From Streptomyces pluripotens (GTDB taxonomy: Bacteria; Actinomycetota; Actinomycetes; Streptomycetales; Streptomycetaceae): 64,000 nucleotides of DNA. The position numbers were made by a program, and so were the translations under genes. Shown piece after piece: positions 1-64,000 of this stretch (position 1 is the stretch's first letter; each line of letters opens with the position of its first letter). Below the pieces are notes generated by a model. The model was given only the letters and a program-made list of their open reading frames with translations. It made no database searches and was not told where the DNA came from. Location: the NCBI RefSeq assembly GCF_000802245.2, contig NZ_CP021080.1, positions 434,001-498,000 on the forward strand, written 5' to 3'.

Positions 1-36
1 GGGCAAGAACACACCTACCCAGGGGCCCCGTCCCTG

Positions 37-240
37 TCAGAGGGCCGCGAACTCGATGAACGCGGTCCACGCCGTGGGGGCCACGGCGAGTGCGGCACGG
101 GCAGTGTCCTTGGAGTCACGGACGTGGACCGTGCCGGGGCGGGCGGCGACCTCGACGCATTCGCCGCCTTCCTCACTGCTATAGCTGCTCTTGCGCCATG
201 CCAACTCGTCTATGGGCGGCTGATGTACGTGCGCGTTCAT
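37..240 (-). CDS. DUF397 domain-containing protein
   Basis: Small 67-aa protein of the DUF397 family. The family signature is visible as [18 protein letters not shown] near residues 15-32 and VRDSKD near residue 40. Its ATG overlaps the stop codon of the upstream XRE-family gene (ATGA), so the two are translationally coupled. In Streptomyces such small acidic proteins are encoded next to WhiJ-like XRE/DUF5753 regulators and are thought to act with them in developmental or antibiotic control, in an antitoxin-like or co-regulator role. That role is inferred from the family and context. Confidence 0.9.
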
Positions 241-1067
241 GGCTCTCCCAGCAACTTCTCTACGTACGCCAATGATTCACGTGGAGTCAGGGCCTGCGCC
301 CGGATGATTCCGTACTTGGCCTCCAGCGCACGGACCCGATCCCGCTCCGTCTGCAGTCGGCTCACGTTCTGTACCTCAACGTACGCGATCCTCCGCCCTT
401 CCCTCGTTTCGATCAAGGTGAAGGGGCCAGCCATACCGGCGTTCTCCTCACGGTCGAGCGGCATCACCTGAATCTCGATGTTCCGCCGCTCCCCCGTCAG
501 GAGGACGTGCTCAAGCTGGCCACGCAGGACTCCCCACCCTCCGATCGGACGCCGCAATACGGCCTCATCGATGACGAAGCTGGCGAGCGGTGCAGCACGG
601 CCGCCCAAAATCTCCTGCCGGGCCAGGCGCGCGGACACTCGCTGTTCAATCAGTTCGTCATCCATGGGCGGCCTCATCATCATGAAGATGGCTCGGGCGT
701 ACTCCTCTGTCTGCAAGAGCCCGGGCACTGCCTGGTTCGCGTACACATGAAGCTCAACCGCCTCGGCCTCCAACCTGGCCGCGTCCCGGAAGAACGCCGG
801 ATACTGAGCCCGAGCCACCTCCTCCTTGCTCGCACTCAACACCCCGCCCCCTCCCAGCACTTCATCCGCCCGGTCGATGAACTTGGGCGGTGGAATGCGC
901 CTCCCCTGCTCGAACGACGCGATCGTCGAGGCGGAGTATCCGGTCAGTGACCCGAACTTCGCGCGGTCCATCCCCGCCCGCTCCCGGAACAGCTTCATCT
1001 GCCTCCCGAACACGCACAGCATGCCCGTCCCGACCTCGTACTCCGACTGCTGAACCTCGTCGTCCAC
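237..1067 (-). CDS. XRE-family regulator with DUF5753 domain (WhiJ-like)
   Basis: 276-aa cytoplasmic DNA-binding protein. An N-terminal helix-turn-helix (about residues 20-75, with [20 protein letters not shown]) is followed by a DUF5753 ligand or regulatory domain (about 95-265, with [14 protein letters not shown] and the RQEILGG stretch). The GTG start at 1067 is chosen because GAGGAG lies 7 nt upstream. It overlaps the downstream DUF397 gene by 4 bp. The nearest divergent gene encodes an RsbW-like ATPase. XRE + DUF397 + ATPase is the recurrent whiJ/abaA-like trio of Streptomyces, of which most genomes carry many paralogous copies. The targets of this copy cannot be read from the sequence. 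Confidence 0.9.
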
Positions 1068-1243
1068 GCCGCAGCTCCTCCCGTACGACCATCGCAGTCA
1101 CCGGACTCCGCCCGCCCAACGCACGACCCGGGAACCGGTCACGCCCGACGCCGCCTACAAGAGCACCGCCCACGTGTACAGCCCGCACCCGTCAGCACGT
1201 CGCTCCTGTTCAACGCTACGCAGAGTCCGCAACCGTTGACCGC

Positions 1244-1861
1244 ATGAAGTCAGCAACTCCCCCGAACGGGCACGTGCCCCAGCATTCCGCAACCGAACGT
1301 GAGTTCGCCATGCGCTTCACCTCGACCCCACGTGGTGCCCGTCTCGCCCGCCGACTCGTTTCGCACCGCCTGAACGACTGGGGCCACCCCTACACGACCC
1401 CGGCCAACGAGACGCTCACCCTCATCACGGCTGAACTCAGCGCCAACGCGGTACGCCACGGCCACGTCGCCGGCCGGGACTTTCGTGTTCAACTCACCCT
1501 GGCCGAGGACACCTTCCGCATTGAGGTGACCGACACCCGCGCCGAGAAGCAGCCCTCACTCATTCCCCCGACCCCCGACTCCGTATCCGAGTCCGGCCGG
1601 GGCCTCCTTCTCGTCGCCGCCCTCGCGGACGACTGGGGCGTCGCCCCTCGCCCAGCCGCCCCCGGCAAGACCGTATGGGCGGAGGTACGTCTACCGACCG
1701 GCGACCATCCGCACGCCCACCCGGTGGCGGCTCCTCATCTGGCAGATTCAGCACCGACGTACGGACATGGCACCGAAGCCACTGCGGCTACTTCTTCGCG
1801 GCAGCGCGTCGGCCTCGGGTCGCGGCCGGGGGTCGCCAGTTACGGAGATCGTCGTCGGTGA
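1244..1861 (+). CDS. ATP-binding protein, RsbW/HATPase_c-like anti-sigma type
   Basis: About 205 aa. It has the GHKL-type ATPase fold of serine-kinase anti-sigma factors. The N box is at ITAELSANAVRHG (about residue 66) and the G box at SESGRGLLLVAALADDWG (about 110-127). The fold starts at the MRFTSTPRGARLARRL stretch, so translation could begin at ATG 1244 or at ATG 1310. Neither has a convincing Shine-Dalgarno site. The fold ends near VWAEVRLP, but the frame continues for about 45 further residues and overlaps the convergent pglX 3' end by 74 bp. That tail resembles no domain I know and may be a junction product. It is divergent from the XRE/DUF397 pair and completes the whiJ-like trio. 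Confidence 0.8.
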   Translation: MKSATPPNGHVPQHSATEREFAMRFTSTPRGARLARRLVSHRLNDWGHPYTTPANETLTLITAELSANAVRHGHVAGRDFRVQLTLAEDTFRIEVTDTRAEKQPSLIPPTPDSVSESGRGLLLVAALADDWGVAPRPAAPGKTVWAEVRLPTGDHPHAHPVAAPHLADSAPTYGHGTEATAATSSRQRVGLGSRPGVASYGDRRR

Positions 1862-4800
1862 GCCCGTGCTCGCCCTGCTTCTGCTGGCGGTAGCCGGCGA
1901 AGAAGTCCGCCGGGGAGCCGCTGTAGAGCATGTCGAACTCGTTGTGCCACTGACCCAGCCACGGCTGGAGTTCCAGCAGGCCGGCGAGGAACGGCGTGAT
2001 CTCCTCGGTGGACAGCGCGGTGTTGGTGAAGTACGTGGCGAGGGCCTGCGCCTGCTCCCGGTGGTCCCAGCCTGCCCACCCGTACAACTCGGGGGTGGCG
2101 GCGTTGGTCTGTCCGTAGGAGACGAACCGCTCCTTCGGCACGTCGAGCTTGCCGCGCGCCCTCCAGTAGGAGGGGCGGAGGAAGTCGGCCGAGGTGTACT
2201 TCGGCGGCACCGGGATGGAGTCCCGGATCTTCCGCTTGGCGGGCTCGTCCGGCGCGGCGTCCTCCTTGCGCTGGAGGTCCCACACCTCTTCCCAGTCGGC
2301 TCGCTTCTTCAGCCCGGAGGGCTTGTAGCGCAGGGCGGAGAGGAACGGCACGTGCTCGTCGGTGATCAGCTCGGCGACGACCTTCGCCAGCTCCTTGCGG
2401 GGCGCGTAGAGCTTGGCGACGGAGACGAAGTCCTCGTCCCGCGAGAGCGCGTCGGTGAGGCGGGCCAGGGTGAGGATGGCAGGCTGACCGTTCTCGTCGA
2501 ACCAGAGCTCGCGGTTCTCCATCCGGTCGAGCAACCAGGAGCGCAGCGCCTTGTCCTGGAGCGCGTCCCAACCCTCAGTGGCCCAACGGCGCTTGTATTC
2601 GGGGCGCTCAACCATGCCGATCGCACGGTTCGACTCGATCGCGTCGATCCGCTTCTGCACGATCTCCCGGTAGGGGGCGGGCCAGTGGCCGGGGATCTCC
2701 GTGACGGGCGTGGAGCCGTGCCGCTTGAACCACTCGTCACTGGCTTCGCCTGCGGCGACGCGGCGCGCGAGGACGATTTCGAAAGCGCGCTCACCGAGTG
2801 CGAGCTCGGGGATATCGGGGGCGTCGGGGTCCTCGGAAACGCGGAGATCTTCGGGGTGGAGGTCGTAGAGGGAGTAGACCTGCCAGTCGAGTTCCTCTTG
2901 GAGGGCGATCATGCGGGCGTGGATGGACCGCCAGGCACCGCGGGCTTCCCGGAGGATGACGGTGGCGGGGGTGGTGACCTCGGCCACTGCGGTGGGAGTG
3001 GTGGAGCTGAGTTGCTGGGCGAGGGTGTCGAGAGCGGTGGTGAGAGCAGCAGGATAGGCAGCAGGGAGGGGGAACTCCTGGAGCTTAGTGCCGGTGAACT
3101 CGTAAAACCTCTCCCAAATCTGGGACTTATACCCTTCGTTGACCCCCTGGCTGCCCTTGTCGTGGCTCACCATTTTGAGCCAGAAGCCAGCAGTGGAGCT
3201 GTTGAGCAGCCCAAGCAACCGAAGGTGTTCCTCCTCACTCGCCCCCTCCCGCAGCTTGATCACCGGAGCAGTGCGAATGAACCCGCTTCGATCACGGCGC
3301 AGAGTGAACTGGTTGTGTGTAGCAACGAAGGAAAATGCGATGAGGAAGGGGGACCAATAGCGCCTACCATTGAAACTGGAAAACTCGAACCATGTCAGGC
3401 CCTGCTCCTCTTGCGTGCCAGAAAGGGCTCTGCGCCGCCGAAGAAGCACACGGTTGCGCCAAAGTAGCCGCTGAGTAGCAGCATCAATCTGCGCTGCCCG
3501 CGTCGCGTCATCATAGGGAAACACAGTACCAATGCCGTCCTGAACACCCCACTCCCTGACGGACGCACCCCCATAAAACCATCGAATGGAACTAGGCGGA
3601 ACACCCAATCGCCGCGCGGCAGTTGCACCGATCAAATAGGCGTCATCTTCTCGGGTTACAGCACAGAACCCAACACTCTCCGCTTCGGACGAGAGTTTGG
3701 CCACCTGCGCGCCCTCAATTTGAGCGTTCAACTCCAGGCCACCGTCAGTCAAAATCCACGGCTGGCGCGCAAAGTACCGCATCCGGTCAAGATCGCCCAC
3801 CGATACCCACTGACTCACCGAACCTGGCTTGTCGATCTGCCCGGCGATCGCCTGCCAGACCAACCCCTCTTCGGCCTTATCTGGGGCAGACGGTTCCCCT
3901 TGCACACTGCGGACCGTACGAATCGTCGTCGACCGGCCGGTTCCGGAACGGCGCTTGCCGATCAGGATGACCGTCGGCGTGCCGTGCCCAGGGATGTAGG
4001 CGCCAGAAGTATCGATGACCTCAGTGAGTTCGACTTCGTGGGTGAAGTAGTTCTCGATGAGCTTGGTGCCGAACTCCCGCTTCATGAATGAGTTCGCGGT
4101 GATCTGACCGACCATGCCATACCCATGGCCCTCTGTATCGCCGCGCTTGGCCAACTCAAAGAATCGTTGAGCGAAAGGCACCGATAGCGCGTACTGCATA
4201 GCACAGGCGTTGTACAGGCTCTTGTACAGCGCGTTCAGTTTCTTGTCTTTCACCGTGATGTACGGTGGATTCCCGACCACCACGTGATAACGCCCCTGCT
4301 GCAAGATCCCGGGGTGCGCATGCACATCCTCGGTGGCGTACGCGAAGGAGGCCAGCGGGTCGTCCTCCTCCTCATCCCCGCCCAGCGTCAACTCCAGCTG
4401 CCGCGCTTTGATGAGCGAGTCCCCCACCGCCAGATGCATCGGCCACTCGTACTTAGCTGCCTCCCCCAGCGTCCGCACTCCACTAGCCGCCATAGCCGCG
4501 ACCAGCAACCGGAACCGGGCAATGGCCACCGCGAACGGGTTGATGTCCACCCCGTGCACCGAGTCCAGCGCAGCCCGCACCCGCTCGTGCACATCACGTC
4601 CCGGCTGACCCTCCCCCCACAGCCGCACCAGCCGCCGAAACGCCCCCAGTACGAAGTGCCCCGATCCGCAGGTGGGGTCGATCATCTTCAGTTCCTCGTA
4701 CCCGAACTCCCGCACCGCGGGATTCATCGTCCGGTCGAGGATGAACTCCTCCACGAACTCCGGTGTCTGGAGCAGCGCGTACGTCTTCCGGGCGGCCTCG

Positions 4801-5396
4801 CTCAGGTCCTGGTACAGGTCGCCCAGGAACCGCGTGTCCCAGCCCTCCGTGCCGTCCTCGTTCAGCGGGTCGGTGAAGTCGTGGACGAGGACACCCGCCT
4901 CGTCCCGTCCCCGCCAGAACTCGACCAACTCCCGTGCACCGTCGTGCGAGAGCGGGATCTGGTACAGCGGGTTGTGCCGTTTGTCGAAGAGCAGCCGGCC
5001 CGCCTGCCCCAGGCCCAGCTCGTCGAACGCCTTCTCCAGCCAGCCCCGGTACGTCGGATCGTCGTCCGACTCCACGTAGGCGTCGTACCGCGACTCCGCC
5101 AGTTCCCGCCGGTCACCGTCCGGCCCCGTCAGGTACGGCTCGGGGATCAGCCGGTTGTCCTCGCAGAACCGTACGAACACAGTTCCCAGCACCCAGGCCA
5201 CCGCGACCTGCGTGACGCGCTCGTCCAGCCACGAGTTCCAGGTGGCCGCCGTACGCCCCAGCTTGCGCGCGCGCTCGTACTCGGCCCTGAGCCGCGTGCC
5301 GACCTCGTCCAGTGCCCCCACCTGTCGCCCGAGGTCGGCCTCGACCGCCTTGACCTGCTGCTTCAGGTCGTCCAACAGAGCCTTGCGGTCGATCAC
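1788..5396 (-). CDS. pglX: PglX, DNA adenine-specific methyltransferase of the Pgl (BREX type 2) defence system
   Basis: 1202 aa, the usual length for PglX. It is a class I SAM-dependent N6-adenine methyltransferase. The SAM-binding motif DPTCGSGHF is at 240-248, an acidic motif HGVDINPFA near 281-289, and the catalytic NPPY at 376-379. A long C-terminal target-recognition and scaffold region follows. The GTG start at 5396 overlaps the pglW stop (GTGA), so the two genes are coupled. In the S. coelicolor model, modification by PglX in a first infection cycle marks progeny phage, whose growth is then restricted in Pgl+ hosts. PglX is toxic without its partner PglZ. No long G or C tract occurs in the coding region (longest C6 near 4614-4619), so the poly-G phase variation known for S. 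coelicolor pglX is not evident. A DISARM or other PglX-like enzyme is possible, but the pglW neighbour argues for Pgl. Confidence 0.9.
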   Translation of the reverse strand: MIDRKALLDDLKQQVKAVEADLGRQVGALDEVGTRLRAEYERARKLGRTAATWNSWLDERVTQVAVAWVLGTVFVRFCEDNRLIPEPYLTGPDGDRRELAESRYDAYVESDDDPTYRGWLEKAFDELGLGQAGRLLFDKRHNPLYQIPLSHDGARELVEFWRGRDEAGVLVHDFTDPLNEDGTEGWDTRFLGDLYQDLSEAARKTYALLQTPEFVEEFILDRTMNPAVREFGYEELKMIDPTCGSGHFVLGAFRRLVRLWGEGQPGRDVHERVRAALDSVHGVDINPFAVAIARFRLLVAAMAASGVRTLGEAAKYEWPMHLAVGDSLIKARQLELTLGGDEEEDDPLASFAYATEDVHAHPGILQQGRYHVVVGNPPYITVKDKKLNALYKSLYNACAMQYALSVPFAQRFFELAKRGDTEGHGYGMVGQITANSFMKREFGTKLIENYFTHEVELTEVIDTSGAYIPGHGTPTVILIGKRRSGTGRSTTIRTVRSVQGEPSAPDKAEEGLVWQAIAGQIDKPGSVSQWVSVGDLDRMRYFARQPWILTDGGLELNAQIEGAQVAKLSSEAESVGFCAVTREDDAYLIGATAARRLGVPPSSIRWFYGGASVREWGVQDGIGTVFPYDDATRAAQIDAATQRLLWRNRVLLRRRRALSGTQEEQGLTWFEFSSFNGRRYWSPFLIAFSFVATHNQFTLRRDRSGFIRTAPVIKLREGASEEEHLRLLGLLNSSTAGFWLKMVSHDKGSQGVNEGYKSQIWERFYEFTGTKLQEFPLPAAYPAALTTALDTLAQQLSSTTPTAVAEVTTPATVILREARGAWRSIHARMIALQEELDWQVYSLYDLHPEDLRVSEDPDAPDIPELALGERAFEIVLARRVAAGEASDEWFKRHGSTPVTEIPGHWPAPYREIVQKRIDAIESNRAIGMVERPEYKRRWATEGWDALQDKALRSWLLDRMENRELWFDENGQPAILTLARLTDALSRDEDFVSVAKLYAPRKELAKVVAELITDEHVPFLSALRYKPSGLKKRADWEEVWDLQRKEDAAPDEPAKRKIRDSIPVPPKYTSADFLRPSYWRARGKLDVPKERFVSYGQTNAATPELYGWAGWDHREQAQALATYFTNTALSTEEITPFLAGLLELQPWLGQWHNEFDMLYSGSPADFFAGYRQQKQGEHGLTDDDLRNWRPPAATRGRRAAAKK

Positions 5397-8300
5397 TTCG
5401 CGTCTCCCTCGACAACGCTTGCCACACCCTCACCGGAACCGCGGTGGGCGTTGCCCACCCACGTGTCCGGAAGCTGGATCCACTCCCCCAGGCCGGCCTG
5501 GTACGGCACGGCCACCTGCCCGAGCCGGGGCTCGCGCGAGGGGTCGGCCTGCGGGACGAGGAGCCACAGCCCCCGCCCGCCCCGACGGGCCGCCGACGCC
5601 AGCCGGTCCAGGACGCCCATCGCGTCGTACCGCGCGAACACGCCAGCCTCCGTCAGCAGAACGGGCCCCGCTGCCGGACCGCTGTCGTTGCCCAGCAGTT
5701 CCGCGATCCGGGGCTCGACCGCGCCCCACGCCGTCCGCGCGTACTCCGCGAACCGCACGGCGCCCTTCGAGCCCGGCTCGGCGGCGTCGGCCTTGAGTAG
5801 GGTCTCCCAAGTCGGTTTGGTGCCCGGCGTGACCTGCGCGTGCAGGGCGTCAAGGAACAGCTCCGTCACCGACAACGCGGCCACGCCCAACCGATCGGCG
5901 CCCAGTTCGCGCACCGCGTCCCGTGTCAGGTGCTGCCGTACAGTCAGTACCCGATACCCGTCCCGGCGGGCCGATGCCAGCAGTCGCTCCTCCGCGCGCA
6001 CCGCGCCCGCGAGTTGCGGGTCGTCGGCGTAGCGCGTCACCGCACCCGTACGCGTCGACTGCCGCCACGCACCCGTCGTGAGGTAGCTGGACGCGTCCTC
6101 GATCCGCGTCGGCAGGTACCGCAGCGTGCCCGTGTCCTCGCGCGTGTTGAGCGACAGTTCGAAGCCCGCGTCGCGCAGGGCCTTGGTGAGCGGGCCACCC
6201 GTCGGCAGTGCGTGGACGGTGCCGCCCCGACCGTCCGGGACGACCAGCTCGGGGAAGCGTGCGCGTACCCGCTCGTGCACGTCGTCACCGGTCAGGCCGG
6301 GCTGACGGCCTTCCGGCACGCCCGGAATCCAGCGGACGAGTCCGGCCTGGGTCAGGCGCAACGCCCGGACGAGGGACAGGTCGCGCGGGTAGATCTCCAG
6401 GCGCGGGGTGGCGGCGGCGTTCACCGATGCCGCAGCCGCCAGCTCCACCATGCGCCGCTCGTCCCAGTCGACCGCGCCGGGCGGTACCGTCAGCGCGCCC
6501 AGTTCGGCCAGGACGGTCGCGGCCGTCGGCAGGGTGTCCAGCCTGGCGAGCCGGTCAGCCGTCTTGCCGAGACGGGTCGCGTATTCCAGCAGGCCGGGCG
6601 CGGTCGGGGTGTCCGGGCCGTCGTCCTCTCGTACGTCGAGGGCGAGCAGGCCGGCGCCGAGGGACTCGTCGGTCGCCTTGCGGTTGGCCTGGTGCTGGAA
6701 CTCGGCTTCCTGCGGAAGTAGTTGCTCGGCCTCGACCACGGCCCGTACAGCGGCCAGCGCCATCGCGCGCCGCTGCTCGCGCCCGGCGAGGTGGGTGCCG
6801 CGCCGGATGGCGAGCGCATCGGCGATCTCCACCGCCGACGCGACCCGCCCCATGCTCACCATCAGTTCGACGATCTCCTCGCGCAGGGCGTGGACGGCGG
6901 GCTCCGCCTTCCAGCGCTTGCGCTCCTCCTTGAGCATCTGCGGGATGCGGCCGTGGCTCAGGCCGAGCGCGTCGGCCACGTCCTTCTGCTTCGGCCAGAC
7001 GCCGATGCCGGGCAGCGCACCGTGCTCGTCGGGCAGGCGCAGCAGCAGCCGGACCATCTCCGCCTTGTTGCGGTTGGAGCCGTTGTTGTTGACGGCGGGC
7101 ACGAAGACGGTGGCGAGGGTGTCGAGGCTGACGGAGCGCAGCGTGCGCGGGGGCAGCGTGCCGGCCGAGTCGCCCGTCGCGAGCTGGCCGGCCACGGCCG
7201 ACTCGGCGGCGGTGAGTTGCTCCAGCTCCTCCTTGGCCTCCGCCCGGCCCTTGGCCGTGAGCGGGGAGACCGGCGTCGCGCGCAGCCGCTCGCCCCACTC
7301 CCGCTGGCGCTGCTGGACCTCGTTGCGGGTCTTGGCGCCGAGGCCGGGGGCGTTGACGAGCTTGCGGCGGCTGTAGTCCAGGAGTTCGCCGACCGTGGTG
7401 ATGCCCAGGCCGTAGAGGAAGGACTGGGCGGCGGGGGTGAGGCCGGAGACGGTCAGCGGGGTGTCCCCGGAGACGTCGGCGGCGAGACGGTCGCGCTGCT
7501 GCTCGGCGGTCTCCGGCTCGGCGTCCGCGATGCCCACGGAGGGAGCGCTCGGCGCGGACGACCCCTGCCCGGTGGGCGGGGCGGTCGGGTGGCGGGTGCG
7601 GTGGCTGGAGGGGACGGTCTGCGAGGCGTCGAGGAAGACCTTGCGCCAGGCGTCCCGCATCGGCTTGAGCTCGGGGTACCGCTTGCCCGCGTCGCGGTGC
7701 AGGGCCTTCTGGAAGAAGGCGACGAGCCCGTCCCGGACGGCCGGGTCGAAGGCCTCGGCCGCGATGGTCGGGTACGGCCACTCCTTGGCGTCGGTCATGC
7801 GGGGCAGCAGGCTGCCGTCGCCCCACCTGGGCAACTCACCGGAGGCCATCTGGTGCAGGGTGACGGCGACGGCGTACCGCTCGGCGTGCGAGTCGTACGA
7901 GCCGCGTGTGATGACGTCGACGAAGGGGTCGAGGTAGCCGTCGGTGCCCGCGTCGGTCTTGTTCGCCGGGTAGCCGGCGAGGGAGAAGTCGATGAGGACG
8001 AGTTCGCGGGTGCGGTTGGGGCGGATGCGGATGGCGATGTTGTCCGGCTTGATGTCGCGGTGCCAGACCCCCTCGCCCTCCAGGAAGTCGACGGCTCCGA
8101 ACAGGTAGTCGCCGTAGGCCTCCAACTGGTCGACCTGGAGGCGGCCGTTCTCGCGGAGCTGGCGGGCGACGGTCTCCTCGCGGCGGCGGGGGCGGGGGGT
8201 GCCCTCGGTGGCCGTGCCCTGGCCGGTGTCGTCCCGTTCGTCGCCGACGTACTCCAGGACCAGGACGGTACGGCCGCCGATGTGCTGCGGCTCGGGTTCG

Positions 8301-10090
8301 ACGAGGCGGATGATGCGGGAGTCGGGGCGCAGGCGGCCCATGGCCTCGGCCTCGCGGACCAGGATCTCGCCGCGGCTGTCGGAGAGGGCGACCTTCAGCA
8401 CCGCCAGCGGGCGGGTCTTGTGGGCCTCGGCCTGCAGGTCGCGGACGAGGAAGGCGCGGCTGGTGGAGCCGGTGCCGAGGCGGCGGCGGATCTCCCAGCG
8501 GCCGGCGAGCACGTCACCGGCGACGGCCTCCAGCGGGTCCTTCTCGGAGGGAGCCGCCCCGGCATCGCCCTCGCCCTGTCCGTCGGAGGCGGCGGCCTCG
8601 GTGGCGGGGGCGGTGAGGGAGTCCTCGACGACTTCCAGCAGTTCCAGGAACTCGTCGACGCTGGAGAGGCGTTGTCCGGGGCGGTAGGCGGTGGCGGCCT
8701 GCACCAGCTCGTCCACGTCCTCCGACAGGCCGTCCACCAGGGAGCTGGGGCGCAGGCCCTCCCCCGCTTCCAGGCGGGCCAGCAGTTCGGCCTGGCTGGC
8801 GGCCGGGGCCTTTCCGGTGACCAGGAGGTAGGTGAGGACGCCGAGGCCGTAGACGTCGAGGTAGACCGGGTCGGGGTGGAGGGCGGTGAGTTCGGGGGCG
8901 AGGTAGGGGTCGGCGTCCTCACCCAGGTGCATGGAGGACAGGGCCGTCGGCGCGAACCGGGTGACGCCCTGGGAGGAGTCAGCGCTGCGCTGGGTGGCGA
9001 TCTGCCAGTCGGAGATCTGGAGCCGTGGGGCGAGCCAGGCGGCCTCCTCGCCGACGGCCCGGCCCTTCCGGCCGCGCGGGCGGGGGACGACGTGCACGGA
9101 GCGGGCGGCGAGCGCCCGGTGGTGGATGCGGCTGGAGTGCGCGGAGCGCATGGTCTCGGCGAGCTGGCGGACCAGCGCCATCCGGCCGAGGATGTCCAGC
9201 TTCTCACCGTACTGGACCAGGAACTCGTCCAGCTTCAGGGTGTCCGGGTGGTAGTCGAAGATCAGCGCGGGGCCGGCGGCGTGGCCGGAGGGGAAGTACT
9301 GCTTGAGTTCGACGGCGCCCGGGTGCTTGAAGCGGCCGAGCACCGCTGCCTCGCGCCGGGCGGCGTTCTCGACGGACTGCCTCAGCGAGGCGTCCGAGCC
9401 GCGCTCGCTGAGGTAGATGCGGACCCGGGCGGCCTCGGGCAGGTCGCTGTGGCGGGCGAGGTAGTCGGCCCAGGTGGGTCCGGAGTCGAAGGACTTCCGC
9501 TCCAGCTCGTACGGGCCGACCTTGTACTGCGCCTCGCTCTTGCGGATGCCGACCTTCTTCAGGGCCGCGGCGATCTCGCGGGAGCCGATCGCGGTGATGC
9601 GGCGGCGTTCGTCACGCGGGGGCTGCTGGAGCATGTCGACCAGCTGGGCGACGGTGTACACGCCGTTCTGGTCGTGGGCGGGCAGGCGTACGCGGAGGCC
9701 GTTGTCCGTGAAGCAGACGGCCTCGGCGACCCAGACCCGCTTGCCGCCGGTCTGCGCGAGGAGCCCGGCCAGTTCCTTGGCCTTCTTGTTGACCAGGTGC
9801 AGCGGATTGCCGTGCGTGCGGCGGCGTCCGCGGGGCGTGGTCTGGACCCAGGTGCCGTTCTCCGAGGTGAGCGAGCCGTGCCAGTCCTTGAGCTCGATCA
9901 TGCAGACGCCGCCGGGGGCGACGACCAGGAGGTCGACCTCGCGGACATGGCCCGTGTGCGCGGTGAAGGTGAAGTTCGACCAGGCGCGCCAGGGGTCGGA
10001 GTCCGGCAGCTTCGCGCGGATCGCTTCCAGGCCGCGGCGTTCGTGATCGAACTCGGACTCGGTGACCGTGACCCACCGGCCTTCCCGCAT
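5393..10090 (-). CDS. pglW: PglW, NERD-tandem kinase protein of the Pgl (BREX type 2) system
   Basis: 1565 aa. Domains in order: NERD nuclease-related domain (about 10-120; E51, D53 and the ELK at 66-68 fit the nuclease core); a degenerate kinase (about 200-490) whose catalytic loop reads HHRALAAR and whose DFG is replaced by SDW at 360-362; then an apparently active Ser/Thr kinase (about 527-815). The active kinase has glycine loop GTGSTSRAF at 539-547, Lys566, HRDIKPDN at 677-684, DFS at 701-703 and GTDGYLDP at 715-722. An RNA-polymerase-alpha-CTD-like helix-hairpin-helix lies at about 880-925, then a winged-helix-like region. ATG 10090 is the first start and directly precedes the NERD domain. 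PglW of S. coelicolor is a kinase required for phage growth limitation. It is co-transcribed with pglX through a 4-bp overlap. pglY and pglZ are not in the window. Confidence 0.92.
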   Translation of the reverse strand: MREGRWVTVTESEFDHERRGLEAIRAKLPDSDPWRAWSNFTFTAHTGHVREVDLLVVAPGGVCMIELKDWHGSLTSENGTWVQTTPRGRRRTHGNPLHLVNKKAKELAGLLAQTGGKRVWVAEAVCFTDNGLRVRLPAHDQNGVYTVAQLVDMLQQPPRDERRRITAIGSREIAAALKKVGIRKSEAQYKVGPYELERKSFDSGPTWADYLARHSDLPEAARVRIYLSERGSDASLRQSVENAARREAAVLGRFKHPGAVELKQYFPSGHAAGPALIFDYHPDTLKLDEFLVQYGEKLDILGRMALVRQLAETMRSAHSSRIHHRALAARSVHVVPRPRGRKGRAVGEEAAWLAPRLQISDWQIATQRSADSSQGVTRFAPTALSSMHLGEDADPYLAPELTALHPDPVYLDVYGLGVLTYLLVTGKAPAASQAELLARLEAGEGLRPSSLVDGLSEDVDELVQAATAYRPGQRLSSVDEFLELLEVVEDSLTAPATEAAASDGQGEGDAGAAPSEKDPLEAVAGDVLAGRWEIRRRLGTGSTSRAFLVRDLQAEAHKTRPLAVLKVALSDSRGEILVREAEAMGRLRPDSRIIRLVEPEPQHIGGRTVLVLEYVGDERDDTGQGTATEGTPRPRRREETVARQLRENGRLQVDQLEAYGDYLFGAVDFLEGEGVWHRDIKPDNIAIRIRPNRTRELVLIDFSLAGYPANKTDAGTDGYLDPFVDVITRGSYDSHAERYAVAVTLHQMASGELPRWGDGSLLPRMTDAKEWPYPTIAAEAFDPAVRDGLVAFFQKALHRDAGKRYPELKPMRDAWRKVFLDASQTVPSSHRTRHPTAPPTGQGSSAPSAPSVGIADAEPETAEQQRDRLAADVSGDTPLTVSGLTPAAQSFLYGLGITTVGELLDYSRRKLVNAPGLGAKTRNEVQQRQREWGERLRATPVSPLTAKGRAEAKEELEQLTAAESAVAGQLATGDSAGTLPPRTLRSVSLDTLATVFVPAVNNNGSNRNKAEMVRLLLRLPDEHGALPGIGVWPKQKDVADALGLSHGRIPQMLKEERKRWKAEPAVHALREEIVELMVSMGRVASAVEIADALAIRRGTHLAGREQRRAMALAAVRAVVEAEQLLPQEAEFQHQANRKATDESLGAGLLALDVREDDGPDTPTAPGLLEYATRLGKTADRLARLDTLPTAATVLAELGALTVPPGAVDWDERRMVELAAAASVNAAATPRLEIYPRDLSLVRALRLTQAGLVRWIPGVPEGRQPGLTGDDVHERVRARFPELVVPDGRGGTVHALPTGGPLTKALRDAGFELSLNTREDTGTLRYLPTRIEDASSYLTTGAWRQSTRTGAVTRYADDPQLAGAVRAEERLLASARRDGYRVLTVRQHLTRDAVRELGADRLGVAALSVTELFLDALHAQVTPGTKPTWETLLKADAAEPGSKGAVRFAEYARTAWGAVEPRIAELLGNDSGPAAGPVLLTEAGVFARYDAMGVLDRLASAARRGGRGLWLLVPQADPSREPRLGQVAVPYQAGLGEWIQLPDTWVGNAHRGSGEGVASVVEGDAK

Positions 10091-10239
10091 GCCTGTTCCC
10101 CGCTTCTCGTCTCCCGCAAGGGTCGCCGTTCCCCGCGGTCAGACCCAGATGGCAGATCCTAGTGCCTGTCTCTGACACGGGAAGAGACGTTGGAACACGG
10201 GATACCGGCTCGCTGCTCAGGCGGCGGGGATTCTTTCGC
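10091..10239 (-). promoter_or_regulatory. Leader region upstream of pglW
   Basis: Non-coding stretch that should carry the pglW-pglX promoter. On the minus strand a TAGGAT hexamer (10156-10161) could serve as a -10 element, but no good -35 lies at the right distance. A short inverted repeat TGTC-tct-GACA sits at 10167-10177, just upstream of that hexamer, and could be an operator. Both are weak calls from sequence only. Confidence 0.3.
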
Positions 10240-10371
10240 TCAGGCGTCGTCGACGAGCCACTCGATGCGGTTGCGCTGGACGCCCGCCCCCTCGGTCGCC
10301 TCGCGGTCGCGGCCCCACTCCTGTGCCAGGAGGGTCTGGCGCGCCCGGTCACGGTCTTCCGCCGCAGCGCA
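10240..10371 (-). pseudogene. 3' fragment of an unidentified gene
   Basis: About 43 codons ending in TGA at 10240-10242 read AEDRDRARQTLLAQEW, then GRDREATEGAGVQRNRIEWL and VDDA. Nearly every codon ends in G or C, which is the coding signature of this genome. The composition is that of a normal hydrophilic C-terminus, not of a shadow frame. Upstream the frame degenerates into Arg/Pro-rich sequence and runs into the litS antisense, so no intact gene can be built. I read it as the surviving tail of a gene truncated when the pgl and lit blocks were joined. The 10372-10514 stretch holds nothing else I can assign. Confidence 0.35.
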
Positions 10372-10514
10372 CCCGGTGGGGGCCGGAAGGCGGAGCCGTA
10401 CCGGCGCCGGACGTCGATGCCGCTGCGGGGGATACCTGGGGCTGCCTCGTGCGCCTCGCCCGGCGGCGCAGCCTCCTCGTCGCATCGATGGTGCAGCGGT
10501 CCAATACGCGCGCC

Positions 10515-11138
10515 TCAGGCGGCGCGCACGCCGTCGTCCTGCAGGCAGGTCCGAAGCCGGTCGAGCCCGCGGCGGGTGTGGCTCTTGACCGTGCCCAGCG
10601 GCCATCCGGTGACCGCCGCAATCTGCGTCTGGGTGAGGTCCTGGTAGAAGGCGAGCCGCAGGACGCGTCGCTGGGGAGCCGAGAGCCGGGCCAGGGCGGC
10701 GGTGACGACCAGGCGGTCCAGCGCGGTGTCGGGGTCGCGCTCCGGGGCCCGACTCGTCGCGGGTCGTTCGGCAGCCCGCGCGGTCAGTTCGGCGCGGCGG
10801 GCGCGCGCGGCGAGGGCGTCGGCCACCTTGCGCCGGGTGATGCCCGCGAGCCAGGCGGGGATCGGTCCCCGTTCGGCACGGTAGCCGGCGCGCCCGCGCC
10901 AGGCGGCTGCGAACACCTGCTGCGTCACGTCCTCGGCGTCCCGGCTGTCTCCCAGCGTCCGCCGGGCGAGCGCGTGAACGTATCCGGACCACCGCTGGTG
11001 CAGTTCCGACCAGTCCGTGCCGAGGCCGTCCGCCTCGGGGGCGGAAGACTCGGGGGCGGAAGACTCGGGGGCGGAAGACTCGACGGTCCGTGCGCAGGAG
11101 AGAGCCGTCTCGGGATGGATCGTCGCAAGCCGGTTCAT
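10515..11138 (-). CDS. litS: ECF sigma factor LitS, light-induced carotenogenesis
   Basis: 207-aa extracytoplasmic-function sigma factor. Region 2 is visible as WSGYVHALARRTLGDSRDAE and DVTQQVFAAAW (about 45-80). Region 4 is near the C-terminus, with LSAPQRRVLRLAFYQDLTQT and the recognition helix GWPLGTVKSHTRRGLDRLR. ATG 11138 is preceded by AGGAGG at 7 nt. LitS in S. coelicolor directs light-dependent transcription of the crt operons and is itself induced through LitR. Here it is divergent from the litR-like gene and next to crt genes, which supports the assignment. The N-terminus carries an ESSAP tandem repeat that is not needed for the sigma fold. No anti-sigma gene is adjacent, and litA and litB were not recognised. 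Confidence 0.85.
   Translation of the reverse strand: MNRLATIHPETALSCARTVESSAPESSAPESSAPEADGLGTDWSELHQRWSGYVHALARRTLGDSRDAEDVTQQVFAAAWRGRAGYRAERGPIPAWLAGITRRKVADALAARARRAELTARAAERPATSRAPERDPDTALDRLVVTAALARLSAPQRRVLRLAFYQDLTQTQIAAVTGWPLGTVKSHTRRGLDRLRTCLQDDGVRAA
11035..11079 (-). repeat. 15-bp x3 in-frame tandem repeat in litS
   Basis: Three perfect copies of TCGGGGGCGGAAGAC (plus-strand reading) at 11035-11049, 11050-11064 and 11065-11079. In litS they encode ESSAP three times, ahead of sigma region 2. The unit length is a multiple of three, so copy-number changes would keep the frame. Confidence 0.9.
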
Positions 11139-11404
11139 CGCGTGCCTCCTGGGCGATCGGCGCCGGGTACGTCGTTCCGGCCTTGCCTCAGACTGCGCAC
11201 GGGGGAAGTATGGGGACAACTCGCATCGTTCTCGCATCGATAGCTTCTCGTCACCGTCGTGTCCCGTTTCCACACCGTCGTGTCCCGCTTCCGCGGGCCA
11301 GCCGACAGCACCAGGACGCTGATCTTCGCCATGACCACGAGCACCCCGCCCCCACCTCCACCCCCACCGCCGAACCGGACGGCGCCCCACCGGCAGGCCA
11401 GACC
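11139..11404. promoter_or_regulatory. Divergent litS/litR control region with direct repeats
   Basis: 266-bp intergenic region between divergent litS and litR. It contains two near-identical 20-mers with a 21-bp period, CACCGTCGTGTCCCGYTTCC, at 11252-11271 and 11273-11292. It also holds a second repeat, CTCGCATCG, at 11220-11228 and 11231-11239 (11-bp period, one helical turn). In S. coelicolor LitR activates the litS promoter in this region, so these repeats are the best candidate LitR sites. That function is inferred. An in-frame ATG at 11210 could extend LitR upstream but would place the 20-mer repeats inside the gene. Confidence 0.5.
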
Positions 11405-12457
11405 ATGACCGGCCCACCCGCCGAAGCGGCCGTCACCACGGGTGTGCTCGCCCGCCGGCTCGGTGTCTCGCCCACCACCCTGCGCTCCTGGGACCGTCGC
11501 TACGGGCTCGGTCCGACCGGGCGTTCGCCCGGTGGCCACCGCCGCTGGTCGCCCACGGACATCGCGATGGCGGAGGAGATGTGCCGGCTCACGGCCTCCG
11601 GAGCCCCGCCGGCGGAGGCGGCGCGCGTGGCCCTGCTGCGCTTCGCACCGGGCGGTGGGCAGGAGAGCCGCGAGGCGCCGGCACCCCGACCGCCCGGCCC
11701 TGGAGCGGTCCCGGACGTCCCGCCGGCCGCCGCGGCGGCGCGCCCCGGCGGCCCCGGCGGCGGGCTACCGCTCGGGGACGTGCGGCAGGAGTGCCGCGGC
11801 CTGGCCCGATCCGCGGTACGGCTGGACGCGCCGGAGCTCGACCATCGGTTGCGGGACGCCGTACGGCACCACGGCCTGGCGGTGGCGTGGGAGGAGGTGA
11901 TGGTGCCGACGCTGCGCGCGGTGGGCCGCAAGTGGGAGTCGTCCGGTGACCGCTACGTGGAGGTCGAGCACCTGCTGTCCTGGCACATCTCCAGCACCCT
12001 GCGCAGCGCTCCGCTGCTGCTGCCCAGCGCTCCGCCGCCGGCCAAGGCCCCGCCCGTGGTGCTGGCCTGCACACCCGGCGAGCAGCACTCGCTGGCCCTG
12101 GAGGCGCTGACCGCCGCGCTGGGCGAGCGGGGCGTACCGACGCGGACACTGGGCGCGGCCGTGCCGGCGGAGGCGTTGCAGGCGTGCGTACGCCGCACCG
12201 GTCCGACCGCTGTCGTGCTGTGGGCGCAGACCCGCTCGACGGCCTCGGTGCCGCTGGCCCGGCACGTGGCCGGGCTCCAGTGGGGAGCGGCCGGCGCGCG
12301 GCGACGGCCCGTGGTGCTGCCGGCCGGACCGGGCTGGGGCCAGCCGGCGAGGTCGGGCTTTCCACACTGCACCGGGCTGCGGGACGCGGTGGCAGTCCTG
12401 AGCCGCCTCTACGACGAGGACCGCGGCGCACGCCCCGCGCCGGTCGGGGCCGGCTGA
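11405..12457 (+). CDS. litR: LitR-like MerR-family photoregulator with B12-binding-like domain
   Basis: 350 aa. A MerR-type winged helix at about 10-75 contains VLARRLGVSPTTLRSWDRRY and GHRRW. A Pro/Gly/Ala-rich linker runs about 82-122. The C-terminal half resembles the cobalamin-binding light sensor of CarH/LitR: W177 and EH at 188-189 match the W-x9-EH pocket with one extra residue. GEQH at 225-228 matches the lower-ligand His, and a Rossmann-like segment follows. The residue after the conserved Trp is Glu, so the upper His ligand of Thermus CarH is absent. ATG 11405 is chosen because it directly precedes the HTH; its RBS is weak. Divergent from litS. Expected role: adenosyl-B12- and light-dependent control of litS and the crt genes. 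Confidence 0.82.
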   Translation: MTGPPAEAAVTTGVLARRLGVSPTTLRSWDRRYGLGPTGRSPGGHRRWSPTDIAMAEEMCRLTASGAPPAEAARVALLRFAPGGGQESREAPAPRPPGPGAVPDVPPAAAAARPGGPGGGLPLGDVRQECRGLARSAVRLDAPELDHRLRDAVRHHGLAVAWEEVMVPTLRAVGRKWESSGDRYVEVEHLLSWHISSTLRSAPLLLPSAPPPAKAPPVVLACTPGEQHSLALEALTAALGERGVPTRTLGAAVPAEALQACVRRTGPTAVVLWAQTRSTASVPLARHVAGLQWGAAGARRRPVVLPAGPGWGQPARSGFPHCTGLRDAVAVLSRLYDEDRGARPAPVGAG

Positions 12458-12511
12458 CGCCCCCGGGCCTGCAGCAGCCCCCGGTCGGCGGGGCAAGCCG
12501 GACCGGGTGCC

Positions 12512-12567
12512 GGGACCGTCCCGCCCAGCCGGGGACCGTCCCACTCAGCCGGGGAATCGTCCCGCGG
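12512..12567. repeat. 20-bp direct repeats at the litR/DUF5914 convergent junction
   Basis: GGGACCGTCCCGCCCAGCCG at 12512-12531 is repeated with two changes at 12532-12551, and a third partial copy (GGGAATCGTCCCGCGG) begins at 12552. Each copy contains the self-complementary GGGACCGTCCC core, so each could form a small hairpin. The array covers the DUF5914 stop codon and may act as a termination zone between the two convergent genes. Confidence 0.6.
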
Positions 12568-13555
12568 AACGCAGCGCCCAGCGGCGCTCGGCGTAGGCCA
12601 GGTCGTCGCGCCACAGCCGGCCGGCGACGGCTCGCACGACCGGGCGCAGCACCGGGGCGGCGCGACGGGCCACAGCGAAGCCGGTCCGCCCGGACGTGGC
12701 GATGACGGCCTCCACAACTGCCGTGCGCGGCTGTCCGCCGGCGTCCGGCCCGAGCGGGGTGGCGTGCGTCTCCACCACGGAGCCCTCCCCTTCGCCCGCC
12801 GTGATCCGCATGACGACGGTGCGCGGGCCGGGAGCGGTGAACACCGCGCGGACCGGGACGACGAGTCGCCCCGCCACTTTGAAGGACACGTCCACCGTGA
12901 ACGAGTCGTCCTCCTCGCCCCGGGTGGGGGCTCGGACCACAGCCAGGTCGACGAAGGAGTACGGGTGGAACCAGGCACCGTGCCAGGGGTCGAGGCGGTT
13001 GGCGACCACGTCCTCCGGTTCGCAGGCGCCGACCCTGGTGTAGACGGCCGTCAGCGCCGCGGCCACCATCGGGCGCTCCGGCACCGCCGGGCGGTCTACG
13101 GGCTGTTCTCCCCCGACCTCGTCCAGCCGCACCCAGACCAGTACCCCGTCGTCATGGGCCGGCCACGGCTCCCAGCCGGCGAACGGCCCTCCGTCCAGGG
13201 CGAGCCCGTGCCAGCGGCACACCAGGGTGCCGCAGCGCACCGGGCTGTCCCCTAGGGGCGCCCCCAGGTGCGGACAGCTGCCCGGCCCGGCCACCAGACG
13301 CCCCTCTCCGTTCCGCCACAGGACGACCTCCCGCCCGGCCACGGAGCGGGCCATCGGGCGGTCGGGGCGCAGCGCGCGGGAGGCACCGACGACGTACCAG
13401 TTACCGGTGGGGCGGGCCTGGGCGCGTGCGAGTGCGTCGGCGATCAGCGCGGGGCTCGCTTCGCGCCAGGTGGGGCGCTGGCGTTCCCAGGCGACGGGGG
13501 CGCGGCGCAGGCTCACCGGCACACGACGGCGACGCGACGGTGGGACGGGGCTCAC
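12545..13555 (-). CDS. crtV: DUF5914/Rieske [2Fe-2S] protein in the crtV position
   Basis: 336 aa. A Rieske cluster-binding motif is intact: CPHLGAP (C-x-H), then CRWHG (C-x2-H) 18 residues further on. It is followed by a long C-terminal ligand-binding-like region containing [15 protein letters not shown]. The GTG start at 13555 overlaps the crtB stop (GTGA). It is the last gene of the crtE-crtI-crtB-x operon, the place occupied by crtV in other streptomycetes, hence the symbol. CrtV has been called a putative methylesterase, but the visible chemistry is that of a Rieske-type electron-transfer or oxygenase-like protein, perhaps acting on carotenoid end groups. The substrate cannot be inferred. 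The last codons lie in a direct-repeat array. Confidence 0.8.
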
Positions 13556-14571
13556 ACGATCTCCTCGTGGCGGACCGGTGCGTGGGCGGTGCGGTGCACG
13601 GGCGGTACGGCGGCCGGTGCGGGCCGGCCGCGGGTCCTGCGGGCGGCGGTGCGGGCGGCGGCCAGCCGGATCAGGCCGTCGGCCGCGACCAGCGCCCGGC
13701 GCCGCCGAGGCACCACGGCGCGATGGCGGAGCACGGCGTACCCGGTGGCGGCGACCGCGTCCAGGATGCCGCCGTACAGGACGAACGCGGTGCGGATGCA
13801 GGGCTGGGAAACCGGGTCGAGCAGGGCCACGCCGGGCGCGGCGCGACGGTAGGCGGCGCGGGTGAGCGACGCGAACTCCTCGAACGCCGCCGTGACCCGG
13901 TGGTCGGTAGTGCCGGTGTCGCGGCAGTGGTGCAACAGGTCGCGGTGGACGCCGTGGGCGGCCAGGACGTCCTGGGGGATGTAGACCCGTCCGCGGTCCA
14001 GGTCCTCCCCCACGTCCCGCAGGAAGTTGGTGAGCTGGAAGGCAACGCCCAGTTCGGCCGCGTAGGGCTCGGCTTCCTCGCGCGGGCCCGGGGTGCCGAG
14101 GACGGGCAGCATCTGCAGGCCGATGACGGCGGCCGAGCCGTGCATGTAGCCGCGCAGCTCGGCGTAGGTGGCGTAGTCGGTGACCGTCAGGTCGCTGCGC
14201 ATGGAGGCGAGGAAGTCGGTGAGGTGGCGGTGGTCGATGGCGTACCGGTGCGCGGTGTCGGCGAGTGCCCGCACCACCGGTTCGGCACCCGTGCCGCCGG
14301 CCAGGCCGCGGGCGAGGTCGGCGGCCAGCCGGTCGAGGGCAGCGGCGCGGACGTCCGGGCCGGCGGTGTCGTCGAGGGAGTCGACGATGTCGTCGGCCCA
14401 GCGGGCGAAGCCGTACAGCGCGTGCACGGCAGGGCGTTGGCCGGGGGTGAGCAGCCGGGTGGCGAGGAAGTAGGTGCGGCCGTGCCGTGCGTTCAGCTCG
14501 CGACAGCGGGTGTACGCGGCGCGGAGCTCCGGGTCGGTGACGCCGGCGGCGTCCAGCTCCCGGGCGGTCAT
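13552..14571 (-). CDS. crtB: Phytoene synthase CrtB
   Basis: 339 aa, squalene/phytoene synthase family. It condenses two geranylgeranyl diphosphates to phytoene, the committed step of C40 carotenoid synthesis. Both metal-binding aspartate regions are visible: [16 protein letters not shown] (about 53-68) and the second one in [19 protein letters not shown] with [12 protein letters not shown] 14571 overlaps the crtI stop (ATGA), and the stop overlaps the next GTG, so translation is coupled on both sides. The C-terminus has a basic His/Arg-rich tail. Confidence 0.95.
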
Positions 14572-16127
14572 GGGCGGGCTCCTTGGGGAGAACCCGGGGT
14601 CCGGATGCCCCGGGAGGCGGTGGTGCGGCCGGCGCGGGTCCCGCTGGTGACACCGGTGAGGCGAGCGGCAGCGAGCTTGCCCGACAGCAGGACGGGCGGT
14701 ACTCCGACGCCAGGCGTGGTGCCGCAGCCGGCGAGGACGGCGTTGGTGGTGCCGCGCACCAGATTGCGGGGGCGGAACGGGCCGGTCTGGGCCATGCTGT
14801 GCGCGGCGGAGAAGGGGGTACCGGCCGCGTGGCCCTGCGCCGTCCAGTCGGCCGGGGTGACCAGGCACTCCTCCTCGATCGACGCGGCGATGCCGTCGAG
14901 TCCCCGGCGTTCCAGCTCGCGTAGCAGGCCGTCGCGGTAGCGAGGGCCGAGGTCGTGCCAGTCGGCGAGCCCGGGGCCGAGGCCGGTATGCGGGCAGGGG
15001 GCGAGGATGTAGTGCAGGTGCCGGCCTGGCGGAGCCAGCGCGGGGTCGGTGGCGGTGGGACGGGTGATCAGCAGGGAGGGGTCGCTCATCAGCTCGCCGG
15101 TGCGGGTGAGTTCGTCGAAGGTGCGCCGCCAGGCGTGTCCGAAGGACAGGGTGTGGTGGGCCAGTTGGGGCCAGGTGCGGTCACAGCCGGCGTGCAGGAC
15201 GACGGCCGAGGGGGCGTGCCGCAGCCGCACCGGGCGGCGCGGGGTGCGGCCGAGGAGGCGGTAGGCCGCCGGCAGTTCCGGGGTCAGGACGACGGCGTCG
15301 CAGGGGATGCGTCCCTCGTCGGTGATCACGGCGGTGATCCGGTCGCCTAAGCGTTCCAGTGAGGTGACGGGCCGGCCGTAGTGGAGGACGGCGCCGGCCT
15401 CCTCGGCCGCCTCGGCCATCGCACGCGGCAGGGCGTGCATGCCACCGCGCGGGAAGTACACGCCGGCGACGGTGTCCATGTAGGCGATGACCGCATAGGC
15501 GGCGAGGGCGCGCGTCGGGGGCACGCCCGCGTAGAGGGCCTGGAAGGTGAAGACACGGCGCAGCCGCTCGTCGCGCAGATGGCGGGCCACGGCTGACTCC
15601 CAGCGTCCGAAGCCGCCGAGCACGGCGAGCCGCACCAGGTCGGGACCGAGCAGCTGCCGGGCGGAGTCGAAGTCGGCGTCGAGGAAACGGTGTCGCTCGG
15701 CCCGGTACAGCTCGGTCAGCCACTGCCGCAGCCGGTGGTAGCCGGCTGCTTCGGCCGGGCCGGCGAAGCGTTCCACCTCCGCCTCCATCGCGTCGGCGTC
15801 GGTGTGCACGTCGAGCGTAGCGCCGTCAGCGAAGGACGCGCGGTAGGCCGGGTGCAGCGGCATCAGATCGATGCGGTCGTACATCGACGCGCCGACCGCG
15901 GCGAACGCCTCGTCCGCGACCTCCGGCATGGTCAGTACGGTGGGACCGGTGTCGATGCGATAGCCGGCGCGCTCGATCCGGCCGGCACGCCCGCCGGGAC
16001 CGGCGTCGCGTTCGACGACGGTCACCCGGCGGCCCGCGCCGAGGAGGTGCAGGGCGGCGGACAGGCCGGCGAGCCCGGCGCCGACGACCACCACGTGGTC
16101 GGTGGGTCCCTTCAGGGATCGACTCAC
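14568..16127 (-). CDS. crtI: Phytoene desaturase CrtI
   Basis: 519 aa. FAD-dependent phytoene desaturase converting phytoene to lycopene. The N-terminal dinucleotide-binding motif [20 protein letters not shown] (about 12-31) is followed by [10 protein letters not shown]. The C-terminal FAD/substrate signature is [19 protein letters not shown]. The GTG start at 16127 overlaps the crtE stop (GTGA). Second gene of the crtE-crtI-crtB-crtV operon. The last 30 or so residues are Arg/Thr-rich and variable. Confidence 0.95.
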
Positions 16128-17464
16128 CGTTCTCCCCCCACGGCCGGGGAAGCGACGAGCGCGGCGGCGAGCGGCAGACCGCCGGCCGGTTCGGGCACCG
16201 CTCCGTGGGCCCCGGTGACCTCGGCGAACAGCGTGCGCAACTCGGCCGCCGGGCGGGGCTCCAGGTCCACGTCGGCGAGGTGGCGCAGGGCCTGCCCGGA
16301 CAACCGCTCGATCTTGCCCCGGACCAGGTCAGGGGCGCCGGTCGCGGTCACGGCGGAGCGCACCCGGTCCAGGGCGTCCTCGCTCAGGTCGGGCCGGCCC
16401 AGCGAGGTGTCCAGCACGGCGAGCGCGGTCCGGTTCCCGTCCGCGGCGGCGCGGGCGCGGGCCACCGCCAGGAGGTAGGTGGGCTTGCCTTCGCGCACGT
16501 CGCCACCGGAGGGTTTGCCGGTGACGGCGGGGTCGGTGAACAGGTCGTCGAGGTCGTCCCGCAGTTGGAAGGCGAGGCCGGCGCAGCGGCCGGCCCGGCA
16601 CAGTGCGCGCGTGGTGCCTGCGCTGGCGCCCGCGAGGACGGTGCCGAGTTCCAGGGGGCGCTCGACGCTGTACAGGGCACTCTTGAGGCACGCGGCGCGC
16701 ACGGCCGGGGTCAGGGTGCGCACGCCGGTCGCCTGGCCCTGTACGTCGAGGTACTGGCCGGCCACCATCTCCATGCGTGTGGCACGCCAGACGTCCCGCA
16801 TCCCCCGGGCGGCGCCGGGCGGTAGGTCGCCCTCCTCAACCAGCAGGTCTGTCACCAGGTCGTCGGCCCAGGCCAGGGCCAGGTCGCCAGCGAGCACGGC
16901 CGCTGCCTCGCCGAGCCGGCGCGCCGCCATGGGCGCCGAATCGGCGTACTGCTCGGCAACGGCACGGTGTAGAGCGGGCCGGCCACGGCGTGTCGGGGCA
17001 GCGTCCATCAGGTCGTCGTGGACGAGGGCGCAGGTCTGCAGCAGCTCCAGCGCCGCGCCGGCGTGCAGGGCTGCCCGTACCTGGGATGCCTCGCCACCAC
17101 CGCAGGCCCGCAGCGACCACCACAGCAGGCGGGGGCGGATACGCCGTCCACCGCACAGGGCGAAGTCAGCGACCCGCTCCGCCAGGTCCCGGGCGAAGAG
17201 CGTGTCGAGGGCTCGGCCCCGGGCCAGCCGGGCGGCCAGCAGCCGGGCGAGCACCGCGCGGACCGCACCCGCGACGTCGCCGTCGACGACACGGGGGTCT
17301 CCGCCCCGGCCCAGGCCGTCCTCGCTGTACTCGCCGTGCTCGCCGTGCTCGCCGTACTCGGCCGCCGGGCCGCGGGTGCCGTCGGGCGGTCCGTCGTTTC
17401 GAGAGCGGTCGGGCGGCGCACCCGGCGGTGCCGTGTGCCGGTGGCTGGCCTCGGTGGAGCGCAT
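16124..17464 (-). CDS. crtE: Geranylgeranyl diphosphate synthase CrtE (polyprenyl synthetase)
   Basis: 446 aa, trans-prenyltransferase supplying GGPP for the crt pathway. The first Asp-rich motif is DDLMD in VHDDLMDAAPTRRG and the second is DDLDD in FQLRDDLDDLF, both with the expected flanking residues. The ATG at 17464 is chosen because GAGAGGAA lies just upstream and a much longer upstream frame lacks homology. The first 60 residues are unstructured, with a short EHGEHGEY repeat encoded by 9-nt repeats at about 17329-17362. It heads the carotenoid operon and is divergent from crtY across a 243-bp control region. Expression is expected to depend on LitS. Confidence 0.93.
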   Translation of the reverse strand: MRSTEASHRHTAPPGAPPDRSRNDGPPDGTRGPAAEYGEHGEHGEYSEDGLGRGGDPRVVDGDVAGAVRAVLARLLAARLARGRALDTLFARDLAERVADFALCGGRRIRPRLLWWSLRACGGGEASQVRAALHAGAALELLQTCALVHDDLMDAAPTRRGRPALHRAVAEQYADSAPMAARRLGEAAAVLAGDLALAWADDLVTDLLVEEGDLPPGAARGMRDVWRATRMEMVAGQYLDVQGQATGVRTLTPAVRAACLKSALYSVERPLELGTVLAGASAGTTRALCRAGRCAGLAFQLRDDLDDLFTDPAVTGKPSGGDVREGKPTYLLAVARARAAADGNRTALAVLDTSLGRPDLSEDALDRVRSAVTATGAPDLVRGKIERLSGQALRHLADVDLEPRPAAELRTLFAEVTGAHGAVPEPAGGLPLAAALVASPAVGGER

Positions 17465-17707
17465 CGCGGTTCCTCTCGCACGTCGTGACATCGCTACATC
17501 TGACATTCCGCTTGCGGCACCGAACCGGATGCGCCGTTCGGCTGATGCATCGGGGACAGGCCGCACGCGAACGGCCGCGCGGTGCATCCGGACGGTCCGG
17601 TCGTCTGGAAGATGCGTGGTACCCGGCCCGGTGCGACAGCGCGGGACGAGGAAGACCGCCGAGGCGTCGGCAACACGGCGTCGGCGACACGGGAAGGAGC
17701 GTCCGGG
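17465..17707. promoter_or_regulatory. Divergent crtE/crtY promoter region
   Basis: 243-bp intergenic space from which the crtE operon reads left and the crtY operon reads right. Both are expected LitS targets by analogy with S. coelicolor. I could not fix -35/-10 elements. On the minus strand ATGTC recurs on both sides of ATGTA (17482-17499) just upstream of crtE. A GGGAAGGAG ribosome-binding site at 17691-17699 decides the GTG start of crtY at 17708. Confidence 0.45.
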
Positions 17708-18910
17708 GTGGAACTGAAGGCCGACGTCGCCGTGGTGGGCGCCGGAGCGGCCGGGCTGTCGCTCGCGGTACGACTGGCCCGGCCGCCGACGGGCGCCGAG
17801 CCGCCGCGCACGGTCCTGCTGGCCGCCCCGCCGGGTCCCGTGCGGACCGCGCCGCGCACCTGGTGCTTCTGGGAACCGGACGGCGGCCCCTACGACGGGG
17901 AACTGACCGCGTCCTGGGAACGGCTGCGGGTACACGGGACCGACGGCACGGCCGTGACGACGAGCACCACCCCCCTGCGCTACAAGATGCTGCGCTCCGA
18001 CGCCTTCGAGGCGATGGCCGAGCGCGCTGCTGCGGACAGCGGCGGGCGGGTGACGCGTGTCGAGGCGGCCGTCCACCGGATCACCCCGGCGCAGGGCGGC
18101 GCCGTCGTGGTGCACGCCCGGCGCTCGGACGGCACCGAAGTCACCGTACGGGCCCGACACGTGTTCGACTCCCGGCCGCTGCCCCGTCTCCCGCCCGCTC
18201 GGACGACGCTGCTCCAGCACTTCCGCGGCTGGTTCGTCCGCACCACGGGTCCTGCCTTCGAGCCGTCCGTGGTGGAGCTGATGGACTTCCGCACGCCGCA
18301 GCCGGCGCGCGGGCTGTCCTTCGGCTACGTCCTGCCCGTCGGCCCGAGCGAGGCGCTCGTGGAGTACACGGAGTTCTCCCACCGCCCCCTCGACTGCGCC
18401 GCGTACGACAAGGCCCTGCGGGACTACAGCACACGGGTGCTCGGTCTGGACGGCTATGAGGTCATCGGGTGCGAACAGGGTGTGGTCCCGATGACGGACG
18501 CCGTCTTCCCCCGGCGGACCGCGCCGGGCGTGTACCGGATCGGTGCCTGTGCGGGGGCCACCCGCCCCTCCACCGGCTACACCTTCAGCGCCGTCCAACG
18601 GCAGACGTGCGTCGTGGCCGCCGCGCTCCACGACGGCCGGGACCCGCTGCCCCCGCGGCCCCACCCCGCGCGCGCCCGCCTGATGGACGCGACGCTGCTG
18701 CACGCCCTCGACCGCGGCCGGGTGGACGGCCCGGCCTTCTTCACCCGCCTCTTCACGGCCGTGCCCACTCCGCGGCTGCTGCGGTTCCTGGACGGCCGCA
18801 CCGGTCTCACGGAGGACCTGGGTATCGGCCTGCACGTGCCCGTCGCGGCAATGCTCGTCTCTGCCCTGTCCCTGCCCTTCACCCCCCGCCGGAGCCCTCC
18901 CGCCGTCTGA
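17708..18910 (+). CDS. crtY: Lycopene beta-cyclase CrtY
   Basis: 400 aa. FAD-dependent lycopene cyclase forming beta-ionone rings (lycopene to beta-carotene). The dinucleotide-binding motif ADVAVVGAGAAGLSLAVRL is at the N-terminus. The cyclase signature RTWCFWE is near residue 55, with GACAGATRPSTGYTFSAVQR towards the C-terminus. The GTG at 17708 is preferred over the upstream ATG at 17582 because GGAAGGAG lies about 8 nt before it and the fold begins there. First gene of the crtY-(crtT)-crtU operon. After its stop, 114 bp precede the crtT relic. Confidence 0.93.
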   Translation: MELKADVAVVGAGAAGLSLAVRLARPPTGAEPPRTVLLAAPPGPVRTAPRTWCFWEPDGGPYDGELTASWERLRVHGTDGTAVTTSTTPLRYKMLRSDAFEAMAERAAADSGGRVTRVEAAVHRITPAQGGAVVVHARRSDGTEVTVRARHVFDSRPLPRLPPARTTLLQHFRGWFVRTTGPAFEPSVVELMDFRTPQPARGLSFGYVLPVGPSEALVEYTEFSHRPLDCAAYDKALRDYSTRVLGLDGYEVIGCEQGVVPMTDAVFPRRTAPGVYRIGACAGATRPSTGYTFSAVQRQTCVVAAALHDGRDPLPPRPHPARARLMDATLLHALDRGRVDGPAFFTRLFTAVPTPRLLRFLDGRTGLTEDLGIGLHVPVAAMLVSALSLPFTPRRSPPAV

Positions 18911-19024
18911 CGTCTGACACCGCGAGCCATGGCCGCATGCCCCGCCGCGGGCAGCGGCTACACCCCCAGCACCCCTCCTGGGTGATGCCCCCCACCGCCG
19001 CCCGACGCAGAAAGCCGCTGCCGC

Positions 19025-19174
19025 ATGTCCCCCGACGACACCGACGCCCAGCGCCGCACGCCCCTGCTGCGAGGTGCCGAACTGGCCGGAGCCTTCGACC
19101 ACTCCGTGGTGACCCGCTGGTCGGCGGACAGTGCGCAGCCGCGCAGCACCGGAGACGAGGAGAACCCGCGATGA
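19025..19174 (+). pseudogene. crtT: crtT relic: 49-codon remnant of the carotenoid methyltransferase gene
   Basis: An intact 49-codon frame sits in the crtY-crtU gap where other Streptomyces have crtT (about 230-aa SAM methyltransferase). It begins MSPDDTDAQRRTPLLRGAEL and continues with AGAFDHSVVTRW. The LLRGAEL-AGAFDHS stretch resembles what I recall of the N-terminus of CrtT-type methyltransferases, but the SAM-binding core is absent. The frame ends in TGA overlapping the crtU ATG (ATGA). The arrangement fits a large in-frame internal deletion that kept start, stop and coupling. It may still act as a leader for crtU translation. A true small protein is the alternative. Confidence 0.6.
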
Positions 19175-20733
19175 CCCAGCGCACCCGGCACCCCCTGCCC
19201 CGCCCCGGACGGGACCGGCGGGCCCGTCTGTTGCCCGCCGGTCCGGGCGCCCTGCGCGCGGACCCGGCGATGCCGCCGCACGCCGCGGTGGTCGGCGGCG
19301 GCATCGCCGGGCTCGCCGCGGCCACCGCGCTGACCGAGCGCGGGGTGCGGGTCACCCTGTACGAGCGTGAGGCGCAGCTAGGGGGACGGCTGGCCGGATG
19401 GCCCACCCGGCTGGCCGACACCAGCACGGTGACGATGAGCCGCGGGTTCCACGCCTTCTTCCCGCAGTACTACAACCTGCGGGCCCTGCTGCGCCGTACC
19501 GATCCTGCCCTGTCCCGACTTACCGGTCTGCCCGACTACCCCCTGCGCCACGCCTCCGGCGCGTGCGACAGCTTCCGGCACGTGCCGCGCACCCCGCCGC
19601 TCAGCGCGCTCGGCTTCGTCGCGCTCAGCCCCTCCTTCCAGGTGCGCGACCTGGCGGGGATGAACGTGCGGGCGGCGTTGCCGCTGCTGGACGTGCGGGT
19701 GCCCGAGGTGTACGACCGGCTCGACCGGACCAGCGCCCACGACTTCCTGGAGGCGATCCGCTTCCCCGCGGCGGCACGGCACCTGGCCTTCGAGGTGTTC
19801 TCCCGCAGCTTCTTCGCCGACCCGCGCCTGCTGTCCGCGGCCGAGATGGCGCTGATGTTCCACATCTACTTCCTCGGCTCGGCGGAAGGCCTGCTGTTCG
19901 ACGTGCCCACCGAACCGTTCCCGCAGGCCCTGTGGGCCCCGCTCGCCCGGTATCTGACCCGCCGCGGGGCCGACCTGCGCACATCGGCGGCCGTCGAGGC
20001 GGTCACAGCGCTGCCGGACGGTGGTTTCACCGTCGCCGACGGCACAGCCGAGGAACACCACGACGCGGTGGTACTCGCGACAGACCTTGCTCCGCTGCGT
20101 GCCCTGGTCGCCCGCTCCGAGACCCTGGGCGACGAACCGTGGCGTGCCCGAGTGGCGCGACTGCGCACCGCGCCGGCGTTCCTGGTCTCCCGGCTGTGGC
20201 TGGACCGGCCGGTCCGCGACGACCGGCCCGGCTTCCTGGGCACCAGCGGGTACGGCCCACTGGACAACGTCAGTGTCCTGGACCGTTGGGAGGGCGAGGC
20301 CGCCCGTTGGGCCGCCCGCACGGGCGGCTCGGTGCTGGAACTGCACGCCTACGCGTTGCCCGGCGACACCAGCCGTAAGACGCGGCAGAAGGAGTTGCTC
20401 GGCGAGCTGCACCGGGTCTACCCCGAAACGTGCACCGCCCGGGTGGTGGACTCCCGCCAGGAGTGGCACGCCGACTGCCCGCTGTTCCCCGTCGGCGGCT
20501 ACGCCGACCGGCCCGCCGTGCACACACCCACGCCGGGCCTGGTCGTCGCGGGCGACGCCGTGCGCACCGGACTGCCGGTGGCGCTGATGGAGCGGGCGGC
20601 GACCAGCGGTTTCCTCGCCGCCAACACCCTCCTCGGCCGCTGGGGCCTGCGCGGGCACCCGCTGTGGACGGTGCCCGACGGAGGTCGCGGCGCTGTCCTG
20701 CGCCGGGCCGCTCGGCTCGCCGACGGCAGATGA
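19171..20733 (+). CDS. crtU: Beta-carotene desaturase/methylase CrtU (isorenieratene synthase)
   Basis: 520 aa. FAD-dependent amine-oxidase-fold enzyme that aromatises beta-carotene rings with methyl transfer to give isorenieratene. The FAD motif AAVVGGGIAGLAAATALTER is at about 38-57. RGFHAFFPQYYNLR and the C-terminal VVAGDAVRTGLPVALMERAA are typical of CrtU. ATG 19171 has GAGGAGAA 6 nt upstream and overlaps the stop of the crtT relic. Together with crtY it implies that aromatic carotenoids are the end products of this locus. Confidence 0.92.
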   Translation: MTQRTRHPLPRPGRDRRARLLPAGPGALRADPAMPPHAAVVGGGIAGLAAATALTERGVRVTLYEREAQLGGRLAGWPTRLADTSTVTMSRGFHAFFPQYYNLRALLRRTDPALSRLTGLPDYPLRHASGACDSFRHVPRTPPLSALGFVALSPSFQVRDLAGMNVRAALPLLDVRVPEVYDRLDRTSAHDFLEAIRFPAAARHLAFEVFSRSFFADPRLLSAAEMALMFHIYFLGSAEGLLFDVPTEPFPQALWAPLARYLTRRGADLRTSAAVEAVTALPDGGFTVADGTAEEHHDAVVLATDLAPLRALVARSETLGDEPWRARVARLRTAPAFLVSRLWLDRPVRDDRPGFLGTSGYGPLDNVSVLDRWEGEAARWAARTGGSVLELHAYALPGDTSRKTRQKELLGELHRVYPETCTARVVDSRQEWHADCPLFPVGGYADRPAVHTPTPGLVVAGDAVRTGLPVALMERAATSGFLAANTLLGRWGLRGHPLWTVPDGGRGAVLRRAARLADGR

Positions 20734-21031
20734 CGCCTTCGACGGCCGCTCCCCGGTCCTCGGCACCGAGGGCGGATGCGCCGGGCAGCGGGAAGAAGGT
20801 CTCGGGGGGCCTCGCCGTCGCACGCGGCTCGGTGGCACCGGTCGACTGCGACTGCGGGTGAGTGGTCGGCGACCGGCGCACATATCCCTGCCGGCGCTTG
20901 CGGTCCCGCCCACCCGCGGTGCCGTAGCGGCGCGTGACCGCACCACGGGCCGGCTGGACGTGGTGCCCTGCGAGGTTCACGGCTCGTGATCTGGCTCGTG
21001 AAAAACGCGTGCGCGGGGGAATTCATCCCGT
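20734..21031. other. Intergenic region crtU-tspO, no gene seen
   Basis: 298 bp without a credible reading frame or strong hairpin. The only local feature is GGGGGAA (21016-21022), the probable ribosome-binding site for tspO. Confidence 0.5.
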
Positions 21032-21538
21032 ATGAGGCTCATCAGCACACTCAGCGACGTGCCCCCGCCCAGCGCCCGGCTGCGCTACGGCGCGGCGGCG
21101 ACGGCGGTGGCCGCCGCGGCCGTGACCGGAGCCTGGGCGGTCGACGCGGACAGCGCCTGGTACCGCGCGCTGCGCAAGCCCAACTGGCAACCGCCTTCCT
21201 GGGCGTTCGGCGCCGTGTGGACGCCGTTGTACGCCGCGATCGCCTATGCGACCGGTCACGCGTTGGGCCGGACCGGGGACGTAGGCCGGCGCCGGAGGCT
21301 CGTGCAAAGCCTGGCCGTGAACCTGGCGCTGAACGCGGGCTGGAACTGGCTGTTCTTCGCCCTCCGCAGTCCCGCCGCCGGGCTGGCCGGCACGCTGCTC
21401 CTCGATGTGAGCAACGCCGACCTGTTGCGGCGTACCGCCCGCGTCGACCGTTCGGCGACGTTGATGCTCGCGCCGTACGCCGCCTGGTGCTGCTTCGCGA
21501 CGGCGCTGAACGCCTCGATCGTCCGCCGCAACCGGTAG
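21032..21538 (+). CDS. tspO: TspO/MBR-family tryptophan-rich sensory protein
   Basis: 168-aa integral membrane protein of the translocator/benzodiazepine-receptor family, normally five transmembrane helices. Hallmarks are visible: WYRALRKPNWQPPSWAFG with VWTPLYAAIAYA (about 45-75), NLALNAGWNWLFF (about 98-110), and a final helix with APYAAWCCFATALN. TspO proteins bind porphyrins and in phototrophs modulate carotenoid and bacteriochlorophyll genes. Proximity to a carotenoid locus fits that, though any role in Streptomyces is inference. Convergent with the SDR gene across 16 bp. Confidence 0.9.
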   Translation: MRLISTLSDVPPPSARLRYGAAATAVAAAAVTGAWAVDADSAWYRALRKPNWQPPSWAFGAVWTPLYAAIAYATGHALGRTGDVGRRRRLVQSLAVNLALNAGWNWLFFALRSPAAGLAGTLLLDVSNADLLRRTARVDRSATLMLAPYAAWCCFATALNASIVRRNR

Positions 21539-21554
21539 CCGGGCATCTGCCCGG

Positions 21555-22478
21555 CTACCGCGATGGTGCGGATCGGCCGCGTGCGGCGGACGTGTAGGCC
21601 TCCCAGTCAGCGCGCCCGACCGCACCCATGACCCCGGTGTCCGACGCGAGTTCGACGGCGGACGTGCGGTGCAGCTCGCGGCGGGCGACGCGCGTGACGA
21701 GGGCGGGGAACAGCGGTCGCAGCGGCTGGCACCAGCGCAGCCAGGACGGGGCGTAGATCTGGGCGGAGCGGCGCTCGACACCGGCTGCGAGCCAGGCGGC
21801 CACCTGCTCGGGCGTGTGCACACGGCGGGCGAACCTTGGCTGGTGGGCGCGCAGGGCACGCAGCACCGGGTGGTCGTCCAGTCCAGTGATCATGTCCGTG
21901 GCGGTCCAGTGCGGATAGGCGATGCCGACCGCGATCCCGTCGGGCTCGACCTCGCCGCGCAGGGCCTGGGCGAAGGACTCCACCCCCGCCTTGGACGCGC
22001 AGTAGGCGCTCATCATCGGCGCCGAGCCGAAGGCGGCCGTGGAGGCGATCTGCAGGAAGTAGCCGTGCGTGTGGGCGAGCTGGGGCAAGAAGGCACGGGC
22101 GGTGTTGGCGGAGCCGGTCAGGTTGACGTCGACGACGTGCCGCCATAGGCCGGGGTCGGTCAGGCGGAAGGGACCGCCCGCCGCGACGCCCGCGTTGGCC
22201 ACGACCACCGAAGCATCGCCGAACCGGTCGGCCACCTGCCGTGCGGCCCCGTCGAGTGCCTCCGTGTCCGTGACGTCCGCCTCGACGCACAGGCTGGGGG
22301 TGGTGAGCGCGGACGCGGCGGCGTGCAGGGGCTGCGCCTCGCGGCCGAGTAGGGCGACGCGCATACCGGCCTCGGACAGGCACCGCGCCAGCGCCTCGCC
22401 GATCCCGCGGGCGGCTCCTGTGACGACGGCGACACGGCCTCGCAGGGGCGAGTTCTGGGCTCTGCCGGTGGGGTACAT
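21555..22478 (-). CDS. SDR-family oxidoreductase
   Basis: 307 aa, classical short-chain dehydrogenase/reductase. Cofactor motif TGAARGIG near residue 20, structural NAG in VVANAGVAAGG, active-site Ser in QIASTAAFGS, and catalytic Tyr-Lys in MSAYCASKAG. The C-terminal extension beyond the fold (about 230-307) is typical of larger SDRs acting on lipids or isoprenoids. Substrate unknown. It lies downstream of the DUF4383 gene in the same orientation (108-bp gap). Confidence 0.85.
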   Translation of the reverse strand: MYPTGRAQNSPLRGRVAVVTGAARGIGEALARCLSEAGMRVALLGREAQPLHAAASALTTPSLCVEADVTDTEALDGAARQVADRFGDASVVVANAGVAAGGPFRLTDPGLWRHVVDVNLTGSANTARAFLPQLAHTHGYFLQIASTAAFGSAPMMSAYCASKAGVESFAQALRGEVEPDGIAVGIAYPHWTATDMITGLDDHPVLRALRAHQPRFARRVHTPEQVAAWLAAGVERRSAQIYAPSWLRWCQPLRPLFPALVTRVARRELHRTSAVELASDTGVMGAVGRADWEAYTSAARGRSAPSR

Positions 22479-22586
22479 GGGAAGTCCCTCGCTTTCGGTG
22501 GTTCCGGACGACCTCGCAGGGGGCCGGCCTCCCCGTGCAGGAACAGCACGAGGTGGACCGGCCGTGCTGCGGGACGTGCCTGCACG

Positions 22587-23168
22587 TCACTGCCGCGAAC
22601 GAGCCGCCGACGCAACGGAGCCCTGCCGCAGGGCCGGTGCTCCGGACATCTGCCGGGCCGCCGGCGCATGCTGCCGGCGGCGGGCGGCCAGCGACTCCTG
22701 GGCCGCCTCGCGCGGATGACGGCGGCGCCAGTAGGGGTTGTCGTGCGGCAGCTTGCCCGACACGCGGCCGTACATGCCGAAGGTCGCGATGAGCAGCCCC
22801 ATGACGTAGCTGAAGAAGACGTTCGCCATACCGAAGCCGAGGATGTTGGCGGGCCGATCGAGGATGAAGGTGTGCACGAACCCGCTCAGCACGAACAGCG
22901 CCCCGATGGTGATGTTCACAGCCGAGGCGACGTTCCCGCCGATCGCCGCGCCAGTCAGCAGGAGCAGCCCGAACAGCACGGAGACCAGGCTGAGCAGCCC
23001 GTTGGTCGACATGCCCGCGATGCGGGTGCCGTCGGTGTCGAACGGGCTGAGCCGGTCGGCGAAGCCCAGTGCACCGAAGACCAGCAGGACGACACCGCAC
23101 AGTCCGGCGCCGTAGCGGTAGACGGTGGCCAGGTGGTGGTCCACCGGCAGTTCGTCGCGAAGTCTCAT
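22587..23168 (-). CDS. DUF4383 domain-containing membrane protein
   Basis: 193 aa. Four predicted transmembrane helices: VYRYGAGLCGVVLLVFGALG; GLLSLVSVLFGLLLLTGAAI; ASAVNITIGALFVLSGFVHT; and the NVFFSYVMGLLIATFGMYG stretch. The last 50 residues form an Arg/Ala/Gln-rich cytoplasmic tail. The DUF4383 family is common in actinobacteria and has no settled function. The start at 23168 begins MRLRDELPVDHH, typical for the family. Divergent from the FAD oxidoreductase across 230 bp. Confidence 0.85.
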   Translation of the reverse strand: MRLRDELPVDHHLATVYRYGAGLCGVVLLVFGALGFADRLSPFDTDGTRIAGMSTNGLLSLVSVLFGLLLLTGAAIGGNVASAVNITIGALFVLSGFVHTFILDRPANILGFGMANVFFSYVMGLLIATFGMYGRVSGKLPHDNPYWRRRHPREAAQESLAARRRQHAPAARQMSGAPALRQGSVASAARSRQ

Positions 23169-23398
23169 GGAACGTCCTTTCCGACGCCTGCGAGCCCCCT
23201 GTCTTCCGTGGGCTGCGGCCGTGCGGCCTCACCCACGCGTCACCGACCTCTTCCGGTGGCAGACACCGATCGGTTGCAGACCCCGCGGGTGAAGGCCGTC
23301 CGGACGCCGGCGCGCATCCGCAACCGTGCGTGAAGGGGAAGGAAGAGACGGACGGTGCGCGTCCCACCGGGCCGGACGCGCCGGAAGGGTGGACGGAA

Positions 23399-24643
23399 AT
23401 GACGAGCGGGCGGACGGCGGAGCCGTGGGACGTGATCGTCGTGGGTGCCGGGCTCGCCGGGCTGGCCTGTGCCCGGGACCTGCACGCGCTGGGGCTGCGG
23501 GTACGGGTGCTGGAGGCCGGGGACCGGGTCGGCGGCCGGGTGTGCACCGACCTGGTCGAGGGCTGCGTGGTGGACCGGGGGTTCCAGGTGTTCAATACCG
23601 CCTACCCTCAGGTGCGCGGCCGCCTGCCGCTGCGCGACCTGCGACTGCGGCCGTTCACGCCCGGCTTCCTGATGCACGACGGCGGGCTGCGGCTGCGGTT
23701 CGCCGATCCGAGACGGGCGCCCGGGCAGGCGCTGAGCGGTCTGGCCCGTGGTCTGGCAGGGCCCCGGGACCTGGCGGCGCTGGCCGCGCTGACCGGCCGC
23801 GACGCGCTGGCCCCGGCGGTGCTGGTACGGCGGGCACCCGATGTCTCCACGCGGCGGGCACTGGCGGCGGCCGGTTTCAGCGACGGATTCGTGGAGCGGT
23901 TCTTCCGACCGTTCCTGTCGGGGGTGTTCCTGGAAGACGACCTGGTCACCTCCGGACGGTTCTTCCACCTGGTGTGGCGCAGCATGGCGCGCGGCACGCT
24001 CTGCCTGCCCGCCGCGGGGATCGGTGCCGTGCCCGAACAGCTGGCGTCCGCACTGCCCCCCGACACGGTCGCGCGGGAGTCGCCGGTGAGGGCCCTGACC
24101 GATGACGGCGTCCTCGACCACGACGGGCGTACGGTGCCGGCGCGGGCGGTGGTCGTGGCGACGGACGCGGCGACGGCGGCCCGGCTGCTGCCCGGTGTGG
24201 TGGTACCGCCGTACCGCTCGGTCACCACCCTCTACCACCTCGCCCCCCGCTCGCCGCTGGGCGAGCCGACCCTGCTCACGGACGTGCGGCGGCGCTTCGC
24301 CAACAGCGTCGTGCTGAGCGAGGTCCACCCCGGTTACGCGCCGCGCGGGTACGCGCTGGTGGCGACCTCCGTCCTGGGCAGCGACGGCCGAGACCGCGAG
24401 GAGGCGGTGCGGGAGGCGCTCGCCGAGTGCTACGACGCGGACACGGCAGGCTGGGAACTGCTCACCGTCCGCACGGTGGCCGCCGCCCTGCCCGCGATGG
24501 AGCCGCCGCTGCCGCTCAGCCGCCGTACCCGGGTGACCGCCGGACGGTACGTGTGCGGCGACCACCGGGCCACCGGGTCGCTGCAGGGGGCACTGGCCTC
24601 GGGGGCGCGGGCGGCCCGGGAGGTGGCCGCGGACCTCGGCTGA
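23399..24643 (+). CDS. FAD-dependent oxidoreductase (NAD(P)/FAD amine-oxidase fold)
   Basis: 414 aa. Dinucleotide-binding motif [20 protein letters not shown] at about 11-30, then LEAGDRVGGRV. The C-terminal FAD motif is YVCGDHRATGSLQGALASGA near 383-402. The overall fold is that of phytoene-desaturase/amine-oxidase-like flavoproteins. S. coelicolor has an oxidoreductase gene (litQ) in its lit cluster, and this could be a functional counterpart, but the sequence does not prove it. ATG 23399 is chosen because the fold starts there. Convergent with the cryptochrome-like gene (22-bp gap). Confidence 0.82.
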   Translation: MTSGRTAEPWDVIVVGAGLAGLACARDLHALGLRVRVLEAGDRVGGRVCTDLVEGCVVDRGFQVFNTAYPQVRGRLPLRDLRLRPFTPGFLMHDGGLRLRFADPRRAPGQALSGLARGLAGPRDLAALAALTGRDALAPAVLVRRAPDVSTRRALAAAGFSDGFVERFFRPFLSGVFLEDDLVTSGRFFHLVWRSMARGTLCLPAAGIGAVPEQLASALPPDTVARESPVRALTDDGVLDHDGRTVPARAVVVATDAATAARLLPGVVVPPYRSVTTLYHLAPRSPLGEPTLLTDVRRRFANSVVLSEVHPGYAPRGYALVATSVLGSDGRDREEAVREALAECYDADTAGWELLTVRTVAAALPAMEPPLPLSRRTRVTAGRYVCGDHRATGSLQGALASGARAAREVAADLG

Positions 24644-24665
24644 ACGCGTGGGCTGGTGGACCGGG

Positions 24666-26179
24666 TCAGGGCGGCTGCCGGTCCCAGCGCCGGTCGGCGG
24701 CCAGCACCTCGTCCAAGTCGCCGAGCCGGTCCAGGCCCTGCACGGCGCGGGAGGTGCGTCGGTTGCCGGCGAGCAGAGCGCGGTGGCGTCGGGCGAAGGC
24801 CCAGTAGCCGGTGGTGTAGGGGCAGGCCCGTTCCCCGGTGCGGTCGCCGGGGCGGTAGGCGCAGCCGTCGCACAGGTCGCTCATGCGGTGGATGTAGGCG
24901 CCGGCCGAGGTGTAGGGCTTGGTGGTCATCAGGCCGCCGTCGGCGTACTGGGACATGCCGGTGACGTTGGGCAGCATCACCCAGTCGTAGCCGTCGACGA
25001 AGCAGCGGTGGAACCAGTCGGTGACCGCCCGCGGGTCCCAGCCGCGCTGGAGGGCGTAGTTGCCGAGCACCATCAGGCGCGGGATGTGGTGGGTCCAGCC
25101 GGTGTCGCGCACCTGGGCGAGGATGGTGGCCAGGCAGCGAGCGGTCACGGCGTGGGCATCGAGTTCCCGGAACCAGTCCGGCAGCGGGGCGTGGTGGCGC
25201 AGGGCGTTGCGGTGCCGGTACTCCTCACCGAAGTACCAGTACAACTGCCACACGAACTCGCGCCAGCCGGCGACCTGCCGGACGAAGCCCTCGACGCTGT
25301 TGAGGGGGGCGCGGCCGGCACGCCAGGCATCCTCGGCGGCGGTGACCACCTCCAGCGGGTCGAGCAGCCCGAGGTTGAGGGAGGACGACAGCAGGCTGTG
25401 GCTCAACACCGGGTCGCCGGCGAGCATGGCGTCCTCATGCGGACCGAACCCGGCGAGCCGGTGCTCGGTGAAGCGGCGCAGGGCGGCGAGGGCCTCACGT
25501 CGGGTGGCGGGGAAGAGGCGGGGCCCGTCGCGGCCGACGAAGCGGATGCCGTCCTCGCGCTCCCAGCGGTCGAGATCGGCGCGGACCTGCTCGTCGATGT
25601 CGTCCTCGCGGGGCTGGTACGGCCGCGGTGCGCTGAGGGTGCGCTTCCCCCGGGGCGGGGGCTCGCGGTTGGCGTGGTCGTGGTTCCAGCGTCCGCCGGC
25701 CGGTGTGTCGCCGTCCTCCATGAGCAGGTCCAGCTCGCGGCGCACCCAGCGGTAGAAGTCCTCGTGACGCAACCGCCCCCCGTCACGTCCCTCCGCCCAG
25801 GCGCGGAACGCACCGTGCGGCAGCAGGAAGCCGCGCGCGGGCAGCACGCTGATCTGCTCCAGGGAGCGGACCAGGCGCAGGGCGGCGCGCGAGGTCGGAT
25901 GGTGCACAGTGACGGCATCGTCGCCGACGGCCTCGCGCAGGCCCTCCCGGTACGTCTCCGTGCGCACGTGATGCACGCGGTCGCCGAGTTCGGCGGCCCG
26001 GTGGCGCATCGCGGACAACACCACATGGGCCTTGGCCCGGTGGAAACGGCGCCGGCGGAACACCGAGCGGGCCTCGATCATCACCACCGGGGCGTCGCGG
26101 GCCGGACCGCCGTCGCGGGGGCGAGGAAGTGCGGACCGAGTTGGTCTCCGAACAACCAATGGGGGCCGGTCACGCTCAC
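24666..26179 (-). CDS. Fe-S bacterial cryptochrome/photolyase (FeS-BCP), apparent frameshift near the 5' end
   Basis: About 504 aa if one base is restored. The FeS-BCP family comprises (6-4) photolyases or photoreceptors with FAD, a lumazine-type chromophore and a [4Fe-4S] cluster. Three cluster cysteines are visible in CDGCAYRPGDRTGERAC (minus the C-terminal 65 residues) and a fourth in HRCFVDGYDWVM. The FAD-site stretch NVTGMSQYADGGLMTTKPYT is intact. The N-terminus VSVTGPHWLFGDQLGPHFL lies in a different frame from the rest (RDGGPARDAPVVMIEAR onward). Adding one G to the G5 run at 26117-26121 joins them perfectly, so this is either a real frameshift or a homopolymer sequencing error. The GTG at 26179 overlaps the photolyase stop. 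Confidence 0.8.
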
Positions 26180-27552
26180 TCCTGCCGGTCGCGGGCCCGG
26201 CGGAACCGGTCCAGGCCCTCGGAGAGGTCCACGATCGGGTCCGGGTAGTCGAGCGCGGCACGGTCCAGGCCGGGCAGCTTCCACGGCTCGTGCACGGCCG
26301 GGGCGTCGACGCCGACGAGTTCGGGCACCCAGCGGCGGACGTAGGTGCCGTCGGGGTCGTGGCGCTTGGCCTGGATGACGGGGTTGAGGACTCGGCCCGG
26401 CCGGGTGTCGGTGCCGGTGCCGGCCACCCACTGCCAGTTGAGCTGGTTGTTGGCGATGTCGCCGTCGACCAGCCACTGCAGGAAGTGGGCGGCGCCGACG
26501 CGCCAGTCGACGTAGAGCGTCTTGGTCAGGAAACTGGCGGTCAGCAGGCGGGCCCGGTTGTGCATCCAGCCCTCCTGGCGCAACTGCCGCATCGCCGCGT
26601 CGATCACCGGGTAGCCGGTGCGGCCCTGACGCCAGGCCTCGATGTCGGCCCGCGCGGTGCGCTCCGTGCGCCAGTGGTCGTGCTTCGTGCGGTAGTCGGT
26701 GCGGGCGGCGTCGTGGCGGGCGGCGAGTACCTGGCGGTGGAAGTCGCGCCAGGCGAGCTGCCGCACGAGGGCTTCGGCGCCCGGGCCGCCGTGGCGGCGG
26801 GCCCGCTGGACCAGTTCCACCGGGGACAGGGTGCCGAAATGCAGATGCGCGGAGAGCCGGGAGGTGGCGTCGGCGGCCAGGTCGTCGCGGGTGTCGTCGT
26901 AGGCGTCCAGGCCCTTGCGCCAATAGGCGGTCACCCGTTTGCGGCCCTCGCTCTCGCCACCGGCCGGCAGGGCGGGCGAGACGCCGCTGATGTCACCGCG
27001 TGCCCGCGGCGGTTCGCCCTCCACCTCGTCCGGCACTGGCACCCGGCGCGGGGCGGCCACGGCCGCGCGCCAACGGGCCTGCGACCACTGCCGGTAGTAC
27101 GGCGTGAAGACGGCGAAATGGTCGGAGGAGGAGGGCGTCACCTCACCGGGGGGTACGGCCACGGTCACCGCGTCGTGCACGAACAGCCGGCGCCCGTCGG
27201 CCTCCAGCGCCCGTCGCAGTCGCTCTTCCCTGCGGCCGGCGAAGGCACTGTGCGCCGCCGCCATGTGCACCTCGTCGGCGTCCGCCTCGGTCACCACGCG
27301 GCACACCTCACGCACCAGGTCACCGGAGCGCACCACGAGCCGTCCGCCGCGCTCGCGCAGGGAGGCGTCGAGGTCGGTCAGGCAGTCGGCGAGGAAGGCT
27401 GTGCGGTTCGGGGTGGCGAACCCGGCGGCTTCGACGGCGCGGTCGTGCACAAAGAGGGGCACGACCGCGTCGGCGGCCTCCAGCGCCGCGCGGAGCGGCG
27501 GGTGGTCGTGCAGGCGCAGGTCGGAGGTGAACAGGACGACCGAGACGTGCAT
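26176..27552 (-). CDS. phr: Deoxyribodipyrimidine photolyase (CPD photolyase)
   Basis: 458 aa, class I DNA photolyase repairing cyclobutane pyrimidine dimers with blue light. N-terminal alpha/beta antenna domain (SVVLFTSDLRLHDHPPL). C-terminal FAD-binding domain with WRDFHRQVLAARH, GYPVIDAAMRQL, EGWMHNRARLL and DIANNQLNWQWVAGTGTD, which line the FAD and dimer site. It starts 5 bp after the SDR/DUF2867 stop and its stop overlaps the FeS-BCP start (GTGA), giving a three-gene photoprotection operon next to the light-induced carotenoid genes. Confidence 0.95.
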   Translation of the reverse strand: MHVSVVLFTSDLRLHDHPPLRAALEAADAVVPLFVHDRAVEAAGFATPNRTAFLADCLTDLDASLRERGGRLVVRSGDLVREVCRVVTEADADEVHMAAAHSAFAGRREERLRRALEADGRRLFVHDAVTVAVPPGEVTPSSSDHFAVFTPYYRQWSQARWRAAVAAPRRVPVPDEVEGEPPRARGDISGVSPALPAGGESEGRKRVTAYWRKGLDAYDDTRDDLAADATSRLSAHLHFGTLSPVELVQRARRHGGPGAEALVRQLAWRDFHRQVLAARHDAARTDYRTKHDHWRTERTARADIEAWRQGRTGYPVIDAAMRQLRQEGWMHNRARLLTASFLTKTLYVDWRVGAAHFLQWLVDGDIANNQLNWQWVAGTGTDTRPGRVLNPVIQAKRHDPDGTYVRRWVPELVGVDAPAVHEPWKLPGLDRAALDYPDPIVDLSEGLDRFRRARDRQE

Positions 27553-27557
27553 GGCAG

Positions 27558-29201
27558 TCAGCTTCTTTCCGGTGGTCGGCGGCGGCCGGTGCGGACTGCA
27601 CTGTCTTCGGGCGGCGGCGCGGGTCCGGATGCGGTGCGTCCGGACGTGGCCGGCCCGGCGGTGTGGTCGCGGTCATGCTGGGCACGTGCGGCGGCGCGGA
27701 CGATGTTGCGGGCCATGCCGCCGAAGACGAGCGCGTGGAAGGGCGAGACGCTCCACCAGTACAGGTGGCCGAGCAGTCCGCGGGGGTGGAACAGCGCCCG
27801 CTGCCAGTACCGGACCGGCCCGCTTCCGTCGCCGTCCACGCGCATCTCCAGCCAGGCCAGGCCGGGCAGTCTCATCTCGGCACGCAGCCGCAGCAGCCGC
27901 CCGCGTTCGATCTCCTCCACCCGCCAGAAGTCCAGCGAGTCGCCCACCCGCAGCCGCCGCGCGTCCCGTCGACCACGGCGCAGGCCGACACCACCGACGA
28001 GCCGGTCGAGCCAGCCGCGTACCGCCCAGGCAAGAGGGAAGGAGTACCAGCCGTTCTCCCCGCCGATGCCCTCGATCACCTGCCACAGCGCCTCGGGGGG
28101 CACGTCCGCGTCGCGCTCGCGCACGTCCGTGTAGAGGCTGCCGCCCGCCCAGTCCGGGTCGGTGGGCAGCGGGTCGCTCGGGGCGCCCGGCACGGAGGCG
28201 GAGGACCAGCGGGTGGCGACCTGGGCCTCGCGGACCCGCTGGAGCGCCAAGGCGACGGCACGGTCGAAGCCGAGGGGGTGACCGGGTGGGCTGGGCAAGT
28301 ACCGCTCGATGTCGTTCTCCTGGCAGACGACCTCGTGGCGCAGGGACTCCGTAAGCGGGCGGGCGATCGAGGCCGGCACCGGGGTCACCAGGCCGACCCA
28401 GTGGCTGGACAGGCCTGGCGTGAGTACCGGCACCGGCACGACCAGCCTCCGGGGCAGGCCGGCGACAGCCGCGTACCGCTGCATCATGTCCAGGTAGGTG
28501 AGCACCTCCGGGCCGCCGATGTCGAAGGTGCGACTGACGTCGGAGGGCAGCCGGGCGCAGCCCACCAGCAGGCGCAGCACGTCGCGTACGGCGATGGGCT
28601 GGATCCGGGTGTGCACCCAGCGCGGGGTGACCATCACCGGGAGCCGCTCGGTGAGGTAGCGCAGCATCTCGAAACTTGCGGAACCGGAGCCGATGATGAC
28701 GGCGGCACGCAGCACGACGGTCGGCACGCCGGAGTCGAGCAGAATGCGGCCGACCTCGGCCCGGGACCGCAGATGCGGGGACAGCTGCCGTTCGGGGACC
28801 CCGGCCGGGGTCAGGCCGCCGAGGTAGACCAGGCGGCGGACGCCGGCCTGGTGGGCCTGTTCGCCGAAGATCCGGGCCGCCTCCCGGTCGGTCCGCTCGA
28901 AGTCGCGGCCGGTGCCGAGGGCGTGCACCAGGTAGTAGGCCACGTCCGCGTCCGCCATGGCCCGTGCCACGGATTCGGCGTCGGTGACGTCCCCCTGGAC
29001 GATCTCCACCCGGTCCGCCCAGGGGTGGTCGCGCAGTTTGCGCGGCGTACGGACCAGACAGCGCACCCGGTGTCCGGCGTCCAGCAGCTCCGGCACCAGC
29101 CGGCCGCCGATGTAGCCGCTGGCGCCGGTGACGAGACAGGTGTGTGTCCCGTCCGGTGCCGCCCCCTCCGAGCTCGTTCTCCTATTCGTCTCCTGCGCCA
29201 C
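27558..29201 (-). CDS. SDR/NmrA-like protein with C-terminal DUF2867 domain
   Basis: About 547 aa. The N-terminal half is an extended-SDR or NmrA-like Rossmann domain with TCLVTGASGYIGGRLVPELL near residue 25, VRRLVYLGGL and VVLRAAVIIGSGSASFEMLR. The C-terminal half is a DUF2867 region with WRVEEIERGRLLRLRAEMRL and YWQRALFHPRGLLGHLYWW. This fusion recurs beside photolyase genes in actinobacteria, but its substrate is not known to me. GTG 29201 is chosen because the fold begins about 20 residues later; longer upstream frames are non-homologous. First gene of the SDR-phr-FeS-BCP operon. Confidence 0.82.
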   Translation of the reverse strand: MAQETNRRTSSEGAAPDGTHTCLVTGASGYIGGRLVPELLDAGHRVRCLVRTPRKLRDHPWADRVEIVQGDVTDAESVARAMADADVAYYLVHALGTGRDFERTDREAARIFGEQAHQAGVRRLVYLGGLTPAGVPERQLSPHLRSRAEVGRILLDSGVPTVVLRAAVIIGSGSASFEMLRYLTERLPVMVTPRWVHTRIQPIAVRDVLRLLVGCARLPSDVSRTFDIGGPEVLTYLDMMQRYAAVAGLPRRLVVPVPVLTPGLSSHWVGLVTPVPASIARPLTESLRHEVVCQENDIERYLPSPPGHPLGFDRAVALALQRVREAQVATRWSSASVPGAPSDPLPTDPDWAGGSLYTDVRERDADVPPEALWQVIEGIGGENGWYSFPLAWAVRGWLDRLVGGVGLRRGRRDARRLRVGDSLDFWRVEEIERGRLLRLRAEMRLPGLAWLEMRVDGDGSGPVRYWQRALFHPRGLLGHLYWWSVSPFHALVFGGMARNIVRAAARAQHDRDHTAGPATSGRTASGPAPPPEDSAVRTGRRRPPERS

Positions 29202-29635
29202 GGGAACCGCCCCTGTCCTCGCTCGTCCGGTCCGCCAGATTGCGCTCCCGGCTGTCTCTACCGTGCTGGCCTCGTCTCCGGATGCGCTCCGTGCGCGAGG
29301 CGATCGGGTGACGTCCGCGCCCGGTGGGAGGACGCCGCTCCCCGGCAGGCGGCGGTCCGGCGCGGAGACGGTCGCTGCGCGGGATGACCTGGTGCGGGCA
29401 CGCGTCCGTCCCGCTCGGGACAGCCGTGGTGGGCCGCGAGGTCTTCGTCGGCGAACGTCAGCACCTAGTCGGCCGAGGAATCCGGGACCTCGGTGCCCCG
29501 GCCCGCTCGGGTACCGCGTGCCGAACGGTCGGGGTCCCGGCGGCCGTTCGGGCGTCACGCGCCGTCTGCGAGAATGGGGGCCGTTCTCGGAGCGCCGCGG
29601 TAGGCGGCGTCCGTCCCCCACCAGGAGCACGCACG
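29202..29635. other. Intergenic divergent region, no gene seen
   Basis: 434 bp between the divergent SDR/DUF2867 operon and the pentapeptide gene. Reading frames here are Arg/Pro-rich without coding character. It must hold both promoters. AGGAG at 29623-29627 sets the GTG start of the next gene at 29636. Confidence 0.5.
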
Positions 29636-30781
29636 GTGTCGCCACAGCACGGAGCCCCCTCGTCGTCCGGGGGGCGCAAGCGGCCCTCCACGGGCGAGCA
29701 CCGCGAGCAGCCGTCTTCCACCGGTCAACGCACGCGGTCCGCTGCCACCGGCGGACAAGGGCGGCCGTTGCAAGTGGACGAGCGCACCCATCCGTCCTCT
29801 GCGCCGGGCCGCGCGCGTGATGCGTCCGCGGGCGGGGGGCGCGAGCGCGCCAGCGCCGGCCGGGACGGCGGGGCCCGGCAAGCCGAGAAGCACGAACAGG
29901 CCGACACGGCCTGGGCGGACCGCAGGGCCCAGGACAGCAGGGCCCAGGACAGCAGGACACCCCAGAACCACAAGCCTTCCGAGGACCGCGAGGACCTGCG
30001 GGCCGACTGCGCCAACTGCTTCGGTCTGTGCTGTGTGGCCCTGCCGTTCGCCCGCTCCGCCGACTTCGCCGTCAGCAAGCCGGCCGGGCAGCCGTGTTCG
30101 AACCTCCAGCCGGACTTCCACTGTGGCATCCACGCGCAGCTGCGTCACAAGGGGTACCCCGGCTGCACCGTCTTCGACTGCTTCGGCGCCGGGCAGAAGG
30201 TGTCCCAGAGCACCTTCGGCGGCACAAGCTGGCGTGGGGCGCCGGAGACGGCACACTCCATGTTCGAGGTCTTCCCCGTCATGCGGCAGCTGCACGAGTT
30301 GCTCTGGTACGTCACCGAGGCCCTCGACCTCGCACCGGCCCGCCCCGTCCACAAGGAGTTACGGCGGGCACTGGCCCACATCGACGGCCTGACCCGCGGC
30401 AGCGCCGGGTCCATCACCGAGCTGGACGTGAACGCGCTGCGGGGCGAGGTCAGTACCCTGCTGCTGCGGGCCAGCGAGCTCGTCCGGGCCCAGGTCACGG
30501 GCCGTGGGAAGAACCACCGCGGAGCCGATCTGATCGGCGCGAAACTGTCCGGCGCCAAGCTGCGGGGGGCGAGCCTGCGAGGCGCCCTCCTCATCGCTGC
30601 CGACCTCAGTGGGGCCGACCTGCGCGACGCCGATCTGATCGGGGCTGACCTGCGCGGCGCCGACCTGCGCGGGGCCGACCTCACCGGCGCCCTGTTCCTC
30701 ACCCAAGCGCAGCTGAACGCGGCAAAGGGCGACGCGGCCACCCGGCTTCCTCCCGCGCTCAGTCGACCCGCTCACTGGTAG
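29636..30781 (+). CDS. Pentapeptide-repeat protein with Cys-rich metal-binding-like domain
   Basis: 381 aa in three parts. Residues 1-120 are low-complexity and polar. A Cys-rich domain (about 122-200) follows, with [30 protein letters not shown] and [17 protein letters not shown], resembling Zn/Fe-chelating domains. Residues 295-360 form a pentapeptide-repeat helix (A[D/N]Lx[21 protein letters not shown] and onward to [13 protein letters not shown]). Pentapeptide coils can mimic DNA or scaffold proteins; the function here is unknown. The GTG at 29636 has AGGAG 9 nt upstream. A 15-bp direct repeat GGGCCCAGGACAGCA near 29926-29955 encodes the linker. Confidence 0.82.
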
Positions 30782-30886
30782 GTCCGCGGTGCGATCCCCG
30801 CAGCCCGTGTTCCCTGCTCCGGGACGGCCGCCACGCTGCTCTCGGCGGGCTACGGGACGGAGGAGTTCGGCTCCGCCGAGTCCCAC

Positions 30887-30944
30887 TCACCCGGCCGGCC
30901 TGTGTCGGGCCGCGTCGGCGGCCCGACACAGGCCGGCCGGGTGA
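30887..30944. terminator. Perfect 25-bp hairpin, bidirectional terminator
   Basis: Left arm 30887-30911 and right arm 30920-30944 are perfect reverse complements over 25 bp around an 8-nt loop (GCGTCGGC). It lies between the convergent pentapeptide gene and acyltransferase gene. No U-tract follows on either side, as usual in Streptomyces. A weaker 8-bp stem (CTCGGCGG/CCGCCGAG, 30841-30880) precedes it. Confidence 0.85.
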
Positions 30945-31011
30945 AGCGGAGAGGTGCGTGCCGGAGGTGCACGCCGGGGGCGGTACGGTCGCGGACCACC
31001 CCCGTGCCCGG

Positions 31012-32388
31012 CTACTTCCGCCGCTGGCCCCTGGGCCGGCGCGGATAGGGGAACAGCCGCGGACTGCGCTTGGCCGCCACGTCCTCGACCCAGCCGAACA
31101 GCACCAACGCCAGCAGGATCAGCGGAATGGCGATCAGCAGCGGGAACCACTGGCTGGTCAGCAACCAGTGCAGGTGCGTGTAGAAGAAGTCGTTGTTCCA
31201 CAACGGTGCGATCAGCGGTTCGGTCAGCACCAGCGCGAGACAGTGCCACAGGTAGAGGCTGACCGCACGGGAGTTGAGCAGGGTCACCACTCCGTCGAAC
31301 CGCTCCAGTTGCCGGGGCCACTTCTCCCACGAGGGACTCAGGTGGAGCAGGAGCAGCACGCTGCCGAAGGACCAGATCGCCTGGGCCAGCGGCACCGCCT
31401 CCAGGTCGGGGCCGATGCGGGGCTGGTCCACCGGAGCCTGTTGCAGCCACCAGTAGCCGAAGGCGAGTACCAGCGGTGCGATGGAGGGGATGACGTACTG
31501 GGGGATGCGGCGGAACAGCCCCTCGTGGTGGGCCATGCCGAGGAGCCAGCAGGAGGCAAAGGTGGTGAAGTCGGTGACCGTCTCCATCACCCGGCCGGAC
31601 TGGTCCACCAGGCCGGAGTTGAGGAAGGCCGACAGCGCCAGCGGCAGCAGCAGGGTGACCCAGGGCAGTCGGCGCACGGCCTTGAGCATGAGCGGGGACA
31701 GCAGCATGAACCAGAGGTAGGCACGCAGGTACCACAGCGGCACCACGATCTGCTGCGCCCAGGTGTCCGGCAGGTGACCACCGAAGCCGCCCAGGTGGGA
31801 GGCGAACGGCGGGGTGCTGATCGGCAACACCCAGAAGGCGAGGTGGATCCACCACCAGGTCGGGTGGCCCTCGGAGTTCGGACCCCAGCCATCCAGGATC
31901 ATCGCGGGGAGCACGACCGCGCCGAACATCCACATGGGGGGAAGCAGGCGGCGCAGCCGCGACCGGAGCACGCTCAGTGCGGGGCGGCTCAGGGACCGGG
32001 CCATCAGCGATCCGGCCAGCGCGAACATCACCCCCATGGAGGGGAAGATCAGCGGCAGCCAGGTCCAGGAGAAGTTGTGGTAGATCACCACCCGGACCAG
32101 GGCCAACGCTCGCAACAGGTCCAGGTAGCGGTCGCGTCCGGCCTTCCGCGCCGGTGCCTCGGGCCCGGGGGCGGACGCCGACTCGGGCGCGAGGCCGGGC
32201 ACCGGCTCGGACGTGCGGCCGGACGCCGGTACGGGTACGGACGCCCGCTCGGGCACGTACCCGGGTGCCGGCTCACCTGGTCGCGAGGGACTGTCCGCCG
32301 GTACCGCGAGGCTGTTCATGGCTCGCAGGACCATGGTGGTGTCGCCGTCGCCCTCCAGTCCGACTCTGCCCGATTCCGCGGTCGTCAT
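31012..32388 (-). CDS. Acyltransferase-3-family membrane protein, exopolysaccharide locus
   Basis: 458 aa. A disordered Pro/Ser/Ala-rich cytoplasmic N-terminus (about 1-85) precedes about ten transmembrane helices of the acyltransferase-3 type. These include RDRYLDLLRALALVRVVIYH at the first helix, whose final His is the usual catalytic position. The family O- or N-acylates surface polysaccharides using cytoplasmic acyl donors. The ATG at 32388 overlaps the stop of the deacetylase/GT2 gene (ATGA). The pairing recalls the S. lividans/S. coelicolor matAB genes for a poly-N-acetylglucosamine-like adhesive. I infer a role in modifying or exporting that polymer. Convergent to a strong hairpin at 30887-30944. 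Confidence 0.82.
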   Translation of the reverse strand: MTTAESGRVGLEGDGDTTMVLRAMNSLAVPADSPSRPGEPAPGYVPERASVPVPASGRTSEPVPGLAPESASAPGPEAPARKAGRDRYLDLLRALALVRVVIYHNFSWTWLPLIFPSMGVMFALAGSLMARSLSRPALSVLRSRLRRLLPPMWMFGAVVLPAMILDGWGPNSEGHPTWWWIHLAFWVLPISTPPFASHLGGFGGHLPDTWAQQIVVPLWYLRAYLWFMLLSPLMLKAVRRLPWVTLLLPLALSAFLNSGLVDQSGRVMETVTDFTTFASCWLLGMAHHEGLFRRIPQYVIPSIAPLVLAFGYWWLQQAPVDQPRIGPDLEAVPLAQAIWSFGSVLLLLHLSPSWEKWPRQLERFDGVVTLLNSRAVSLYLWHCLALVLTEPLIAPLWNNDFFYTHLHWLLTSQWFPLLIAIPLILLALVLFGWVEDVAAKRSPRLFPYPRRPRGQRRK

Positions 32389-34553
32389 GACGGCATCTCC
32401 CCCATGGTGACGTCGAGCCCGACTTCGCCGGTGCGCCGCAGCTTCTGCCAGCGCAGCCGACCTCCGGTCAGGGCGGTTATCCAGGACTGCAGCAGGACCA
32501 TGTACATCAGCACCCGGTACACCACCTGCTGCAGGGGCAGGGTGATCAGGTGCCAGGGCTTCTCCCCGTCCAGGTGGAAGGACCACCAGGCAAGGACGGC
32601 CTGAGCGCCCATCACCCCGAACCACGCGCCCAGGGTCTTGTAGGGGTCGACGAAGACCACTCCGTAGATCATGGCGATGTCGATGGCGGGCGCGAGCAGC
32701 GGGGTGAGCACCATGAACACGGCGACGAAGGGCAGCCCGACCCGGCCGAAGTGACCGGCGGCACCGCGTTCCAGCACCGCGTGCCGGTGCTTCCACATGG
32801 CCTGCATGGTGCCGTAGCTCCAGCGGTAGCGCTGGGACCACAGCTGGCGCAGGTTGCCCGGCGCCTCGGTCCAGGCCCGGGCCTTCTCGGCGTAGACGAT
32901 CTTCCAGCCGTCCCGGTGCAGAGCCATGGTCACGTCGGTGTCCTCGGCGAGCGTCTCGTCACTCATGCCGCCCACCTGATCCAGCGCCGTGCGGCGGAAG
33001 CCGCCGACGGCACCGGGAATGGTCGGCATGCAGCTGAGCACGTCGTACATGCGGCGGTCGAGGTTGAAGCCCATGACGTACTCGATGTGCTGCCAGGCGC
33101 CGATCAGCGTGTCGCGGTTGCCGACCTTGGCGTTGCCCGCCACCGCGCCGATCCGCGGATCGGCGAAGGGCTGCACCAGTTCGCGGACGGTCGAGGGCTC
33201 GAAGACGGTGTCGCCGTCCATCATCACGATGAGGTCGTACGAGGCCGCGGCCACACCGGTGTTGAGGGCGGCGGGCTTGCCGCTGTTGGGCTGGCAGATG
33301 AGCCGGACCATCGGCAGGTCCAGCTCCTCCACGATGGAGGCGGTGTCGTCGGTCGAACCGTCGTCGACCACGATCACCTCGATCGGATGATCGCTTCTGG
33401 CCAGTGAGAGCAGGGTGTTGGCGATGCACTCCTGTTCGTTGTAGGCGGGCACGATCACGGTGACCGGTTCGGTCACCGGCTCCCCCCAGGAGAAGCCGCG
33501 CTTGCGGGTGCGGCGCACGTGCACGACCGAGAGCACCAGCATGAGCGCGAAGCGCAGGAACACCGCCGTGCCCACGAAGGCGAGCAGGGCGACCAACCAG
33601 GGCATCAGCCGCACGGAGAACGTGGTGCACCACAGGAACGCCTTGCCGGCCCACAGGTCGTATCCGGTGACCCGGGTGTTGGCACTGCCGGTGCCCAGTG
33701 CCTCGCCGATGGTCTTGAAGGTGTAACCCTCGGCCTTGAGCTTTTCGATGATGAGCGGGAGGGCGGCCAGCGTCTGCGACCGGTTGCCACCGGCGTCGTG
33801 CATCAGCACCATTTCGCCCTGCCCGGGCAGTTCGGGCATGGCCGCCTTGACGATGGCGTTGACGCCGGGGCGCTTCCAGTCGTCGGTGTCCTTGTTGATG
33901 AAGGCCACCAGGTAGCCGTCCGAGCCGACCTCCTTGGTGACCGGCCAGGACCAGTCGTCGAGCGCGTCGGCGGTCGAGGAGTACGGCGGGCGGAACAGGC
34001 TGGTGTGGATTCCGGCGACACCCGCGAGAGCGAGCTGGGTCTCCCCGAGCTCCCAGCTGAGCCTGGTGCTGCTCTGCAGCGCGAGGTCGGGGTGGGTGAA
34101 GGTGTGCAGACCGATCTCGTGTCCGCCCGCCACGATCCGCCGGATCGTCGACGGATTGCGGGTGGCCATCGAGCCGGTGACGAAGAAGTCGGCGTGTACG
34201 TGCTCGTCCGCCAGGACCTTGAGGATCTTGGGCGTCCACTTGGCCGACGGGCCGTCGTCAAAACTCAGGACCACGGTCTTGTCGGGGATCGTGTAGCTGA
34301 CCGGCTTGTCGTTCCGGGCTCCGCGCGCGTCCACGATCGGTCCGCCCTGGAGCACGCTGGGCGGCACGGTGCCCTTGTCCACCGAGACCGCGATGCGCTC
34401 GTCGTGGAAGACCTCGTTGTTCGCCATGCCACGCAGCACCAGCAGCGCCAGCAGGGTCACCAGCACGGTCAGTGGCAGGAAGAAGCGCAAGGGGGGCACG
34501 GCGAGTCGGCGCGACCGCGGGGTGGCGCGCCGGGAACGTTGATGGCGGGACAT
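32385..34553 (-). CDS. Bifunctional polysaccharide deacetylase-GT2 synthase (MatB/PgaC-like)
   Basis: 722 aa. One N-terminal transmembrane helix (about 20-42). An extracytoplasmic NodB-type deacetylase (about 90-290) has catalytic FDDGPS at 98-103, metal-binding HTFTH at 150-154, RPPYSS at 188-193 and MHD at 251-253. Further helices at 305-346 lead into a processive GT2 domain with VIVPAYNEQE (366-375), DGD (446-448), EDTD (537-540) and QRYRW (574-578), then C-terminal helices. The D/DxD/Q-x2-RW set is that of HasA/PgaC synthases. Expected product: a beta-linked, partly de-N-acetylated amino-sugar polymer at the cell surface, as described for MatAB. ATG 34553 has AGGAAGG unusually close; a GTG at 34577, 3 bp after the preceding stop, is the alternative. 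Confidence 0.88.
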   Translation of the reverse strand: MSRHQRSRRATPRSRRLAVPPLRFFLPLTVLVTLLALLVLRGMANNEVFHDERIAVSVDKGTVPPSVLQGGPIVDARGARNDKPVSYTIPDKTVVLSFDDGPSAKWTPKILKVLADEHVHADFFVTGSMATRNPSTIRRIVAGGHEIGLHTFTHPDLALQSSTRLSWELGETQLALAGVAGIHTSLFRPPYSSTADALDDWSWPVTKEVGSDGYLVAFINKDTDDWKRPGVNAIVKAAMPELPGQGEMVLMHDAGGNRSQTLAALPLIIEKLKAEGYTFKTIGEALGTGSANTRVTGYDLWAGKAFLWCTTFSVRLMPWLVALLAFVGTAVFLRFALMLVLSVVHVRRTRKRGFSWGEPVTEPVTVIVPAYNEQECIANTLLSLARSDHPIEVIVVDDGSTDDTASIVEELDLPMVRLICQPNSGKPAALNTGVAAASYDLIVMMDGDTVFEPSTVRELVQPFADPRIGAVAGNAKVGNRDTLIGAWQHIEYVMGFNLDRRMYDVLSCMPTIPGAVGGFRRTALDQVGGMSDETLAEDTDVTMALHRDGWKIVYAEKARAWTEAPGNLRQLWSQRYRWSYGTMQAMWKHRHAVLERGAAGHFGRVGLPFVAVFMVLTPLLAPAIDIAMIYGVVFVDPYKTLGAWFGVMGAQAVLAWWSFHLDGEKPWHLITLPLQQVVYRVLMYMVLLQSWITALTGGRLRWQKLRRTGEVGLDVTMGEMPS

Positions 34554-34580
34554 GACCTTCCTGGGCGTTGTCTGCACGGG

Positions 34581-35279
34581 TCAGGGGAGGGTGGTGGAGG
34601 CGGTGGTTCCGGTGCCTGCGGTGCCGGAATCGGGAGCGGCGGCGGTACCGGTAGTCGGAACGGTGTCGACACCGGCAGCCGTACCGGTACCGGTACCGGC
34701 GGTGGAACCGGCACCCGACGTAGTGCCCGTACCAGCGCTGGTGCCGGAGCCGGTGCCGCTCCCGGCGCCGGCGCCGGCGGTGGAACCGGTACCGGAAACA
34801 GACCCGCTACCGGCACTGGCACCGGTCCCGGTGCCAGTGCCAGTGCCGGTGCCCGTCCCGGCAGCCGACCCCGTACCGGCAGTCGACCCGGTCCCAACAC
34901 TGGGCTCCGTACCGAGAGTCGATCCGGATCCGGTACCCAACCCGGTGCCGGTGGTCGGCCCGGTGCCGGCTTCGGTCGGAGCCGCGCCGACGGAGGGGCT
35001 CGCGGTGGACGGCGCTTGGACAACGTGCTTGGCCGTGCCGGGAGGTGAAGGCGGTGGGGCGTTCACGTACTGGCTGGGCGGCGTCGTGTCAGCGGTGCCC
35101 GGAACGGCGAACACCGGCGCCCGCGACTGGGTTCCCAGCAGGTTGGCGACCATGGCCAAAAAACAACCGATGCATACGACGCCGAGCACCCAGCCGGCGC
35201 CTCGCAGGCGGCGGCCACGCCGGCCCGTCTGGTCAACAAAGACAGGGGATGGTTCAGGTTCGATGATGGGGACGTTCAC
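34581..35279 (-). CDS. Membrane-anchored Thr/Gly/Ser-rich low-complexity protein
   Basis: 232 aa. A short cytoplasmic N-terminus and a single transmembrane helix ([20 protein letters not shown], about 24-44) precede a Pro-rich stretch. About 130 residues of almost pure Gly/Thr/Ser/Ala follow, in GTGT, GTGS and GSTAGTGS patterns. There is no LPXTG sorting signal. The architecture suggests an extracellular stalk or a glycosylated, polymer-interacting region. It is the first gene of the operon with the polysaccharide synthase and acyltransferase (the synthase ATG follows 27 bp after its stop). The GTG at 35279 is the only sensible start. No homologous domain is recognisable. Confidence 0.7.
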
Positions 35280-35493
35280 CGAGGACCTCGGCTTTCAGTG
35301 GTTCGCGTCGCCGCAGACTCCAGGGCGCGATGAAACTACTGGAACGAACTGTGCGAGCCGGACCGAATGTGCGATTTGCCAGACTCCGTCCACCATCCGT
35401 GACAATATCGAGACGATAATATGGAAATGGCGTGGAGGCCTCGTACAATCCCGGTCCCTGACCTCGTCCACCTGCCGATCGGATGCTCCGCGC
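35280..35493. promoter_or_regulatory. AT-rich divergent promoter island of the polysaccharide locus
   Basis: 214 bp between the divergent synthase operon and the GH26-like gene, clearly less GC-rich than its surroundings (AATATCGAGACGATAATATGG near 35404). It contains the inverted repeat TATCG-AGA-CGATA (35406-35418), with near-symmetry extending outward, a candidate operator. The AT-rich hexamers on both sides could be -10 elements for either direction, but I cannot place a confident promoter. Confidence 0.4.
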
Positions 35494-36519
35494 ATGGCCA
35501 GAACTCTCCGCCCCGGCTACCTGGTGACCGCCGTGATAGTCGCGGTCGTCACCCTTTTCGCGGCTTATGCGTGCAGCGCGAAGGGGGCGGCCGGAGAAGC
35601 CGGCACCCCCAGCGCCACCGGAAGCGCGCCCGCCGCCTCGGCCGCGCGTTTCGACGTCTCCTCGATGCTCCACCCGTCCGGCAGGATGCTGGGAGTCGTC
35701 GACAACAAGACGCCCTGGCAGTACGGCATCGTGAAGACCTTCACGCGGCAGGCGGGGCGCGCACCCGACATACGTGAGTACTACACGACTTGGGGGGACG
35801 ACTTCGACCCGGAGGGCAACGCCTCACTCTGGAAGCGCGGCCAACTCCCGATGCTCGAACTGGTGCCGACCACCACCTCCCTGGCGGACATAGCCGAGGG
35901 TTCCCAGGACGCCTACATCCACCGGCTCGCCGCCCAGATCGCCACCTACCACGGCCCGCTGGCCCTCTCCTTCGCCGGTGAGATGAACGGCTCGTGGAAC
36001 TCCTGGGGACCCGGCCACGCCACGCCAGCCGACTTCGTCGCGGCCTGGCGGCACCTCCACGACGCCTTCCACAACCTCGGCATCACCAACGTGATCTGGG
36101 TGTGGAGCCCCCACGTCATCGACACGGGCAGCCCGGCCAAGCTGCACCCTTACTTCCCCGGGAACGACTACGTCGACTGGGTCGGCGTCATCGGCTACTA
36201 CGGACCGATCGACGGCGTCGCCTTCTCCAGCCTCTTCACCCCCACTCTGCGGTCGATCGCAGACTTCTGCGGCAAACCGGTGCTGATCACCGAGACCGGG
36301 GTGGCGCAGGGCATCCGTAAGCAGGCACAGATCCGCGACCTGTTCAAGGGCGCCGCCAAGGCGGGCGTCATCGGGCTGGTCTGGTACGACCAGCGCAAGA
36401 CCTGGCCGGGTGGCGTACAGCTGATGGACTGGCGCATCGACACCTCGGTGGGCGCCCAGGCCGCCTTCCGGGTGGAGTCGGCGCGGGCCGGCTTCGGCCA
36501 CCCGTTCACCGGCAAGTAG
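35494..36519 (+). CDS. GH26-like secreted glycoside hydrolase (lipoprotein)
   Basis: 341 aa. A signal peptide with a Cys at 27 (FAAYACSAKG) suggests lipoprotein export, although the lipobox is imperfect. The (beta/alpha)8 domain (about 50-335) has a clan GH-A layout: acid/base Glu163 in SFAGEMNGSWNSWG and nucleophile Glu267 in VLITETGV. This pattern fits GH26 beta-mannanase or beta-1,3-xylanase relatives; exact specificity is not readable. ATG 35494 is chosen because the signal peptide starts there. Its position opposite a polysaccharide synthase operon suggests trimming or release of the polymer made there, as hydrolases do in other exopolysaccharide loci. Confidence 0.8.
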   Translation: MARTLRPGYLVTAVIVAVVTLFAAYACSAKGAAGEAGTPSATGSAPAASAARFDVSSMLHPSGRMLGVVDNKTPWQYGIVKTFTRQAGRAPDIREYYTTWGDDFDPEGNASLWKRGQLPMLELVPTTTSLADIAEGSQDAYIHRLAAQIATYHGPLALSFAGEMNGSWNSWGPGHATPADFVAAWRHLHDAFHNLGITNVIWVWSPHVIDTGSPAKLHPYFPGNDYVDWVGVIGYYGPIDGVAFSSLFTPTLRSIADFCGKPVLITETGVAQGIRKQAQIRDLFKGAAKAGVIGLVWYDQRKTWPGGVQLMDWRIDTSVGAQAAFRVESARAGFGHPFTGK

Positions 36520-36586
36520 GCCGCGCACGAACGCCTGCCGGCAGCACGCACAGCACAACGGACACCGAGCGGAGTGGAAGTACCGG

Positions 36587-38068
36587 ATGACGAAACGACC
36601 GTCGCCAGAGGAGGACACCTCTCGGCAGGACGCCGGCTGGGCCTTCCGCCCCCGCACGCCGGTCGGTGCACAGCCGGGCCGTGAATCACGGCCCGAGACA
36701 CCCGCTGCTACCACCGTGCCCATCGAACAGGTCGCTCCCGCTTCCTGGTCCACCCTCGATTCCGGAACGACGCCCGCACCCCTTGGCGCACCGGCCCCCG
36801 TCCCCACGGCGGGCACCGCGCCGCCGCCCGGACCCGACACGGCACAGCTGCGGCCGAAGCGCTGGTGGAACAAACGCGGGATGCGGATCGTCCTCGCCCT
36901 CGCCGTCCTCGCGACCGCGGGCGGTGCGGCCCTGGTACTGGTGCAGGAAGACGCCGTTCCCGTCGCGTCCAGGCAACTGACGCAGGCGTGGAAGGTGCCC
37001 GCGCCCGCCTCGGACGACGAGTTGGTCGGAAGCTGGCGCACCGACACACTGCTCATCCGGGCCTCCACCCGCGGCGGCGTCAGCGCCTACCGTTTGTCCG
37101 ACGGCCGGCGGATGTGGCAGACCACCCCGCCGGCCAAGGGCAGCGTGCCCTGCGCGATGTCGCCTGCGCCCGCCGCGCAGGGCATCGGCACGGTCGGCTT
37201 CGGCCAGGACGGCAACTCCTGCACCTCGCTGGCCGGTATCGACACGGCCACCGGGAAGATCAAGTGGAGCGTGCCCCTGATCGGCACCAAACATCCCACC
37301 GCAGTGGCCGCCCAGACGTACGTCCAGGGGAACGTAGCCACCGTCGTCAGCGAGAACTTCCTGGGCGGGCTGGACGTCCGCACCGGTCGCCGCGTCTGGG
37401 GCTTCAAGGCCCGTGGCTCCTACTGCAACGCCTACGACTGGGGCGGCGAGGGAACCGTGCTGGTTGACGACTACTGTGTCGACCAGAAGAAGAAGTTCAC
37501 CTTCACCGCGTACGACGGCACGACCGGGAAGGTGCTCTGGAGCGAGGCGCAGCGCACGCACACCGAGGTGACCCACGTCTTGTCGGGCTCGCCGCTGATT
37601 GCGGCCGTGCACACCCCGGTGGAGGACAGCGTGCGGGTCTTCGCGTCCTCCGGTCACAGCCACAAGCTCGCCGTGGGCAACACCGAGGTGGCACCAGGCA
37701 ACGACTCCGCCGCGGACCACTCCGCACGGCTTGTCGGCAACGTCCTCGTCACGCCGGCACAGAGTTCCACCGGCAGCGAGGTCGACGGTTACGACGTCAC
37801 CACCGGCGCCAAGCTGTGGAGCTGTCCCTCCGCAGCACTCGCCACGGACGCGGACGGGACCGACCGGGTGTACGTCGTCACCACCTCCGGCACGCCGCAA
37901 CTCCTCCGGCTCGACCCGCACACCGGCCACGCCACCCCGATCGCGCGCCTGCCCGTCGGCAGCGGCCACAGCGGCTTCACCACGGGCACGGTGTATGTGA
38001 CTCGGGACGGAGGTGTGCTGGAGCTCGACGCCCAGGGCAAGGCCGGCGGAGTGCGCTACTACCGGTGA
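36587..38068 (+). CDS. Membrane-anchored PQQ-like beta-propeller protein
   Basis: 493 aa. A disordered Pro/Thr/Ala-rich cytoplasmic segment (1-95) and one transmembrane helix (about 100-119) precede an extracellular beta-propeller of WD/PQQ-like repeats. Blade signatures include VSAYRLSDGRRMWQT, LAGIDTATGKIKWSV, LGGLDVRTGRRVWGF, FTAYDGTTGKVLWSE and VDGYDVTTGAKLWSC. No catalytic residues are evident, so the role is probably binding or scaffolding, as with BamB-like repeats. The ATG at 36587 is preceded by GGAGTGGAAG. It lies 67 bp after the GH26-like gene and is probably co-transcribed with it. Confidence 0.82.
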   Translation: MTKRPSPEEDTSRQDAGWAFRPRTPVGAQPGRESRPETPAATTVPIEQVAPASWSTLDSGTTPAPLGAPAPVPTAGTAPPPGPDTAQLRPKRWWNKRGMRIVLALAVLATAGGAALVLVQEDAVPVASRQLTQAWKVPAPASDDELVGSWRTDTLLIRASTRGGVSAYRLSDGRRMWQTTPPAKGSVPCAMSPAPAAQGIGTVGFGQDGNSCTSLAGIDTATGKIKWSVPLIGTKHPTAVAAQTYVQGNVATVVSENFLGGLDVRTGRRVWGFKARGSYCNAYDWGGEGTVLVDDYCVDQKKKFTFTAYDGTTGKVLWSEAQRTHTEVTHVLSGSPLIAAVHTPVEDSVRVFASSGHSHKLAVGNTEVAPGNDSAADHSARLVGNVLVTPAQSSTGSEVDGYDVTTGAKLWSCPSAALATDADGTDRVYVVTTSGTPQLLRLDPHTGHATPIARLPVGSGHSGFTTGTVYVTRDGGVLELDAQGKAGGVRYYR

Positions 38069-38073
38069 ACCCC

Positions 38074-38121
38074 GGTGACCGGGTGACCGGGTGACCGGGT
38101 GACCGGGTGACCGGGTGACCG
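38074..38121. repeat. 8-bp tandem repeat GGTGACCG x6
   Basis: Six perfect tandem copies of GGTGACCG start 5 bp after the beta-propeller stop codon, with a degenerate seventh copy before the terminator hairpin. Each unit carries a TGA, and eight is not a multiple of three, so all reading frames are closed. Copy number is likely variable between strains. Confidence 0.92.
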
Positions 38122-38127
38122 GGTGAA

Positions 38128-38155
38128 CACGGGCCCAGTGGCCAGTGGGCCCGTG
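38128..38155. terminator. Hairpin terminator after the beta-propeller gene
   Basis: Perfect 10-bp stem CACGGGCCCA / TGGGCCCGTG with an 8-nt loop, directly after the 8-bp repeat array and 60 bp after the stop codon. Confidence 0.75.
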
Positions 38156-39157
38156 CCAACCGGAGCAACGCGCCCTGGACCGGCGGCGCCTGAGCCGGTG
38201 GTGTCCACGGTGCGACCGACGCCTGCCGGGACCCGGTGCCACCAGGCGGCAGCAGTCGTCCCGGTGCAGCCCAGCCGATCGTCGCCGGCCAGCCCCGCTC
38301 CCCGACCGGGACCCCTTCGGCAGGGAGCTGGCCAGGGCTGTGGACTGCTACCGAGGGACCGAACGCGCGGGGAGCCGCTGCACACCTACACGCATTCCGA
38401 ACGAGAGTTCCTGAACCTGTCAGCCTGACTGCCGCGCCTCAGTGCACAACTGGTGGCGCATCAGGGACCGTTCGCACGCCGGGGCGAAGTTCGCCTGCTG
38501 TGGCACCGGAAGATGCGTTCTGTCCCCGTAGTTCCGCTCGGACCGACAAGTCGTCAGAGTCGGTTCCAGCACTTCCCGACGGATATCGGACACCTCCTCC
38601 CGGACGTTCCCCGTCGGCGAGGCAGGTTTCTGCAGTGCCGTGCCCATGGCCCCGCCACAGGGGGCAAACAGCCGCGACCCGGGGGGCGTCGGGACCGGTG
38701 AGCGGCTAAGGGCCCGGACCGGACCCGACTCCCGGCGGACGGCGCCGGGCATCATCCGATACAGGTGTTCGGCACGACGGAACGAGCGGTGTACCCAGAC
38801 GACGTTTTCGGGCGTCCCGCCGCAAATTCGGTGGGGACACTCAACTCGTGCGCTGCGGACGGTTTCCGAAATGAGCAGAAGATCTCCACGCCCGAAATGC
38901 CCATCGTGTCCGACAGTGAATAAGCAGCCCCACACCATTGACAATCCGTCTATTTAGCAAATTGCTGTGTGGCCGCAGGGTGCGCTGTTACCGTCGCAGG
39001 ACATCAGCCCCGGCACATACGGGCGTGGAGCCTCCATGCCGGGCGACGGGGATGCCCCTCCGCCCCATTGACCAGGGTCGGCACCCCGGTGACCGCCGCA
39101 TGCCCGGCGCAGTCGTGGGTCACCCCACCGGAGGGAAGCACAGTAAGGAGCAAGTCA
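38156..39157. other. 1-kb intergenic region with a possible promoter, no gene seen
   Basis: No reading frame here has Streptomyces coding character. Frames on both strands are Arg/Pro/Ser-rich and lack the third-position G/C pattern. A locally AT-rich patch at 38930-38970 contains TTGACA at 38938-38943, a possible -35 element for the next gene, although no matching -10 is obvious. AGTAAGGAG at 39142-39150 is a strong ribosome-binding site for the GTG at 39158. Confidence 0.45.
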
Positions 39158-40783
39158 GTGCCCCGGAACAAATCGGCTCGATCACCCCGCACATGGCAGC
39201 CAGAGCACGCCCGCCGCTGGAAGCGGTCAAAACTGTCGTTCGCCCTGGTCGGCGGACCGGTCATCCTCGCTGTCGTCGCCGGATCGGTGTTCGCGGCCAG
39301 CAATCGCCATCACCACCACCACGGGAGTTACGCGGCCTCCGCCCAGCCGGCTCCGGGCGGCAAGCCCGATCCGAACTGCACACTGGTGGTTCCCCGGCAC
39401 CCCCTCACGGCCCGCGGTCTGGCCACTCCGTACAAACTCGTGGCAACCGACCCGACGAAGGGGCCGTGCCACGAGGCCAATCCTGAACAATCCGCTTTCG
39501 TGGAAGCCGCCATCCTGACCAGAAAAGGCAAGCTGACCATTTATAACCCGCTGGTGACCGACAAACGTAAGAGACCAGCCGCGCGTCCCGTCCGACCTTC
39601 AGTACCGAGGGGCTCAACCGTCGGGATATGGTTCGGCTTCAACAGCGCCAATCTGACGTTGCGTGCGAGCGGCCACAGGAGCCTGCGCCAGGGCAAATGC
39701 GTCAACGGCGTACCAGGTTCCGTCTTCGGTCAGTTCGCCTACTGCAATGCGCCGGCCTTCTTCCGGGCTGCCAAGGTCCAGGTGGCCAAGGGGCATCTCA
39801 AGATCCCGAAACTCGGGACGGCGAAGGACGGATTGCCCTGCCCGACCACCCGGGACTTCTCGGTCGTGGACCAGGACGGAAGCGACAATGTGGTGACCCA
39901 CTACCTGGCCAACGCCCGCGGCCGGATCGCCCAGAACAACGCCGCGGGCAGGAGAGCGATGAGAAGGGCCGCACGGCTGGCCAACCGCGGCGACCGCCAC
40001 CACCGGCACGACGGCAGGAAGAGGTCCGCGACCACCGCCACCCCCAAGGATCTGGCCAACGGCAGCGACAACCTGCTGCTGACCCAGTTCATGGACCCGG
40101 CCCTGGGCTGCACACCGTTCACCGCGCCCAACCAGTCCAGCGACGGCCACGCCACGTCCGCCCTGGCACTGGACGAACTGTCCGCTGCGCTCCGCCAGAA
40201 GAGCCCGATCGCGTTGATCCCGCAGAACGACCCGATGACCCGTGTCGACGGCCGCTCCAGCGTCGCGAAGACCAATGCCTACCGCGCCGGAGTCGGCATG
40301 CCAGCGGTCCGCGCCGGCCACGACGGAGACGGTACGGCCTTCTGCACGACCCTCTTCCGCGACCCGGCCGGGCTCCAGCGCGTCTTCAAGGACAAGGCAC
40401 TCTTCGAGAAGGCACCGTCACCGGACCCGGGCACGGCCCCGAACCTGTTCGCGTTCCTCGCGGCACGGGCCAACCAGACCTTCACGAACCTGGGCTGCGA
40501 CCAACTCCTCGGCGCGTCCAACCCCGTCACGCTCACCACGAATCCCCAGGGCCTCGTCACCGATGCGGTACTGACGCCGTTGGGCTCCCGACCTGCCACG
40601 ACCGGCACGTCCGCTTCGGCATCGCCGAACACCCCGTCGGCCACCGCTGATACCGGTTCGGCCGCCTCGGCCCCCACCACGACAGGGAGTCCGGCCGCCT
40701 CTGCCGACACGGCTGCGGACCCCTCGGTCTCACCGGGGCAGACGGCGGATCCGTCCATGAGCACTCACCCCTACAGCGACTGA
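39158..40783 (+). CDS. Membrane-anchored or secreted protein of unknown function
   Basis: 541 aa. A basic N-terminus and one hydrophobic segment (KLSFALVGGPVILAVVAGSV, about 29-48) serve as signal anchor. A His-rich patch (NRHHHHHG), a globular extracellular domain (about 75-455) with seven or more cysteines, and a Ser/Thr/Ala-rich tail follow. In the globular part the stretches CTLVVPRHPLTARGLATPY, GSDNLLLTQFMDPALGC and DDPMTR-like QNDPMTRVDGRSS look conserved in character, but I do not recognise the family. The GTG at 39158 is fixed by AAGGAG 7-8 nt upstream. Monocistronic, between a 1-kb gap and a strong hairpin. Enzymatic or structural function cannot be assigned. Confidence 0.75.
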   Translation: MPRNKSARSPRTWQPEHARRWKRSKLSFALVGGPVILAVVAGSVFAASNRHHHHHGSYAASAQPAPGGKPDPNCTLVVPRHPLTARGLATPYKLVATDPTKGPCHEANPEQSAFVEAAILTRKGKLTIYNPLVTDKRKRPAARPVRPSVPRGSTVGIWFGFNSANLTLRASGHRSLRQGKCVNGVPGSVFGQFAYCNAPAFFRAAKVQVAKGHLKIPKLGTAKDGLPCPTTRDFSVVDQDGSDNVVTHYLANARGRIAQNNAAGRRAMRRAARLANRGDRHHRHDGRKRSATTATPKDLANGSDNLLLTQFMDPALGCTPFTAPNQSSDGHATSALALDELSAALRQKSPIALIPQNDPMTRVDGRSSVAKTNAYRAGVGMPAVRAGHDGDGTAFCTTLFRDPAGLQRVFKDKALFEKAPSPDPGTAPNLFAFLAARANQTFTNLGCDQLLGASNPVTLTTNPQGLVTDAVLTPLGSRPATTGTSASASPNTPSATADTGSAASAPTTTGSPAASADTAADPSVSPGQTADPSMSTHPYSD

Positions 40784-40794
40784 CGGCCACCCGC

Positions 40795-40822
40795 CCGGGG
40801 CCGCCTCGGCGGGCGGCCCCGG
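40795..40822. terminator. Hairpin terminator
   Basis: Perfect 11-bp stem CCGGGGCCGCC / GGCGGCCCCGG with 6-nt loop TCGGCG, 12 bp after the stop of the preceding gene and before the convergent PucR gene; a bidirectional terminator is likely. Confidence 0.8.
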
Positions 40823-40879
40823 TGCGCACACCGCGCCCGGGGCCGCCGCGGACCGCGCCGGGGCGGCAGCGCACAACGG

Positions 40880-42184
40880 CTAACGGGTCGTCCATTCGCG
40901 CAGCAGGAGCGCGCAGAGCGCCACCGCGGCAGAGCGGGGCACGGCCAGATCCAGGCCGGTCAGTTGGGTGACCCGGGCGATCCGGTTGTCCACCGTGTTG
41001 GGGTGCAGGCCCAACAGGTGGGCGGTACTGCGCCGGTCCAGGTTGCAGTCCAGGTAGGTCCGCAGTGTCTCCACCAGCTCCGGCCGACGGGCGAGCGGGT
41101 CGAGAACGGCGGCGATCAGCGGGCCGGCCTCGCTGTCGTGGGCCAGGTGGAACTCGAACAGGACGTCCTCGATCCGGTGCAGTCCTGGCGGCAGCCCGCT
41201 GGCCGCGGCCACGCGAACGATCTCGGCCGCGGTCCGGGCCGCGTCCGGAACGTCTCCGGCAGCGGCCACGGACACGATCGCGGCACGGACTTCGCCGGCC
41301 CAGGCGCGGCGCAACCGGTCGGCCAGTCCGGCGGGCACCTCCGGCGGGCCGCCGGCCCCTCGCCCGGGCACCACGGCGTATCCGCCGCCGTCCTCGAACA
41401 GCGTGAGCACCCTGGTGCCGAAGCCGCGGTCCAGCGTGGTCTGCAGCCGGCCTTCGCGGCGGCGCTCGGCCACGGTGGAACCCACGGTGCCGGCCGTGGG
41501 CGCCGACTGCGGGCCGCGTAAGCAGAGCACCAGCCCGCCGCCGTCGAGCCCCAGGCCACGCACGGAGGCCGCATTCGGCGGCAACGAGCCGTCGAGGAGT
41601 CCGCGGACGACCGACCGGAGCTCCTCACGCCGTTCCTCGTCCAGGAACGCCTGTTGCTGGAGGTAGGCCTCCGTCACCGCACCCACCACCCCTTCCTGGA
41701 CGCGCAACAGCAGTCCGGACAACTCGGCGAGAGCGGCCTCCTCCCCCGGGCCGGCAACCTCGTGCAGCATCTCCCAGAGCACATACGCCCCGAGCACGTG
41801 ACTGCGCAGCAGTACGGGCAGCGGCATGCCCTCCTCGGCACGCTGGGCCGCGCGCTCACGGAACAACGCATAGGCGTCGTCGGTCCCATACGGATCCCCT
41901 TCGGCCTCGTGCGGGTCCCGGGAGGCGTCGTACGGCGTCTGGACGCGCTGGACGAACTGGCGCAGGCCGTGCCGCGCGGTGGCGGCGATCTCCAGGTCCT
42001 TCACGTCGACGGGGAGATCGGGGTAGCCCGGGATGCGGGCGAAGGAGTCGTGCGACATCCGCCGGGCCGTTTCGTTGACCAACGGCTCGCAGCGCGCCGC
42101 GAGAGCACGGGCCGCGTCGCTGATGCCGCGTGGCCCGGACGCATACGGGTCCGTCGGTGCGTCGTGCGGTGGGTCATCCGTCAT
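40880..42184 (-). CDS. PucR/CdaR-type helix-turn-helix regulator
   Basis: 434 aa. A long N-terminal sensory region (about 1-200, helical, with LLRSHVLGAYVLWEMLHEVA) and a GGDEF-like middle (about 205-320) precede a C-terminal PucR-type HTH: TLRTYLDCNLDRRSTAHLLG and LHPNTVDNRIARVTQLTGLD. PucR regulators control catabolic operons in response to metabolites. It is divergent from the MBL hydrolase/MFS pair with a palindromic site in the 199-bp gap, so local control of that pair is the natural inference. The effector is unknown. Confidence 0.85.
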   Translation of the reverse strand: MTDDPPHDAPTDPYASGPRGISDAARALAARCEPLVNETARRMSHDSFARIPGYPDLPVDVKDLEIAATARHGLRQFVQRVQTPYDASRDPHEAEGDPYGTDDAYALFRERAAQRAEEGMPLPVLLRSHVLGAYVLWEMLHEVAGPGEEAALAELSGLLLRVQEGVVGAVTEAYLQQQAFLDEERREELRSVVRGLLDGSLPPNAASVRGLGLDGGGLVLCLRGPQSAPTAGTVGSTVAERRREGRLQTTLDRGFGTRVLTLFEDGGGYAVVPGRGAGGPPEVPAGLADRLRRAWAGEVRAAIVSVAAAGDVPDAARTAAEIVRVAAASGLPPGLHRIEDVLFEFHLAHDSEAGPLIAAVLDPLARRPELVETLRTYLDCNLDRRSTAHLLGLHPNTVDNRIARVTQLTGLDLAVPRSAAVALCALLLREWTTR

Positions 42185-42223
42185 CGCGGTCCTCCAGCGC
42201 GTGGCACCGGCCTCGGGATGGCA

Positions 42224-42237
42224 TGTGACGGATCACA
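42224..42237. promoter_or_regulatory. TGTGA-N4-TCACA inverted repeat in the PucR/MBL divergent region
   Basis: TGTGACGGATCACA has perfect 5-bp half sites with a 4-bp spacer, roughly 40 bp upstream of the PucR start and 147 bp upstream of the MBL gene. The halves match CRP-type half sites, but CRP has a 6-bp spacer, so an unrelated regulator (possibly the PucR protein itself) is equally plausible. Confidence 0.45.
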
Positions 42238-42383
42238 GTATCCCGCCGGGTTCACGGTGACACGAGGTGCTGTCCAAGGCTCCGCGAGCGTCGCAGGATC
42301 AGCTGCGGGACGAGACGTGCCGAGGACCGCGGCCCCCTCGCGAAGTCCGCGGCGGCAACGAGCGACTCAGGGAGCCACACGCC

Positions 42384-43751
42384 ATGACCGGAGACAAGAC
42401 CAACGCCTATCTGCGGTACACCGACCGCGTCTGGCACGGTGCGGACAGCCTGCTGGCCCATCTGCGCGGCGACTTCACCGGGCCCGAACTGGTACGGATC
42501 GGGGAGCGCACCGGCTTCTTCCCCGCGTTCGCGAACGTGGCCGTCTTCGACACCGGGGACGGCGTGCTGCTCGTCGACTCGGGTGACTTCCGGACGGTCG
42601 AGACGCTCCCCAGAGCGGTCCGGGAGTTCTCGCCGGCGCGGGTACGTACGGTGATCTACACACATGGGCACATCGACCACGTCTTCGGCGTCGCACCGTT
42701 CGACGCGGAGGCGGACGCGCAGGGATCGGACCGGCCGGAGGTGATCGCCCACCAGGCAGTGGTCGCACGCTTCGCCCGGTACCAGGCGACACCCGGCTAC
42801 AACGCGTGGATCAACCGACGGCAGTTCGGCGTGCCATGGTTGGAGTGGCCCACCGAGTACCGGTATCCGGACACCACCTACAGCGACCGCTTGACCGTCC
42901 GGCACGGTGCACTGACCTTCGAGCTCATTCATGCGCGGGGCGAGACCGACGACCACACCTACGTGTGGATTCCCGAGCTCAGGACACTGTGCACCGGCGA
43001 CCTGTTCATCTGGAACACCCCGAACGCCGGCAACCCGCAGAAGGTGCAGCGCTATCCCGACGACTGGGCACGCGTGCTGCGCGCCATGCGGGAACTGGAC
43101 GCCGAGATCCTGCTGCCGGGCCACGGGCTGCCGATCATCGGCAGCCACCGGGTCCGGCAGGCCCTGGGCGATACCGCCGAACTGCTGGAGACGCTCTGCG
43201 CCCAGACCCGCGAACTGATGAACGCCGGCCTGCGCCTCGACGAGGTGATCCACCGGGTGTGCGTCCCCGAGGAGCTGCTGGCCAGGCCGTACCTCCACCC
43301 GGCCTACGACGAACCGGAGTTCGTGGTGCGCAACCTGTGGCGGCTGTGGGGCGGCTGGTACGACCAGAACCCGGCCCACCTCAAGCCGGCCCCCGAAGCT
43401 GCCGTGGCCGCCGAGTTCGCGGCAGCTGCCGGAGGACCCGCCGCGCTCGCCGACCGCGCCGCGAAGCTCCTGGCCTCCGGTGAGCTGCGGTTGGCGGCAC
43501 ACCTGGTCGAGACCGCCGCACTGGCGGCTCCCGAGGACCGAGCCGTCGCGCGCGCACGGGCCGAGGTCTACGGCAGGCGTGCGACGAGCGAGACCTCGAC
43601 CATGGCGCGCGGGGTGTTCGCCTGGGCGGCAGCCGAGTCAGCCGCCGTAGCCGAAGGCACGGACGTCAAAACGGAGTTGACCCGAACGGAAGAAGGCCGT
43701 CGGCACGCCGCTGGAATGATCGGCGTCGGTGTGGTCGACGACGAGTGCTGA
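42384..43751 (+). CDS. MBL-fold hydrolase, alkyl-sulfatase-like
   Basis: 455 aa. Metallo-beta-lactamase fold with the zinc motif THGHIDH at 93-99, then EVIAHQAVVARF, a later GETDDHTYVW and CTGDLF with metal ligands, and LLPGHGLPI. The C-terminal region (about 285-400) resembles the alkyl-sulfatase dimerisation domain (YDEPEFVVRNLWRLWGGWYD). Likely a hydrolase of sulfate or related esters. ATG 42384 has GGGAGCC upstream. It overlaps the MFS gene by 7 bp, so import and hydrolysis are probably coupled. A C-terminal extension (about 400-455) is lineage-specific. Confidence 0.85.
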   Translation: MTGDKTNAYLRYTDRVWHGADSLLAHLRGDFTGPELVRIGERTGFFPAFANVAVFDTGDGVLLVDSGDFRTVETLPRAVREFSPARVRTVIYTHGHIDHVFGVAPFDAEADAQGSDRPEVIAHQAVVARFARYQATPGYNAWINRRQFGVPWLEWPTEYRYPDTTYSDRLTVRHGALTFELIHARGETDDHTYVWIPELRTLCTGDLFIWNTPNAGNPQKVQRYPDDWARVLRAMRELDAEILLPGHGLPIIGSHRVRQALGDTAELLETLCAQTRELMNAGLRLDEVIHRVCVPEELLARPYLHPAYDEPEFVVRNLWRLWGGWYDQNPAHLKPAPEAAVAAEFAAAAGGPAALADRAAKLLASGELRLAAHLVETAALAAPEDRAVARARAEVYGRRATSETSTMARGVFAWAAAESAAVAEGTDVKTELTRTEEGRRHAAGMIGVGVVDDEC

Positions 43752-45124
43752 CCGACGGCGAGGCGGCTGCCGAGGGCGGGGCACCGAACGCGGGCCGTCG
43801 CGGGCGGGGCGCTCGGAGCCGGACGGCACGGGTGCCCGGAGCGTGGGGCACCACGTGGATGCTGCTCGCGTTCATGCTGGTCAACTTCGCCGACAAGGCG
43901 GTGATGGGACTCGGCGCCCCCAAGATCATCAGCGATCTCCACCTCACCCACGGGCAGTTCGGCATGGCCCAGTCTGCCTTCTTCGCTCTGTTCAGTCTCT
44001 CCGCGCTGGCGGTCTCCTCCCTGACCCGCCGGATCAGCACCGGCGTACTACTGCTGACGTTGGCGCTGGCCTGGTCCGCCGCCCAACTGCCCATGCTGTT
44101 GCAGACGTCGGGGTTCGGTGTGCTGGTCGCCACCCGGGTGCTGCTGGGGGCCGCGGAGGGCCCGGCGCTGCCGGTGGCCACCCACCACGTGTACGGCTGG
44201 TTCGGGCATCGCGAGCGCACCCTGCCGACCGCTGTTCTGCTGATCGGTGCTGCCGCCGGGGTGGCGGTCTCGGCGCCCGTCCTGAGCTGGGTGATCGATC
44301 GCTGGGGCTGGCGCTGGGCGTTCGGAGCCGTGGGTTTCGCGGGCCTCGCCTGGGCTGCCCTGTGGAACGGGTACGGGCGCAAGGGCCCGCTGCAGCGGGC
44401 GGACGACCGGCCGGAGGAGGGCGCCCCGCCAGCGGCGTTGCCGTATCACCGCATTCTGCTGTCCAGGACCTGGCTCACGGCCGCCTTCGGCTCCTTCGCT
44501 GCCTACTGGATGCTGTCCTCCAGCCTCACCTGGGGCCCCGACTACCTGGACCACGTCGCTGGACTGAGCCTGACACAGACGGGTCTCCTGGTGACGCTGG
44601 CGGCTGTGGGCAACGCTGCCTCTCTGCTGTCCCACGCGCTGTTGACGCGGCGCACGACGGCTCGGGAGGCACGCGGGCACCCGGCCCGCCGACGGCTGCC
44701 GTCCGGTGCGGGGAGCGGGCTGCTGATGTGCGCGGCGGCGTGCGCGGTCGCCGTGTTCGTCTCGTCGGACACCCTGTGGGTCAAGATCGTGATGATGGTG
44801 GGCCCGATGACGCTGACCAACGTGATCATGACGGTCTCGCAGACCGCTTGCGCCCGCGTGGCACCGCCTGAGCGGCGCGGCGTCGTGCTCGGAGCGCTGG
44901 CCTTCGTCTACGCGCTCGCCGGGATTCTTGCGCCTCTGGTCACCGGCCGGGTGGTGGACGCAGCAGGTGACCTGGGCACCGGCTACCGGACCGCATACCT
45001 CCTGACTGCCGGCCTGGTGGGGAGCGCCGGGGCACTGGCGGCCTGTTTCCTGCGCCCCGAGAAGGACGCCCGGCGACTAGGCGTGCCCGAGCAGGCCGGA
45101 CCCGCACCGGTCCTCGCGCACTGA
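43745..45124 (+). CDS. MFS transporter
   Basis: 459 aa, twelve predicted helices of the major facilitator superfamily, ACS/anion-cation-symporter-like. Signature stretches are DKAVMGLGAPKIISDLHLTH near the first loop, RVLLGAAEGPALPVATHHVY at helix 4, and GWRWAFGAVGFAGL. The GTG at 43745 lies inside the end of the MBL gene (7-bp overlap). Translational coupling with a sulfatase-like hydrolase suggests uptake of its substrate or export of its product. Substrate not determined. Confidence 0.88.
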   Translation: MLTDGEAAAEGGAPNAGRRGRGARSRTARVPGAWGTTWMLLAFMLVNFADKAVMGLGAPKIISDLHLTHGQFGMAQSAFFALFSLSALAVSSLTRRISTGVLLLTLALAWSAAQLPMLLQTSGFGVLVATRVLLGAAEGPALPVATHHVYGWFGHRERTLPTAVLLIGAAAGVAVSAPVLSWVIDRWGWRWAFGAVGFAGLAWAALWNGYGRKGPLQRADDRPEEGAPPAALPYHRILLSRTWLTAAFGSFAAYWMLSSSLTWGPDYLDHVAGLSLTQTGLLVTLAAVGNAASLLSHALLTRRTTAREARGHPARRRLPSGAGSGLLMCAAACAVAVFVSSDTLWVKIVMMVGPMTLTNVIMTVSQTACARVAPPERRGVVLGALAFVYALAGILAPLVTGRVVDAAGDLGTGYRTAYLLTAGLVGSAGALAACFLRPEKDARRLGVPEQAGPAPVLAH

Positions 45125-45465
45125 TCCCGGCGACAGCCGTGTCACCGACTCTCACGGACCGGCGCAAGCACCGCTCGGCCGGACCCACGTCCCGCGGGCG
45201 GGGTCCGCGCGGCCGTGCGCGGCCCGCGTGCCCGTAGCCTGCCCGAGTCAGCAGTCCTCGGCGGTACCCGTGACGGGCGGCGGGGTGATCGTGCCGGACG
45301 TGTCGGGGCGGTGGCTGACGGTCACGGGGTGACGCCGTGCAGGTTCAGCCGTCGCCCCGCCGGCACGGGTCGGTGCGGGCCCCGGGCGTCAGGACTCCGC
45401 AGCCAGTGCGGGGGTGCGGGGCGAATGCGACCCTGAAAGGAGGCAGGCGGGCAGAAGGGCTGACC
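45125..45465. other. Intergenic region, no gene seen
   Basis: 341 bp between the MFS gene and the FUSC gene. A 6-bp stem GGACCC/GGGTCC (45181-45206) with a GC-rich loop may terminate the MFS transcript. No credible small gene. AGAAGGGC (45453-45460) is the likely ribosome-binding site for ATG 45466. Confidence 0.45.
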
Positions 45466-47694
45466 ATGGGCTCTGAGACGGACACTGGCGGTGCCGCCCG
45501 CGTGCTGCGCAGCGTCCCACCGCTGCGCCGGACCGTCAGCGCGCTGCGGTTCGGCACGAGCGCTTCGGCCTGCGCCGGCCGACGGGCCGTCCGGATCACG
45601 ATTCCCGCCGTTGCCGTCTTCTCTCTCAGCCTCTACGGCCTGCACCAGCCCGTCACCGCCACGTACGGCCTGTTCGCGGCGGTGGCGATGGCCGGTCTGT
45701 CCCGCATCCCCGGCACCGGCCGGCAGCGAGCCGCCGTCATCATCCGGGTACTCCCCGTTGGCTGGCTGCTGGTCACGGCCGGGACCCTGCTCGCGGTGCG
45801 TACCTGGACCGCGGTGGCGGGGATGCTGGTGATCGGTTTTCTGCTGTCGTACTCGGCGGTGGCCGGTCCGCGGCTGGCCGGGGCGGCTCCGGGCCTGCAA
45901 CTGATGTACATCCTGCCGTGCTTCCCACCGTTCGAGCCGCAGACGCTGCCCGAGAGGCTGGGCGGGATGACGCTCGGCGTCCTGCTGCTCGTGCTCTGTG
46001 AGAGTCTGCTCCTACCCGACCCGCCCACCACGTCCTACCGGGACCTGTCGGCGGACGCGGCGATGACCTCGGCGCGCTGTGCGACCGAACTCACCCATCC
46101 GCCGTGGACCCTGGCGACCGCCACGGCTGCGGCGGCCCGGGAGGCGGGCGATGCGCTGCGCCCCTTGCGGGTATCGGAAGCGGAGCGTCCCGCCGGGCCC
46201 GGACTGCGCGAGCAAGCGCTCGCTCACGCCGGCATGGCCAGCCGTGTGCTGCTGGCCCGCCTGCGGGAGGTACCGGGGCCGGGTCCGCAAGGCCCGCACC
46301 CCCATTCCCTCGCCCTGCTGCGCGAGGTCGCCACGACGGCCCGCAAGACCGCCGCAGCACTGCGCACGGGCCGTCCGGCGGCCGGGGCAGACCACCTCGG
46401 AGAGGCCCTGGCCGCGTACCGACTGCACCGTACGGTGCCGGCGAACGGGACAGAGTCCGAGAGCACCGACGCCGTCATGCGCCGTCAGGCGATACTTCTG
46501 GAAACGGCCTTCGCCGGCGTGACCCTGGCCACCGCAGCCGATCTCGCACTGGGAGGACGCCCCACGGCCGACCGGACGCAGGACGCCGGTTTCTGGTACG
46601 CGCGGCACAGTGACGCCTGGCTGTGGGGGAACCGGATGCTGGACCACCTCAGCCCGCATTCGGTGTACTTCCAGAACGCCGTGCGGATCAGCCTGGCGCT
46701 GGCCGCTGCTCGCACCGTGGCCGGACTGGGCTCCCTCCCGCACGGGTTCTGGACCATGCTGGCCGTTCTCACCCTGGTCCGCACCACCGCCGCGCAGACC
46801 GGTTCCACCGTGGCCAAGGCCCTCACCGGTACTCTGCTGGGCGCACTGGTCGCCGCCGTGGTGCTGCTGCTCGTCAGGGGGAACACCGCGGCCTATGCCG
46901 TGGCCCTGCCGGTCATCATGCTGGCCGCCTTCTGGATCGGGCCGACGCACGGCGTGGGATGGGGACAGGCGCTCTTCACCCTGGTCGTGTCCATCGTCTT
47001 CGCCCAGCTCGCGCCCGCCACGTGGCATCTGGCCGAGCTCCGGTTCCTGGACGTCTTCACCGGCAGCATGATCGGACTGGCGTTCGGAGTCCTCGCTTGG
47101 CCGCACGGCGCCCAGCGAGAACTGCGCCGCGACGTCGCGGCCCTCCTGCGCGCCATTGCCGAGACCATCGCCTCGACCACGGCCGTCCTGACGCGGGTTC
47201 GGGCACCGGAACCCAGCGGCCTGCCCTCACTGCGGCACGCCCTGACCCTGGCGGAGTCGTCCTTCGCCCAGTACCAGAGCGAGCCCCGACGGCCCGGCAC
47301 GACCCCGGTGGATTGGCACGCGGCGCTGATAGCCGGCCACCACGCCATACGCGGGTCGCGGCGCCTGCTGCAGGCCCAGGACCCGGCCGAGGTCCACTCG
47401 TTCCCGCCCGGCTGGCGGGCGGGGCTGTCCGGTGACGGCGATGCACTGGCCGAGCGTTACCAACTGACCAGCACCCTCCTCGAAGGCGCCCGGCAGACCG
47501 TGCCGCAAGCTCCGCAGCCGGCGCTCGGTGGGGCGTCGGCCGACCGCCCGCCCGGCGCGTCGGCCCCACCGGTCTACTACGACGCCGAGGCCTGGCTTCG
47601 GGCGCTCGCGGTCGATCTCCGCCACATCTCCGACACCGTGGCCGACGCCACGGACGAGGCCCCAGACGAACCATCCCGCACAGCCCGGCGATGA
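45466..47694 (+). CDS. FUSC-family (aromatic-acid-exporter-like) membrane protein
   Basis: 742 aa. Two membrane blocks of about six helices each (about 45-185 and 405-545) are separated and followed by cytoplasmic helical regions, the layout of FUSC/YccS/AaeB proteins. The second block carries SLPHGFWTMLAVLTLVRTTA with LGALVAAVVLLLVRG. The conserved FWIGPTHGVGWGQALFT-type loop supports the FUSC_2 family. Such proteins are proposed efflux pumps for aromatic acids; the substrate is unknown. ATG 45466 is chosen for its RBS. Convergent with the NACHT gene over two hairpins. Confidence 0.82.
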   Translation: MGSETDTGGAARVLRSVPPLRRTVSALRFGTSASACAGRRAVRITIPAVAVFSLSLYGLHQPVTATYGLFAAVAMAGLSRIPGTGRQRAAVIIRVLPVGWLLVTAGTLLAVRTWTAVAGMLVIGFLLSYSAVAGPRLAGAAPGLQLMYILPCFPPFEPQTLPERLGGMTLGVLLLVLCESLLLPDPPTTSYRDLSADAAMTSARCATELTHPPWTLATATAAAAREAGDALRPLRVSEAERPAGPGLREQALAHAGMASRVLLARLREVPGPGPQGPHPHSLALLREVATTARKTAAALRTGRPAAGADHLGEALAAYRLHRTVPANGTESESTDAVMRRQAILLETAFAGVTLATAADLALGGRPTADRTQDAGFWYARHSDAWLWGNRMLDHLSPHSVYFQNAVRISLALAAARTVAGLGSLPHGFWTMLAVLTLVRTTAAQTGSTVAKALTGTLLGALVAAVVLLLVRGNTAAYAVALPVIMLAAFWIGPTHGVGWGQALFTLVVSIVFAQLAPATWHLAELRFLDVFTGSMIGLAFGVLAWPHGAQRELRRDVAALLRAIAETIASTTAVLTRVRAPEPSGLPSLRHALTLAESSFAQYQSEPRRPGTTPVDWHAALIAGHHAIRGSRRLLQAQDPAEVHSFPPGWRAGLSGDGDALAERYQLTSTLLEGARQTVPQAPQPALGGASADRPPGASAPPVYYDAEAWLRALAVDLRHISDTVADATDEAPDEPSRTARR

Positions 47695-47697
47695 CGA

Positions 47698-47715
47698 CCG
47701 GCAGCCCGCTGCCGG
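47698..47715. terminator. Small hairpin at the FUSC/NACHT convergent junction
   Basis: CCGGCAG-CCCG-CTGCCGG, a perfect 7-bp stem starting 4 bp after the FUSC stop codon. Confidence 0.6.
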
Positions 47716-47755
47716 GCTCCGGCGCCCGTGAGGACCAGCGACTGGGGCAGCCGCA

Positions 47756-47772
47756 CGATGCCGTCGGCATCG
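47756..47772. repeat. 17-bp perfect palindrome
   Basis: CGATGCCGTCGGCATCG is symmetric around a single central base, 14 bp beyond the NACHT stop codon. It is either a second terminator stem or a protein-binding site. Confidence 0.6.
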
Positions 47773-47785
47773 ATCCGGGGGGCGT

Positions 47786-50137
47786 TCACCCGGCGGCGAA
47801 CCGGGCGGGGTCGTAGCGCGACTGCTGCTCGCGGTAGGCGCGTGCCAAGTGGTGCTGCAACCGGATGTGCCGGAACTGGTAGACGGCACCGGTCTGCCGC
47901 AGTACGCCCCGCCGGTAGGCATCGTCGAGGAAGGCAACGGTGTTCCAGGGGAGTTTCCCGGTCAGCGGCAGCCAGACGCGGGTCAGCACCGCCCAGTGCC
48001 CCCAGGCGGTGAAGCAAAGCATGTAGGAGAAGGAACCCCCGATCCCACCGACGGCGCCGATGACGAGCCCGTCCGCCAGGCTCCAGTTCAGCGGTCCGAG
48101 GACGCCCTCGAAGAGGCTGACGAACAGTCTTCCCCCTGCGGCGATCGCCAGGGTGAGCATCGGTCCCACCACAGCCATCTGCCGCGTCACGGTGGCACGG
48201 TTCGAGGCGAGCAGGCTCGCCGGGTTGGCTGCGCAGGTGACGTCGAGCGGCGCTTCGAGCAGCGTCGTGAGCCCGAAGACCAAGCCGGCGGCCGAGCCGA
48301 AGATCGTCCCGAAGGCGAGCATGTTGACGAGTGTCGCCTCGATCACCGAACCGTCCGCCAGCGAGCCGCCGTGGTAGAGGACGCGTTCCAGAGTGACTGC
48401 GCACGCACAACCGGTGCCCATGACGAACCCGCCCAACATGCCGGCGAATCGCGTGGTGAACGTGCGCAGCGGGCGGCGCCCGATGCCGGGGTGCACCCCG
48501 ACGAGCTTCAGCCGCACCTGAGCCGGCTCGAACACCCCTCCACCGAACGCGACCATGATGCCGTAGACGGACCCGAAGGCCAGCCCGGCGACCAGCCCCA
48601 CCAGCAGTCCCTGCACCATGGACTCCCCTGGCCCCAACGGGGTGAGCAGCAGGTCCGTCAGGCAGTCGGCGGAGGCCACGCACAGCGCCGAGGCGAGCAT
48701 GATCAGCGCGGTACGCGTCGACCGCCGCAGTGAGGCGGCGGTGTGCCACCAGGCGAGGTCCTGCCGGTCCTGGCCGAGCAGGGCGAGATGGTGGGCGAGG
48801 TAGCTCAGCCAGCGCTGGGCGCGTGCCGCGTCCCATGTCCGCCGGTCGCCGGTCCGGCCGCCTGCCGACTGCTCGCGGGGAAGGCCGCGGTAGAGCGCCG
48901 GCACGAAGCCCGCGAGCAGGTGCTCCTCCAGTGCGTGCTCGGTGGGGAACCGGGTGCCGTCCAGCAGTTCCGTCGGATCCCTGTCCGGCGCATCGCTGTA
49001 CATCGTGCGCGCGAGGATCACCATCAACGGGGTGCTCAGCGCTCTGACCAGGTTCGTGTGCGCCGGAGTCCTTTCGGCATCCAACTGCTGCAGCACCCGT
49101 TCCCACTTCGTGCCGGCCTCCCGGTCGCCCCGGGAGGCCGGCCGGGCTGTTCGGGGAAGGTAGGCCGTGAGGTCATCGGGGGTGAGGTCGGTGAGCTCGA
49201 TGCCCGCGGCCCAGACCAGCGGGGCGCCGGCGGACCGTACCGCCTCCGCGAACTCGCCGCGCCGGCTGGTCAGGACGAGCGGCCATGAGGTGATGTTGAG
49301 CGCTTCGAGCGCCGGGGACCGCAGCCCTTCCGCGATCTCGTCGAAGCCGTCCAACACCGGCAGGATGAGGTCGGCGTCGACGAGCGCGGCAGCCAGCGTA
49401 GTCCCGCTGGGAACGCGGCGGGCCAGATGCGGATGGTCCCGCAGCAGGCGCTCGACCAGCCAGTCCCGCAACGCCGTGGCCGTCGGGTCCCAGGAGCCAA
49501 CACTGAAGAGCACCGGGATCGGGTCGGGCACGGACCACTCCTCCAGGACGTCCAGGACGAACCTGATCGCCAGAATGGACTTCCCCGAGCCGCCCCGGCC
49601 CAAGATCACCAGCCGCCCGGATCTGATCCGCCGGTAGACCTCCGCCGCACTGCTCAGGTCACCGCTCAGGTCGACCCGGTGCGCCGTGGCGCCCGGCGCG
49701 ACGCGCTGGATGTTCTCCGAATGGTCGGTCAGCTCCGCGGGCGCCTCCCGCCAGCGCACCGGGAGCGGGAAGGGATCGTGCACCCGGCGCTGCCCCTCCT
49801 CGCGCCGCCAACGGCGCCGCACCTCCCGGGCCAGCTCACCCGCGCAGTCGGCGAGCGGGCCCGGGACCGGCCGCGGTGCGGGGTCGGGGGACGCCGGTAC
49901 GTCGGGGACGGGCCCGGTTCCGCCGAGCAGGGCCGCCAGCCTCTCACGGTCCAGAGCCCCGACCTGGAGGGCATCCGCCAACAGGTTGACCGTCCCGAGC
50001 CGGTGATCGGTCGCTCCCCCGGTCTCAAGCCTGCGGATGGTGCGCACGCTCACTCCGGAAAGCTCGGCGAGCTGCTCCTGTGTCAGCTTCGACTGCGTTC
50101 GTATCCGGCGTAACAGCGGGCCGAGCTGATCCGTCAC
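47786..50137 (-). CDS. HTH-NACHT-type STAND NTPase with C-terminal membrane domain
   Basis: 783 aa. An N-terminal XRE helix-turn-helix (about 6-65: LTQEQLAELSGVSVRTIRRL) is followed by a NACHT NTPase. Walker A is GRGGSGKS at 180-187, Walker B ILPVLDGFDEIAEG at about 258-271, and a sensor-like LVLTSRRGEFAEAV follows. After an alpha-helical section (about 330-520) come about eight transmembrane helices (about 520-730) and a cytoplasmic FRHIRLQHHLARAYR tail typical of this Streptomyces family. The GTG at 50137 is chosen because GGGAG lies 7 nt upstream; an ATG at 50284 would add 49 residues. NACHT STAND proteins include bacterial NLR-like antiphage proteins. The DNA-binding front plus membrane effector makes either regulator or defence sensor possible. 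Confidence 0.85.
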   Translation of the reverse strand: MTDQLGPLLRRIRTQSKLTQEQLAELSGVSVRTIRRLETGGATDHRLGTVNLLADALQVGALDRERLAALLGGTGPVPDVPASPDPAPRPVPGPLADCAGELAREVRRRWRREEGQRRVHDPFPLPVRWREAPAELTDHSENIQRVAPGATAHRVDLSGDLSSAAEVYRRIRSGRLVILGRGGSGKSILAIRFVLDVLEEWSVPDPIPVLFSVGSWDPTATALRDWLVERLLRDHPHLARRVPSGTTLAAALVDADLILPVLDGFDEIAEGLRSPALEALNITSWPLVLTSRRGEFAEAVRSAGAPLVWAAGIELTDLTPDDLTAYLPRTARPASRGDREAGTKWERVLQQLDAERTPAHTNLVRALSTPLMVILARTMYSDAPDRDPTELLDGTRFPTEHALEEHLLAGFVPALYRGLPREQSAGGRTGDRRTWDAARAQRWLSYLAHHLALLGQDRQDLAWWHTAASLRRSTRTALIMLASALCVASADCLTDLLLTPLGPGESMVQGLLVGLVAGLAFGSVYGIMVAFGGGVFEPAQVRLKLVGVHPGIGRRPLRTFTTRFAGMLGGFVMGTGCACAVTLERVLYHGGSLADGSVIEATLVNMLAFGTIFGSAAGLVFGLTTLLEAPLDVTCAANPASLLASNRATVTRQMAVVGPMLTLAIAAGGRLFVSLFEGVLGPLNWSLADGLVIGAVGGIGGSFSYMLCFTAWGHWAVLTRVWLPLTGKLPWNTVAFLDDAYRRGVLRQTGAVYQFRHIRLQHHLARAYREQQSRYDPARFAAG

Positions 50138-50282
50138 TGCAGCACTCCCTGCGTTCACGATCACGACCTCGCAGGAGCCTACCGGGGCAACGGGCCATAT
50201 GTGGCCGGTGTGTTGGCCTGTCCTGTGAGCAGCGGAATCGACAGCATCGACGGCGGATCGGGACCGAGGGAAGGGAGCCGGC

Positions 50283-50510
50283 ATGGCCTACCGCTTCTGG
50301 TGCGGCGAGTGCGGTTTCATGACGGCCTGGCTCAGCCAGTCCGTCGGGGAGCAGGAGCAGATCGAGCACTACGCCAGGCATCACCCCGGAATTGATCCGG
50401 GTGGCCACGTGGAGATGAACCGGAAGGACCCGCAAGGCGGCATCGGCTGCCTTGAGTCCCTCGTCATCGTGATCGTCCTGCTGATCCTCGCGGCCTCGTG
50501 CCACCACTGA
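50283..50510 (+). CDS. Small Cys-containing single-pass membrane protein
   Basis: 75 aa. An N-terminal CGECGF pair (C-x2-C) in a short globular region (about 7-45) precedes a C-terminal transmembrane helix (SLVIVIVLLILAASC). ATG 50283 has AAGGGAGCC upstream with normal spacing, and nearly all codons end in G or C, so it is probably real. It is divergent from the NACHT gene (145 bp). The zinc-ribbon-like front plus helix does not match a family I can name. Confidence 0.65.
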   Translation: MAYRFWCGECGFMTAWLSQSVGEQEQIEHYARHHPGIDPGGHVEMNRKDPQGGIGCLESLVIVIVLLILAASCHH

Positions 50511-50773
50511 GCACCTTCGTGCCACCACTGACGCGTCTCTCGTCCCGTGCACCGGGACCACCTTGCCCCACCGACGGGGAGACGTGGATGAACGCGGGCG
50601 TCCCCAGGCGCGGCTGCGCATCCCGATCTTCCTCCATGACCTCGACGGCGTCATCGGCCGGCTCCGCAAGGCCTGATGCCGTCGCTCGTCCGCCCGTACC
50701 TTGCGTGCAACCGCTTCCGCAGCCCCTTTACGCCACCTGTCCCAACGACATCTCGTTTCCCTGGAGGCATCCC

Positions 50774-51916
50774 GTGTCATGGAAGTCCAGCAGGTCGCAC
50801 CTGCCGACCACCGTCGGTGCCGTCACGGCGGCACTGCTCACCCTCGCTTCGCCGGCCCAGGCGGCCTCGGCCGGCGACCACACCGACACGCTGGCGGCGT
50901 TGCGGACGTTCCAAGCAGCGGCGGGCCCGGGTGCGGGCGTCTACGCCGGTGACAGTGCGGGGTCCTGGAACCTCTCCACCGGTACGGGCGTCATCAACAC
51001 CCACACGCCCATCGCACCGAGCGACCACTACCGCATCGGCAGCCAGACCAAGACGTTCACCGCAGCGGTGGTGCTCCAACTGGTCGACGAGGGCAGGGTC
51101 TTGCTCGACGCACCGATCGAGCGGTACCTGCCGGGCGTCGTCGACGGCAACGGCTACGACGGCAACGCCATCACGGTGCGCCAACTCCTGCAGCACACCA
51201 GTGGCATCGCGGCCTACGAACCGCTCACCGACGCGCCCGCCGCCAACCCCGACGGCTCCTACTCACTGGGCGCGCTGGTGCAGCAGGGCCTCAAGCACGC
51301 ACCGGCCTCCAAGCCCGGCACCGCCTTCCTCTACTCCAACACCAACTACCTGATCCTCGGCCTGCTCATCGAGAAGACCACCGGGCTTCCGGTGCACCAA
51401 GCCGTCACGGACCGGATCATCAAGCCGCTGGACCTGACCCGGACCAGCTTCCCGGCACCGGGCGACCGCTCCTTACCCGCTCCGGCCGTGCACGGCTACA
51501 ACGGCATCCGGATCGGCAGCTTCTACTTCTGGCACGACGTGATCGGCTACGACCCGTCACTCTTCAGCAGCGCCGGGGCCATGATCTCGTCACAACAGGA
51601 TCTGACCACCTTCTACCAGGCGCTCACCGCAGGGAAGGTGGTCACCCCGGCCACGCTGGCCGAGATGGAGAACACCGACACCGTCGGCGCCCCCGGATCA
51701 CCCCTCGCCTACGGACTCGGGCTACTGCGGCACAACCTGCCCTGCGGCGGTGTGGCCTGGGGCCACGACGGTGCGATCCCCGGCTACTACACCGAGACCC
51801 TGGTCACCACGGACGGCCGGCACGCGTCCGTGGTGACCAACGCCTACCTCGCGACCAACCCGCCGGTCCAGCAGATGTACAGCCTGCTGGACACGGCACT
51901 GTGCGAGAAGCCCTGA
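50774..51916 (+). CDS. Secreted serine hydrolase, beta-lactamase/D-Ala-D-Ala carboxypeptidase family (S12)
   Basis: 380 aa. The Sec signal peptide ends at SPAQA-ASA (about residue 32). Catalytic motifs are SxxK in GSQTKTF (Ser-Gln-Thr-Lys), YSN in FLYSNTNYL, and HDG in WGHDGAIPG replacing KTG. This is the class C beta-lactamase/DD-peptidase set, and the secreted Streptomyces R61-type carboxypeptidase is the closest known model. The GTG at 50774 has GGAGG 6 nt upstream and begins the signal peptide. The longer upstream frame to 50498 lacks coding character. Confidence 0.88.
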   Translation: MSWKSSRSHLPTTVGAVTAALLTLASPAQAASAGDHTDTLAALRTFQAAAGPGAGVYAGDSAGSWNLSTGTGVINTHTPIAPSDHYRIGSQTKTFTAAVVLQLVDEGRVLLDAPIERYLPGVVDGNGYDGNAITVRQLLQHTSGIAAYEPLTDAPAANPDGSYSLGALVQQGLKHAPASKPGTAFLYSNTNYLILGLLIEKTTGLPVHQAVTDRIIKPLDLTRTSFPAPGDRSLPAPAVHGYNGIRIGSFYFWHDVIGYDPSLFSSAGAMISSQQDLTTFYQALTAGKVVTPATLAEMENTDTVGAPGSPLAYGLGLLRHNLPCGGVAWGHDGAIPGYYTETLVTTDGRHASVVTNAYLATNPPVQQMYSLLDTALCEKP

Positions 51917-51995
51917 AGGAACCGCCGACCCGGCGCCACCACCCCGCTCAGCGCGGCGGAATCCGCACAACTGAGGTTTTCGCTTCGGGGTGACG

Positions 51996-52390
51996 TCATG
52001 GCAGTGTCCAGATGAGGCCGGTCTCGGCGATGAAGCCGTCGAGGAGGCCGGGCTGGTACTGCATCTTCTTCAGCCGGGTGCGAGTGAGAGCCGCGCGGGC
52101 GTCGACTGTGCAGGCCGCGAGGTTGCCCAGGTCGTTCTTCAGGTTCGCCCACACACCTTCAGCCGGGTCCAGGTCCGGCGCGTAGGCCGGCAGGCGAAAG
52201 ACGGTCAGCCACCGCTCCCGGGCCGCCGGTAACTCGCGCATCAGCGCGTCCTTGTGCTGGGTGGAGTTGTCCCAGACCAGCACGATCTTTCCGCCGAGCT
52301 GTTGGTGGGCGGCATCCAGCAGCTCGGCGAAGTCCTGCTCCCTGAAGCCGTTCTTCTCGCCGCGCCGGCCGGGGTGGTGCACGTTCCTGC
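51996..52390 (-). pseudogene. IS630-family transposase remnant (C-terminal DDE half)
   Basis: The C-terminal catalytic half of an IS630/Tc1-like transposase is clear: HHPGRRGEKNGFREQDFAEL, KIVLVWDNSTQHKDAL (second catalytic Asp), and LPAYAPDLDPAEGVWANLK (last acidic residue). It continues to a normal-looking end (GFIAETGLIWTLP). The N-terminal HTH half and first catalytic Asp are missing, and upstream the frame changes to unrelated sequence near 52390. A decayed insertion sequence, incapable of self-transposition. Confidence 0.75.
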
Positions 52391-52619
52391 TGATACTGTG
52401 CGCCGTCGCATGGCGGCTGGCCGTCAGGGCCATGCGACGCCAGCTTCTGGACTGACGACCCCAAGACGCCCAGGCGCTCCTCGACGGCAGGGGAGTGTCA
52501 CCCGAGGCGTCGAAGATCCGCCGGACGGCCCCGGCCAGCTGTCCGCGCCGCACCTCGCGGGCGGTGACGGGCTTGTCCTTCCGCTCCGAGGCGTGGCCGG
52601 TCGTGGACGGGGCGCTCCG
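52391..52619 (-). other. Scrambled remnant sequence between IS630 relic and GT2 gene
   Basis: Short coding-like pieces occur in shifting frames on the minus strand, for example SERKDKPVTAREVRRGQL and AGAVRRIFDASGDTPL, both with high third-position G/C. They cannot be joined into a gene I recognise. Probably debris from the same insertion or deletion events that truncated the transposase. Confidence 0.35.
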
Positions 52620-53609
52620 TCACACGGTGCCAGGCAAGATCTTCCGGGTGGTGTCGTCCAGCAGCTCGACCGTCATGTAGTCCACGCCGCGCGACGGTGC
52701 CGGGTAGCGGAGATGGGCCAGGCGCGCCTGTTCCTGACGCATGTACATGAACGACTCCAGGATGTACCCGCCCATCAGCACGAGCACCGCAATGATCATG
52801 ATCGCGGCGGCCAGTACCGCGGTGGGGAGGCGGAGCACGACCCCGGTGCGGGCGAATTCGACGACCACCGGGATACCGAGCGCGAGCGAGATGGCAGCGA
52901 ACAGTCCAGCGATGACGGAGTGGAACAGGGAAGGGCGCTGGCGGCGGGCGAGGCCCAGGATGAGCTTCAGGATGCACCAACCGTCCCGGTAGGTACGCAA
53001 CTTGCTCGTACTGTCGGCCGGGCGGTCCTTGAAGCCGACCTCGATCTCGGCTGTGGGCAGGCGCAAGCTGAGCGCGTGAACCGTCATCTCGGTCTCGGTC
53101 TCGAACTCGTGCGACAGCGCGGGGAAGGACTTGATGTAACGGCGGGAGAAGACGCGGTAGCCGCTGAGCATGTCGCTGACGTCGTTGCCGAACAGCGAAC
53201 GCACGGTGCCGGTGAGCATCTTGTTGCCCACAGCGTGACCGGTTCGGTAGGCGCCGTCCACGGTCTGGCGGCGGGCGCCCACCACCTGGTCGTAGGGGCC
53301 TTCGAAGAGCAGGTCGACCATCTCACGAGCGTGCGAGGTGTCGTAAGTGTCGTCACCGTCGATGATCAGGAGAGCGTCGGCCTCGACGTCGGCGAAGGCT
53401 CGGCGAATGACGTTGCCCTTGCCCTTGCGCGGTTCGTGGCGCACGATCGCGCCCGCCCCGAGCGCTTCAGCGACGGTGCCGTCCGTGGAAGCGTTGTCGT
53501 AGACATAGACGACCGCCTCCGGCAGGGCTTCTCTCAGGTCACAAACGACCTTGCCGATGGCCACCTCCTCGTTGTGACACGGCACGACACATGCGACCGT
53601 TGGAGTCAT
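52620..53609 (-). CDS. GT2 glycosyltransferase, dolichol-phosphate-sugar synthase-like, with C-terminal TM helices
   Basis: 329 aa. GT-A fold of the DPM1/GtrB type: ACVVPCHNEEVAIGKVV at the N-terminus, DNASTDGT, and the catalytic LLIIDGDDTYD. SRRYIKSFPALSHEFETETE and EVGFKDRPADSTSKLRTYRD are typical of polyprenyl-phosphate glycosyltransferases. Two C-terminal helices (about 230-285) anchor it. It likely transfers a sugar from a nucleotide donor to a polyprenyl phosphate. ATG 53609 has GGGAGG 6 nt upstream. Divergent, across 78 AT-rich bp, from a GtrA-containing membrane protein, the usual partner for flipping and using such lipid-linked sugars. Confidence 0.88.
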   Translation of the reverse strand: MTPTVACVVPCHNEEVAIGKVVCDLREALPEAVVYVYDNASTDGTVAEALGAGAIVRHEPRKGKGNVIRRAFADVEADALLIIDGDDTYDTSHAREMVDLLFEGPYDQVVGARRQTVDGAYRTGHAVGNKMLTGTVRSLFGNDVSDMLSGYRVFSRRYIKSFPALSHEFETETEMTVHALSLRLPTAEIEVGFKDRPADSTSKLRTYRDGWCILKLILGLARRQRPSLFHSVIAGLFAAISLALGIPVVVEFARTGVVLRLPTAVLAAAIMIIAVLVLMGGYILESFMYMRQEQARLAHLRYPAPSRGVDYMTVELLDDTTRKILPGTV

Positions 53610-53687
53610 CGAAAGCCTCCCTTCCCCATACACCTCATCATCGCCGACTATTTTTCTTGTCGGTTTTGTCCATATCGCATACCTTAG

Positions 53688-55655
53688 GTGCATATTGTGC
53701 TGCAGCGAACGACGTGGCGCCCGCAGGCGGCCAGTTGGGTGCGAAACATCTGGCGGGAGGCTGCGGCTTTCGGCGTGATCGGAGCGGTGGCGTTCGTGGT
53801 GGAGTTCACCGCGTTCAACGTCTTGATCTCCGGCGCGTCGTTCTCCAGCAAGGGGGTACTGCACTCGGCACCGGTCGCCGCGTCGGCCCTGGCCACCATG
53901 GTGGCAGTGGCGGTGAGTTGGCTGGGCAACCGGTATTGGACCTATCGCGACCGCAAGGACGCTGTCGCCTGGCGCGAGGTCTCCTGGTTCCTGGGCATCA
54001 ACCTGGCCGGCCTGCTCGTCACCGCCGCGCCGGTCTACGTCGGACACGGGCTCCTGGGCCTCGACTCGACGTGGAGCGACAACGCGGCCAGGCTCATGGG
54101 CTGGGCGACGGCGACGGTGCTGCGCTTCACCGTCTACCGCACGCTCGTCTTCGCCGAGCAGGGACCGGCCCGGGTCGCGGGATCCGGCCCGGTCTTGAAT
54201 CCGGCAGCGACGGCCACAGTGGCGCCGGGTACCGCCCGCCGCCCAGGTTCCGAGCGCCTCAAGACCGTCCGCCAAGAGGCGCATTGGCCGTGGGGCCTGG
54301 CCGCTGTCGCCGTGGTCTGCGGGTACGCCGTGGCCGCCGTCTTCCATCCCGGGTATCTGAGCCCTGACAGCACCGACCAGTTGCTGCAGGCGCTGCGGCA
54401 GCGGCCGGTGACTGACTGGCATCCGCCGGTGCTGGTCCTGCTGTGGCGTGCGCTGATCCACACCACCGGAGCCATGTCTGCCATGGCCGCACTGCAGGTG
54501 GCGGTCCTGTGGGCGGCACTGTGGGTGCTCGCGGTGCTGGTCTGGCGCAGGACTGGCAGCCGCGGCCTCTCGCTGGCCGTCCTGGCGGTCGGGCTCGCGC
54601 CCAACATCGTGAACCTCACCGGTGTGGTCTGGAGCGACGTCCATCTAGCGTACGTGTTGCTCGCGGCCTGCGCGGTGGCGCTCGTCGCCCGTGAGCTGCC
54701 TAAGGACCGGCTCGTGAGCACCCGGTGGGCGCTGCTGACCCTGGGCGTGTTGTTCCTCGCCTACGCCGTCCTCGTCCGCAAGAACGCCGTACCGGCCGTC
54801 ATTCCGGTCTTCGTGCTGCTGGTGCTCGGGATCTGGCCGACGGCACGCGGCCGACGCCGGTGGTTCGGCGCTGCGGGGCTCCTCGTCGCGGTCACCGTCG
54901 CCGGGAGCGCCGGCGTCTCGGTTGCCACCGACCCGGTGGCAACCCACCAATACGCGCAGATCCCGCTGGACGATCTCGTCCACGTCCTGCCGCCGGACCA
55001 GGTGCGCACGGCCGCCCAGCAGGCTGGTGCAAGCCTGGACTTCCGCAACCGCCTGGTCTCGGCCGCCACCACGTGCCAGCAGCACGACATCGTGAGCGAC
55101 GCCTACTTCCACTGCTACCCGCGCGACCGCTCACTCGGCCCTACGGAACTGGGCCGCCACGCCTCCGTGCTCGTCCAGATGTGGACGCAGCAGATCCCGC
55201 ACCACCCGGTGAGGTACACCCGGTACCGGCTCCGCGTCTTCGCCAGACTGCTCTTCCAGGGCAACCAGTTCTTCGAGAGCGGCTCCACCGCCTCCGCGCG
55301 CAGCATCCCTGCGGTGGCGAGTGCGCCAGTCGACCACCAGCTCAAGTCCACGCTGGGCAGCTACGTCACCGCCTTCGTACGCGACGTTCCACTGCTGTTC
55401 CAGGGCTGGTTCTGGCTAGTCGTCTCCCTGGTGCTCACGCTGCGCCGTCGGTGGCCGGGACCCTATGCGAGGGAGATCCGGCTGCTCGGGGCAAGCGGCG
55501 CGCTGTACATCCTCGCGTACCTGCCCACCGTCCCTGAGTCCAACTACCGCTACGTGTACTGGCCCGCGCTCGGCGGGGCCCTCGCGGCCCTGCTCGTCAC
55601 GACGGGGTGCGTGATGCGGCGCCACTCGTCGGCAGCGTCTGACCGCCCGGCGTGA
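53688..55655 (+). CDS. GtrA-GT-C-like membrane fusion protein
   Basis: 655 aa. The N-terminal GtrA-like domain (about 20-155) has four helices with AAFGVIGAVAFVVEFTAFNV, VSWLGNRYWTYRDRKD and RFTVYRTLVFAEQ. A linker (156-200) leads to a polytopic GT-C-like domain (about 200-640, about ten helices) with HPGYLSPDSTDQLLQALRQR, TDWHPPVLVLLW, GVVWSDVHLAYVLL and VRKNAVPAVIPVF. The Asp/His-containing first loop suits a polyprenyl-phosphate-sugar-dependent transferase. GtrA proteins are proposed flippases of lipid-linked sugars, so flippase and transferase would be one chain. The start is GTG 53688 or GTG 53697; the latter has AGGTG better spaced. The stop abuts a transposase relic. Confidence 0.8.
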   Translation: MHIVLQRTTWRPQAASWVRNIWREAAAFGVIGAVAFVVEFTAFNVLISGASFSSKGVLHSAPVAASALATMVAVAVSWLGNRYWTYRDRKDAVAWREVSWFLGINLAGLLVTAAPVYVGHGLLGLDSTWSDNAARLMGWATATVLRFTVYRTLVFAEQGPARVAGSGPVLNPAATATVAPGTARRPGSERLKTVRQEAHWPWGLAAVAVVCGYAVAAVFHPGYLSPDSTDQLLQALRQRPVTDWHPPVLVLLWRALIHTTGAMSAMAALQVAVLWAALWVLAVLVWRRTGSRGLSLAVLAVGLAPNIVNLTGVVWSDVHLAYVLLAACAVALVARELPKDRLVSTRWALLTLGVLFLAYAVLVRKNAVPAVIPVFVLLVLGIWPTARGRRRWFGAAGLLVAVTVAGSAGVSVATDPVATHQYAQIPLDDLVHVLPPDQVRTAAQQAGASLDFRNRLVSAATTCQQHDIVSDAYFHCYPRDRSLGPTELGRHASVLVQMWTQQIPHHPVRYTRYRLRVFARLLFQGNQFFESGSTASARSIPAVASAPVDHQLKSTLGSYVTAFVRDVPLLFQGWFWLVVSLVLTLRRRWPGPYAREIRLLGASGALYILAYLPTVPESNYRYVYWPALGGALAALLVTTGCVMRRHSSAASDRPA

Positions 55656-55656
55656 C

Positions 55657-56020
55657 GAACTGTTCGAGCCGGCGGACGCGCTGCTGTGCGTCGACGGGCC
55701 GGGGGTCTCACCGGTGGATTTGACGCTGGTGCTCGAACACCGTCGTGGGCAGGGAGCGTTTGTACGGGACCCTCGGCCACGGGCGGATCGACGTGGACAG
55801 GTTGCGGTCCTTACCGGCCGGGCTGCCCCTGCCGGGCTTCGAAGGTGACCGGCTGGTGCTGGTTGGTCGATGTATCGCCCTGGTTACGGTCGGACGCGCC
55901 GTGCTCGGCGGGCCAGCTGCTCCGCCATGTCTATGGGCGGGCGCAGTCCGCGTCGCCGTTCATCCCAGGCTGGCCGTACTCCTTCGTCGCGGTCCTAAAG
56001 CCTGGTGCCACCTCATGGAC
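55657..56020 (+). pseudogene. Transposase remnant, Streptomyces NF041680-like family, multiply frameshifted
   Basis: Starting directly after the GtrA-fusion stop, three frames read in turn like one transposase: DELFEPADALLCVDGPG with VLEHRRGQGAF, then RLYGTLGHGRIDVDRLRSL with GLPLPGFEGDRLVLV, then VDVSPWLRSDAPCSAG with HVYGRAQSASPFIPGWPYSF. VDVSPWLRSD carries the conserved catalytic Asp region. At least two frameshifts and missing N- and C-terminal parts make it a pseudogene. Family recall is from memory; IS701-like relatives are the nearest alternative. Confidence 0.7.
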
Positions 56021-56291
56021 CAGCGTCGATCTCGCCAGCGTGCCGATGCACCAGATCGGCGACGACACCCTCATGGCAAAGGCCGTTGCAGCATCGCTGA
56101 CCACGCCGACCGACGACGAGTCCGGTGAGATCTGGCTGGGCTCGCCCACCCCGCTCCAGGCATCCGTGGCGCAGCGGTCGCACAGCGGACCGGGCACAGC
56201 CGCGTGGAAGCCGCTGCTGCCGCTGCTCATGCCGGTGACGGTGTTCGCGCTGCTGCTGCGCCGTCGTCGTCGGGGCCGCACCGCCCGGCGT
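56021..56291 (+). other. Orphan reading frame after the transposase relic
   Basis: The plus-strand frame continues past the transposase-like part as TSVDLASVPMHQIGDDTLMA and so on, ending in a hydrophobic helix plus Arg-rich tail (LLPLLMPVTVFALLLRRRR near 56215-56275). It then runs on antisense to the next gene. A hydrophobic stretch followed by basic residues resembles the C-terminal anchor of an exported protein, so this may be the 3' end of a disrupted gene. Low confidence. Confidence 0.3.
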
Positions 56292-57248
56292 TCACCGGCC
56301 CGCGGCCGCTCTGCGCTGCGCCTGGTCGAACTCGGCCACGGGATCGCCGACGACGTGCCAGGGCCAGGGGGTGACGGAGCCGCCCAGGGCCTCGAAGACC
56401 GGGTGCGCCTCGCGCCTGCGGTCCGCGGCCATCAGCGCGTAGGCGAGGATGTTGAGGTCGGCGAGTGCCCTGGCGTGGCGGAGGAATCCCGGCTGCACCC
56501 AGGTGCCGGCCGCCCGGTCGAGAGCCTTGACGGCCATCGCCTGCGACCAGTGGTTCCGTGCGACCAACGCTTCGAATCCACCCCGGTCCAGCAGCGCGTG
56601 GTACTGGAGGACCTGTGCCGTGAGCTCGGTCCCGGCGCAGGGCGCGTTGGCGGGCATGCGCGCGCTCAGCGCGTCCACGAACTCCATGACCTGGATGCGC
56701 GACCCCCCTTCCTCCGGCGTGAGGTAGCCCAGCATGCTCAGGTAGGCCTCACGGTTCCAGCGGTCGCGCGCGAGGACCTCGTTCCACACCCCGAACGCCT
56801 GAGGCTGGGCCCAGCGTTCCAGGCGTGCCACGTTCAGCAGGGCCACCCATGGAGTGGGGTCCTCCGGAACGAGTTCGGCGGCCCGCAGACATGTCTCGAC
56901 GGTGGCGTCGGGGTCTTCCAGGCCGCCCCCGGAACGGCCGCGTTCCACCTGCGTCCAGGCGTGCAGGATGAGCGCGTTCGCGTTACGGGGCTCGCGAGTG
57001 GCCCAGGACCGCGTCACGGACGTCGCAGAGAGGTAGTCCGCCAGGACGCAGATCCGGTGACTGCGGCGGTCCCAGTCCCCCGGGCTCTGGTCCAGGAGCC
57101 GGGAGATCTGGGCCGCGCACAGGTCGGTCGTCGCAATGGTGCCGGTCCTGGTGGTCGCCAGCAGAGCCTTCAGGAGTTTGCTCAGATCCTGATCGTCGAG
57201 CTCCGGGGCAAGTCGCACCTTTTTGCGGCGGCTTGAAAGAAATGCCAT
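56292..57248 (-). CDS. TPR-like helical repeat protein
   Basis: 318 aa, almost entirely helical, with tetratricopeptide-like pairs such as NANALILHAWTQVERGR, DATVETCLRAAELVPEDPTP and NREAYLSMLGYLTPEEGG. No catalytic motif, signal peptide or membrane segment. Probably a cytoplasmic protein-protein interaction module. The start MAFLSSRRKKVRL at 57248 is the only one consistent with the fold. Proteins of this layout are common, unnamed Streptomyces genes. Confidence 0.7.
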   Translation of the reverse strand: MAFLSSRRKKVRLAPELDDQDLSKLLKALLATTRTGTIATTDLCAAQISRLLDQSPGDWDRRSHRICVLADYLSATSVTRSWATREPRNANALILHAWTQVERGRSGGGLEDPDATVETCLRAAELVPEDPTPWVALLNVARLERWAQPQAFGVWNEVLARDRWNREAYLSMLGYLTPEEGGSRIQVMEFVDALSARMPANAPCAGTELTAQVLQYHALLDRGGFEALVARNHWSQAMAVKALDRAAGTWVQPGFLRHARALADLNILAYALMAADRRREAHPVFEALGGSVTPWPWHVVGDPVAEFDQAQRRAAAGR

Positions 57249-57436
57249 GGACGGAGGTTAGAGGGGCCGGGGAATCACACAAGACATGAGTCAAGATCGT
57301 TACTGGTTACACGTCTCACTCGTGGTTACCTGCTCGTATGGCGAGATGTCCGTCCCGGGCCCCGCCGGTCCGGGACAGGGCCCGCCCCGATCCCCCGCAT
57401 CGGTGCCGCCGCCACCGGAGAAGGCTCCGCGGGTGC

Positions 57437-59338
57437 TCAGAGAGACGGCACCCCGGTCGCCTCCGCCGCCCCTGCGTCGCGCTGCGCGAACTGCGTCCGG
57501 TACAGCTCCGCGTACCGCCCGGCCGCCGCCAGCAGCTCCTCATGCGTACCCCGTTCCGCGATCCGGCCGGACTCCACGACCAGGATCTGGTCAGCGGTGC
57601 GGACGGTGGAGAGGCGGTGGGCGATCACCACGGCCGTGCGACCGTCCAGGGCTTCGCCCAGGGCCTCCTGGACGGCTGCCTCGGAGGTGTTGTCCAGGTG
57701 GGCGGTGGCCTCGTCCAGGATGACCACGCGCTGCCGGGCCAGCAGCAGTCGGGCGATGGTCATGCGCTGGCGTTCGCCTCCGGAGAGCCGGTAGCCACGC
57801 TCACCGACGACGGTGCCCAGGCCGTCGGGCAGCGCGCGTACGACGTCGGCGAGGCGGGCGCGGCCGAGCGCGTCCCACAGCTCGTTGTCGGTGGCGTCCG
57901 GCCGGGCCAGGAGCAGGTTGGCCCGCACGGTGTCGTGAAAGAGGTGACCGTCCTGGGTGACCATGCCGAGGGTGGCCCGCAGGGACGCGGCGGTCAGGTC
58001 CCGGACGTCGGCCCCGCCGATCCGGACGGCGCCCGAGTCGACGTCGTACAGCCGCGGCAGGAGCTGCGCGATGGTGGACTTCCCGGCGCCGGACGAGCCG
58101 ACGAGCGCGATGGTCTCGCCGGGTTCGGCGCGGAACGAGATGCCGTGCAGAACCTCCGAACCGCCTCGGGTGTCGAGGGCGGCAACCTCTTCCAGGGAGG
58201 CGAGGGAGACCTGGTCGGCGGAGGGGTAGGAGAAGCGTACGTCCTCGAACTCGACGGCGACCGGGCCCTCGGGAACCTCTCGGGCCTCCGGGCCCTCCTC
58301 GATGAGCGGCTTCAGGTCCAGCACCTCGAAGACCCGCTCAAAGCTGACGACGGCGCTCATCACCTCGACCCGCGCCCCGGCGAGCGCGGTCAGCGGGGCG
58401 TACAGACGGGTCAGCAGCAGGGCGAGGGAGACGACGGCGCCGGGCTGCAGAGTGCCGTGCAGCGCGAACCAGCCGCCGAGGCCGTAGACGAGCGCCAGGG
58501 CCAGAGCGGAGACCAGGGTCAGCGAGGTGATGAAGACCGACTGGGCGGTCGCCGTGCGCACCCCGATGTCCCGGACCCGGGCGGCACGTGCCGCGAACTG
58601 GGCCGACTCCTCCTCCGGGCGGCCGAACAGCTTCACCAGGGTGGCGCCGGGGGCGGAGAAACGCTCGGTCATCCGGGTGCCCATGGCCGCGTTCAGCGCC
58701 GCGGCCTCCCGCTGCATGCGCGCCATCCTGCTGCCCATGCGGCGTGCCGGTAGCACGAACACCGGCAGCAACACCAGCGCGAGGAGGGTGATCTGCCAGG
58801 ACAGGGTGAGCATCACGGCGAGGGTGAGCAACAGGGTGACCACGTTGCTGACCACACCGGAGAGGGTATTGGCGAACGCCCGCTGGGCGCCGATCACATC
58901 GTTGTTGAGACGACTGACCAGTGCTCCCGTACGGGTACGTGTGAAGAACGCGACGGGCATGCGCTGCACATGATCGAACACAGCCGTTCTGAGGTCGAGG
59001 ATGAGCCCCTCCCCGAGCGTCGCCGACAGGCGCCGGCTGAGGATGCCGAGACCCGCCTCGGCAACGGCGACGAGCGCGATGAGCAGGGAGAGCCGGATGA
59101 CCGTGCCCGAGTCGTGCCCCGACACGATCGCGTCGACGACGCGGCCGGCCAGCACGGGGGTCGCCACCGCGAGCAACGCGGTCACCACCCCGAGCAGCAC
59201 GAAACGGATGATGCCCGCGCGGTGCGGGCGGGCGAAGGCGGCGATGCGGCGCAGTGTGGCGCGGGCGAAGGGACGGCGCTCCTGCTGCGCGGTCATCACG
59301 GTGTGCAACTGCGTCCATGCAGTGGTTTCCATGCTCAT
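57437..59338 (-). CDS. ABC exporter, fused TMD-NBD (MsbA/MDR-like), probable SoxR target
   Basis: 633 aa. Six-helix exporter domain (about 40-345), then a nucleotide-binding domain: Walker A GSSGAGKST, Q-loop VTQDGHLFHDTV, signature LSGGERQRM, Walker B VVILDEATAHLD and the switch His in IAHRLSTVR. A homodimeric drug or lipid exporter is expected. Its promoter region carries a near-perfect SoxR-type box (59354-59373) inside a 19-bp -35/-10 spacer. The predicted start of transcription falls at or next to the ATG, so the mRNA may be leaderless. From memory, an ABC transporter gene (SCO7008) belongs to the S. coelicolor SoxR regulon and lies close to idh (SCO7000), matching this neighbourhood. 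An ATG at 59332 is an alternative start. Confidence 0.9.
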   Translation of the reverse strand: MSMETTAWTQLHTVMTAQQERRPFARATLRRIAAFARPHRAGIIRFVLLGVVTALLAVATPVLAGRVVDAIVSGHDSGTVIRLSLLIALVAVAEAGLGILSRRLSATLGEGLILDLRTAVFDHVQRMPVAFFTRTRTGALVSRLNNDVIGAQRAFANTLSGVVSNVVTLLLTLAVMLTLSWQITLLALVLLPVFVLPARRMGSRMARMQREAAALNAAMGTRMTERFSAPGATLVKLFGRPEEESAQFAARAARVRDIGVRTATAQSVFITSLTLVSALALALVYGLGGWFALHGTLQPGAVVSLALLLTRLYAPLTALAGARVEVMSAVVSFERVFEVLDLKPLIEEGPEAREVPEGPVAVEFEDVRFSYPSADQVSLASLEEVAALDTRGGSEVLHGISFRAEPGETIALVGSSGAGKSTIAQLLPRLYDVDSGAVRIGGADVRDLTAASLRATLGMVTQDGHLFHDTVRANLLLARPDATDNELWDALGRARLADVVRALPDGLGTVVGERGYRLSGGERQRMTIARLLLARQRVVILDEATAHLDNTSEAAVQEALGEALDGRTAVVIAHRLSTVRTADQILVVESGRIAERGTHEELLAAAGRYAELYRTQFAQRDAGAAEATGVPSL

Positions 59339-59345
59339 GGGACAG

Positions 59346-59376
59346 AACCTAGAACCTCAAGCTTCGTTGAGGTCAA
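59346..59376 (-). promoter_or_regulatory. SoxR-like box in a 19-bp-spacer promoter of the ABC exporter gene
   Basis: On the minus strand TTGACC (59371-59376) and TAGGTT (59346-59351) are separated by exactly 19 bp, the over-long spacing used by MerR-family activators. Inside it lies the 20-bp inverted repeat ACCTCAA-N6-TTGAGGT (59354-59373), close to the enterobacterial SoxR box CCTCAAGTTAACTTGAGG. Transcription would begin near 59338-59339, at the ATG. Confidence 0.72.
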
Positions 59377-59434
59377 TGTCCGCACTCATTCTCCTCAACC
59401 GGCGCCCCTCCGCCCCGCCCACCCGAAGGTCGCG

Positions 59435-60502
59435 ATGACCCCAGTCTGTAAGGCGCCGTCCCCGGTTCGTCCACCCGCCGTTGGAACGGCAGGGAAAACC
59501 TCTGGGAATGTGACTGACGTCCCGCTGCCCCCGCGTCGTCCGCTCTCGCCACTGCCCCGGGGAACACGCCTGTGGCGTGTCCCCGTCCGCCGGTTGCTGT
59601 GCCTGGTGCCGCTCCTGCTCGTCACCGTGGCCGCCGTGCGGCACCGCTCGGTGCTCGCCGAGGGCTTCGGCCAGTTGCGGACGGCCTCCGTGCCGTGGCT
59701 GCTGGCCGCGTCCGGTGCGACCTGTCTGACCTGGGTGGCCGCCGCGTTCACCCGGCAGGGCGCGGTAGTACAGCCGCTGCCCAAGGCACGGCTGCTCGCG
59801 GCTCAGTTCGCGGCGGGGGCGGCCAACCACCTGTTGCCGACCGGGCTGGGCGCGAGCGCCGTCAACCTGCGTTTCATGACCGTGTGCGGGGTGCCGCTGG
59901 CCCGCTCCTCGGCCGCGCTCGCCCTGTACCTGATGGCCGAGTGCGTGGGCCGACTCGGCCTGCTGACGGCACTGCTGGTCGCCTTCCCCGGTGCGCTGCG
60001 CCTTGGCCCCCTGCTGCCGGACGGCGCAGTACTCCCGCTGCTGCTGGGCGCGGCCGGGCTCCTGGTCGCTGCGGGGGCCGTCCTGGCGCTGGTACGGCGG
60101 CTGCGCAGCCGTGTGTCCGCGTTCGTGCGCGACGCCCTGGGCGAGGCCCGGTCGGTGCACAGCCGGCCAGCTCGCGCCCTGGCCCTGTGGGGTGGCTCGC
60201 TGGCCTTCCCGGCGCTCCAGGCGGCCGGCCTCGCCGCGGTCGGCCAGGCGCTGCGCCTCCCGGTGCCGCCCGCGCACATGGCTCTGGCCTATCTCGCGGC
60301 GACGGCCGCGGTGGCGCTGGTGCCCACGCCGGGCGGGCTGGGCTCCGTCGAGGCCGCGCTGATCGTGGCGCTGGTCGCGGTGGGCGGCCCGGCTGCGCTG
60401 GCCACGGCGGTGGTACTGGCCTACCGCCTCATCACCGTGTGGGTACCGCTGTTGCCGGGGGCGCTGGCCCTGGGGGCATTGGTGCGGATGAAGGTCATCT
60501 GA
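59435..60502 (+). CDS. YbhN/UPF0104-like (lysylphosphatidylglycerol synthetase TM-region) membrane protein
   Basis: About 355 aa with eight or more transmembrane helices of the YbhN/AglD2/MprF-N type. Visible stretches include LAAQFAAGAANHLLPTGLGA, ALALYLMAECVGRLGLLTAL, VALVPTPGGLGSVEAALIVA and VLAYRLITVWVPLLPGALAL. The PTPGGLGSVE loop and the Y-R-x2-T-x-W-x-P end are family hallmarks. Such proteins are suspected lipid flippases or glycolipid transporters. ATG 59435 has GAAGGT at short spacing; GTG 59510 would give a 330-aa protein. Divergent from the ABC exporter across the SoxR-like box. Confidence 0.82.
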   Translation: MTPVCKAPSPVRPPAVGTAGKTSGNVTDVPLPPRRPLSPLPRGTRLWRVPVRRLLCLVPLLLVTVAAVRHRSVLAEGFGQLRTASVPWLLAASGATCLTWVAAAFTRQGAVVQPLPKARLLAAQFAAGAANHLLPTGLGASAVNLRFMTVCGVPLARSSAALALYLMAECVGRLGLLTALLVAFPGALRLGPLLPDGAVLPLLLGAAGLLVAAGAVLALVRRLRSRVSAFVRDALGEARSVHSRPARALALWGGSLAFPALQAAGLAAVGQALRLPVPPAHMALAYLAATAAVALVPTPGGLGSVEAALIVALVAVGGPAALATAVVLAYRLITVWVPLLPGALALGALVRMKVI

Positions 60503-60639
60503 GCGTCCGGCCGCAGCCGGCGCCGGCCTCCCGGCTGACCCGCGTGCGAATCCCTGAGAGGCTACCGGCAAGTCACTCGCCGCCCGGTGTACGAGCACGA
60601 CCCTGGACGGTGCCGACGCAACAACAGGAGGAGGTCCCC

Positions 60640-61404
60640 ATGCCGGTCCGGATCGAGCGACAGGGGCACGTCACCACGATCGTCCTCTCCCGGCCTGCGG
60701 CACGCAACGCGGTGGACGCTCCGACGGCCGCCGAACTCACCGCCGCCTTCCGGGCGTTCGAGGAGGACGACCGTGCACGGGTGGCGGTCCTGTGGGGTGA
60801 GGGCGGCACCTTCTGCGCGGGCGCGGACCTGAAGGCCATCGACACAGAGCGCGGCAACCGGGTGGCGGAGGACGGAGACGGCCCGATGGGGCCGACCCGG
60901 ATGCGTCTGTCCAAGCCGGTGATCGCGGCGGTGGCCGGGTACGCGGTCGCGGGTGGTCTCGAACTCGCCCTGTGGTGCGATCTTCGGGTCGCGGAGGAGG
61001 ACGCGGTGTTCGGGGTGTTCTGCCGCCGCTGGGGCGTGCCCCTGATCGACGGGGGCACGGTACGGCTGCCCCGGCTGATCGGCACCAGCCGGGCCATGGA
61101 CATGGTCCTCACCGGTCGCCCGGTAGCGGCCCGCGAGGCGTACGGGATGGGGCTCGCCAACCGTGTGGTGCCCACCGGAACCGCCCGGGCCGAGGCCGAG
61201 GCACTGGCAGCGGACCTCGCCCGCTTCCCGCAGGCGTGCCTGCGCAGTGACCGCGCGTCGCTCCTGGATCAGGAGGGGATGGCGGAGCAGGAAGCGATGG
61301 GCAGGGAACTGCGGTACGGGCTGGACGTGTTGACGGAGAGCGCCAAGGGTGCCGCACGCTTCGCGGCGGGAGCCGGGCGGCACGGCTCGTTCACGGACCA
61401 GTGA
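60640..61404 (+). CDS. Enoyl-CoA hydratase/crotonase family protein
   Basis: 254 aa. Crotonase fold with the CoA-binding stretch SRPAARNAVDAPTAAEL near 19-35 and the oxyanion-hole GTFCAGADLKAI. AAVAGYAVAGGLELALWCDL carries the Gly-Gly that polarises the thioester carbonyl, and FGVFCRRWGVPLIDGGTVRL follows. In canonical enoyl-CoA hydratases the second catalytic Glu lies in that segment; here the position is Asp/Gly, so the reaction may differ (isomerase or other crotonase chemistry). ATG 60640 has a perfect AGGAGGAGG. Confidence 0.88.
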   Translation: MPVRIERQGHVTTIVLSRPAARNAVDAPTAAELTAAFRAFEEDDRARVAVLWGEGGTFCAGADLKAIDTERGNRVAEDGDGPMGPTRMRLSKPVIAAVAGYAVAGGLELALWCDLRVAEEDAVFGVFCRRWGVPLIDGGTVRLPRLIGTSRAMDMVLTGRPVAAREAYGMGLANRVVPTGTARAEAEALAADLARFPQACLRSDRASLLDQEGMAEQEAMGRELRYGLDVLTESAKGAARFAAGAGRHGSFTDQ

Positions 61405-62041
61405 GCCCCCGGCGGCGGGCCCGGAACGGTTCCCTCGGCAGTCCCGCCCGCTCACGCGGCGGTCGCGCTGGACCGCGGGCCCTCCGGATTCAGTCCGGAT
61501 TCAGTCCGGATTCAGTCCGGATTCGGCCGGGACCGCAGGCGTTGCATGGGGGCGCCGCCGTGGACTGGGTCGCGGGAGCCCGCCCCATCAGCCAGATCGC
61601 GGCGCTCTGGGTGGCCCGCGTGACCGTACCGTCCTGCCTGCCGCGGTCCCCACCGATCACGGCCGACACGGTGCCCTACGCGTCGGTGGCACGGGCCGTC
61701 GTCCTGGCCCTCGCCAGCGTCTGGTGGCACAGCGCGCCCGCCATTCGTACGGCACACCCTTCACCTCGTACCGCACACCCGCCACCGCGGCGCACGGCAG
61801 CGACTGCGATCAGGCGGAACTCGCCGTGGGCATCGTCCGAGCGGCCCGCGCGCTGCCAGTGAGCGGCCCGCACGCGGCCAGTCCGGGTACGAAGCGGTGT
61901 GCCGGATGCGGCAGGATGTGCGAGCGCGCGGGTCACCGGCGGACGGCTGGCCCGCGCGGTCGCACATTCCGGACATCGAGCAGGTGACATCGTGACGCAA
62001 CTTCGTATCCGGCCGGCAACGGTCCCGCCCGGAGGTGACCG
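61405..62041. other. Intergenic region with no confident gene
   Basis: 637 bp between the crotonase and MscS genes. It starts with an 11-bp tandem repeat (61483 onward). A plus-strand stretch at about 61551-61750 (VDWVAGARPISQIAALWVAR and VARAVVLALASVWWHSAP) has G/C-rich third positions and could be a fragment of a degraded gene, but it has no start, RBS or recognisable family. Nothing else is supported. Confidence 0.4.
61483..61526. repeat. 11-bp tandem repeat TCCGGATTCAG
   Basis: Three perfect copies at 61483-61493, 61494-61504 and 61505-61515, plus a fourth with one change ending at 61526. TCCGGA within each unit is itself palindromic. Confidence 0.9.
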
Positions 62042-63133
62042 GTGACCTCCACGCCCACCCTGCACCACCTCGTGCTCGCCGGAATCGCCCTGGCGGCCGG
62101 ACTGCTGCTCGCCTTCCTGTCGCGCGGGCTGCTGCGCTGGCTGGCGAAGCACGCCAAGCGGACCAGTTGGAGCGGCGACGACATCATCGTGGACGCGCTG
62201 CGCTCGGTGGTCCCCTGGGCCGCGATCGCGGGCGGCCTGGCGGGGACGGCGACGGCGCTGCCGCTGGCCAAGACCGTCCGGTCCAATGTCTACCAGACCC
62301 TTCTGGTGTGGCTGATCGTCGTGGCGACCGTGTCCGCGGCCCGAGTGGTCTCCGATCTGGTCCGCGCGATCACCCAGTCCCGCTCGGGCGTGGCGGGCTC
62401 GGCGACGATCTTCGTCAACATCACCCGTGTCCTGGTCCTGGCGCTCGGCTTCCTGGTCGTGCTCCAGACGCTCGGCATCTCCATAGCGCCCTTGCTCACC
62501 GCTTTGGGTGTCGGTGGCCTGGCGGTGGCCCTGGCCCTGCAGGACACGCTCGCCAACCTCTTCGCCGGCGTCCACATCCTCGCCTCGAAGACCGTGCAGC
62601 CCGGTGACTACATCCGGCTCAGCAGCGGCGAGGAGGGTTATGTCGTCGACATCAACTGGCGCCAGACGACGGTGCGGCAGCTGTCCAACAACCTGGTGGT
62701 CATCCCCAACGGGCAGCTGGCGCAGACGAACATGACCAACTACACGCGTCCCGAGCAGGAGCTGACCGTCCTGGTCCAGGTGGGCGTCGGATACGACAGC
62801 GACCTGGAGCACGTGGAGCGGGTGACCATGGACGTGATCGCCGAAGTGATGACCGAGGTCGCCGGCGCCGTGCCGGACCACGAGCCGGCGATACGCTTCC
62901 ACACCTTCGGCGAGTCCAGCATCGACTTCACGGTCATCCTGGGTGTCGGTGAGGTCAGTGACCAGTACCGGATCAAGCACGAGTTCATCAAGCGATTGCA
63001 CCGCCGTTACCACGACGAGGGCATCGGCATCCCATACCCCACGCGCACGGTGACCCTGCAGCAGGGCGCGGTGGTCATCCCCCAGCAGCGCAGCGGGGAC
63101 GGCACGGCGCCGGTGCCGTCCCTGACCGACTGA
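62042..63133 (+). CDS. MscS-family mechanosensitive ion channel
   Basis: 363 aa. Three or four N-terminal helices, the pore-lining TM3 segment (TALGVGGLAVALALQDTLAN, about 157-176) and the MscS beta domain (VQPGDYIRLSSGEEGYVVDI, then VIPNGQLAQTNMTNY), ending in the C-terminal alpha/beta cage (to about 340) with the usual IPYPTRTV. It opens under hypo-osmotic membrane tension to release solutes. The GTG at 62042 has GGAGG in CCGGAGGTGACCG; that RBS can pair with ACCTCC just inside the gene. Confidence 0.93.
   Translation: MTSTPTLHHLVLAGIALAAGLLLAFLSRGLLRWLAKHAKRTSWSGDDIIVDALRSVVPWAAIAGGLAGTATALPLAKTVRSNVYQTLLVWLIVVATVSAARVVSDLVRAITQSRSGVAGSATIFVNITRVLVLALGFLVVLQTLGISIAPLLTALGVGGLAVALALQDTLANLFAGVHILASKTVQPGDYIRLSSGEEGYVVDINWRQTTVRQLSNNLVVIPNGQLAQTNMTNYTRPEQELTVLVQVGVGYDSDLEHVERVTMDVIAEVMTEVAGAVPDHEPAIRFHTFGESSIDFTVILGVGEVSDQYRIKHEFIKRLHRRYHDEGIGIPYPTRTVTLQQGAVVIPQQRSGDGTAPVPSLTD

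Positions 63134-64000
<867 letters not shown>

Follow-up and report, generated by a model that had tools for sequence, protein, structure and literature searches.

A complete BREX type 2 (Pgl) locus of Streptomyces pluripotens, cut in two by the edge of a 64 kb window

Six BREX genes on one strand

The analysed window is a 64 kb stretch that represents genome positions 434001-498000 of a single contig of 7,346,075 bases, window base 1 being genome base 434001. Two large genes with a 4-base overlap are situated near its left end, and four further BREX genes are located on the same strand 2,977 to 14,455 bases to the left of window base 1. The pglY/pglZ and brxD/brxHI gene pairs also overlap by 4 bases each. 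The six genes are:

Window 5393..10090, minus strand: pglW, 1565 aa, encoding a NERD domain, two kinase-family domains and a C-terminal part
Window 1788..5396, minus strand: pglX, 1202 aa, encoding an N6-adenine DNA methyltransferase with the motif NPPY at residue 376
Genome C1:426923-431023, minus strand: pglY, 1366 aa as listed; NF047891 (BREX-2 PglY), 2258 bits, cut-off 1700
Genome C1:424011-426926, minus strand: pglZ, 971 aa; NF033446 (BREX-2 PglZ), 1001 bits, cut-off 200
Genome C1:421744-423402, minus strand: brxD, 552 aa; NF033438, 651 bits, cut-off 350
Genome C1:419546-421747, minus strand: brxHI, 733 aa; PADLOC BrxHI model PDLC02503, 1065 bits, residues 19-730

The first-pass annotation had described the two genes in the window as a pglW-pglX pair, and this pair is real and correctly named. 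The scores with the NCBIfam equivalog models were far above the cut-offs, namely 1711 bits for PglW with BREX_PglW (NF033442, BREX system kinase PglW; cut-off 990) and 1806 bits for the full 1202 aa of PglX with BREX_2_MTaseX (NF033451, BREX-2 methyltransferase PglX; cut-off 400). The domains were in agreement with both names. In PglW, Pfam detected NERD and two kinase-family stretches, and a match to RNA_pol_A_CTD remained slightly under the cut-off (22.2 versus 23.8 bits). In PglX, which was submitted to the Pfam search without its first codon, the domains Eco57I methylase, MmeI_Mtase and DUF7008 were found. Of 28 PglW matches in the genome, one is full-length (1559 bits) and 27 are partial with at most 99.6 bits; the genome encodes one PglX with a DUF7008 domain.

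The same annotation had noted that the window contains neither pglY nor pglZ, and had considered that the partners lie to the left or that the two genes form a stand-alone variant. Family searches of the whole 7.35 Mb genome at E <= 0.001 yielded no PglY or PglZ match inside the window, in agreement with the former observation. They yielded one PglZ-family match (424827-425345, minus strand, 8.7 kb left of the window) and, adjacent to it, one PglY/BrxC-family match (426926-430822). The suggested absence was thus not borne out: both genes are situated some 3-10 kb to the left of the window, and they seemed to be lacking because the left window edge cuts the locus in two. PglZ also matched the alkaline-phosphatase-like family PF08665 with 32.2 bits (cut-off 25). 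Five of the six proteins passed their NCBIfam BREX cut-offs; for the sixth, BrxHI, no NCBIfam model passed its cut-off, and the assignment is given by the PADLOC score. The genome thus contains one complete BREX type 2 set, in which each of the six genes has an open frame and a score typical of its family. BREX type 2 comprises BrxC/PglY, PglX and PglZ as the core together with PglW, BrxD and BrxHI (PMC12839542), and the gene set found here is identical to it, with no difference from the set as given in the consulted part of that article.

These results bear directly on the idea that PglW and PglX function here without PglY and PglZ. The only point in its favor at this locus was the 64 kb window devoid of both genes, whereas some 5 kb downstream the same strand carries uninterrupted pglY and pglZ frames and, after them, brxD and brxHI. 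With pglY and pglZ found left of the window by the search of the organism's own genome, an outcome that the first-pass annotation itself had specified as pointing to an ordinary split Pgl system, the stand-alone two-gene variant was rejected for this locus, and its probability is negligible.

Reading frames and motifs compared with Streptomyces coelicolor

The closest known system is that of S. coelicolor A3(2). According to the consulted part of PMC4365076, its pglWX and pglYZ form separate operons at a distance of 6 kbp, and its PglX is a DNA methyltransferase that is toxic in the absence of functional PglZ. Both the separate position of pglYZ and the toxicity of PglX, which had been mentioned in the first-pass annotation, are therefore confirmed by this source. 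Resistance requires the Walker A motif of PglY and the kinase activity of PglW, and phase variation has been ascribed to a G tract of the pglX gene (PMC4365076).

None of the six S. pluripotens genes contains an internal stop codon, and the motif residues agree with those that the same text names or reports as tested for S. coelicolor (PMC4365076). PglX carries DPTCGSG at 240 and NPPY at 376 (378 in S. coelicolor), PglZ has D536 and D694 (D535 and D694 in S. coelicolor), and PglY has the identical Walker A motif GSFGSGKS, which starts at residue 139 of the listed frame and occupies residues 75-82 in S. coelicolor. PglW has NERD and two kinase domains, as in S. coelicolor, with HRD at 677 and DFS at 701, and the separation of the two gene pairs is also alike, 6 kbp there and about 5 kb here (PMC4365076). 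In BrxD and BrxHI, Walker A and B or DExH motifs are present. Three pattern searches were negative: helicase motif VI gave no match in BrxHI, a PD-ExK site gave none in PglX, and the glycine-loop pattern gave only a spurious match in PglW.

Two peculiarities of the frames were analyzed further. First, DFS instead of DFG could have indicated a defective PglW kinase. This was rejected, as DFS was present in all 25 pattern matches across 80 related loci, and it therefore looks typical of the family. A PglY pattern applied to these loci gave no match at all and is uninformative about their PglY. Second, the Walker A motif of PglY is offset by 64 residues relative to S. coelicolor, a methionine is present at residue 65, and the model match begins at residue 69. 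Taken together, this suggests that M65 is the true start of PglY. The gap between pglX and pglY is 4.76 kb with the listed start of pglY and about 4.96 kb with the M65 start.

The pglX-pglY interval and related loci

The region between pglX and pglY contains several genes that are unrelated to BREX:

Window 890..1861, plus strand: HATPase_c_2 (anti-sigma-like) gene, convergent with pglX and overlapping its 3' end (coordinates of the frame as listed, whose actual start may be more internal)
Window 237..1067, minus strand: HTH-DUF5753 regulator, also a weak match to PADLOC RmrA (21.4 bits)
Window 37..240 (L003 10037-10240), minus strand: DUF397 protein of 67 aa, following the HTH-DUF5753 gene
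L003 8661-9683, left of the window, minus strand: frame of 340 aa with no family match in Pfam (E 1e-3), PADLOC (1e-20) or NCBIfam (1e-10)

In addition, the interval includes a NUDIX/DUF4916 gene and a short TPR frame of 168 aa, which may be a gene fragment. The HATPase_c_2 gene belongs to the interval and is not a BREX core component.

On the other side of the locus, to the right of pglW, window positions 10515-15929 encode a sigma-70-type factor, a MerR/B12-binding regulator, which we take to be LitR-like, a phytoene/squalene synthase and an amine oxidase. Judging from these domains, this region is probably a light-regulated carotenoid cluster and not part of the defence functions. Scans for a tRNA-linked insertion site of the locus led nowhere: the left flank of the window contained no tRNA over 20 kb, and the only one seen, a tRNA-Tyr at window 33404-33487, is far from the BREX genes.

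For a comparison with related loci, named genomes were scanned with PglY and the best 80 of 99 confirmed stretches were analyzed. The neighboring genes were sought with the proteins of the S. pluripotens locus as queries and with score thresholds, so that diverged partners could escape the following counts. Among these best 80 stretches, pglZ is the next gene after pglY in 75 of the 76 loci with sufficient room, and brxD and brxHI are located downstream in 72 of 74, the two misses being L049 and L021. L049 is also the one of the 76 loci without pglZ after pglY; it has PglY, and PglZ, BrxD and BrxHI were unmatched with 10 kb visible downstream. In 54 of the 80 loci, pglY is preceded on the same strand by a pglX gene whose 3' end is visible; many of these pglX genes are cut at the 5' end by the edge of the stretch. 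The gap to pglY is 1.1-9.1 kb in 37 of the 54 and below 100 bp, small overlaps included, in the other 17. In the remaining 26 loci no upstream pglX was detected by these criteria within the visible sequence, which was shorter than 10 kb in 8 cases and about 10 kb in 18 cases; larger gaps between pglX and pglY, or losses, may occur elsewhere among the relatives. A split of several kb, as in S. coelicolor (PMC4365076), is thus common in the relatives, and such a gap is normal.

The HATPase gene showed a narrower distribution. When relatives with at least 84% best-segment identity of PglY were defined as close, an opposite-strand HATPase match at most 200 bases from the pglX end was present in 16 of 19 close relatives and in none of the other 35 of the 54 loci.

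The presence of unrelated genes in the interval, including the short TPR frame as a possible fragment, could be taken to mean that the gene set, though complete, is decaying or defective and that the 5 kb interval has broken its function. However, all six frames are open and carry the motifs named in S. coelicolor, in which the system is functional despite the separation of 6 kbp (PMC4365076). Furthermore, gaps of 1.1-9.1 kb are found in 37 of 54 relatives, and 16 of 19 close relatives also have the HATPase gene at the end of pglX. We therefore regard a decaying locus as very improbable.

The G tract is one feature in which pglX differs from its S. coelicolor counterpart as described in PMC4365076, on which the contrast rests: the longest G run in the S. 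pluripotens gene is only 6. Nor did the pglX stretches matched in the fetched related and genus loci, many of these stretches being partial, contain a run of at least 8 G or C. It is conceivable that the HATPase, HTH-DUF5753 and DUF397 genes, shared with close relatives, were added in this lineage as a regulatory module for pgl expression that replaces phase variation by the G tract, in which case the locus would still be BREX type 2, but we consider this unlikely.

PglX-like genes without partners in the genus

The occurrence of PglX without its partners was quantified in 199 genomes of the genus, including that of S. pluripotens, by a DUF7008 and a PglZ search with the same settings. DUF7008 was matched in 49 genomes (48 over the cut-off) and PglZ in 41, a number that may be too low because at most four first-look candidates per genome were scored and a PglZ could be missed. 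Both were found in 38 genomes, DUF7008 alone in 11 and PglZ alone in 3. The surroundings were inspected for 8 of the 11 DUF7008-only genomes, G024, G073 and G132 being left out with matches of only 23-40 profile positions. A PglW-PglX pair without partners was found at none of these 8 loci. One of them, L087, is an ordinary locus truncated by the contig ends: its contig of 14.9 kb carries pglX together with the end of pglW and most of pglY. Two others, L085 and L086, encode lone PglX-like proteins with nearly end-to-end matches. At the other five, only an incomplete piece of pglX was found, and a partial BrxHI match lies near one of these pieces.

Three additional loci, L088, L089 and L090, were fetched as presumed second copies of PglX in PglZ-containing genomes; for L089, only the first PglX copy and its PglW were reported. 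Three PglX-like genes found in these two sets of loci resemble one another in their isolation:

L085 9673-13233, minus strand: PglX-like, frame of 1186 aa, PADLOC PglX 1158 bits
L086 ~9936-13517, minus strand: PglX-like, nearly end-to-end match
L088 6560-10432, plus strand: PglX-like, frame of 1290 aa, PADLOC PglX 1341 bits

The three proteins show 40-42% best-segment identity to the S. pluripotens PglX, nearly end to end. No PglW, PglY, PglZ, BrxD or BrxHI exceeded the thresholds in 20 kb around them, and in two of the three genomes (G008 and G174) PglZ had no match genome-wide with at most four candidates scored per genome. Such PglX-like genes without detected partners might seem to favor a stand-alone PglW-PglX system, though they are not accompanied by PglW; they are possibly orphan methyltransferases or type IIG-like enzymes. 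The second PglX of L090 (9687-13289, minus strand) is 87% identical to the S. pluripotens protein in the best segment, and no other BREX gene was detected in 20 kb around it. Its genome, G189, holds another PglX and a PglZ elsewhere.

In summary, we are nearly certain that the S. pluripotens locus is a complete and ordinary BREX type 2 (Pgl) system in which pglW-pglX is followed, after roughly 5 kb occupied by regulatory and other genes, by pglY-pglZ-brxD-brxHI, all six genes being on the minus strand. The locus is of an already known kind. Work on S. coelicolor and the BREX literature lead to the expectation that PglX would methylate adenine in DNA under the control of the PglW kinase, that PglY and BrxD would be ATPases and BrxHI a helicase, and that PglZ would be an alkaline-phosphatase-like partner that restrains PglX and a putative nuclease effector. 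The six proteins would jointly limit phage growth. The analysis removes a false lead, as it was a window edge that made a standard six-gene defence locus resemble a two-gene variant. It also adds a Pgl locus with a pglX gene that lacks a long G tract and, as this sequence and the S. coelicolor literature taken together suggest, the system may be fixed in the 'on' state and not be phase variable.
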